A stretch of 34,201 bases of DNA from Desulfobacula sp. (lineage in GTDB: Bacteria; Desulfobacterota; Desulfobacteria; Desulfobacterales; Desulfobacteraceae), in contig NZ_JAUWQB010000034.1 of the NCBI RefSeq assembly GCF_030611305.1, positions 1 through 34,201 on the forward strand. The letters are read 5' to 3'. A program made the position numbers and the translations under genes. The notes beneath the pieces are model-generated. The model did no database searches and had not been told where the DNA came from. It was given only the letters and a program-made list of their open reading frames with translations. Within the stretch, counting starts at the first letter, position 1. Every line of letters starts with the position of its first letter. This document shows, piece by piece, positions 1-34,201 of the stretch.

Positions 1-21
1 GAGGGGCTTTCCTAACACAAT

Positions 22-67
22 GCCCCCTTCGGAGGGGGCTTCATCATACCTCCTGCTATGCAGGAGG
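22..67. repeat. Pair of adjacent GC-rich hairpins at the window edge
   Basis: Two perfect inverted repeats lie 9 nt apart. GCCCCC (22-27) pairs with GGGGGC (34-39) around TTCGGA, and CCTCCTG (49-55) pairs with CAGGAGG (61-67) around CTATG. Neither is followed by a clear T-run on either strand, so simple terminators are unlikely. Paired subterminal hairpins like these occur at the ends of HUH-type elements and in structured RNAs, but the left context is outside the window, so I cannot assign them. Confidence 0.5.
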
Positions 68-436
68 TCGGTGATTAAAAGTTGCTACTATATGAAAACT
101 ACCAAAAAAGCGTTCATGGTATCAAATGATATCAATTCAAATTTTGATAAAGTTTTAAAGATAGCAAAATCACACTGGAAAACTGAAAGGGCTGACTACT
201 GTCCATTCATCAATGCTTTACATGGCTTGAAAAATCTGTGGACTTTTCCCTATAATCTAATTTTTTTTCAAAAACAACCGGCCACAATATATAGTACCCA
301 TATTTTTTTTATATCCTTACGCAACAGTCAATTTTATTGGAGAAAAAAATCATTAATCAAAATCCTAATTTAAAAAGCTTTATTCATCGGATGTCTTGTT
401 GTAGCGTTTGAAATTGTGGATGTGGAGTTTCAATTC
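68..436. other. AT-rich stretch with no convincing gene
   Basis: The only reading frame of any length here (about 20-373, plus strand) begins inside the first hairpin. Its later half has low-complexity composition (runs of F, I, K and N) and no recognisable domain. An internal ATG at 91 has no good Shine-Dalgarno sequence. I treat the stretch as intergenic or decayed DNA. The 375-436 part contains an imperfect inverted repeat (TTTGAAATTG and CAATTCAAA) and nothing else I can name. Confidence 0.4.
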
Positions 437-466
437 AAAAAAACAGGGAGCCGGTGAAGGCTCCCT
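437..466 (-). terminator. Rho-independent terminator, minus strand
   Basis: AGGGAGCC (445-452) and GGCTCCCT (459-466) form a perfect 8-bp stem with a GGTGAA loop. Read on the minus strand the stem is followed at once by a T-rich tract (complement of the A-run at 437-443), the classic intrinsic terminator layout. No minus-strand gene lies immediately upstream of it; the nearest is the TerB-like gene about 3 kb away, on the far side of the IS91-type element. It may be the original end of that transcript, displaced by the insertion. Confidence 0.7.
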
Positions 467-475
467 GAACCGGAA

Positions 476-515
476 GATATTATGAAAGTGAAAGGGATTT
501 TCTTTTCATAATATC
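476..515. repeat. Long AT-rich inverted repeat (12-bp perfect stem)
   Basis: GATATTATGAAA (476-487) is the exact reverse complement of TTTCATAATATC (504-515), with a 16-nt loop that can itself pair GAAA with TTTC. It lies 9 nt from the minus-strand terminator hairpin. No T-run follows. It could be a protein-binding dyad, a processing hairpin or a relic of a small mobile element. Confidence 0.55.
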
Positions 516-831
516 AATTCAATATTTGCAGATTTTTTTAAACAATTCAAGTGAAAACAACAATTAATAGAGTAATGATGTGTATAAGTTTGAATCTGAT
601 TCTTCGGTGTTTTTTTGTTTGGGAAGGTCTTCGATCTCATAGAGATAATTTTTGTTCAAACTCCGGAAAAGAATTTCAGGATCTGCTAATTATATTAGTA
701 AGTGTAATCTGGAAAAATTGTCAGTGTCAATGTCCCGGGTTATATATTTGAATGGGAAGTTCTATTCTGGGAATACATAAGATGCCAGATGTAGTGGTTC
801 CCAAATTTCATCCGGACTGAGCCCTATTAAT
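516..831. other. Intergenic stretch without a recognisable gene
   Basis: A short plus-strand frame at 551-751 lacks a ribosome binding site and any family resemblance and ends in atypical sequence. I see no promoter, repeat or RNA gene that I can support. Confidence 0.4.
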
Positions 832-974
832 AAGAACTGAACCGCTTCGCGGAAGTGTGCGTCCCAACTGCTAAAATTCAATCAACATTTTCTTTTTTTC
901 AAAATAAATCTACAATACTTCCTGCGGCTTAATCATCGGCCGGTTTCATTAATTTTTATCAAGGAGGTATTACA

Positions 975-1837
975 ATGGGCCATGATCTTAGAACCCAATT
1001 TGTCAATCACATGATTCTTCATCGGCTTTCACCCTACACCATAAAAAATTATTTGGCTGCGGTTAAGAGGCTTGCAAAATTTCACAACAAATCTCCGGAT
1101 CTGATTAATAACGAACAGATCCAGGAATATCTGCTCCATCTTTTTCAAGAATGCAAATTATCCTGGGGAAGTTGCAATGTTCATTTGTCTGGGCTTTCTT
1201 ATTTTTATAAAAATATTCTGCAATGGGATGAGACTAATTTTAAATTACCCCCAAGACCAAGAATCAAAAAGATTCCAAATATTTTGAGTATTGAAGAAGT
1301 GAAAAAATTGTTTGAATCTACAGCCAACCTTAAACACAGAACCTTACTTAAAACGGTATACAGTGCAGGCCTTAGAATCAGTGAGGTTGTAAGACTTGAA
1401 CCCAGACATATTGAAAGTGACCCTTCAAGAATGATGATCAGGATAGAACAAGGCAAAGGCAAAAAAGATCGTTATACAGTCTTATCCAGTCATTTGCTTG
1501 ATGAACTCAGAGTATATTGGCAAAAATATAAACCCGGCAAATGGATTTTCCCCGGTTATGATAAAGAAAAACACATTGGCTATTCAGGGGCCAGCTCAGC
1601 TTATGACATCGCAAAAAAAAAGCCTGCATAAAAAGAGGGCGAGGGATACACACTCTCAGGCATAGCTTTGCAACTCACCTCCTTACCCAGGGAACAGATC
1701 TTTACACCATCAAACGACTCCTTGGGCATTCTTCCATAAAAACCACCCTCATTTATCTTCACCTGGTACAAGAAAGAGTAACAGAACTTAAAAGCCCTCT
1801 TGACTGTATGTATGGGGATCAGGAGGGGAAAGAATGA
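975..1837 (+). pseudogene. IS91-associated tyrosine recombinase, interrupted by a -1 frameshift at an A9 tract
   Basis: The start at 975 has a strong AAGGAGG site. The first frame (975-1631) encodes a SAM-like core-binding domain and the beginning of the catalytic domain, with the first catalytic Arg in AGLRISEVVRL and the Lys hairpin GKGKKDR. It then stops at TAA (1629-1631). The continuation lies in the -1 frame from the A9 tract (1613-1621) and reads [21 protein letters not shown], then [13 protein letters not shown], supplying the HxxR box, the GH and the Tyr nucleophile, up to TGA at 1835-1837. The slip point reads A-AAA-AAG, a classic -1 frameshift heptamer in transposons. The gene could therefore be functional through programmed frameshifting or polymerase slippage, or could simply have lost one A. 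Its stop overlaps the transposase start (ATGA, 1834-1837). The role would be an accessory recombinase of the element. Confidence 0.8.
1613..1622 (+). promoter_or_regulatory. Candidate -1 slippery site (A9G)
   Basis: Nine consecutive A residues followed by G lie exactly at the junction where the recombinase frame must change by -1. The codons GCA-AAA-AAA-AAG contain A-AAA-AAG. Slipping by -1 produces an uninterrupted catalytic domain. The same change would be produced by restoring one A to the tract, so the sequence alone does not distinguish a programmed site from a mutation. Confidence 0.5.
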
Positions 1838-3006
1838 AAAACAAACATGAAGTTGGAGATATTTTTCGTCTTTACGGCAAGGAATACCAGAAACAAACGA
1901 ATCTGCCTTACAAAAAACTTAAGGTCATGCACAAGATTAAGATTTGCCGTACTGCTCAACTTGGGGGTCATGTTGAACAGTGTGACCATTGCAGTTTTGA
2001 ACGAATTGCCTATAACTCCTGCAGGGACAGGCACTGCCCCAAATGCCAGACCATGGTGAAAGAAAAATGGCTCAATGATCGAAAGGCAGATTTGCTGCCC
2101 TGCAATTATTTTCATATGGTCTTTACCATACCCCATGAGCTTAATCCCATCAGATTGCTTAATCCAAAAATCATGTTGAGTTATCTTTTTGCTGCTGTCA
2201 GTCAGACATTGCAGGTGTTTGCACGTGATCCGCAGTGGAAGGTCCAAGGGCAACTTGGGTTTATTAGTGTTCTTCACACCTGGTCGCAAAAGCTTACAGA
2301 TCATTTTCATATTCATTGCCTTGTTGCAGGAGGCGCTCTCTCCTTTGATAAAAACCGATGGAATCCTTCAAAAAAATCGTTTCTGTTCAGGGCGCAGTCT
2401 CTGTCAAAAGAGTTCAAGAAACGATATCTTGGGCTTTTAAAAAAAGCATATTTGAATAATGAACTGTCTTTAGAAGGCAAAATGGCAAAATATAAGTCTA
2501 AGCAGGAATTCACAAGTTTTGTTCAGTCACTTTTTATGGTGAAATGGAACACCTATGCCAAACGTCCTTTTGCCGGTCCTGAACAGGTGCTTGAGTATCT
2601 TGGTCGATATACACATCGGGTGGCCATATCAAACAACCGGATCAAATCCATTGATAATGGCCAGGTATGTTTTGAATACAGGGACAGGGCTGACAATAAT
2701 ACATCCAAAACAATGACAGTATCTGCTCATGAGTTTATCCGCAGGTTCCTGCTTCATGTGCTCCCGCATAATTTTATGAAAATTCGGTATTTTGGATTTT
2801 TATCACACAGGAATAAAAAGCAAGCGATCAAGCTTATCCGAAAGCTGATTGATCCTGATGCCAAAATACCTCAGAAAACAGAAGAGACATATCTTGAGAT
2901 GATGCACAGATTGACCGGCCATGATCTTTTATGTTGCCCCAAGTGCAAAGAAGGGAAAATGACGATCATTAAAAAATTACCAAATCAGTTTTTAAATTCT
3001 TCCTGA
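1834..3006 (+). CDS. IS91-family Y2 HUH transposase
   Basis: This 390-residue protein has the full IS91/Y2 transposase layout. An N-terminal zinc-binding region has CDHC (C50/C53) and CRDRHCPKC (C63, C68, C71). The metal-binding HUH core is HFHIH (157-161). The two catalytic tyrosines sit in YLGRY (Y255 and Y259), four residues apart as in the Y2 class. A further CPKC motif is near the C-terminus. Such enzymes nick single strands and move the element by a rolling-circle-like route. The start overlaps the recombinase stop by ATGA, indicating translational coupling. The reading frame is intact from start to stop, so the transposase itself may be active. Family assignment is secure; activity is not shown. 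Confidence 0.92.
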
Positions 3007-3444
3007 TAACGATTTTAATGGGAGTGCAAGACAGCAAGGATCGTCACATTAGCGATACCGGATAGTTATGTCTAAAACAAAAAATGGGATACAATCAAAT
3101 GAAATATATACATTTTGAGATGGGTATTTTTTACATAAAAGAATGGAAATATCACTTTTTCCAAAATAAAAGTTTGTTGTTAAAAAATAATTTTGGATTA
3201 ATGAATCAAAAGCAAATTATATAATCCCCATAGCCCCACCTAAATAATTCAGTTCACACATTTTATCAATCATTGAAAAATGTTATTGCTATTTTGAAAT
3301 CTTAGGCAATGATAGATAAAACGCTCTTCTATAAACCAAGCTTTTCAGGGAGGGAAAAATCCTGAACACTATCCCTGTAAGTCCGCACTTAGAAAGGCCA
3401 TGCGGGCGGAGGGTTTACAATGTTCTCTCATGAGATAAAAAAGT
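3007..3444. other. Long noncoding right flank of the IS91-type element
   Basis: About 440 nt without a gene. The first 300 nt are AT-rich and featureless. The last 80 nt hold two short hairpins (3344-3366 and 3383-3405) just before GTTC at 3422, a plausible replication-origin end of the element. The TCTCATGAGA palindrome that follows (about 3424-3433) lacks a T-run and is not a convincing terminator for the TerB-like gene. Confidence 0.45.
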
Positions 3445-3900
3445 TCATGAAAGCTGTTTTCTTGCCCGCAGTTTGGCGTTGATCAAGTCGTTATGGCTTA
3501 AGCGAAGAAGGTTTGCAAGTTTGTGGGCAAAGTGGTCCTCATGCGCTTCAAGGTGATCGTCCAGTAAAATGATGCGCCAGACAGATTCCATCAGGTCGAT
3601 CTTTTGCTTTTCGGAAAAATTTTCGTTAATAAAGCGAGTATAACGAAAAAGGTCCACATACTCTCTGTGTTCTTTATCACTGTCAGAGAGCAGGGTATCA
3701 ATTTCCTGCCTGGATATCCCAAAATTTGTCACAAGTGTTGCAACAAGATGCTCTTTTTCTTCCCCACTGCACTCACCATCTGCATAGGCTGCCTCAAGCA
3801 GCAGTACTGTCAACGCCAAATGGGCGTTTAGAATATCCTGGTCTCTGGTCTCTGCTTTACCATTGTCACTGCCAATAATTTTTTTTATTAAATCAAACAT
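3445..3900 (-). CDS. TerB-like (tellurite-resistance TerB family) protein
   Basis: An all-helical soluble protein of about 151 residues resembling the TerB/DUF533 group. The core has LLLEAAYADGECSGEEKEHL, with the conserved ADGE acidic motif typical of the metal-binding TerB helix pair, followed by ENFSEKQKIDLMESVWRI and a second acidic helix. I chose the ATG at 3900 (MFDLIKKIIG) because family members usually begin this way. An upstream in-frame ATG at 4005 overlaps the RecC stop by ATGA and would add 35 atypical residues, so coupling from that start is possible. The gene directly follows recC and probably shares its transcript. The function of single TerB-like proteins is poorly defined; stress or membrane association is suggested for the family. 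Confidence 0.7.
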   Translation of the reverse strand: MFDLIKKIIGSDNGKAETRDQDILNAHLALTVLLLEAAYADGECSGEEKEHLVATLVTNFGISRQEIDTLLSDSDKEHREYVDLFRYTRFINENFSEKQKIDLMESVWRIILLDDHLEAHEDHFAHKLANLLRLSHNDLINAKLRARKQLS

Positions 3901-4001
3901 CTTTCTGTGATATCCTTTTTTTATCCTGAACACAGCCAGGGTGTGATTGACAAGTTTTTTTCTGCCGGTATAAGGCCATAGAAACAACGGGTACCAAGGC
4001 T

Positions 4002-7000
4002 TCATGATATTGTTTTCAGATTTTCCAGCAAGGGTTTATACACGGTTATAGCATTATGGACAAACCCTGAGGAAAAAAGTGCATCAACATTTTCAAAAGG
4101 GTCATTGTTTTCAACACAAATAGATACATACCTGTTTTCTTTTTCCCCGGTTTGATAATACCCGCCATACCAGCTGGTCATCGATTTATTCATGGCCTTA
4201 TAAATCAAATCCCTGCCAGGCTCTGACAGGTCGGGCTCTGACAGGTCAAGTTCAAGATTTTCCTTTGCTATGGCTTGAACAAATTGCCAGGATGTTTCGC
4301 AGAAAAAATAAAAAGGCTGCTCTCCCCCTTTCTCATAAATTTGAGTCAACTCCTTGAAATATTTGAGTGCATCTGCTCCCAAAGCAGGGAATGAACAGGT
4401 TAGCACAGGCTTTTTTCCTTTAGGATCCCGCCCGATAAGAATGGTTTTTTTGGGATACCCGGAAGGAACACTGATATTTAAAAACAAATGCCTGATCCAG
4501 CCTGAAAGCAGTCTTGCGCTATTGAGCTTTCCATAAGTCACGAAATATACCCCGTCCTCCCTGATGTCGGAGAAATTTGCAGAAACTATCAAGCCGTCTA
4601 TATTTACTTCTCTTACAACAGGGGGTAATTGTTTTTTGTTTGCAATGGTCTTGGCAGCATTGATTACAGGGCTTGCAATGTTTGCCATTTTTTCATATTC
4701 AAATTTGCCTTTCTCTCCAAAGGGAAGGCTGCCCATGGCTTTGATAATTGTATAAAAATCTCTTTCCTCCAGAGAGTTAGAGTTTTTTTCAACCAGGAAA
4801 CTTCCCAGGGTATATTGATCCAGCCCGGATATGGAGAAGACTTCCCTGTCATAGGTCTTTTCTTCCATGTCAGGCAGTTTTATGCTCAATTCTTCTTTCA
4901 TGTAACTTTGAACAGGATTTTTGAAAAAACGAATCATTTCATCAAGATCAAGGTTTGACGGCGGGTCTTTTGATTCTTTTCCTGCCGAGGCTTGAATAAA
5001 TACAGACTTTTCAGGCCTGTCCTTTTCAGGCCTGATTGGGGAAAGCGCCTTTGCAATATTGCAATTGTCCTTTGAAAAAGATAAAAATTCATTATTTTGA
5101 TTGAAATATTCTTCATTAAAGGGATGGAGCGGATGGAAAAAATGATGGCCGACCCCTTCTTGAAAAATAAAACTTTGATCCATGGTGTCCAAAAGCTCGC
5201 TTACGACCCCTGCACAGGGAATCTTTGAGTTATCCTGTATGCTCATCCCCGTATAGGTGATAATAAACTTTGACCTTACTGACAACAGAGTCTCAAGAAA
5301 CAGGTACCTGTCCTCATCCCTCTCTGATTTATCACCGGCCCTTGGGTATTTTTTTATCAGGTTGAATCCCGGGCTGAAGGCCTGCCGGGGAAAGGATTTT
5401 TCATCCATCCCCATCAGAACGACAATCTTGAAGGGAATGCTGCGCATGGGCATGACATTGCAAAATGTGATGTTCCCTGCCAGAAAATTTCCCTGGGAAA
5501 TATTGAATTCAAGCTTCTGCTCAATGACCGAAAAAATCATATCAAATGTGACTGTTTCATCAAATCCTGCCTTTTCAGCATCTTCTTTGAGCTGATCTAT
5601 GGTCTGGATCAGAAAAGTAAGGTCTTCCCCATTTTTAAAATTTCGATCCATTAGGAAAACAGATATTTTCTTCAACGCCTCACACCATCTCTCAATTGTT
5701 TTTTGACCGGTAAGGGTTTCAAGACATGAAAACAGGGTATGACAAAAGGCTGCTAATTTGCCCAACACCTCAAGATCAAGCCCTTCAAAAGACTGACATG
5801 GCAGGATATCCTGTACCGGCACATCTTGATTTTCCGGCATGGCCATGCCCATAAAAAGCCGCTGCAATCCGAACTGCCAGGTGTTTTCTTCAAAGGGCGG
5901 CAACCCCAAGGTTTCTCTATGCCCGGCATCCCTGCCCCAGAAAATTTTGGCATCCTCAACCATTTTTTCGATCATGCTGATCTCGTCAAATGTGATGTTA
6001 AACTTTTTAGCAATGGATTCAGACAATAAAAGATCGAGCACATAACTTTGCTCAAGCCTGGAGTCCTTAAGTGCCAATATCTTTAAGAAAGCATCCAGCG
6101 GCTCTGATTCAGATCTTTTCCTGCGGTCACTGATGGAGAATGGCAAAGGCGTTTCCAAAGAAAAAACAGATTCGATAAATGGCGCATATGCTTCAATATC
6201 CGGCATCATCACAATGATGTCATGGGGGGCAAGATCAGGGTCTTTTTCAAACTCGTTTAACAAAAGATCTTTTAACACCTGGGCTTCCCTCATAGGAGAA
6301 TGACAGGCATGAACACAAATGGATGTGTCAGATGCAGCAATGGTGACAGGAGCGTCCCGGCATCCTTCTTTTCGATGGATAAGATTTAATATATCTGACT
6401 GGAGAACTGCAAGCATGGTATTGAATTCACCTGATTCCTTTGGGGGGTCGGCAAACAGATCATCAAACGGTTCATGGTAATTAAACGCTTCAAGGCAGGA
6501 GTGAAACCCTTTTCCCGAAATTCCCAGAGACGACAGCAGCGGATTTGTCATTTCATAGTATAATAGCTCGGGGTCTGTCGATGTGTCTTCCCTTAAGGCC
6601 ATTCTTCCTATCTGTCTTTCTGATTTGATATCAAAAAAGAACTGGTTGGACGGAGTAAGGAGGAACAGGTTTATATCCATTATTTCAGACACCTTTTCAA
6701 ACACCTGTAAAAACAGTTCGGGCAGTGCTGATATGCCAAAAAGTGACATCCGTGGCGGAAGATTATCTGTGCTGATAGTTTTTGAAGAAAACTTTTCCAG
6801 GAAGAGACGGGCCTTAAAGGATATGTGATTTTGGGGGTCTTTTGATACAACCTGATTCCAGAGTTTTGCCTGCCATCGGACAACAGGATCTTTGAAGGTT
6901 TCATGGGATTGATATTTTTGCCAGTCAATGAGCATGTGAGGCCGGTAAACCTGGTAATCGTCAAACACTTTTGCAATCTTCATGGAGAGCTGACAAAGCT

Positions 7001-7364
7001 TTTTACCTGTTTCATCTTCCTTAATATAGTTTTCAACACTTGATGACTCTTTTTGCGACCTGTTCTCATTAAGCAGCTTCATGACGGACCAGAAAAGAAA
7101 ATCTTCATTCAAACTATCCTGCTGATCTTCCAGAGGTTTGAAACTTGTGAGAATTTGATCCACCATCTGCCTTGGAAAAAGAAAATGCATATTTGCACAG
7201 ACACCAAAGTTTTGAGCCATCTGAATTGCGATCCACTGTTTCATCCCCCTGGACTGGATACCGATCCATTCAGGCATCATTGGATTATCCGGCACATGGC
7301 TTAAAACAGATGCCAGCGCATCCATCAGGTTTTCCATTTTATTGCTTTTAAAGATATTAAACAA
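4002..7364 (-). CDS. recC: Exodeoxyribonuclease V gamma subunit (RecC homologue)
   Basis: A 1120-residue protein matching RecC in length and motifs. RecC recognises Chi and splits DNA strands in the RecBCD recombination nuclease. The N-terminus FNIFKSNKMENLMDAL, then GIQSRGMKQWIAIQMAQ and CANMHFLFP, match the RecC amino-terminal helicase-like domain. The central VVLMGMDEKSFPR and RDEDRYLFLETLLS are the most conserved RecC blocks. The start is a TTG at 7364, chosen because AAGGA lies 7 nt upstream and the encoded residues align with the family start. Neither recB nor recD is visible; in relatives they usually neighbour recC. Downstream here are only the TerB-like gene and the IS91-type element. 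The gap to the upstream kinase gene is 72 nt and shows no terminator. Confidence 0.88.
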   Translation of the reverse strand: MFNIFKSNKMENLMDALASVLSHVPDNPMMPEWIGIQSRGMKQWIAIQMAQNFGVCANMHFLFPRQMVDQILTSFKPLEDQQDSLNEDFLFWSVMKLLNENRSQKESSSVENYIKEDETGKKLCQLSMKIAKVFDDYQVYRPHMLIDWQKYQSHETFKDPVVRWQAKLWNQVVSKDPQNHISFKARLFLEKFSSKTISTDNLPPRMSLFGISALPELFLQVFEKVSEIMDINLFLLTPSNQFFFDIKSERQIGRMALREDTSTDPELLYYEMTNPLLSSLGISGKGFHSCLEAFNYHEPFDDLFADPPKESGEFNTMLAVLQSDILNLIHRKEGCRDAPVTIAASDTSICVHACHSPMREAQVLKDLLLNEFEKDPDLAPHDIIVMMPDIEAYAPFIESVFSLETPLPFSISDRRKRSESEPLDAFLKILALKDSRLEQSYVLDLLLSESIAKKFNITFDEISMIEKMVEDAKIFWGRDAGHRETLGLPPFEENTWQFGLQRLFMGMAMPENQDVPVQDILPCQSFEGLDLEVLGKLAAFCHTLFSCLETLTGQKTIERWCEALKKISVFLMDRNFKNGEDLTFLIQTIDQLKEDAEKAGFDETVTFDMIFSVIEQKLEFNISQGNFLAGNITFCNVMPMRSIPFKIVVLMGMDEKSFPRQAFSPGFNLIKKYPRAGDKSERDEDRYLFLETLLSVRSKFIITYTGMSIQDNSKIPCAGVVSELLDTMDQSFIFQEGVGHHFFHPLHPFNEEYFNQNNEFLSFSKDNCNIAKALSPIRPEKDRPEKSVFIQASAGKESKDPPSNLDLDEMIRFFKNPVQSYMKEELSIKLPDMEEKTYDREVFSISGLDQYTLGSFLVEKNSNSLEERDFYTIIKAMGSLPFGEKGKFEYEKMANIASPVINAAKTIANKKQLPPVVREVNIDGLIVSANFSDIREDGVYFVTYGKLNSARLLSGWIRHLFLNISVPSGYPKKTILIGRDPKGKKPVLTCSFPALGADALKYFKELTQIYEKGGEQPFYFFCETSWQFVQAIAKENLELDLSEPDLSEPGRDLIYKAMNKSMTSWYGGYYQTGEKENRYVSICVENNDPFENVDALFSSGFVHNAITVYKPLLENLKTIS

Positions 7365-7436
7365 AACATAATCCTTATTTTCACAGGTTTTGTCACACTA
7401 TCAAACCCTGCGACAGCAATCAAACGCATTTATTTT

Positions 7437-8570
7437 CTACTTGGGTTCATCCGGCAGGATAATTTTAAAACCGGTCTCTTTTCCTTTTATGGACGTCACA
7501 TGAATTGATCCGCCATGCTGGTTGATAATAGAGTTAGAAATATAAAGCCCGAATCCGGTTCCTTTCGTACTTTTTGAAGAAAAAAACAGGTTGAATATTT
7601 TTTCTTTTGTTTGACTGTCCATGCCACAGCCATTGTCTTGGATCAAAATCTCCAATTGATCTTTTTGTCTTGAAATTTCAAATATAATTTCATGATCTTT
7701 CTTTTGGGTATCCGCCAGGCAAGCGTCAATGGCATTATCCAGGATATTGATCAGGGCCGCCAGCATAAATTCTTTATCAAAATACATGGTTTGAGGAAAA
7801 TTAATTTTAGTACATATAAAAACAATTTTTGTTCCTTTTAATTTTAACTCAATTATTTCTTTAATCTGTTCAATAAAGATTTTTGTATCAATAGCGGTCC
7901 TATTCAGTTTTCTTTCCTTGGAATACAATAAAATATCCAAGATCATCTTCTTTATCCGGTCAACTGCCTGCTCAAGCAAGTCAAAGCCTTCTTCAATTGT
8001 TTCATCATCTTTGCTTTTCACCCCGGATCGTGCCACATAAATACCACCGTCAAGACTGGTTAAAAGCCCTTTGATATTGTGTGAAATGGTTCCGATCATC
8101 AGTCCTAAGGATGACAGATGGTCTGCCAGTTTTGATTTTTCAAGAATGAGCAGTTCAAGTTTTTGAGTGTATTCCAAAAGCTTTTGTTGTGCCACGATTT
8201 TTTCAATCGCTTTTTCAATGGCAATTTCAAGAATATCCACATTAACGGGCTTGGTGATAAAATCCATGGCCTCATATTTGAGACTTCGAATGGTCAAATG
8301 CATATCCCCGTGCCCTGTGATCATCAAAACTTCTGTTGCCGGGCTTTCGCGTTTAATCTGTCTTAATAATTCAATACCGTCCATAACCGGCATTTTAATA
8401 TCAGTAATCACAATATCCGGTCTTTTCAATTTGAACAGTTCAAAGGCCTTTTTACCATTTTCAGCAAGAAATACGGTATATCCGATATCTTTTAATGCAA
8501 TCTCAAGAACGTCCCGGATATCTTCTTCATCATCGACAATTAATATGGATATTTGGTCTTTATTAATCAT
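7437..8570 (-). CDS. Receiver-histidine kinase (REC-HisKA-HATPase)
   Basis: A soluble 377-residue signalling protein. The N-terminal receiver domain (about 8-120) has the acidic pair in VDDEE, phospho-acceptor D57 in ITDIKMP, T in MITGHGD and K in ITKPV. A short coiled coil (about 125-155) leads to a kinase core with His164 in TISHNIKGLL, N-box NILDNAIDAC, G1 DNGCGM and G2 GTGFGLYIS. His164 is followed by Asn instead of the usual Glu/Asp, so the H-box is atypical. Receiver-first kinases of this type can pass phosphate in either direction. It is the last signalling gene of the Hdr operon, 6 nt downstream of the membrane kinase, which makes that kinase its likely partner. The start has a GAGGGG site. 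Confidence 0.88.
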   Translation of the reverse strand: MINKDQISILIVDDEEDIRDVLEIALKDIGYTVFLAENGKKAFELFKLKRPDIVITDIKMPVMDGIELLRQIKRESPATEVLMITGHGDMHLTIRSLKYEAMDFITKPVNVDILEIAIEKAIEKIVAQQKLLEYTQKLELLILEKSKLADHLSSLGLMIGTISHNIKGLLTSLDGGIYVARSGVKSKDDETIEEGFDLLEQAVDRIKKMILDILLYSKERKLNRTAIDTKIFIEQIKEIIELKLKGTKIVFICTKINFPQTMYFDKEFMLAALINILDNAIDACLADTQKKDHEIIFEISRQKDQLEILIQDNGCGMDSQTKEKIFNLFFSSKSTKGTGFGLYISNSIINQHGGSIHVTSIKGKETGFKIILPDEPK

Positions 8571-8576
8571 AACCCC

Positions 8577-10886
8577 TCAATATATATGATTTTCATACAC
8601 CAGATCGTCTTCATGCGCATCAAGCACAGGAAAGGATAAAATAAAGACAGCCCCCCCCTGCTCTGATCTTTCTATCTGGACCAAACCTGCGCACTCTTTG
8701 ATAATGCCATAGCTGATAGACAGCCCGAGACCAGTCCCTTTTCCAACCTCCTTGGTGGTAAAAAAAGGTTCGAACAGCTTATCCGCAGCCTCTTTTTGAA
8801 TCCCTGTGCCCGTATCATGTATCTCAATGATGACCCTATCATCGGTCAAGCGTGTGAGAATGGTGATCCTGTCATTATCATCCGGTCTTGTGCCCTCTTT
8901 TTCCCATTTTTCCTCTATGGCATCTTTTGCATTAATGACAAGATTGATAAACACCTGCTCAAGCCTGTCAGGATCGGCCAGTATTTCCGGCAATGCCTCA
9001 TTTTTATCCCAGATAACATCAATGCCATGAATTTTAAGTTGCTGGTTAAACATTTCAAATGTCCTTTGAAGCACATCATTTATACGTATCCGGGCAAGGT
9101 TGACTTCTGACTTCCTTGCAAACTGACGCATATGATGGATGATTTTTTCAGCGCGATCCACATTATTGTCAATCTTTGAAATAAGTTTATTAAAAATCTC
9201 TTTCTCTATTTTTTCATTTTTCCTCATCTTCTTTATACAAAAACTGCTGGATGATTTAATAACTGATAAAGGCTGGTTCAATTCATGGGCAATACCGGTT
9301 GACATTTCACCCAGGGTAGCCATTTTGCTTGCATGCATTAGATGCTGCTCCGTTTCAAGACGTTTGGTAATATCATTAATGGTTACAAGAAGTACTTTTC
9401 TGTCCGAATATTTGGATGGCGACACCCACATATCAACATAGATGAACCGGTTATTTTTAACAAGATGCTTCACCTTGTTAACCTCCTGGCCGGATTTCAT
9501 TTTCTTGATCAGTTCTTTTTTTTCCGCTTCGATAAAAAAGTCGGAAAATAATTTCTTTAATAAATTCCCTTTGTAATAGCCATATACTTCAACCGCTTTG
9601 ATATTGCAGTCACGGATTTCAAATGTTTGAAGATCCACAACAAACACTGGATTGGAAATATTATTAAATATGGCATGGTATTTTTCCTCTGATCGTTGAA
9701 GTTCTTTTTCAAGCCGACGTCTTAGGGTGATATCAATACTCATCTCCATGGCTGCAACGATGTTTCCCTCAGCGTCCTTCACAGGGGATGTGATAAACAT
9801 CCAGTGATTTTTTCCACCGTTCTTACCCGTCCCTTCTGCTTCGCCATAATGGGATTTTCCATCCACAAAGGTTTTTTCAACCGGGCAATCCGTACATTTT
9901 TCTTCCAGTCCCTTATAGGCAAGATAACAATGAGATCCGGGCTTTGGATCAAATCTCTCTTTAAATACCCTGTTCCATGCTTTCAACCTGTACTCTTTGT
10001 CCTGAACTGTAATCATGCAGGGCACAGTTTCAAAGAGAGACTGGTATTCGTTTCTCTGTTTTTTCAGTTCTGCCTGGTCAAGTCCGATCTGGGTGCCCAT
10101 TGTTTTTATGGCTTTGCCAAGAAGCCCGATTTCATAATCCTTTCCAACATCAATCTTCTCATTGTAATGACCTTCTGCAATCCTCCTGGTACCATCAACC
10201 AGTTTGCTAATCGGTTTTTTTACAAATTGTAAACTGAAAAAAAAGATGATCATCGATGTGATCAAAATGGTGAAAAAAGCAAATTTTATCATCCCTCTTT
10301 TAATGTTCAATATCTGACGGTCTGCCTGCTCGAGGGAGACGACCACATCAAGGGTGCCCAGTATCTTTTGATGCTCAGGATGGAAATGGCACTTAGTGGC
10401 ACAGCCGGACTCGTTGCAGATGGGCTGGACAATCCCTAAAAACCTGTTGCCTTTTTCTGATTCAAAAAACCGGGTTCTTTTTTGAATACCGATGCGAGCC
10501 GGCGGCGGGTCCTGCTGATGACAGATGTCACAGGCCACTTCCTTGATATCAACATTTTTATCAATCTCTTCTTTCTGGTTGGTAAATTTTATCTGACCTT
10601 CTTTATTATATATCCTGATATTCTCTATTCCCGGCTGGGTGGCAATATTATTTATTATCTGTGTAATTTCATCCCTTGAGTTCAGCATCATGGCATAATG
10701 GGTGCTAAGCTTGATAGAGCTTGTCAGCCTGTCCGTGCTGGCAATGACATTATTCATGATCTGGGTCTTGATATTATTGATATTAAAATAAGCCCAGGCA
10801 GATATGGAGAGAATAACTGTCAACCCGACAGAAACAATCAGCTTTGAAACAAGGCTGTGTTTTAGATATTTTATAAAATTACTCAT
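8577..10886 (-). CDS. Membrane histidine kinase with periplasmic heme-c motif and two PAS domains
   Basis: 769 residues. A first membrane segment (about 15-35) and a second (about 200-221) enclose a periplasmic sensor region. That region contains CDICH (119-123), a canonical covalent heme-c motif, and a second Cys-rich stretch CNESGCATKCHFHPEH (157-172) with a non-canonical CX3CH. HAMP (about 220-270), two PAS domains (about 280-390 and 400-510) and a kinase core follow, with His534 in GIAHELNQPL, an N-box in NLVINAKDAI, DTGTGI and GKGTGLGLSI. The first PAS carries a Cys cluster (C320, C331, C334). A redox or gas-responsive kinase is the natural reading. Its start overlaps the hdrB stop by ATGA, coupling it to the Hdr genes, and the next gene is a receiver-kinase. 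Heme attachment is inferred from the motif only. Confidence 0.88.
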   Translation of the reverse strand: MSNFIKYLKHSLVSKLIVSVGLTVILSISAWAYFNINNIKTQIMNNVIASTDRLTSSIKLSTHYAMMLNSRDEITQIINNIATQPGIENIRIYNKEGQIKFTNQKEEIDKNVDIKEVACDICHQQDPPPARIGIQKRTRFFESEKGNRFLGIVQPICNESGCATKCHFHPEHQKILGTLDVVVSLEQADRQILNIKRGMIKFAFFTILITSMIIFFFSLQFVKKPISKLVDGTRRIAEGHYNEKIDVGKDYEIGLLGKAIKTMGTQIGLDQAELKKQRNEYQSLFETVPCMITVQDKEYRLKAWNRVFKERFDPKPGSHCYLAYKGLEEKCTDCPVEKTFVDGKSHYGEAEGTGKNGGKNHWMFITSPVKDAEGNIVAAMEMSIDITLRRRLEKELQRSEEKYHAIFNNISNPVFVVDLQTFEIRDCNIKAVEVYGYYKGNLLKKLFSDFFIEAEKKELIKKMKSGQEVNKVKHLVKNNRFIYVDMWVSPSKYSDRKVLLVTINDITKRLETEQHLMHASKMATLGEMSTGIAHELNQPLSVIKSSSSFCIKKMRKNEKIEKEIFNKLISKIDNNVDRAEKIIHHMRQFARKSEVNLARIRINDVLQRTFEMFNQQLKIHGIDVIWDKNEALPEILADPDRLEQVFINLVINAKDAIEEKWEKEGTRPDDNDRITILTRLTDDRVIIEIHDTGTGIQKEAADKLFEPFFTTKEVGKGTGLGLSISYGIIKECAGLVQIERSEQGGAVFILSFPVLDAHEDDLVYENHIY

Positions 10887-11749
10887 ACCCTCGCTTTTAT
10901 CAATCTCCCTGGATTTGACAGATTTAAATCCAGACGGACATCATTTTGGGTCTTTCCCATGGCAAGTCCTAAAAATTGTGGAAGGAACAGAACCGGAATT
11001 TCAAGATCAATCCCTTCTTTATGAGATATCTTTTTCTGGCTGCTTTCAAGGTTCATCTGGCACATGGGACATACGGTCAAAATGGCATCAGCCCCTTTTG
11101 CAGATTTTAAAATTCTTCCCACAAGCACCATGCCTGCTTCCGGTTTTGTGCTGGTATTGGATGCGCCACAACACTGAGCGCCCATATCCCATTCAAATGA
11201 CTGTGCCCCTGTTGCTCGTATCAATTCATCCATGGAATGAGGATCTTCGGGATCATCAAAAATGGTAAAAGGTCTTAAACACTGGCATCCATAATACGGT
11301 GCAACGGTAAGACCCGACAATTTATTTTGAGAAGTTTCTTTAATTGTCTCGATATCGATATCATTTGACAGAACATCCAGAAGGTGCCTTACTATCACAT
11401 CCCCTTTTAAAACAAGATCTTCCTGGGCAAGTACACTATTAATTTTTCTCAGCAGATCCTTGTCATTTTTAATAGCCTCTTCGACCTTTTTAAGATTCAG
11501 GTAACAGGCACTGCAGGGCACAAGGATCTGGTTTGAACTGTTCATTTTTTCGGCAAGGGCAAGATTTCTTGCCGGGAGCACATAGGACAACAGATGACTC
11601 TGGGACTCGGCTGCGGTGGCACCACAGCAGGTCCAATCCTCAATCTCCGAAAGTTGAACATCCACAGCTTCCATTAATACTTTTGTGGAAATATCATATT
11701 CAGCAGAGGTTCCTTCCAAAGAACAGCCCGGATAATATAAGTATTTCAT
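10883..11749 (-). CDS. hdrB: Heterodisulfide reductase subunit B-like protein
   Basis: 288 residues with both complete CCG domains that bind the noncubane [4Fe-4S] clusters in HdrB. The first has C9, C41-C42 and C79/C82 (C-X31-CC-X36-CXXC). The second has C155, C193-C194 and C227/C230. HdrB is where disulfide substrates are reduced in methanogens. In sulfate reducers, which lack CoM-CoB, the physiological substrate is unsettled. The start has GGAGG 6 nt upstream, inside the end of hdrC, and the stop overlaps the following kinase by ATGA. With HdrC and the two HdrA-like proteins upstream it would make a soluble electron-transfer complex. All ligands are present, so the protein is likely functional. 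Confidence 0.93.
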   Translation of the reverse strand: MKYLYYPGCSLEGTSAEYDISTKVLMEAVDVQLSEIEDWTCCGATAAESQSHLLSYVLPARNLALAEKMNSSNQILVPCSACYLNLKKVEEAIKNDKDLLRKINSVLAQEDLVLKGDVIVRHLLDVLSNDIDIETIKETSQNKLSGLTVAPYYGCQCLRPFTIFDDPEDPHSMDELIRATGAQSFEWDMGAQCCGASNTSTKPEAGMVLVGRILKSAKGADAILTVCPMCQMNLESSQKKISHKEGIDLEIPVLFLPQFLGLAMGKTQNDVRLDLNLSNPGRLIKARV

Positions 11750-11750
11750 C

Positions 11751-12296
11751 TCATTCCTCCAGTTCCGCCACTTTTTTAAACAATGCAGTTAACTTACCTT
11801 TGCGGCCAAAGGAAAATTCAGGCCGAATCTTTCCTTTGGCAAGCAGCTTAATTCCTAAGGATGCATAGGCAAATGGAATCACAGGATTTTTCATTGAAAT
11901 AAAATAATTGGTCATAAATTCCATCTCCTTGACCCTGCCATGGTTTTTAACACTGTTTAAAAAGGCTTCGTAAAAAAGCGAAGATCGTCGAAACTGTTTT
12001 AATCTCAATTTTGATGCCACCTGCTTTAACTGACTCATGGCATTTGTTAATTCAAGCCCCCTTGGACATCTTAAGGTGCAGTAATAGCAGGATGAACACA
12101 TAATAAAAGATTTACTTGAAAAAAGTTGGTCTACATGATCTGTCATCAGCAACCGCCACATATGTCTGGGAGTAATGTCCATAAATTCAATATTCGGGCA
12201 GGAAGCCGTACAGGTACCGCATTGAATGCATGTCTGTATCATCGTCTTGATCGTCTCGGTCTGTTCCAAATAACCTTTATTATTTGCCTGGCCCAT
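11751..12296 (-). CDS. hdrC: Heterodisulfide reductase subunit C-like ferredoxin
   Basis: A 181-residue protein with two [4Fe-4S] motifs, CIQCGTCTASCP (C23, C26, C29, C33) and CSSCYYCTLRCP (C67, C70, C73, C77), and a helical C-terminal part, as in HdrC. It would pass electrons between HdrA and HdrB. I prefer the ATG at 12296 to the adjacent GTG at 12299; a GGGGAAAGG purine block lies just upstream. It is separated from hdrB by 1 nt, so the two are surely co-translated. I see no transmembrane segment, so this is the soluble HdrABC type, not the membrane HdrDE type. Confidence 0.92.
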   Translation of the reverse strand: MGQANNKGYLEQTETIKTMIQTCIQCGTCTASCPNIEFMDITPRHMWRLLMTDHVDQLFSSKSFIMCSSCYYCTLRCPRGLELTNAMSQLKQVASKLRLKQFRRSSLFYEAFLNSVKNHGRVKEMEFMTNYFISMKNPVIPFAYASLGIKLLAKGKIRPEFSFGRKGKLTALFKKVAELEE

Positions 12297-12344
12297 CACC
12301 TTTCCCCTTTATATTTTTTCATTCTCAACAATCATTTGAAAATA

Positions 12345-15300
12345 TCACGACACTGCCATATCAATTGAATCAAGCATCAGCCGCATGTCAAGCCCCTCTA
12401 AAACAGCAGAACCGCTTGGACAGACAGCTGCACACACTCCACATCCCTGACAGGCCGCAGGATCGATCACAATTCTTTCCTCTATACTGTCAACAAAACG
12501 GGCACCATAGGGACAGGTATCAACACACATTTCACACATACTGCAAGTCGCTGTACGAGTATCTGCAACAATTTTTCCAGAGACCAGCCGTTCATGGGAA
12601 AGAATTCGTATGGCCCTGATTGCTGCAGCCTCGGCTGTTACCACAGCCTCTTCAATGGTACATGGTTTTAATGATAATCCACAGGAAAAGACCCTGTAGT
12701 TCATACTGTCAACAGGTCGAAATTTTGAATCTGCTTCCTTGAAAAAATGGAATGTATCCAAGGATGCTCCATATTGATCAGCCAGTGCCTTTGGAAGATC
12801 CGGCAGAATTCCAGTGGCATGAATAACGTAATCAGCCTCGATCTCAACCGGCATATCAAGTAAAAGATCACGGGTTTTGACAAGCACCTTGTCTTCCTGC
12901 ATTTGGGTCAAAGGTTTGTCTGCAGAATCGTATTGGAAAAAAATCACTCCGCTATTTTTTGCATTGGTATAATATTGTTCATAAAACCCATAACTCATCA
13001 TGTCCCTGTAAAGAATATAAACCTGGATATCAGGATTCTTTTCTTTAAGAAAAAGTGCATTTTTCAAGGCCCTGATGCAACAGACCCTGGAACAGTAGTT
13101 ACGTTTTTCATCTCTTGTTCCTGAGCACTGGATCATCACAACGGTTTCCAATTTTTCCGGATCAATCTTTTGGTCTTGAACACCCATCTCAAATTCTTTC
13201 TGGGTCAGCTCTTTTTGCTGCGGATCATCCGCATCCACCTCAAGTGGTGCCTGGCCTCCCCCTGTGGCCAGGATAGTTACCCCGTGAAGAATTGTTTCGC
13301 CCGGATCCTTTGGTTCATCCTCTTTTTTTAAAAGAGTGGAAAATTCTCCCGGATGCTGTCCTGTGCTTTCAGTCTTTGTCTTTTTGTGGATCGTAACCTG
13401 GTTATGGAATTCAAGTTCTTTTACTTTTTCATCCAGATACGCCTGAATATCCAGGCCGTCAACGGTTTTGTCCATCCACAACAGATTGCCGCCAATGGTA
13501 TCATCTTTTTCAACCAGATCTACATGATATCCACAGTCTGCAATTGACAGGGCTGCCGTGATGCCGGCAATACCGCCTCCAATGACCAAGGCATTCTGAT
13601 TTGATTCAAGTCGTTCTTTAGGCACGGGATTTTTAAACCTGGCCTTTGATATCAGGATTTTCAACTCTCGTTCAATCCGCTGGGTCATTTCGGGGATTTG
13701 TGAATCCGGGTATTGCTTTAAAATTGAAATAATGTCCAGAGTTTCCACAAGGCTTGAATGAAGCCCTGATTCCTTTCCAAGTTCCTTAATCCTCTGTTTG
13801 TAAATACAGGGCAGACATGCTCCCAGAACAAGCCGGTTGGGATTTGTTTTTTGAATCATGTCAACTAAGGTTTTCTTTCCTTCATCCGTACAGAGTTTAT
13901 CCATTATTTCAACGGATTTATTTTCCGGAATTCTGTTCAAATCCAATTTCAAACTCTCAACATCAAGCGTTTGAGTAAGATCGCTGCCGCAAGAGCACAA
14001 CACCGTTAAAATTTTTGGATTTTCCCTTGCCAACACCGCCAAACCATTCAGATCAGTTTCATCCATATCTATTGCATGTGCATCAATTGTCTTCTTACCC
14101 GCCTCATGCATGATTTTACAGGCCCCAAGGGCTGCTGCTGAAGCACAGGTAACAGATTCGCTGATATCTTTGAGCCCTGAAAGAGATCCGCCGGATAAAA
14201 TCCCTTTCCTTGAAGTTTTGATCATTGAAAAAGGAGTAGTTTCAATAAATCCCCATGGGTTGATGATCATATCATTTTTTAATGCAAGCTCTGTCATTTG
14301 TTTGGCCGGTCTCTGACCCGTCGCCAGCACCACCAAATCAAAATCATCCTCATGGATATTTCCCTGCATATCCACATACCTTGCCAAAAGACTGCCGTCA
14401 TCTTTTTTAAGATCTTCATCAAGTGAATGAATCCTTGCCCTGACAAATCTGATCTGATTTTCTTCCCGGGCTTTTAGTCTATAGTCATCAAAAGATTTGC
14501 CAATAGTTCTCATATCCATATAAAAAAGCGTGGTCTCAAGGTCCTGGCCAAACTTTTCTTTGGCAAGAATAGCCTCTTTTATGGAAATCATGCAGCAGAC
14601 ACTGGAACAAAATCCGGCACCTGTTTGGACATCGCGAGATCCCACGCATTGAAACCAGGCAATTTTTCTTACAGGTTTACCGGTTTTCGGATGAATTAAT
14701 TTTCCTTTACCAGGCCCTGTACCACTGATGAGTCGTTCAAACTCCATTCCGGTGACAACCCCTGGCAGAACACCGTAACCATAAGGATTCTTACCTAAGT
14801 TCGGTTTGAAAAACTCTGTACCCCCGGCGAGAATCAGGGCATCCACCTGTTCAACCCTTGCTTCGGCAATTTCAAACTCATGATAGACCTTCAGCGTCAT
14901 GGAAATCAGCACATCCGGATCAAAGGGTTTGGTCAAATAATCAAGTGCGCCCTGCTTCATGGCTTCCACAGCCGAGTCAACGGCTGCATAAGCCGTCATC
15001 ATGATGACACAAAGATCATCATTTTTTTCTTTTGCCTTTGCCAGCAACTCGACACCATCCATACCCGGCATCTTGATATCTGTCAGCATCATATTAAACG
15101 GCCTGTCATCCATCAATTCAAGGGCTTTTTGCCCTGAATCCGCTGCTGTTACGGAAAATCCCTCTTCCTTGAGCCATTCTTTCATGGAATCCCGGACAAT
15201 TTTTTCATCGTCCACCACCAGGATCTTAAATTTTTCCCTGTTCTGATCTATGAATTTAATGGCCCCTGTGGGGCATATTTTTTCACACTCTCCGCACCGT

Positions 15301-15797
15301 GTACATGCGGTATAATCAATGGTGTAAGTATTGGAAAAAGACTGGGGGCTTGGAAGATAAACTGCCTTTCTTTTTGTCAGCCCTTCATTGAAAGGATCAT
15401 CAACAAAAACAGGACAAATACGTTCACATTCACCGCACCCCGTGCATAAAGACGGATCAATCAACGAGGGATTTTGTTTAAGGGTTACTTTTAAATCACC
15501 CGGTTCCCCCTCAACAGACATTAATTGTGTTGACAAAAGAATCTCAATATTTTTATGGAAAAGCCCTTTTCTCAGGCAATGCTGGGAGGACTGATCCCTG
15601 TCAAACATGGGCAGCATCCTGCAATACCCGCATTTGGATGTGGGAAACTGGTTATCAAGCTGACATAAAAGACCACCGATGTGATCTGATTGATCGATGA
15701 GCAGAACCTTGTATCCTGTTTCAGCCAGATCCAGTGCAGATCTGATACCGCTTAACCCGGCCCCGGCAACTAATGTTTTACCAATTGCCATATTCAT
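12345..15797 (-). CDS. Tandem HdrA-like flavoprotein with an embedded response-regulator receiver domain
   Basis: 1150 residues, more than 1.5 times a normal HdrA, built of two HdrA-like modules. Module 1 has FAD motif AGAGLSGIRSA (11-21) and ferredoxin motifs CTGCGECERICP (118-129) and CTRCGECEKICP (165-176). A full receiver domain follows (about 191-305) with D196/D197, phospho-acceptor D240 in LTDIKMPG, T268 and K290. The HdrA sequence then resumes at DALILAGGTEF, with CVGSRD and CSSVCC. Module 2 starts with GGGIAGITAA (740-749) and has CSGTRD, CSRVCC, and C-terminal clusters CSMCEMCVDTCP and CQGCGVCAAVCP. The receiver sits exactly between the second ferredoxin motif and the ATG-type flavin strand of module 1, and keeps all catalytic residues. 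I infer phospho-control of electron flow, or output from it. GGAGG lies 4 nt before the ATG. hdrC and hdrB follow. Confidence 0.93.
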   Translation of the reverse strand: MNMAIGKTLVAGAGLSGIRSALDLAETGYKVLLIDQSDHIGGLLCQLDNQFPTSKCGYCRMLPMFDRDQSSQHCLRKGLFHKNIEILLSTQLMSVEGEPGDLKVTLKQNPSLIDPSLCTGCGECERICPVFVDDPFNEGLTKRKAVYLPSPQSFSNTYTIDYTACTRCGECEKICPTGAIKFIDQNREKFKILVVDDEKIVRDSMKEWLKEEGFSVTAADSGQKALELMDDRPFNMMLTDIKMPGMDGVELLAKAKEKNDDLCVIMMTAYAAVDSAVEAMKQGALDYLTKPFDPDVLISMTLKVYHEFEIAEARVEQVDALILAGGTEFFKPNLGKNPYGYGVLPGVVTGMEFERLISGTGPGKGKLIHPKTGKPVRKIAWFQCVGSRDVQTGAGFCSSVCCMISIKEAILAKEKFGQDLETTLFYMDMRTIGKSFDDYRLKAREENQIRFVRARIHSLDEDLKKDDGSLLARYVDMQGNIHEDDFDLVVLATGQRPAKQMTELALKNDMIINPWGFIETTPFSMIKTSRKGILSGGSLSGLKDISESVTCASAAALGACKIMHEAGKKTIDAHAIDMDETDLNGLAVLARENPKILTVLCSCGSDLTQTLDVESLKLDLNRIPENKSVEIMDKLCTDEGKKTLVDMIQKTNPNRLVLGACLPCIYKQRIKELGKESGLHSSLVETLDIISILKQYPDSQIPEMTQRIERELKILISKARFKNPVPKERLESNQNALVIGGGIAGITAALSIADCGYHVDLVEKDDTIGGNLLWMDKTVDGLDIQAYLDEKVKELEFHNQVTIHKKTKTESTGQHPGEFSTLLKKEDEPKDPGETILHGVTILATGGGQAPLEVDADDPQQKELTQKEFEMGVQDQKIDPEKLETVVMIQCSGTRDEKRNYCSRVCCIRALKNALFLKEKNPDIQVYILYRDMMSYGFYEQYYTNAKNSGVIFFQYDSADKPLTQMQEDKVLVKTRDLLLDMPVEIEADYVIHATGILPDLPKALADQYGASLDTFHFFKEADSKFRPVDSMNYRVFSCGLSLKPCTIEEAVVTAEAAAIRAIRILSHERLVSGKIVADTRTATCSMCEMCVDTCPYGARFVDSIEERIVIDPAACQGCGVCAAVCPSGSAVLEGLDMRLMLDSIDMAVS

Positions 15798-15813
15798 TTT
15801 ACCTCCAGAAAAA

Positions 15814-16947
15814 TCATTTTATACCGACGATATCCTCAAACTCTCTCTCGTTGAAAACTGATAAGGGCGGGGGGTCGTTTTCATCTATCCCGGGCGAATA
15901 TTCAAATGCTACCTGGGTAGTTTGAGCCACGCTCTTAAAGACTTCAAAAACATTTATATCGCTGGGACATGCATTTGAACACTGACCGCACCCCACACAG
16001 GCATGACTGATATGGGCCAGCCGGGTGAGATGATAAAAAACCGTATCCGTGGGCAGCTTGACAAGCCCATTTTTCTCTGCCCACTGATGATATTGAACCG
16101 GCTGATGATAAAACACGTCTGTATTAAAGACACACTCTTTGCAATAGCAGACCGGGCACATGTTCCGGCAGTTATAGCAATTGATGCACCGGTCAAAGAA
16201 AGCATTGAGTTTTGAAATACTGTCCGTCTTCTCTGTGATGTCTTCAATCATTGCCTCATTTGCTTTTGAATTCACCTCTTTTATCTGTGTCACCACCTCT
16301 TCCCGCTTTTCCGGCATGGATGTTTGCTGCATATTCAGGCTTTCCAGAATCTTTTGGCCTGCCTCACTGCCGGATTCCACCATCATACCGTTTGAAAGAT
16401 CAACACCGTGCAGGAGTATATTCATATCCGTGTTGACGGGAAAAGGATTCTCACAGGTATTACAGGCACTGCTGAAATTAAATCCATTAAGGGTTTCATT
16501 CTTTTCTGAAAACACCTTTTGGATATAGGCATCATCTTCCAATGGATCTTTTTCCATATACGCGGTATAATCAGACAATGTCAGTGCTTTGGGGCAATCA
16601 ATCCCTATAAGAATCAATTCCTGCCTGGATCCCTGTTTGAGCTTTATCAGTTCAATAAATGCCCGTATTTCACACGACCGTAACAATACAGCAGTTTTTC
16701 TTCCCGATTCCTTATATGAAAGCCGTGATACCATCCTCCCCGAATTAAGTGGAAAGGCCGGGCTTAACGGCACTGCATTCTCTATTTGAGCCGGATCCGT
16801 CACCAGGGACGGCATTATGGAAGATGAATCTTTTAATCGAACCGGCAAAAAAAGGGCATCAATCTCCTGCATCTCCAGAAGCCGTTTAAAAAACTGGTGC
16901 AAGCCTTTGGTCAGACTGTTATCCTCTTGCTCTATTTTTATCATCAT
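15814..16947 (-). CDS. FrhB/FdhB-like iron-sulfur flavoprotein (F420-hydrogenase/dehydrogenase beta family)
   Basis: 377 residues. The N-terminal half resembles the FrhB/FdhB family, including the LRSCEIRAFIEL stretch (about 89-100) and the ACNTCENPF segment. A linker leads to C-terminal clusters CINCYNCRNMCPVCYCKEC (254-272) and CVGCGQCSNACP (317-328). Members of this family pass electrons between a flavin-bound cofactor and Fe-S clusters. In sulfate reducers they accompany Hdr or formate dehydrogenase genes, and the true electron donor is often unknown. Here the protein lies between MvhD and the receiver-HdrA, with gaps of 19 and 16 nt. It is a candidate entry point for electrons because no hydrogenase or formate dehydrogenase large subunit is encoded nearby. 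The start is ATG at 16947 (an ATG follows directly). Confidence 0.82.
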   Translation of the reverse strand: MMIKIEQEDNSLTKGLHQFFKRLLEMQEIDALFLPVRLKDSSSIMPSLVTDPAQIENAVPLSPAFPLNSGRMVSRLSYKESGRKTAVLLRSCEIRAFIELIKLKQGSRQELILIGIDCPKALTLSDYTAYMEKDPLEDDAYIQKVFSEKNETLNGFNFSSACNTCENPFPVNTDMNILLHGVDLSNGMMVESGSEAGQKILESLNMQQTSMPEKREEVVTQIKEVNSKANEAMIEDITEKTDSISKLNAFFDRCINCYNCRNMCPVCYCKECVFNTDVFYHQPVQYHQWAEKNGLVKLPTDTVFYHLTRLAHISHACVGCGQCSNACPSDINVFEVFKSVAQTTQVAFEYSPGIDENDPPPLSVFNEREFEDIVGIK

Positions 16948-16966
16948 GGCAAAGGTTTCCTTTACA

Positions 16967-17389
16967 TCATATGGCCTTATTCAATCTTGTCTGAGAAGGC
17001 CCCATTTCAATTATTTGATCATTCAGCCGAGTCATGATCTCGGCAAATTCAATGCCGTCGCTGGCACCGATCCAGGTCAACCGCAATCGATCCTTTTCAA
17101 TTCCAAACCGGGGAAGGATTTCCTTTAACAGCTTAATTCTGCGCCTTGCCTTATAGTTTCCATTAATATAGTGGCAGTCTCCCGGATGGCATCCACTGAT
17201 TAAAACACCATCCGCTCCTTCAAGAAATGCCTTGATCACATATTGGGGATCCACCATCCCCGTGCACATGACCCGGATCAGGCGGATATTCGTGGGATAG
17301 GACAATCTTGACGTCCCTGCAAGATCCGCAGCCGTATATGTGCACCAATTGCAAACAAAAGCCACGATGACCGGTTCAAACGTTCCCAT
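16967..17389 (-). CDS. mvhD: MvhD-like [2Fe-2S] subunit (hydrogenase iron-sulfur subunit)
   Basis: 140 residues of the MvhD/FlpD family, which links an electron donor to HdrA. Conserved cysteines occur in FVCNWCTY (C13, C16), VMCTGMVDP (C42) and GCHPGDCHY (C67, C72), and the IGASDGIEFA block near the end is typical. The start at 17389 is set by AGGAG 7 nt upstream; a longer in-frame extension overlapping hdrA has no support. The gene begins 10 nt after the GltD-containing HdrA gene, consistent with a stable HdrA-MvhD contact as in known bifurcating complexes. The catalytic MvhA and MvhG subunits are missing from the window. Confidence 0.9.
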   Translation of the reverse strand: MGTFEPVIVAFVCNWCTYTAADLAGTSRLSYPTNIRLIRVMCTGMVDPQYVIKAFLEGADGVLISGCHPGDCHYINGNYKARRRIKLLKEILPRFGIEKDRLRLTWIGASDGIEFAEIMTRLNDQIIEMGPSQTRLNKAI

Positions 17390-17399
17390 ATTATTCTCC

Positions 17400-20300
17400 T
17401 TAAAATATTCCGCTGATTTCAGCAAAAATCTGTTTCTTGGTAAAATGTCTGCTTTGTGCAGCACCGCTAGGGCAAATCCCGGAACAGCTCCCACATCCTT
17501 TGCAAATGGCTTCATTGACGACAGACACCTGCCTTCTTTCATCAAATTCGATGGCTGTATACGGACAAAGAGTGATACAGGTTTTACAACCAATACAGAC
17601 ATCAGGGTCTATCCATGAAATGGTGGGAGCGATATCAACTCTGCCTTTTGTAGCAAGTGCCAAGGCTTTTACTGCGGCTCCCGAAGCCTGTGACACTGTA
17701 TCCGGGATATCCATGGGCTTCTGGCAGCACCCGCAAAGAAACACACCTTCGGTGGCCGTATTCAAGGGTCCAAGTTTTGGATGCTCTTCAAGAAAAAATC
17801 CATCTGCCCCCTGGTTGACACCAAACACCCTTCCCACATCTCCGGCATCTTCTCTTGCCTGAATGGCTGTACAGAGAATCACCATGTCCACGGGTACCCG
17901 AACCAGTTGCCCCAAAAGAGTATCTTCTGCAATGGCAATCAGCTTGCCTTGTTCAGAGGGGTCCTGTGCCCTGTCTGTGATCTGGGCCACTTTTCCCCGG
18001 ATAAAAATCGTTCCCTCTTCCTGGCACCGTTGATAAAACTCTTCATACCCTTCACCAAAGCACCGCATATCAATATAAAAATCATAAACTTTTGTGTCAT
18101 GTCCCACTTTTTCCTTGATAAGATGCGTGTATTTCAAGGCATACATGCAGCAGACCCTTGAGCAGTATTCGTGATAATTTACATCCCTGGACCCGATACA
18201 ATGGACAATGGCCACACTTTCAGGTTCTCTTGTAAATTCATTATTTGTGTTCCGCATTAAAATTTTACCGCCGGTGGGACCTGTGGCATTGCTTAAGCGC
18301 TCAAATTCCAGAGCAGAGAACACATTGGCAAACCTGCCAAACCCAAATTGTTTTAAGGGTGAAGGCTCTAAAGTGTCATACCCCGTTGCAAGAATAATGC
18401 TGCCTGAATCTATCTGTATGGTCTCTTCTTTCATAAAATGATCAATGGCCTTTGCCTCACATACATTGATACATTCCATGCATTCACAACAGGTCGCACA
18501 ATTCAAACACCTCTGGGCTTCCTTTACGGCCTGCTCTTCTGTAAGAGTTGCTTCAACTTCTTCAAAGGAGTAAACCCTTTTTTCAGGATCGACATATTGG
18601 ACACTGGCCCTTTCTTCAACCAATGTGTTTAAGGGAATATCTGCATAATCTTCACCATTTACGCCCTGATTTATCTCATTATCATGGTCATCCTGATCCG
18701 TTTCGACCTTGTTTATAAAATTGTCAATTCCAATGGCTGCTTTTCTTCCCTGGGCAATGGCTTCGATGACAGTAGCGGGTCCTGTTACCATATCTCCACC
18801 GGCAAACACATTATCAAGGGATGTTTGCAGGGTGCTCGAATGGACCTTTATCCGATTATATTTTGTGATCTCAAGCCCGGGCATTGAATCCGCCCAGGAC
18901 AAATCTGTTTTCTGACCAATGGCCGGAATAAGGGTGTCACACTCAATGATAAACTCAGACCCCGGGATATTCACCGGTCGCCGTCGCCCGGACTCGTCCA
19001 TTTCGCCCAGTTCATTTTTAATGCACTCCAACCCAACTACCCTGCCGTCCCGGCTGATAATTTTAACGGGTGCCGTCAGGGTAAGAAGGTCTATATTCTC
19101 CTCAAGTGCCCCTAAAATTTCTTCCTCATAGGCCGGCATTTCATCCCTTGTCCGCCGATAAACGATGGATATTTCACAGTCTTTGATTCTTTTTGCACAC
19201 CTTGCCGCATCTATGGCAACATTACCGCCGCCAACGATCATCACCTTTTTACCGCAGTCTGTCTTTTGCCCCAGGTTTACATCCCGTAAAAACGAAATAG
19301 CGTCAATAACACCCTTAGTTGAGTCTTCGCCTTCCAGCCCAAGTGAGAGAGATTCATGGGCACCGGAACTTAAAAAAACGGCACAAAATCCATCCTTTGT
19401 CAGGCTTTCAAATGTGATATCAGATCCAAAAGCGGTGTCGGTCATAAGATCAATTCCGTGGGCCAGGATATAATTAATTTCGCCATCAAGGATATCCGCA
19501 GGCAACCGGAAGTCCGGTATCCCGGTTTTCAGCATACCGCCGGGAACAGACAGTTTCTCAAAAACCGTAACCTGGTATCCTTTGAGACGCAGAAAATAAG
19601 CGGCTGTCAGTCCGGCAGGTCCTGCTCCGATCACAGCAATCTTTTCTTTAAGGTCAATTATCTCGGGGATATCTTTCGCTTCAAGATTTGCCCTGTCTGC
19701 GGCAAATCGTTTCAGCTCTTTGATGGCAATGGGTTTATCAACAAGTTTTCGTCGGCACTCGGCCTCGCACGGATGAGGACAGACCCTTCCCAAAACACCC
19801 GGGAACGGGGCTTTTTCCATAATCAATTGAGCTGCCTGATCATACTTTTTCTGACTTATCAGTTGAATATATCCCTGTACATTGATCCCGGCAGGACAGG
19901 TTAATCGACAGGGGGCGATATCTTTTTTCTCAATATTAAAGGTAATGGGGATTGCCTGGGGAAACGCCCTGCCAATAGCCTTTCTTGAAGCCATGCCCAG
20001 ATCCCATGGGTTGGGGATGGAAACCGGACAAACCGTTTCGCATTCCCCGCAACCGGTGCAAAGATCTTCATTGATATAGCGTGATTTTTTCCTGACATCC
20101 AATGTGAAGTTGCCGATAAACCCTGAAACATTGGTAACCTCACTAAAGCTGAGCAGCTCAATATTCGGATCTTGTCCGACTTCCACCATTTTGGGAGTAC
20201 CAATACAGGCTGCACAGTCAAGGGTGGGAAAAGTTTTGTCAAATTGAAGCATATGGCCGCCGATTGTGCTGTCTTTTTCAATCAGATATGCCTTATGACC

Positions 20301-20879
20301 TGAGCTGCCAATATCAATGGCCGCCTGCATACCGGCAATGCCGCCGCCAATAATCACAACATCCGGATTGACATTAGATGTTTTTGTTTCAAGATGATGA
20401 TGGAACTTCACGCGTTGAATGGCAGCCGTCACCAGGCGCTTTGCTTTTTGAGTGGCAAGGTCTCTATCTTTGGTGACCCAGGATACCTGTTCTCTCACCG
20501 AAGACATCTGAAAATAGTAAGGATTGAGCCCTGCCCGCCTACAGGTTTCCATAAATGTTTTTCCGTGAAGTCTTGGGGAACAAGACGCCACCACTACACG
20601 GTTTAGTCCCAGTTCCCGGATATCTTTTTCAATCATGGCCTGGCCGGGTTCCGAACACATAAATTTATAATCCCTTGATATCTCAATATCTTCCAGGGTT
20701 TTAACATAGTCCCTGACAGCTGCGACATCCACCTTGCTTGCAATATTCAACCCGCAGTGGCAAACATAAAACCCAATCCTGCAGGGTTGAGATCTCAAAC
20801 GGACAATCTTTCCGGATTCCAGTTTTCCAGGTCCCAAGTTTTCAGGCTCCAACTTTTCAGGTCCCAAGTTTTCAGACAT
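17400..20879 (-). CDS. hdrA: HdrA-like flavoprotein with an inserted GltD/NfnB-type NAD(P)H module
   Basis: 1159 residues. After a repetitive N-terminus (4-24) come the HdrA opening RIGFYVCHCG (34-43), FAD motif GGGIAGMQAA (178-187) and ferredoxin CTGCGECETVCP (274-285). Inserted next is a glutamate-synthase-small-subunit-like module (about 322-725): CRLTCPAGINVQGY and CPHPCEAECRR cluster ligands, FAD motif GAGPAGLTAA, NAD(P) motif GGGNVAIDAAR and VFAGGD. HdrA resumes with CLNCATCCECMECINVC, CIGSRD, CSRVCC, and C-terminal CIGCKTCITLCP and CKGCGSCSGICP. The insertion gives a second flavin and a nicotinamide site, so NAD(P)H is a likely donor or acceptor in a bifurcating reaction; this is inference from the fold family. 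The start ATG at 20879 follows GGAGG by 5 nt. MvhD starts 10 nt downstream. Confidence 0.93.
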   Translation of the reverse strand: MSENLGPEKLEPENLGPGKLESGKIVRLRSQPCRIGFYVCHCGLNIASKVDVAAVRDYVKTLEDIEISRDYKFMCSEPGQAMIEKDIRELGLNRVVVASCSPRLHGKTFMETCRRAGLNPYYFQMSSVREQVSWVTKDRDLATQKAKRLVTAAIQRVKFHHHLETKTSNVNPDVVIIGGGIAGMQAAIDIGSSGHKAYLIEKDSTIGGHMLQFDKTFPTLDCAACIGTPKMVEVGQDPNIELLSFSEVTNVSGFIGNFTLDVRKKSRYINEDLCTGCGECETVCPVSIPNPWDLGMASRKAIGRAFPQAIPITFNIEKKDIAPCRLTCPAGINVQGYIQLISQKKYDQAAQLIMEKAPFPGVLGRVCPHPCEAECRRKLVDKPIAIKELKRFAADRANLEAKDIPEIIDLKEKIAVIGAGPAGLTAAYFLRLKGYQVTVFEKLSVPGGMLKTGIPDFRLPADILDGEINYILAHGIDLMTDTAFGSDITFESLTKDGFCAVFLSSGAHESLSLGLEGEDSTKGVIDAISFLRDVNLGQKTDCGKKVMIVGGGNVAIDAARCAKRIKDCEISIVYRRTRDEMPAYEEEILGALEENIDLLTLTAPVKIISRDGRVVGLECIKNELGEMDESGRRRPVNIPGSEFIIECDTLIPAIGQKTDLSWADSMPGLEITKYNRIKVHSSTLQTSLDNVFAGGDMVTGPATVIEAIAQGRKAAIGIDNFINKVETDQDDHDNEINQGVNGEDYADIPLNTLVEERASVQYVDPEKRVYSFEEVEATLTEEQAVKEAQRCLNCATCCECMECINVCEAKAIDHFMKEETIQIDSGSIILATGYDTLEPSPLKQFGFGRFANVFSALEFERLSNATGPTGGKILMRNTNNEFTREPESVAIVHCIGSRDVNYHEYCSRVCCMYALKYTHLIKEKVGHDTKVYDFYIDMRCFGEGYEEFYQRCQEEGTIFIRGKVAQITDRAQDPSEQGKLIAIAEDTLLGQLVRVPVDMVILCTAIQAREDAGDVGRVFGVNQGADGFFLEEHPKLGPLNTATEGVFLCGCCQKPMDIPDTVSQASGAAVKALALATKGRVDIAPTISWIDPDVCIGCKTCITLCPYTAIEFDERRQVSVVNEAICKGCGSCSGICPSGAAQSRHFTKKQIFAEISGIF
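20816..20876 (-). repeat. 15-bp in-frame tandem repeat at the 5' end of hdrA
   Basis: About four copies of a 15-nt unit close to TTTTCAGGTCCCAAG (plus-strand reading) occupy the first codons after the start and encode a pentapeptide pattern ENLGP / EKLEP / ENLGP / GKLES. The 30-nt pair 20821-20850 and 20851-20880 is nearly identical. The unit is a multiple of three, so copy-number changes would keep the frame and only alter the length of the N-terminal tail. Confidence 0.75.
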
Positions 20880-20924
20880 GGATACCTCCAATTTGATTTA
20901 TATTATTTTTAATCCTAATTTTCT

Positions 20925-22127
20925 TTAAAACTCCTTTTTCTCCGGGGGAAGTTTAATGATGAATTCAGAACCAAAATCCAAACTACTTTCCACAACAATG
21001 GTCCCTTTATGTTTTTCAACAATCCCATAGGCTGATGACAGTCCCAGTCCTACCCCGTACCCTTCATTTTTTGTTGTAAAAAAAGGCTCAAAAATAAAAT
21101 TTAAGTCCTCTTTTGAAATGCCCTTTCCATTGTCTTTTATAGAAATAGAAACAAGTTTTTCTTCCGGGTTAAAGCTTGTCTTGATCTCCAGGTCCCCGCC
21201 ATTTTCCATGGCATCAATGGCATTAAAAATCAGGTTAATAATACATTGTTCAAGCTGATTGAAATCTCCAAAAACACGGGGAACATCAGGATTGCATCTG
21301 ACTTTTAAGACAATATTGCTCAACTCAAGCTTATGGTTGCACAACAACAGGCTGTGTTGAATCAGATCGGTGACATCAATGCTTTTTTGTTCCAGGTTTG
21401 TTTTCCTTGAAAATTTCAACAGGCCGGACACAAGATCAGAACATCTCTGGGTCTCAGATTCTATGATTTCCAGGTAGGAATTGAACTTATTGAACCGATC
21501 CTGTCTCTGGTCCGGTGTCAGTTCCGATTTCAGATTATTGCCTTTTCCACTAATACGGATCATGAGCCTGATGTAGTTCAGAATTCCGGACAATGGGTTG
21601 TTGATTTCATGAACCATGCTTGCAGCAAGCCGGCCCAAAGATACCATTTTTTCCCGGTGAAGCAGTTTCGCCTGATTCGACACTTCCTGCTCCATGGTTC
21701 TAAGATCCCTTTCAAGAAGGGTGGTGTAATCAGATAATTGTTTTTTATCAACATACCGCTGCCTGGCCCGTTTTAATGCCATGTGCAGAGCGGCATCATC
21801 AATGGGTTTAGAAATAAAATCTGATGCATCATATTGCAAGGCTTTGACAGCCTTTTTAATATCACCAAACCCTGTGGTAACAATGACTTCTATTTCAGGT
21901 TTTATCTTTTTTATTTTTTCAAGAACTTCAAGGCCGTTCATACCCGGCATTTTAATATCAGTGATGATAATATGGGGTTCTTCTCTTGTGGCAAGCATGA
22001 TGCCTGTATGCCCATCCGGAGCACAGATGACTGAATATCCGGCATCTTTCAAGGTGATAGACATGATGTCCCGAATATCTTCGTCATCATCTATCAGAAG
22101 TATTTTCCAGTTTACGGGCAGGGCCAT
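20925..22127 (-). CDS. Receiver-histidine kinase heading the Hdr operon
   Basis: 400 residues. The receiver domain (about 7-120) has acidic residues in LIDDDED, D57 in ITDIKMPG, a T pair in VTTGFGD and K in ISKPID. A linker helix precedes the kinase core with His174 in SMVHEINNPLSGIL, N-box NLIFNAIDAM, DNGKGI and GVGLGLSSAYGI. The architecture is the same as the kinase at the operon end, but the H-box here is standard. The start is ATG at 22127, with AGAGGAG 5 nt upstream. A sigma-54 promoter lies 33 nt upstream of the start. The receiver-HdrA in the same operon is a possible phosphotransfer target. The following HdrA gene starts after a 45-nt gap. Confidence 0.9.
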   Translation of the reverse strand: MALPVNWKILLIDDDEDIRDIMSITLKDAGYSVICAPDGHTGIMLATREEPHIIITDIKMPGMNGLEVLEKIKKIKPEIEVIVTTGFGDIKKAVKALQYDASDFISKPIDDAALHMALKRARQRYVDKKQLSDYTTLLERDLRTMEQEVSNQAKLLHREKMVSLGRLAASMVHEINNPLSGILNYIRLMIRISGKGNNLKSELTPDQRQDRFNKFNSYLEIIESETQRCSDLVSGLLKFSRKTNLEQKSIDVTDLIQHSLLLCNHKLELSNIVLKVRCNPDVPRVFGDFNQLEQCIINLIFNAIDAMENGGDLEIKTSFNPEEKLVSISIKDNGKGISKEDLNFIFEPFFTTKNEGYGVGLGLSSAYGIVEKHKGTIVVESSLDFGSEFIIKLPPEKKEF

Positions 22128-22159
22128 AAAAACTCCTCTCTGTGTTGTTTGACTTAAGA

Positions 22160-22174
22160 GCAAACAACATGCCA
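22160..22174 (-). promoter_or_regulatory. Sigma-54 (-24/-12) promoter of the Hdr operon
   Basis: Read on the minus strand: TGGCAT-N5-TTGC, with the invariant GG and GC correctly spaced. It lies 33 nt upstream of the ATG of the first operon gene. This means the 15-kb Hdr/kinase operon needs an ATP-driven activator. The likely activator site is 22272-22285. Confidence 0.75.
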
Positions 22175-22271
22175 GAAGGATGTAAATCAGGCTTTCATAA
22201 TAGATCCCTTTATTTATAGGGGGTTAAGAATCACCTGAGCTAGGTGGGGAAAAATGATGTTGGACTAAAAG

Positions 22272-22285
22272 AGCAAAACTGCGAC
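22272..22285. promoter_or_regulatory. Putative EBP1 enhancer site upstream of the Hdr operon
   Basis: GAGCAAAACTGCGA matches the perfect dyad TTGCAGAACTGCAA (23403-23416) at 10 of 14 positions, including AACTGC in the right arm. It lies 97 nt upstream of its -24/-12 promoter; the perfect dyad lies 96 nt from its own promoter. Weaker in sequence, but its position is strongly supportive. Confidence 0.5.
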
Positions 22286-22314
22286 CCTATAATGATGCGA
22301 TATTGCAATTGTAG

Positions 22315-22662
22315 TCAAAAGCCCTCTTCACTGCACCCCGGCATTAAAAAGGTCGGGACAAGAGGATTGCCTTTGGCATATAATTCAAGAATCTCGTTAA
22401 CATTACCGCCGATAAAGGGGATTAACTGAATGGTCCTTGCCTCAATCAAAGTTGAATAGGTTTGAGAAATGGCGCCGCAGATAAGAACCTCAATGCCCAG
22501 AAGACTTAGTTCCTCTGCAAAGCGAGCCTCTAATTCCGGGTCAAAGGATTTATAGGATATATTCTTTATTTTTTCATTTTTAATGTCTGCGATTAAAAGT
22601 GTGTGTGCAGAATCAAAAACAGGGGAAATTCTCTCATCCCAGACAGTGAGTGCAATTTTCAT
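22315..22662 (-). CDS. NifX/NifB-C-terminal family small protein (dinitrogenase iron-molybdenum cofactor fold)
   Basis: 115 residues of the family defined by NifX, NafY and the C-terminus of NifB (PF02579). It starts MKIALTVWDERISPVFD, with the typical ISPVFD in place of the ISxxFGRA of its neighbour, and continues with GIEVLICGAIS. These proteins bind metal clusters or precursors; in Desulfovibrio the orange-protein (ORP) group of this family binds a Mo-Cu cluster and lies in a sigma-54 controlled operon. There are no nif genes here, so a nitrogenase role is not supported. It follows the other NifX gene with a 49-nt gap and presumably shares its promoter. GAGG lies about 10 nt before the ATG. 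Confidence 0.85.
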   Translation of the reverse strand: MKIALTVWDERISPVFDSAHTLLIADIKNEKIKNISYKSFDPELEARFAEELSLLGIEVLICGAISQTYSTLIEARTIQLIPFIGGNVNEILELYAKGNPLVPTFLMPGCSEEGF

Positions 22663-22711
22663 CCTAAATGTTCCTCACAATTTTAGAATTCTATCTTGAA
22701 TTTTAAAATTT

Positions 22712-23203
22712 TCAACCTCCCATACCTCTGCCAGAACCCATACCGCGTCCAGAGCCCTGCCCCCTTCCCTTTCCCCGGCCGGCGCCTCCCATGCATCTTC
22801 CCCGGCCTTGTGATCCATTGTTGCCTTGATCAGTTGTATCTGCCATCCCTGCCTTTTCATTAACAGTCGGATTAACAGAAGGTGTCAATTCACCATTTTT
22901 GAACTTTCCCACAGCATCCTTGATTAATCCTGCCTGTCCTGTGACAACCTGAATTTTGCATTCAGAAAACACATTCATGGCATTGGGACCGCAATTACCG
23001 GTCAAAACAGCCTTAACATCCTTTGAATGAATAAAGTTTGCAGCCTGGATACCCGCGCCGCCTCCCATGGACTTGTATTCATTCTCAAACACCTCAAAAC
23101 TCATGTCGTCTGTCTCAATAATCATAAAATAAGCACATCTGCCAAATCGCGGGTCAATCTGGGAATTCATATCTTTCCCTGTTGAACTTATACCAATTTT
23201 CAT
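22712..23203 (-). CDS. NifX-family protein with Gly/Arg-rich C-terminal tail
   Basis: 163 residues. Residues 1-105 form a NifX-type domain (MKIGISSTGKDMNSQIDPRFGRCAYF; GGGAGIQAANFI; VLTGNCGPNA). After a linker the last 35 residues are a Gly/Arg/Met-rich tail (GRGRCMGGAGRGKGRG and similar). Such tails are common in deltaproteobacterial members of this family, and their purpose is unknown. The start at 23203 (ATG) is preceded by AGGAG; a GTG three codons upstream is less likely. It is the first gene after a sigma-54 promoter and an enhancer dyad, and sits directly downstream of the EBP1 gene. A cluster-binding or cluster-delivery role is inferred from the family. Confidence 0.87.
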   Translation of the reverse strand: MKIGISSTGKDMNSQIDPRFGRCAYFMIIETDDMSFEVFENEYKSMGGGAGIQAANFIHSKDVKAVLTGNCGPNAMNVFSECKIQVVTGQAGLIKDAVGKFKNGELTPSVNPTVNEKAGMADTTDQGNNGSQGRGRCMGGAGRGKGRGQGSGRGMGSGRGMGG

Positions 23204-23291
23204 ATAAAGCACTCCTCTATGTAAGTATAATAAAATCGGAGGTTATTGATTTATATCCCCTTTTTTAATTTGACTACGACGAATCATAACC

Positions 23292-23306
23292 GCAAGGAGC
23301 ATGCCA
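23292..23306 (-). promoter_or_regulatory. Sigma-54 promoter of the NifX pair
   Basis: Minus strand reads TGGCAT-GCTCC-TTGC. It is 88 nt upstream of the first NifX start codon and 96 nt downstream of the TTGCAGAACTGCAA dyad. Confidence 0.78.
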
Positions 23307-23402
23307 ACTTCAATTATAATTTTCAGTAAAAAAATAAAATAATAATTATAGATAGTTAGAAAGGGCGCCATATAGAATATTTTTTTTAACGGAGTTATAA
23401 AA

Positions 23403-23416
23403 TTGCAGAACTGCAA
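23403..23416. promoter_or_regulatory. Enhancer dyad (putative EBP1 binding site)
   Basis: TTGCAG-AA-CTGCAA is a perfect inverted repeat. A further half-site, TTGCAG, lies at 23435-23440, about three helical turns away. The position between the EBP1 gene and the NifX promoter is typical of an upstream activating sequence. Confidence 0.7.
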
Positions 23417-23455
23417 CGGTATAGAGACTCAAAATTGCAGTATATCAGACAGACT

Positions 23456-24832
23456 TCATCTTTTAAATCGCCCGTCGATTTTAGGAAGCTTTATCCCGAG
23501 TTTATTAATTTTTCGAAACAATGTGCTTTTGTCTATACCAAGATCTTTGGCAGTGGCTTTGCGGTCATAATTATTTTTTCTCAAAAACGCCTTGATGACC
23601 TTAATTTCTGCGGCTTTCAATGGAAACTGCGAAGCATTATCTTCTATTTCTATCATGGATTGCCGTGTAAGCGTGGAAGGCAGATGCTCCTTTGTGATAT
23701 CCCCTTTGGAACACAGCACAAACGCATGTTCGATAATATTTTCAAGCTCCCTTATATTTCCCGGGTAATCATGTGCCATCAAGATCCCAAGGGCTGTTTT
23801 GTCTATTCCGCTCACAGATTTCCCCCGTATTTTATTCAGGCTGGCAATAAAATGATCTACAAGAAGAGGGATATCCTCCATTTTTTGCCGAAGCGGAGGC
23901 AATTTTAATTGCACAACATTAATGCGGTAAAAAAGATCCTGCCTGAATGTATTCGCATCAACCATTTTAGACAAATTTTTATTTGTGGCGGCAATGACCC
24001 TTATATCTGATTTTTCCTTTTTAACAGCTCCAAGGGGCAAAAATGCCTTCTCCTCCAAAATCCGAAGAAGCTTTACCTGAAACGAAGGACTCGTATCTCC
24101 AATTTCATCCAAAAGAATAGTCCCTTTATGTGCAGTGGCAAATAATCCCGGCTTATTTTTAGTTGCATGGGTAAAAGCACCTGCTTTATACCCGAACAAT
24201 TCCGATTCCAGAAGCGTATCAGGAAGTGCCCCGCAATTAATCGCGACAAAGGGGTTATCCTTTCTTGGACTCAAATCATGAATCGCCTTTGCTATCAATT
24301 CTTTACCCGTACCGGTTTCCCCTCTGATCAGTACGGTGCTGTCACTTTGGGAGACTTTTGGCAGGATTTTAAAGATATTTCTCATTGCCTGGCTGCGGCT
24401 GATCATATCTCCCATTTGAAAACTGTCATAGAGTTTTTTTCGCAATTCCTCCACAAGGCTGTGATCCCTGAAGGTCTCAACCCCACCAATAATATTGCCA
24501 TTTTTATCTTTTAACAAAGATGTGAAAACGGTTGTGGGAATCCGTTTTTTCCTGCTGTTAATAATATAAGTGGAACTGCTGAAAAATGATTTACCTTCCT
24601 GCATGGTTTTTTTTAATGCACATTCGTCCTGGCACATATTTGATCGAAACACATTCCAGCAATGCCTGCCGATTGCATCTTTGCGTGATATGCCGGTAAT
24701 TTTTTCAGCCGCATGGTTAAAAGACATGATCTTCCACTCATGATCAACCGTAAAAACACCGTCAGATATGCTTTCAAGAATGATTTCAGTCGTATTCTGG
24801 GTGAATGTATCCAATGGCGTCCTTTTTTTCAC
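23456..24832 (-). CDS. PAS-containing sigma-54 activator, Fis family (EBP1)
   Basis: 458 residues. The N-terminal PAS domain (about 15-125) carries a Cys cluster (C58, C67, C71). The AAA+ domain (about 140-380) has Walker A GETGTGKE (171-178), Walker B ILLDEIGD, and a sigma-54 contact loop reading GAFTHA rather than GAFTGA. The Fis-type helix-turn-helix is at RKATAKDLGIDKSTLFRKINKLGI. It follows the CDF-NifX gene by 9 nt and lies directly upstream of the NifX pair, so it probably activates the NifX pair and, judging by the shared site, the Hdr operon. The start is GTG at 24832 without a clear ribosome site; an in-frame TTG at 24814 with AAGG upstream is an alternative. There is no receiver domain, so sensing is probably through the PAS domain. 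Confidence 0.9.
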   Translation of the reverse strand: MKKRTPLDTFTQNTTEIILESISDGVFTVDHEWKIMSFNHAAEKITGISRKDAIGRHCWNVFRSNMCQDECALKKTMQEGKSFFSSSTYIINSRKKRIPTTVFTSLLKDKNGNIIGGVETFRDHSLVEELRKKLYDSFQMGDMISRSQAMRNIFKILPKVSQSDSTVLIRGETGTGKELIAKAIHDLSPRKDNPFVAINCGALPDTLLESELFGYKAGAFTHATKNKPGLFATAHKGTILLDEIGDTSPSFQVKLLRILEEKAFLPLGAVKKEKSDIRVIAATNKNLSKMVDANTFRQDLFYRINVVQLKLPPLRQKMEDIPLLVDHFIASLNKIRGKSVSGIDKTALGILMAHDYPGNIRELENIIEHAFVLCSKGDITKEHLPSTLTRQSMIEIEDNASQFPLKAAEIKVIKAFLRKNNYDRKATAKDLGIDKSTLFRKINKLGIKLPKIDGRFKR

Positions 24833-24841
24833 TGGTATCTT

Positions 24842-26116
24842 TTAAAACTGTTGTTTGGACAAATCGGGCTTGGTTATCAAATCAAGTTTGTTTGCTTTAT
24901 AAAGGGTAATAATATCTTTTACTTTCATTTCCTTGTCAACTTTAAATATGTCAACATAATGATTTTTTAGCAAGTGAAATGAAATCTCGCCAATACTTAA
25001 AACAAATAGCAGATGAATCGGATACCCGATCAGTAATTTTGCAACATTGAGTCCGATATGTCCTCGTTTATCGAGAAACTCATTCCCCAGGCATGAATCA
25101 ATATCGATCCTGCCATTGCCAAGATTCAATATAATAAAATAGGGGGCCCTGCCAAAATGCTGGTGGACTCTGGATTCAAGACCATTTTTATCCTGAACGG
25201 GTATCGCGGCGATTTCAACAATCTCTTTTTCCGGTTCAACATGAATAAAAACAGATTCAATGTTTTCATATTCCGTTAACAGCATATTTTCTGCAATATC
25301 TGCCAACTCATGGGATTTGTACAATATCAGGGACGGGATTGTTTTAATAATGCAATTGACTATTTTGAAAGGCCCGGAACGTCGTATTTTGACTCCGGTA
25401 ACACCCTTAACTCCATTTATCCGATTTAGTTTTTCCTCAATTGATAGCCTTAAATCCGTATCCATGTCTGCGTCCATCAAAATCATGATGGATTTCCAGG
25501 TGGTCTCAATCCCAAGCTTTAAGATCAACGCTGCGATCAAAAGAATAATAGCTCCTTCCACATATGGGACCTGCGCATATACACAGACAATGCCGACTAA
25601 CACAAACAATGATGTAAATATATCAAAAAAAGCTTCTTTGGCAGTCGCCAAAAGGGCCTGGGAACCGATAGCCTTTCCAATAGCCCGCTGTTTTATGGCA
25701 ATAAAAGATGCAACAGCACATGAAACAATTGAAGCACCGATAGGGAATGCGGGGAAAACACTCTGAGAATCCATCAAAAACAACTTGTGCCAGCCATCCT
25801 TAAACATATCAAGCCCGATAAAGGCAATCAGCGCTCCAATCAAGAGGCAGGCAATAGTTTCCGCCCGGTAAAGCCCGTATGGAAAACGGTTTGATTTTTT
25901 CTTTGACGCAAGTTTGAGACCGATAAGTGACGAAAGGTTAATTAAAATATCAGCGCCGCTATGCCAGGCATCAGCAATCAAAAGTGGAGAGTTGAATGTA
26001 TAGCCGACAAATGCTTTCAGCAAAGCCAGAGCAAATATTAACAGCGTTGATAAGAGAGCAATCCGCTGCCCCTTCTCCAGTTGTTCTCTTTTGTCGATAG
26101 GTCTCGTTCCTTCCAT
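24842..26116 (-). CDS. Cation diffusion facilitator fused to a C-terminal NifX-type domain
   Basis: 424 residues from the ATG at 26116 (a TTG at 26140 would add 8). Six predicted membrane helices form a CDF domain, followed by the cytoplasmic CDF domain (about 215-290) and then a NifX-like domain (about 305-405) with ESRVHQHFGRAPYFIILNLGNG. Membrane metal-site residues are HSGAD in helix 2 and KEAFFD in helix 5; the helix-5 position that is His or Asp in well-studied CDFs is Glu here. CDFs export divalent metals in exchange for protons. The fused domain and the two neighbouring NifX proteins suggest a shared metal or cluster, possibly iron; that is inference. A consensus sigma-54 promoter lies upstream and the EBP1 gene follows after 9 nt, so the activator is probably co-transcribed with this gene. 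Confidence 0.87.
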   Translation of the reverse strand: MEGTRPIDKREQLEKGQRIALLSTLLIFALALLKAFVGYTFNSPLLIADAWHSGADILINLSSLIGLKLASKKKSNRFPYGLYRAETIACLLIGALIAFIGLDMFKDGWHKLFLMDSQSVFPAFPIGASIVSCAVASFIAIKQRAIGKAIGSQALLATAKEAFFDIFTSLFVLVGIVCVYAQVPYVEGAIILLIAALILKLGIETTWKSIMILMDADMDTDLRLSIEEKLNRINGVKGVTGVKIRRSGPFKIVNCIIKTIPSLILYKSHELADIAENMLLTEYENIESVFIHVEPEKEIVEIAAIPVQDKNGLESRVHQHFGRAPYFIILNLGNGRIDIDSCLGNEFLDKRGHIGLNVAKLLIGYPIHLLFVLSIGEISFHLLKNHYVDIFKVDKEMKVKDIITLYKANKLDLITKPDLSKQQF

Positions 26117-26180
26117 TTTATCAAAACAATTTTGATCCAATTATACCCATACGGACAGTATAAATATTAGTAGGATTATA

Positions 26181-26194
26181 ACAGGTTTTCCTGT
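26181..26194. repeat. Small hairpin in the leader of the CDF gene
   Basis: ACAGG-TTTT-CCTGT forms a 5-bp stem between the sigma-54 promoter and the CDF start. No T-run follows on the minus strand, so it is not a clear terminator; it may be an mRNA leader hairpin. Confidence 0.35.
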
Positions 26195-26232
26195 CTCAGT
26201 TGATGGATAATTTCAATTTTTCAATTTATGTT

Positions 26233-26247
26233 GCAATCCATGTGCCA
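26233..26247 (-). promoter_or_regulatory. Sigma-54 promoter of the CDF-EBP1 operon
   Basis: Minus strand reads TGGCAC-ATGGA-TTGC followed by A, a full consensus match. It lies between the MFS stop and the CDF start. I found no match to either enhancer motif of this window within about 150 nt upstream, so its activator is not identified. Confidence 0.75.
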
Positions 26248-26295
26248 TGAAAATAAAACCCAAACAAATATGAACACGATATTTACAAATCTACT

Positions 26296-27477
26296 TTAAT
26301 TATCTTTCTGAAACTTAAGAAAAAATGGAATAATAGTACCTGAAAGAATTAATCCGCCTGCTATAATAAAGCCAGTTGAGAAAAAACCTTTTTCTCCTAA
26401 AAGACCGATTATATTTGGAACAACTCCCCCACCTACCAGGAAGGCAATGGGTATTGTAAAAGAGACGGCGATATTGCGAATTTCTTTAGACCCGATATGC
26501 GACAACGCTGCAAATGCAGGAGGGAAAAAACAGACGGCAAAGACTGGCTGACAAAATATAATAACTTGTATGAGGCTATCTGTTACCACACCGATTAAAA
26601 GAGTTGAAATGCCTGTAAAGAACAGTACAAATGCCAGTGTCGGTTTCAGACCAAAATGATCTGACAGCCATCCGACCAATAGTGCCATGGGCAATGTTAA
26701 AATCCTGGACATAGTAATCAATTTATTGGCCTGGGACTGAAGCATGCCATGCTCGTTAACAAGATATAACGGCAGCATGGAATAAACCCCCAAGGTCCCG
26801 ATCACGCCCAGGCTGAATAAAATTATCATCATCCAGAAAGAGGGAGTTGCCACAAGGGGCAAAAACGATTTCAGCATAGGGGGTTCTCCGGGAAAATCCT
26901 TTACAGTGGAAAACTTAAAAAAGGAAATGCCAAACAAAACGGAGGTTCCTCCGATAACAATAAGAACACTTCTCCATGAGAGCCACAACAGCAACCCTTC
27001 ACAGATCAGCGGGGCCAGCAGAAAACTTAAGTTCGGGGCCAATTCATGGATACCGATTGCCTTTCCCCAGTTTCGGCTGCTTATTGAAGATGTCAGCATG
27101 GCTATTCCGGAAGGAAGGTACAATGCTGATGTCATGCCTACAACAAATAGCCCTATACGCATACTCAACAGACTCTGGCTTAGACCGGTAACTAAAAAAG
27201 CAATGCCTGTTGCTACTGCCGAAAAGACAATTGTTTTTTTATGCTTAATTCGTGATGAAACAAATCCTGAGCATAATAGTGAAATGAAATATCCTGATGC
27301 AGATATCAGAAAAAAAGAGCCTGCCTGATCATGGGTCAGATTCATGTCGGCTAATATGGTAGGCAGTAAAGGGGCAAGGATTATCCGGATGGTAAAATTC
27401 AAGAAAAAAATGGAAGTCAGAAAAAACAGGGGGAGAAGTTGTGATTGGATTGTGCCCCGCGGCTCTATACTATTCAC
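26296..27477 (-). CDS. Major facilitator superfamily transporter
   Basis: About 393 residues with 12 predicted membrane helices. The central cytoplasmic loop has GWLSDHFGLKP, the MFS motif A type. The substrate cannot be read from sequence. The gene overlaps the end of apt: a GTG at 27477 overlaps the apt stop by 8 nt, and a TTG at 27498 is possible but has no better ribosome site, so the exact start is uncertain. Linkage to apt, MTA phosphorylase and SAM hydrolase suggests a nucleobase, nucleoside or methionine-related compound, but this is inference from position only. Confidence 0.82.
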   Translation of the reverse strand: MNSIEPRGTIQSQLLPLFFLTSIFFLNFTIRIILAPLLPTILADMNLTHDQAGSFFLISASGYFISLLCSGFVSSRIKHKKTIVFSAVATGIAFLVTGLSQSLLSMRIGLFVVGMTSALYLPSGIAMLTSSISSRNWGKAIGIHELAPNLSFLLAPLICEGLLLWLSWRSVLIVIGGTSVLFGISFFKFSTVKDFPGEPPMLKSFLPLVATPSFWMMIILFSLGVIGTLGVYSMLPLYLVNEHGMLQSQANKLITMSRILTLPMALLVGWLSDHFGLKPTLAFVLFFTGISTLLIGVVTDSLIQVIIFCQPVFAVCFFPPAFAALSHIGSKEIRNIAVSFTIPIAFLVGGGVVPNIIGLLGEKGFFSTGFIIAGGLILSGTIIPFFLKFQKDN

Positions 27478-27991
27478 CTTCAAATTCTGTGATGACAAAC
27501 ACTTTGCAATCTTGAATCTGATCCCTGCCTTTCAGATCCGGAAGTTCAACGACAAACGCACATTCAATAATATCAGCACCCAGTTTTTTGGCAAGTTTGA
27601 CTGTCGCCCCTATTGTACCGCCGGTGGCAATCAAATCATCGACAATGATCACTTTTTCGCCTTTTTTAACAGCATCTTCATGGATTTCAAGGGTATCTTC
27701 TCCATATTCCAGACTATAGGTTTCCTGGATAGTTTTCCAGGGCAGTTTGCCCTTTTTTCTGACAGGAACAAACCCGATACCCAGTTTATAAGCCAGGACT
27801 GCACCAAAAACAAAACCTCTGGCATCAATCCCCACAATCTTGTCAATATCCATGTCTTTATATCGTTCATACAGAACATCACAAGACTCACGGAAGGCTT
27901 GCGGGTTCTGCATCAATGTGGTCAGATCTCTGAATATCACGCCTTTGATGGGCCAGTCCGGAATACTTCTAATGGTCTCTTTCAAATCCAT
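27470..27991 (-). CDS. apt: Adenine phosphoribosyltransferase
   Basis: 173 residues, the usual length. It converts adenine and PRPP to AMP. The PRPP motif VIIVDDLIATGGTIGA, the N-terminal IRSIPDWPIKGVIFRDLTTLMQ and IVGIDARGFVFGA are diagnostic. The ATG at 27991 has AAGGA upstream. It lies 26 nt after the MTA phosphorylase gene, which makes the adenine it consumes, and its end overlaps the MFS gene. No oddities. Confidence 0.96.
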   Translation of the reverse strand: MDLKETIRSIPDWPIKGVIFRDLTTLMQNPQAFRESCDVLYERYKDMDIDKIVGIDARGFVFGAVLAYKLGIGFVPVRKKGKLPWKTIQETYSLEYGEDTLEIHEDAVKKGEKVIIVDDLIATGGTIGATVKLAKKLGADIIECAFVVELPDLKGRDQIQDCKVFVITEFEGE

Positions 27992-28017
27992 TTCTTTTTC
28001 CTTTATTTTGTCACTCT

Positions 28018-28767
28018 TTATTCTTTTAATTCTTCTATTACATTTACAAGCAATTTTATTACGTTATGAGCATTCTGATCGAATACTGCCAGGATCTCCT
28101 CCCAGGTGACAGGTGCTTCATCCTCTTTCCAGCAATCATAATCTGTAGACATGGCAACAGCAGCATAAGGGATGCCGGCTTCATTGGAAAGCATGGCTTC
28201 AGGGGCAGTTGACATATTGATCACGTCAGCTCCCCAGATTTTAAACATTTTGGACTCGGCAACAGTTGAAAACCTTGGCCCTTCTATTGTGACGACGCAT
28301 CCTTTGTCATGAACTCTCAAATCAAGATATTTTGCTGTTTCATAGAGTTTTTTTCTTAATCCTTCATCAAAGGGATGAGCCATGACTGGATGAACCAGGC
28401 CATTTTCAAAAGAATCTGCAAACGTATTTTTTCTGAACCGTGTAAAATCAATGAATTGGTCTAAAATGACCAGGTGTCCCCGGTCTATTTCATGTCTTAA
28501 ACTGCCACAGGCGGTGGTGGCAATAATATGGGTAACCCCTGCCTGTTGAAGTGCTTTGACATTGGCACGGTTATTCACCTGGGTGGGGCTGTACTGGTGA
28601 TTTCGGCCATGCCGGGCAAGGATAACAATCTCTACACCATTTATTTTCCCGGACAATAAAGGAGAAGACGGATTTCCATATTCCGTGATAATTTCAAGTT
28701 CATCTGGATCTTTCAAAATATCAGGGTCATCAAGGCCTGATCCACCGATAATACCAAGCTTCAACAT
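28018..28767 (-). CDS. mtnP: S-methyl-5'-thioadenosine phosphorylase
   Basis: 249 residues of the PNP/MTAP family. It cleaves methylthioadenosine with phosphate to adenine and methylthioribose-1-phosphate. Motifs: GIIGGSGLDD at the N-terminus, RHGRNHQYSP, TTACGSL, and the base/sugar-binding NMSTAPEAMLSNEAG followed by STDYDCW, the MTAP-type form. AGGAG lies about 8 nt before the ATG. It precedes apt (26 nt), so adenine can be passed straight to AMP formation. Some relatives also accept adenosine or inosine; the sequence favours MTA. Confidence 0.94.
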   Translation of the reverse strand: MLKLGIIGGSGLDDPDILKDPDELEIITEYGNPSSPLLSGKINGVEIVILARHGRNHQYSPTQVNNRANVKALQQAGVTHIIATTACGSLRHEIDRGHLVILDQFIDFTRFRKNTFADSFENGLVHPVMAHPFDEGLRKKLYETAKYLDLRVHDKGCVVTIEGPRFSTVAESKMFKIWGADVINMSTAPEAMLSNEAGIPYAAVAMSTDYDCWKEDEAPVTWEEILAVFDQNAHNVIKLLVNVIEELKE

Positions 28768-28847
28768 TTTTTTTCTCCTGTCAGTTTTTTAGTTATAGAT
28801 GCGCCTAACATAATTGGATTAACTTATCAAGAATTGGAAACAAAAAC

Positions 28848-29666
28848 TTATTGATCCAAAATTTTCAATACCGCCTTATCCATACACTTTGCATCCAGCA
28901 TTTTTGCAGCATTAGAATTTTTAAGTGAGATCTCCATGTAGGATGAAGAAGACCCAATCAAAAACAATTCACCCTCTCTGGCTTGTGAATAACTGGAAAA
29001 TGCTTTTTTGATTTGGACATCATTAATTGTCAAAACAAACCATCTGTTTTTTATGAACTGTCTATACCCTTTTTCTTCAAGATTTAAAGTTATATTTCCA
29101 AACCGGTCAATATGAATGACAGTTAACTCCAGCGAAAACGCTTTTCTTTCTATTTTGGGAAACTGATATTCAACACATTTTTTCAAAGATTCCCCTAAAC
29201 AGGAGATGTCTTCAAGCCCTTTTGAAATATGGGCGGCAACAGGAGCAAAAATATCTCTTCCGTGAAAAGTAGTTGAAACTGAATCAAGAAAACAGGCTTT
29301 ATTTGTGAGATGAATGATTCTTTTGATCTTATTGTCACTGGCAGCTTTCCAGAGAACGCCGTTATCCGGACCGACAAAATAGTAATCACTGGTCTCTATG
29401 CAGATTCCTTTCCGGGCCGATCCAACACCGGGATCAACAATAACACAAAACACGGTTCCTTTTGGAAAGTATGAACAGGATGTGGCCAAAAAAAAAGAAC
29501 CCTGCCGGATATCTTGTGGGTTCACCCCATGGGTCAGATCAATCACTTTTGATTCAGGACTGATTGAAGCAATAACGCCTTTAAGAACCCCTGCAAAAGT
29601 ATCTTGTTGACCAAAATCAGTCAAAAGCACAATGGGTCTGTTTCCTGTCCTAACCAAATTTAACAT
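28848..29666 (-). CDS. SAM hydrolase (DUF62 / SAM hydroxide adenosyltransferase family)
   Basis: 272 residues. The family uses water to split S-adenosylmethionine to adenosine and methionine. The N-terminal TDFGQQDTFAGVLKG, the DPGVGSARKG block and TFHGRDIFAPVAA contain the Asp78, Arg85 and His135 triad expected for the hydrolase and not a halogenase. The C-terminal domain with IDRFGNITLN is complete. The ATG at 29666 sits directly after AAGGGGG with almost no spacer; an in-frame TTG three codons on has better spacing. It is followed after 80 nt by MTA phosphorylase and apt, giving a purine-recovery group. Its physiological role is unsettled. Confidence 0.9.
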   Translation of the reverse strand: MLNLVRTGNRPIVLLTDFGQQDTFAGVLKGVIASISPESKVIDLTHGVNPQDIRQGSFFLATSCSYFPKGTVFCVIVDPGVGSARKGICIETSDYYFVGPDNGVLWKAASDNKIKRIIHLTNKACFLDSVSTTFHGRDIFAPVAAHISKGLEDISCLGESLKKCVEYQFPKIERKAFSLELTVIHIDRFGNITLNLEEKGYRQFIKNRWFVLTINDVQIKKAFSSYSQAREGELFLIGSSSSYMEISLKNSNAAKMLDAKCMDKAVLKILDQ

Positions 29667-29760
29667 CCCCCTTTGATTTGATATGGTATTTAAATCATGA
29701 ATGCACTATATCAAGAACATGACAAAAGTTTAAAGTGTTTTATACCAAAGGAATTAAATA

Positions 29761-30225
29761 ATGGCCATTGAAACAGAAAGAAAATTTCTTTTGCATTACC
29801 TTCCATCCTCTTTGCTGGTTAACGGCACCCTTATCCGCCAGGGATATATGGTAAACAAAAAAGATATGGTTGTCAGGGTTCGCCTTTCAGGAGACAGCGC
29901 CTTTCTTACTGTCAAAGGTGCCACCCGCAATGCATCCCGAAAAGAGTATGAATATCCAATTCCGCAACAGGATGCAACGGAAATGCTACGGCTTTTCTGC
30001 AAAAAACCCTTAATAGAAAAAACAAGATATCAAATTGAATTCAAAGGCTTTGAATGGGTTATCGATCAATTTTCTGGTGATAACCAGGGACTCGTTGTCG
30101 CTGAGATAGAACTGGATTCAATTGATCAGCCTTTTGAAAAACCTGACTGGATCGGAAAAGAAGTCACCCATGACCCCAGATACTTTAATTCAAACCTGAT
30201 TGAAACGCCCTATTCAACCTGGTAA
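29761..30225 (+). CDS. CYTH-domain protein
   Basis: 154 residues, a complete single CYTH (class IV adenylate cyclase / thiamine-triphosphatase) tunnel domain. The signature ETERKF is at 4-9, with RVRLSGDSAFLTVKG, the paired-acid EYEYPIP and VAEIELDS supplying the charged tunnel. Such enzymes bind triphosphates with Mg or Mn; bacterial members are often inorganic triphosphatases, and the actual substrate is unknown. AAGGA lies 8 nt before the ATG. It is the only clear plus-strand gene between the IS element and the lipoprotein, diverging from the SAM hydrolase with a 94-nt gap. Confidence 0.88.
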   Translation: MAIETERKFLLHYLPSSLLVNGTLIRQGYMVNKKDMVVRVRLSGDSAFLTVKGATRNASRKEYEYPIPQQDATEMLRLFCKKPLIEKTRYQIEFKGFEWVIDQFSGDNQGLVVAEIELDSIDQPFEKPDWIGKEVTHDPRYFNSNLIETPYSTW

Positions 30226-30234
30226 TAAAATATT

Positions 30235-30681
30235 TTAACTCACCCACCTCTTTTTCCGGATCACGCTATAGAGGCTCACAAATAACAACATCATGCAAAA
30301 ACTCAAATGGACAAGATCCAAAACAATAACTGCCGTGTGGCCAAAATAGATGTTGGGAAGATTTTTTATGACCATCAAACCACCCGAGACAATTAACCCG
30401 GTAAGGATCGCTATTTTAAAATAACCGGTGCCGGTAATTCTATTCAACCCGGATCTATTGAGAATAAAATCAAAAAGAATATATATGACAAGTGTGATCA
30501 GCACGATGGCCGCAATATAATGCATAATATGCGTCACATAAAACTGGGCCAGCCATCCCAAGCCAGGGAGATCCGCAATATAATACCGCTTGAAAATCGG
30601 CATCTGGCCAAAACCGGACAATGTTATAAAAAGGAGTGTAATGGCATAAATATATTTTTGCAACTTTCCTGTGGTCTTCAT
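30235..30681 (-). CDS. Small cytochrome-b-like four-helix membrane protein
   Basis: 148 residues with four predicted membrane segments (about 10-27, 45-72, 84-105 and 116-141). Histidines inside helices (THIMHY in helix 2, and GHTAVIVLDLVH in helix 4) could ligate b hemes, as in the FdhI-like membrane partners of polyferredoxins. The start shares one base with the stop of the Tat-ferredoxin gene (TAATG), and AGGAGG lies 7 nt upstream. I infer a quinone-linked anchor for the exported ferredoxin. Assignment to a named family is tentative. Confidence 0.75.
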   Translation of the reverse strand: MKTTGKLQKYIYAITLLFITLSGFGQMPIFKRYYIADLPGLGWLAQFYVTHIMHYIAAIVLITLVIYILFDFILNRSGLNRITGTGYFKIAILTGLIVSGGLMVIKNLPNIYFGHTAVIVLDLVHLSFCMMLLFVSLYSVIRKKRWVS

Positions 30682-31661
30682 TATTTGTCCTCCTTTGAAC
30701 TCAAGTAAAACTTTCCAAATGCGGCGGCCACTCCTGCAAGGGGTGCAATAAGCATGGCTTTAGCAAGGTTGGTCCCATCCGACATCATATTCTTGACTTT
30801 ATTTAAATGGGGTTTCCCTTTTCCATTTTCAATACTCTTATTCAATTGTTCAAAAGGGACAGGAGAGACATAAATGGTATTGGTTCCGCCATTTTCGTGT
30901 TCACCGTAAATATATCCGTTCATCTCTTTGGCAAGAGCGTGGGCCTTTTTCAAAATTTCGCTTTTCGGGCCTATGGTTTGAACATCTTCAGGACAAACTT
31001 CTATACAGGCAGGCACTTCGCCCTTTTCAAGCCTGTTATAGCACCGGTCACATTTATACATAACACCGTTCCCAGCAAAGGCCGGCAGCAGGTCAAGATA
31101 AAGCCCGACACCGGTCTGTCTTTCAGGAATATCCCAGGGACAGACTTTTTTACATTTTGAACCACCAAGGCAAATATCAGAATCAATCCTTGAAAGTCCG
31201 TTGTCTTCCTGTTTTAAAGCACCCCATGGACAAAGTTTAACGCATGGTGGGTTCTCACAATGCATACAACGTCTTGGAATGGTCAATTCAATCTCCTCCC
31301 CATTGACCGTGGCAGATGCATGCTGAATGAAAAGCCAGTTATAGGGAGTCAGACGGTCTGTCACATCTCTTTTATCCGACCAGTCCTGTACAGGCACCCT
31401 GCTGGGATACATTTTTGGGAACGGTTTTTGGGGTTCAGGATATTTATCTGCATTTGCTTCCTGACATGCATAGACACACTCTTCGCACCCAATGCATTTG
31501 CTGATGTCAAGCAGCGTCACCAAAGGCTCTTTTTTTTCACTACTCAAAGACTTGGCAGCTCGAGCAATACTTGTGGTCGCAACCACAGACCCTGCAGCTG
31601 TAATAGAACCTTTTAAAAATGCCCTGCGTGAAATTTTAGAAGTGACTTTCCTGACTGTCAT
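30681..31661 (-). CDS. Tat-exported four-cluster ferredoxin-like protein
   Basis: 326 residues. The Tat signal SRRAFLKG (11-18) with a hydrophobic stretch ends in ARA. Cluster motifs: CIGCEECVYAC (56-66), CMHCENPPCVKLCP (132-145), CLGGSKCKKVCP (164-175) and CDRCYNRLEKGEVPACIEVCP (204-224), the pattern of FdhB/HybA/DsrO-type subunits. A hydrophobic segment near 303-318 may anchor it in the membrane. No catalytic subunit (molybdopterin or hydrogenase) is encoded nearby. The preceding gene encodes a thioredoxin-like protein and the following one a membrane b-type protein. I infer a periplasmic electron carrier between the quinone pool and a partner encoded elsewhere. GGAG lies 5 nt before the ATG. 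Confidence 0.9.
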   Translation of the reverse strand: MTVRKVTSKISRRAFLKGSITAAGSVVATTSIARAAKSLSSEKKEPLVTLLDISKCIGCEECVYACQEANADKYPEPQKPFPKMYPSRVPVQDWSDKRDVTDRLTPYNWLFIQHASATVNGEEIELTIPRRCMHCENPPCVKLCPWGALKQEDNGLSRIDSDICLGGSKCKKVCPWDIPERQTGVGLYLDLLPAFAGNGVMYKCDRCYNRLEKGEVPACIEVCPEDVQTIGPKSEILKKAHALAKEMNGYIYGEHENGGTNTIYVSPVPFEQLNKSIENGKGKPHLNKVKNMMSDGTNLAKAMLIAPLAGVAAAFGKFYLSSKEDK

Positions 31662-31669
31662 GATTTCTC

Positions 31670-32185
31670 CTATAGTGTTTTTACAAATTCATTAAAACTC
31701 ATTTTTTCATAATTTGCCGTATGGATATATTCCAAAATGCGTAAAAATTGTTTTGCATCGACAAACCCCGGGATACTGCTGATCTTTGAATTGTCCGGTT
31801 TAAGAAACCATAAAGTTGGCAGCCCTCTGACTTTCCATTGTGTGGTAAGTTCTTTTTTTTTCTCAGTATCCACTAAAATACTGATAAAATTGTCTTTTAA
31901 ATAATTCAAAACCGCTTCATTTCGAAATGTTGTCTTCTTAAGTTGCTGGCAATAGGTACACCAGTCTGCATGAAAATATAAAAAAATATGTTTGTTCTGA
32001 CTTTTTGCCAATTCCATACCCTTCACATAACCCTGCCAGCCTATGGTTAAGGCATCGCTGGTCTGGGCAGATCCTTTCCCTGAAGTGACTTCTGCCTGCT
32101 TTCCGGATTTCGAATTATTGTAAATCATAACACCAGCAACAGCGATACAGATAATAGCAACAACAAGTATATTTTCCTTTTTCAT
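31670..32185 (-). CDS. Membrane-anchored thioredoxin-like protein
   Basis: 171 residues. An N-terminal hydrophobic helix (about 6-23) serves as signal anchor and is followed by a polar linker. A thioredoxin-fold domain then has WCTYC (C76/C79) in the FHADWCTYCQQLKK context, and a cis-Pro loop GLPTLWFL. It resembles the thioredoxin_7/DsbD-gamma type that acts in the periplasm. The ATG at 32185 with AAGGGA upstream is preferred to a TTG at 32191. It is the first gene of an operon with the Tat-ferredoxin (9 nt gap) under a sigma-54 promoter. Thiol-disulfide exchange outside the cytoplasm is the likely role; the partner is unknown. Confidence 0.88.
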   Translation of the reverse strand: MKKENILVVAIICIAVAGVMIYNNSKSGKQAEVTSGKGSAQTSDALTIGWQGYVKGMELAKSQNKHIFLYFHADWCTYCQQLKKTTFRNEAVLNYLKDNFISILVDTEKKKELTTQWKVRGLPTLWFLKPDNSKISSIPGFVDAKQFLRILEYIHTANYEKMSFNEFVKTL

Positions 32186-32242
32186 ATTCAAATCCCTTAT
32201 TTGAATTCTATTTTAACAAATAATGTCAAGTCAATACAGATA

Positions 32243-32257
32243 GCAATGAGTGTGCCA
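32243..32257 (-). promoter_or_regulatory. Sigma-54 promoter of the thioredoxin-ferredoxin-cytochrome operon
   Basis: Minus strand reads TGGCACACTCATTGC, the full TGGCAC-N5-TTGC. It is base-for-base identical over 15 nt to the promoter at 33964-33978, including the N5 spacer, which normally varies. It lies 57 nt upstream of the ATG. Confidence 0.85.
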
Positions 32258-32373
32258 AAGGAATCTTTTTTTAAAAAAAATTCCTTTGGCCTTTAAACAA
32301 ACAACATCATGGGTTTTAAATTAATTACTCTTGTTTCAGTCATAGCCCTTACACACATTTTTTTAGCCAAAGG

Positions 32374-32393
32374 GGTTAACGACTTGTTAACAC
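32374..32393. promoter_or_regulatory. Putative EBP2 enhancer site (left)
   Basis: GGTTAAC-GACTTG-TTAACAC: the same half-sites and spacing as GGTTAAC-ATATCA-TTAACAC at 33837-33856. It lies 116 nt upstream of the promoter at 32243-32257 and 34 nt beyond the EBP2 stop. Confidence 0.65.
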
Positions 32394-32427
32394 AGACAAC
32401 CATCCGTCTTTAAACGATTGAATCGGA

Positions 32428-33801
32428 TCACTTAAGCTGTATTCCATGTTTCTTAATGCGCTTCCACACAGTTATCCGGCTGACGCCTAAAATATTTGCC
32501 GCTCTGGTCTGATTCCCGTCAGCCTGTTGAAGTGCATTAAGAAGCGTTTCTTTTTCAGACAGTCCAACCTTGACTATATCTTTGTGTCCTACCATTTTCA
32601 GGGGTTTGGCTGCCAAAGGGTTAAAGCTTGTGATCTTTTCAGGTAGATGTTCGGAGCCAATGCTTTTTCCCCTTGCCAGGACAAAAGCATACTCAACACT
32701 GTTTCTCAATTCCCTGATATTCCCGGGCCAGAGGTATGCCACCATTAACCGCATGGCTTCCGGTGTAAATCCTAAAATATTTTTTCCTGTTTTTTCTGCA
32801 TGAAGACTGATAAAGTGCTGGGTAATCAGCGTAATATCATCTTTGTGCTGCCGAAGCGGCGGACAGGTTAAGGGGAAAACATTTACCCTGAAAAAGAGAT
32901 CTTCCCTGAATGCCCCCTCCTCTATCATTTTTTCAAGATTTTTATTTGTTGCTGTAATTATCCTGACATCAATGGGAATGGATTTGTTTGCGCCGACCCG
33001 CTGAATCATTTTTTCTTCCAGAACTCTGAGCAGTTTAACTTGAACAGAAAGAGGAATATCTCCGATTTCATCCAAGAAAATGGTTCCCGTATGCGCTGCT
33101 TCAAACCTTCCTATCCTGTCAGTCTCAGCTCCAGTATAGGCACCTTTTACATGGCCGAATAATTCACTTTCAAGAATGTTTTCACTCAGTGCAGCACAAT
33201 TTACTTTAATAAAGGGCTTGGATGCCCTATTACCGGTTTCATGAAGTGCTTTGGCAACCATTTCCTTTCCTGTACCGCTCTCTCCCAAAATCATTACCGG
33301 TGTATCCAGTGATGCCACACTCTCTATATGTTCATAAAGGCTCTGCATCACCGGCGTTCTTCCGATAATACCGTGAAAGCCTTCGTCGATATAATACATT
33401 CTTTTTATGGATGCCAGTTCATTCTTATAATTAATATTTTCAGATATATCTTTCAGGGTCTCGACTGCACCAACAATCTCTTTTTTCTCATTAAAAAGCA
33501 CGGTTGCGCTTTTAATAACCGGTATGGTTCTGTTATGACTGTTGGTAATCACACATTTTTTTTCCCTGACAAACTCTTCAGAAAAAAGGCTGCACCAATT
33601 TTTTCCTTTACCTTTTCCAATAATCTTGCACCCGGTGCAATTCAAAATCCGGCAGGATTGGCCTTTCAGTTCTCCTTCGGTGTAACCTGTGATCAACTGG
33701 GCCATTTGATTGGCTGCAATAAAAATTCCCTTCTCATCAACGATGATAATACCATCCTGGACAGAATCAATAATATGCCGCCATTGTTTTCCAATTTCCA
33801 T
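32428..33801 (-). CDS. PAS-containing sigma-54 activator, Fis family (EBP2)
   Basis: 457 residues from the ATG at 33801, which has GGAGG 4 nt upstream (an 11-residue longer version is less likely). The N-terminal PAS domain (about 5-115) has a Cys cluster C50, C55, C58, C70 that could hold a metal or respond to redox state. The AAA+ domain has Walker A GESGTGKE (173-180), a standard GAYTGA loop (220-225), Walker B IFLDEIGD and an R finger region. The C-terminal Fis-type HTH reads NQTRAANILGVSRITVWKRIKKHGI. It sits between two identical enhancer-promoter sets pointing outward, so its targets are almost certainly the exported redox operon and the plus-strand lipoprotein. Confidence 0.92.
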   Translation of the reverse strand: MEIGKQWRHIIDSVQDGIIIVDEKGIFIAANQMAQLITGYTEGELKGQSCRILNCTGCKIIGKGKGKNWCSLFSEEFVREKKCVITNSHNRTIPVIKSATVLFNEKKEIVGAVETLKDISENINYKNELASIKRMYYIDEGFHGIIGRTPVMQSLYEHIESVASLDTPVMILGESGTGKEMVAKALHETGNRASKPFIKVNCAALSENILESELFGHVKGAYTGAETDRIGRFEAAHTGTIFLDEIGDIPLSVQVKLLRVLEEKMIQRVGANKSIPIDVRIITATNKNLEKMIEEGAFREDLFFRVNVFPLTCPPLRQHKDDITLITQHFISLHAEKTGKNILGFTPEAMRLMVAYLWPGNIRELRNSVEYAFVLARGKSIGSEHLPEKITSFNPLAAKPLKMVGHKDIVKVGLSEKETLLNALQQADGNQTRAANILGVSRITVWKRIKKHGIQLK

Positions 33802-33816
33802 ATTGCCTCCGAAAAA

Positions 33817-33831
33817 ATTAACACTGTTAAT
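33817..33831. promoter_or_regulatory. TTAACA palindrome in front of the EBP2 gene
   Basis: ATTAACA-C-TGTTAAT is a 7-bp inverted repeat built of the same TTAACA half-site as the enhancer sites. It lies just upstream of the EBP2 ribosome site, so it may serve autoregulation. Confidence 0.45.
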
Positions 33832-33836
33832 CAATA

Positions 33837-33856
33837 GGTTAACATATCATTAACAC
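33837..33856. promoter_or_regulatory. Putative EBP2 enhancer site (right)
   Basis: GGTTAAC-ATATCA-TTAACAC, 107 nt upstream of the plus-strand sigma-54 promoter at 33964-33978. Same half-sites and 6-nt spacer as the left site. Another TTAACA/TTAACAC pair is at 34022-34038 in the lipoprotein leader. Confidence 0.65.
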
Positions 33857-33963
33857 ACTTGCAATAGAAATAGTTAAAAACCGATAGTACGAGAAAACTA
33901 TATATTCATGAATATCTTTTAAATTTAATTAGTTATAACAATAATTGTTGGATTTTTTTACAA

Positions 33964-33978
33964 TGGCACACTCATTGC
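33964..33978 (+). promoter_or_regulatory. Sigma-54 promoter of the lipoprotein gene
   Basis: TGGCACACTCATTGC, full consensus and identical to the promoter at 32243-32257. It lies 80 nt upstream of the ATG at 34059. Confidence 0.85.
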
Positions 33979-34058
33979 CTATGTTGATTAATACAAGAAT
34001 ATATATGAATGATGATGTTCATTAACATAATTTAACACTGTAACTTTAAGGGGAACAA

Positions 34059-34201
34059 ATGAAATCAAACAAAGTAAAAATCTTTATTCTGGCCTTGGTA
34101 GCAAACCTGGTACTGTTGACAGGATGTACGGCAACCAAAACAGTAAAAACCGCTGCAACTCCAGTCGAAGACACCTCATGGATGTTTCATGACATCGTGG
34201 A
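34059..34201 (+). CDS. Lipoprotein, N-terminal fragment (runs off the window)
   Basis: 47 complete codons are visible. The start ATG at 34059 follows AAGGGG. The protein begins with a lysine-containing n-region and a hydrophobic core ending in the lipobox LTGC, so Cys23 would be lipidated. The mature part begins TATKTVKTAATPVEDTSWMFHDIV. The rest is outside the window, so the function is open. Exported rhodanese-like proteins in related bacteria have similar starts, but I hold that only as a weak guess. It is driven by its own sigma-54 promoter and presumably controlled by EBP2. Confidence 0.8.
   Translation, partial: MKSNKVKIFILALVANLVLLTGCTATKTVKTAATPVEDTSWMFHDIV

Follow-up and report, generated by a model that had tools for sequence, protein, structure and literature searches.

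How a response regulator receiver (REC) domain, which normally controls genes, could act from within a redox flavoprotein is the question raised by one gene in the window analysed here, i.e. the complete 34,201 nucleotide stretch of Desulfobacula sp. DNA. The gene encodes a tandem HdrA with a receiver inside its first module (HdrA-REC), and it lies in an operon together with other Hdr-type genes and sensor kinase genes (Table 1).

Table 1 Features of the HdrA-REC gene, its operon and the upstream promoter in the window
Feature	Position	Strand	Basis or remark
Tandem HdrA with internal receiver (HdrA-REC)	12345..15797	minus	ATG start, 1150 aa
FAD domain of module 1, opening part, residues about 5-116	15450..15785	minus	5odc alignment, fold match
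Ferredoxin insert with two 4Fe-4S motifs, residues 115-181	15255..15455	minus	profile match, alignments
Receiver domain, residues 192-300	14898..15224	minus	Pfam Response_reg, fold match
D240 codon, predicted phospho-acceptor	15078..15080	minus	alignment, present in 64/64 rows
FAD domain of module 1, part after the receiver, including E354 and K407, residues 313-565	14103..14861	minus	alignments, fold match
Module 2, HdrA N-terminal domain, second FAD domain and C-terminal ferredoxin, residues 594-1150	12348..14018	minus	profile match, 5odc alignment
REC-histidine kinase	20925..22127	minus	ATG at 22127; longest ORF starts 22163
HdrL, HdrA with inserted GltD/NAD(P)H-binding region	17400..20879	minus	profile matches
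FlpD/MvhD	16967..17389	minus	profile match
Fe-S protein, named FdhB after the HRM2 paper	15814..16947	minus	AsrA/ShyB matches weak, below cut-off
HdrC-like	11751..12299	minus	profile match
HdrB-like, two CCG domains	10883..11749	minus	profile match
Membrane sensor kinase: sensor, HAMP, PAS, PAS, HisKA, HATPase	8577..10886	minus	profile matches
CxxCH c-heme motif of the sensor kinase, residues 119-123	10518..10532	minus	sequence
Second REC-histidine kinase	7437..8570	minus	profile match
Sigma-54 type promoter, TGGCAT-N5-TTGCT, before the operon	22159..22174	minus	predicted from sequence

Architecture of HdrA-REC

Module 1 has the organisation that defines HdrA, an FAD-binding thioredoxin-reductase-like domain with an inserted ferredoxin domain, and the presence of two thioredoxin-reductase-like domains in one chain is shared with the tandem, or type II, HdrA proteins (PMC12054007). 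Alignment with the solved HdrA 5odc pairs residues 17-186 with chain residues 155-313 and residues 309-504 with chain residues 315-504; since the aligned blocks end at 313 and resume at 315, the receiver is inserted at that junction, behind the ferredoxin insert and ahead of the point where the FAD domain resumes. The initial annotation had put the receiver between the second ferredoxin motif and the next flavin strand, with a second HdrA-like module behind it, and both placements agree with our data (second module at about residues 594-1150). A chimera or assembly error is ruled out because many genomes share this junction; it recurs in 20 co-aligned relatives, and the fusion is therefore not an assembly artefact. 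We also considered a recent insertion of foreign DNA, of which the G+C content gives no sign (46% in the receiver, 43% in its flanks), and receiver distances follow those of the HdrA core (correlation 0.81 over 30 loci), which also counts against it.

In the structural models both the HdrA fold and the receiver fold are complete in spite of the insertion. Module 1 matches 8rvu_a with Z 41.5 (418 aligned residues, rmsd 2.5), while the receiver model shows the five-fold alternating receiver fold and matches 6ifh with Z 23.0 (rmsd 0.9, 119 aligned residues; pLDDT 79-96 for blocks of ten over residues 191-300). The models (pTM 0.67-0.73, low confidence for residues 48-74) can be read for single folds and not for domain placement, such that the packing of the receiver against the FAD/Fe-S module, for which structure prediction had been suggested, is beyond their resolution.

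All eight cysteines of the inserted ferredoxin domain are present (C118, C121, C124, C128, C165, C168, C171 and C175), and the aligned rows show only cysteine or a gap at these positions, with cysteine in 57 or 58 of the 64 rows at each. The residues associated with flavin-based electron bifurcation (FBEB) in HdrA, E356 and K409 in 5odc numbering (PMC12054007), correspond to E354 and K407, which are kept in 63 of 63 rows with a letter. HdrA-REC would be an electron-transferring, and possibly a bifurcating, flavoprotein. The curated CoB-CoM heterodisulfide reductase HdrA models of NCBIfam score below their cut-offs (NF041778, 478.4 bits against 1400; NF041891, 496.1 against 1300; NF040770, 610.2 against 1100), and the protein is thus filed only as HdrA-like. 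Moreover, one subclade (L039-L043) has lost the ferredoxin insert and kept the receiver with its catalytic set, so a valve acting on that domain cannot explain the receiver fully.

The receiver domain and its active site

The Pfam Response_reg profile (positions 1-109 of 111) matches residues 192-300 with an E-value of 1.3e-31 and 109.5 bits (cut-off 30.2), far above chance, and the acidic pair D196/D197, the phospho-acceptor D240, T268 and K290 are all present, in keeping with the complete receiver described initially. The best NCBIfam matches are FixJ, AtoC and NtrC. Position 240 is an aspartate in all 64 aligned rows and all five catalytic residues are kept in 60 of these (56 of 60 distinct receiver strings); the exceptions are one incomplete row and three pseudo-receivers (L130, L131 and L132), all of one family, which have kept D240 and lost D197 and T268, and in two of the three also K290. 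Degeneration, which the initial annotation had named as the outcome that would speak for a relic, is accordingly confined to this one family among the rows aligned; a relic is rejected as a general rule and holds for these three loci. The pair T268/Y287, which we take to be the switch pair of the receiver, is invariant in 21 aligned sequences.

The operon and its kinases

Profile matches confirm the three kinases previously noted in the operon. Among their best NCBIfam matches are AtoS and ZraS, the cognate kinases of AtoC and ZraR. Both remaining receivers of the operon are parts of kinases, which within the window leaves only that of HdrA to serve as an output. With sensor kinases in the same operon, the cell may switch an electron-handling enzyme directly.

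The membrane kinase carries a CxxCH motif in its sensor (residues about 33-199), which would bind a c-type heme and is predicted to lie on the periplasmic side. Of the homologues that have this sensor, 38 of 38 show the motif, and one of them (L174) comes from a REC-less operon; this count took only kinases with the sensor, and eight other kinase matches fall outside it. Two of the eight (L055 and L160) end at the locus edge, and six (L133, L157, L158, L165, L187 and L188) have neither sensor nor motif, which rules out a heme sensor in every operon. L187 and L188 adjoin Usp-REC-Usp genes, while the other four, in HdrA-REC operons, are membrane-type kinases that match the window kinase only from residue 199 or later and lack CxxCH, so the heme input is common and not general.

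Close to the operon there is also a sigma-54 activator (23456-24832; PAS-AAA-HTH by eye), and NtrC-type regulators occur near several homologous operons.

Distribution and association with kinases

The fusion was matched in 111 of the 291 sampled genomes of the class. Searching for HdrA proteins with an internal receiver, as the initial annotation had advised, gave HdrA proteins with an intact receiver under more than 30 family labels; HdrA-REC is no oddity and is found in many sulfate-reducer-type bacteria. In a contig scan with receiver-internal patterns, 12 of the 79 loci among the matches listed (L051-L062) have the fusion or a piece of it at a contig edge, and L063 has a Usp-REC-Usp gene and the end of an HdrA; L064-L129, also among the matches listed, include six HdrA-like ORFs above 300 bits, none with a receiver match. 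Searches in two other phyla, which included no genome known to match, gave the fusion in 0 of 198 and 0 of 199 genomes.

Of 42 intact REC-bearing loci flanked by 5 kb or more to either side, 40 have kinase genes at a distance of up to 7 kb, as compared to 4 of 12 REC-less relatives; related species are counted separately here, although their operons are not independent. For the two REC-bearing loci lacking a nearby kinase, a CxxCH sensor kinase is encoded elsewhere in both genomes. Over the 291 genomes the sensor kinase is present in 95 of 111 with the fusion versus 50 of 180 without it (16 of the 111 gave no kinase match at threshold). The excess co-variation of receiver and kinase core is small: the partial correlation between receiver and membrane-kinase core was 0.195 given HdrB and 0.087 (p 0.08) with the HdrA core also controlled, and co-variation with the downstream REC-kinase was 0.138 (p 0.01).

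Some of the same operons (e.g. L044, L045 and L052) encode a Usp-REC-Usp protein, the receiver of which is the closest relative of the HdrA receiver (same clade, support 100/100). Like HdrA-REC it has the receiver between two halves of a protein that does not bind DNA, but here the flanking domains are universal stress proteins. In the tree the Usp receivers form two groups among the HdrA ones, an arrangement not settled by the bootstrap, and the AU test rejects neither a single Usp clade (p 0.297) nor a single HdrA clade (p 0.291). A related receiver in a second protein of the operon would fit a single input that feeds two outputs.

Proposed mechanism and alternatives

We favour, with moderate confidence, a reading in which the kinases phosphorylate D240 and thereby switch the Hdr complex, HdrA-REC being their response regulator. 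The membrane kinase with its predicted periplasmic c-type heme sensor would phosphorylate D240 in the inserted receiver, helped by the two REC-kinases. The receiver is joined at each end to the FAD domain and adjoins the ferredoxin insert; its phospho-dependent change would alter electron flow or partner docking in a presumed HdrABC-FlpD-HdrL complex, and Hdr would be controlled without a change in transcription. Several observations count against this mechanism: the L130-L132 pseudo-receivers keep the insertion after loss of catalytic residues, L039-L043 keep the receiver without the ferredoxin insert, the membrane-type kinases of four HdrA-REC operons lack CxxCH, 16 of the 111 fusion genomes have no kinase match at threshold, and the excess co-variation with the kinase core is small.

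Signalling might also run in reverse: the Hdr complex, by its redox state or occupancy, would control the operon kinases and so the transcription of other genes, with the receiver serving as a docking site or phosphate sink. Two of the three operon kinases have N-terminal receivers, as in relays, and the sigma-54 type promoter of the operon and the NtrC-type regulators near several homologous operons fit such a scheme, but the nearby sigma-54 activator has no receiver by eye, so no DNA-binding receiver output is linked in the window, and we regard this direction as unlikely. That the receiver is a spacer or a dimerisation or partner-binding domain in which phosphorylation no longer matters agrees with L130-L132; we consider it quite improbable given that all five residues are kept in nearly all rows, that kinases are far commoner near REC-bearing loci than near REC-less relatives, and that the lineage without the ferredoxin insert still has the receiver catalytic set. 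Finally, phosphorylation could drive receiver dimerisation or docking and assemble HdrA-REC with HdrL/FlpD or the membrane kinase, rather than gate electrons inside HdrA. Dimerisation or docking upon phosphorylation is typical of NtrC-type receivers, a receiver held at both ends could act on partner docking, and in L039-L043 the simplest target for direct gating is missing along with the ferredoxin insert; this option depends on domain placement, which is beyond what the model resolves, and to us it is very improbable.

Relation to known systems

In regulators that combine REC and thioredoxin reductase, as usually defined, the receiver is joined to an uninterrupted TrxR domain, while in HdrA-REC the receiver interrupts the FAD domain. 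Response regulators with thioredoxin reductase output, Mycobacterium-like, have been reported (PMC5847659), and the combination is also in the P2CS list (PMC2716373). As in HdrA-REC, the receiver is linked to a flavoprotein from this broad fold family. The text consulted names only the combination of REC with thioredoxin reductase and mentions neither HdrA or Fe-S nor a tandem module or an internal insertion. Beside the DNA-binding or enzymatic outputs that the initial annotation gives as normal, an oxidoreductase output of a receiver thus has a precedent (PMC5847659).

HdrA of HdrABC-MvhADG (5odc, 8rvu, 7bkb) shares with HdrA-REC the FAD and inserted-ferredoxin module (fold Z 39-41.5), the bifurcation residues and the HdrB, HdrC and FlpD genes alongside, and differs in having a single HdrA module and no receiver. 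Type III HdrA likewise has a foreign domain by the inserted ferredoxin, but this is GltD (PMC12054007); the terms "receiver" and "response regulator" are absent from the main text of that paper. REC-thioredoxin reductase fusions are already known, and the text consulted of the openly licensed papers searched contained no description of an HdrA with an internal receiver; none is described in the text consulted of PMC5109826, PMC3570798, PMC6085437 and PMC4046663, and a term search of the accessible part of PMC12632262, on pseudo-receivers, gave no match.

Implications and a cultured member

It is still largely open how cells set the split of electrons in enzymes that bifurcate. If the receiver works, a sensor of the periplasmic electron pool would adjust electron flow in the cytoplasm rapidly, and no protein would have to be made for this. 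Tentatively, and with somewhat less than an even chance in our estimate, which we lowered slightly because some of the kinases lack the heme sensor, a widespread Hdr class might be under direct, non-transcriptional two-component control, in which a kinase, in most members with a periplasmic c-heme sensor that reports the redox state outside the membrane, phosphorylates an aspartate of the bifurcating flavoprotein and so opens or shuts electron flow, and some members would share the receiver cassette with a Usp protein of the operon, one signal giving two outputs.

In Desulfobacterium autotrophicum HRM2, hdrL, fdhB, hdrA4 and hdrB/hdrC lie together in locus VIII (PMC2702500); "receiver" has no match in the main text of that paper, supplement and figures lying outside this search. 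Contig C1 of genome G169 encodes HdrL, FlpD, FdhB, REC-HdrA, HdrC and HdrB, the receiver having D, D, D, T and K. On the basis of this gene set and intact receiver, HdrA4 of HRM2 is very probably an HdrA-REC member, which makes the proposal directly testable in a cultured strain.

Insertion of a receiver domain in a tandem HdrA

In HdrA-REC, the tandem HdrA flavoprotein with an internal receiver (REC) domain, Pfam predicted a single Response_reg domain (residues 192-300; numbering as in P0001, the copy in the window) plus FAD/NAD(P) domains and 4Fe-4S motifs. Alignment to solved HdrA chains identified module 1 (residues about 5-565) as HdrA from the FAD domain onward; residues 17-186 correspond to 155-313 and residues 309-504 to 315-504 of 5odc, and the alignment break is the receiver. 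In module 2 the N-terminal domain of HdrA is joined by a second FAD domain, which lacks the ferredoxin insert, and by a C-terminal ferredoxin. The whole-chain model (12 sequences) had a mean pLDDT of 70.3 and a pTM of 0.67, and the model of residues 1-565 (38 sequences) a pLDDT of 81.2 and a pTM of 0.73, with values of 79-96 for the blocks of the receiver (191-300) and mostly below 50 for residues 48-74. In the latter the HdrA part matched the solved chain 8rvu_a (Z 41.5, 418 aligned residues, rmsd 2.5) and the receiver matched Spo0F (6ifh; Z 23.0, 119 residues, rmsd 0.9). Both folds are thus whole in the model, which indicates that the receiver is a true insertion into a complete HdrA fold; together with the break relative to 5odc this bears out its initial placement between the ferredoxin part and the FAD return.

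Distribution and conservation

HdrAs with an internal receiver were sought, and found, elsewhere. The fragment 100-420 (E up to 1e-45) matched 117 of 291 genomes sampled from the class, and removal of six having only a Usp-REC-Usp protein and no fusion (G124, G209, G212, G073, G148 and G289) left 111/291, a count of fragment matches, some of which are cut by contig ends. The scanned loci hold 56 distinct intact and three degenerate HdrA-REC proteins of >800 codons. A phylum sample of 395 genomes gave 15 matches (E up to 1e-60) including three degenerate receivers, and the fusion is present in at least 12 named records (Desulfobacteraceae, Desulfobacterales or Deltaproteobacteria). The gene content of the locus in genome G169 agrees with that of D. 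autotrophicum HRM2 locus VIII, including HdrA4 (PMC2702500), and that paper's main text has no mention of a receiver in HdrA. Tandem HdrAs and HdrAs with inserted domains (PMC12054007), and REC joined to thioredoxin reductase (PMC5847659, PMC2716373), were already known; no description of a receiver inside HdrA was found in the openly licensed literature searched. Receiver-bearing HdrA is widespread, and the circumstantial evidence of its function is strong.

The initial annotation held that degenerate receivers lacking the Asp would argue for a structural relic. In an alignment of 64 rows (P0001 and 63 ORFs, some proteins reached twice; 60 distinct receiver strings) D196, D197, the predicted phospho-acceptor D240, T268 and K290 are all kept in 60 rows; L060 is a truncated row. 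Degenerate receivers do exist in L130-L132 (all family f99, outside the class), with P in place of D197 and A in place of T268; two of the three also have H for K290, and one has T for D196, but D240 is retained in these as well. The pseudo-receiver HdrA adjoins a Usp-type protein without receiver match.

The ferredoxin insert is absent in five genus g4 loci (L039-L043; ORFs of 962-985 aa), where the receiver directly follows the first FAD part; in three other g4 genomes the match spans the insert. The bifurcation residues E356 and K409, named in PMC12054007, are E354 and K407 here and kept wherever present.

Operon and neighbouring kinases

Behind a sigma-54 type promoter pattern (three in the window vs 0.15 expected) the gene order is REC-kinase, HdrL with inserted GltD, FlpD, Fe-S protein, HdrA-REC, HdrC, HdrB, membrane kinase and REC-kinase, with overlaps or short gaps. 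The pattern also lies directly upstream of the first kinase in L039, L040, L042, L043 and L139, and is present anywhere in only 23/195 loci.

A kinase lies within 7 kb in 49/56 intact HdrA-REC loci, compared with 5/16 REC-less tandem HdrAs (no flank filter), a set of 11 proteins, among them the longer, HdrL-like L178 and L179 (1485 aa), and five paralogues from the window's own genome. When each side had to offer 5 kb or more of flanking sequence, the numbers are 40/42 intact (mean 2.07 kinases) and 3/3 degenerate loci vs 4/12 REC-less (mean 0.5). The two intact loci of this set without a nearby kinase (L138 and L151) have a CxxCH sensor kinase elsewhere. The operons of L173, L174 and L176, relatives lacking REC, instead encode a Usp-type protein (no receiver) and a free single receiver (Pfam for L174).

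In the membrane kinase a sensor with the c-heme motif CDICH lies between two hydrophobic stretches, one close to residue 12 and the other close to residue 200, and CxxCH is at the same position in 38/38 distinct homologues having this sensor. Six more kinases match in the kinase part alone, without CxxCH; four sit in HdrA-REC operons (L133, L157, L158 and L165), and the input therefore differs between lineages. This sensor kinase is present in 95/111 genomes with the fusion vs 50/180 without (odds ratio 15, relatedness ignored). Best matches included AtoS and ZraS for the kinases, and were FixJ, AtoC and NtrC for the HdrA receiver.

Possible mechanism

In the window's operon every other receiver belongs to a kinase, and the simplest reading is a two-component system with the Hdr flavoprotein itself as output. 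Phosphorylation of D240 would alter the receiver face touching the ferredoxin insert or FAD domain, and the altered face may then set electron flow or partner docking. A useful parallel is the HdrA of PMC12054007, where an inserted GltD domain close to this ferredoxin is argued to be one that may block access to it. Loss of the insert in L039-L043 cautions against one single target of the receiver.

Usp-REC-Usp proteins

In a tree of 73 rows (bootstrap not settled) the receivers of HdrA and Usp-REC-Usp group into one clade with 100/100 support, to the exclusion of four NtrC-type receivers taken from homologous loci. The receiver closest to that of HdrA is the one in Usp-REC-Usp. Matches of this type occur in 15/291 genomes, nine of which have the fusion; 13 of the 15 were checked on the loci themselves. 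The gene adjoins HdrB of the HdrA-REC operon in L044, L045, L052 and L194 (L052 and L194 apparently being the same contig), and L186-L188 had no Hdr gene match near it. A search of the window's genome gave no Usp-REC-Usp; two Usp-Usp ORFs there, 304 and 307 aa long, are without receiver match.

Table. Coordinates of features in the window and of Usp-REC-Usp genes in homologous loci
Feature	Position	Strand	Remark
Tandem HdrA with internal receiver	12345-15797	minus	1150 aa
Sigma-54 type promoter	22159-22174	minus	pattern match, ahead of operon
Sigma-54 type match	26232-26247	minus	precedes CDF-like transporter gene
Sigma-54 type match	32242-32257	minus	precedes thioredoxin-like gene
Usp-REC-Usp	L044:11695-13017; L045:10935-12446; L052:14872-16203		also L186-L195
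Thioredoxin-like gene	31670-32191		name by eye
Tyrosine recombinase fragment and IS91-like transposase	975-3006		names by eye; beside recC
CDF-like transporter	24842-26140		name by eye; C-terminal part resembles NifX/NifB-type domain (by eye)
Small proteins with a similar appearance	22315-22662; 22712-23212		near CDF-type transporter
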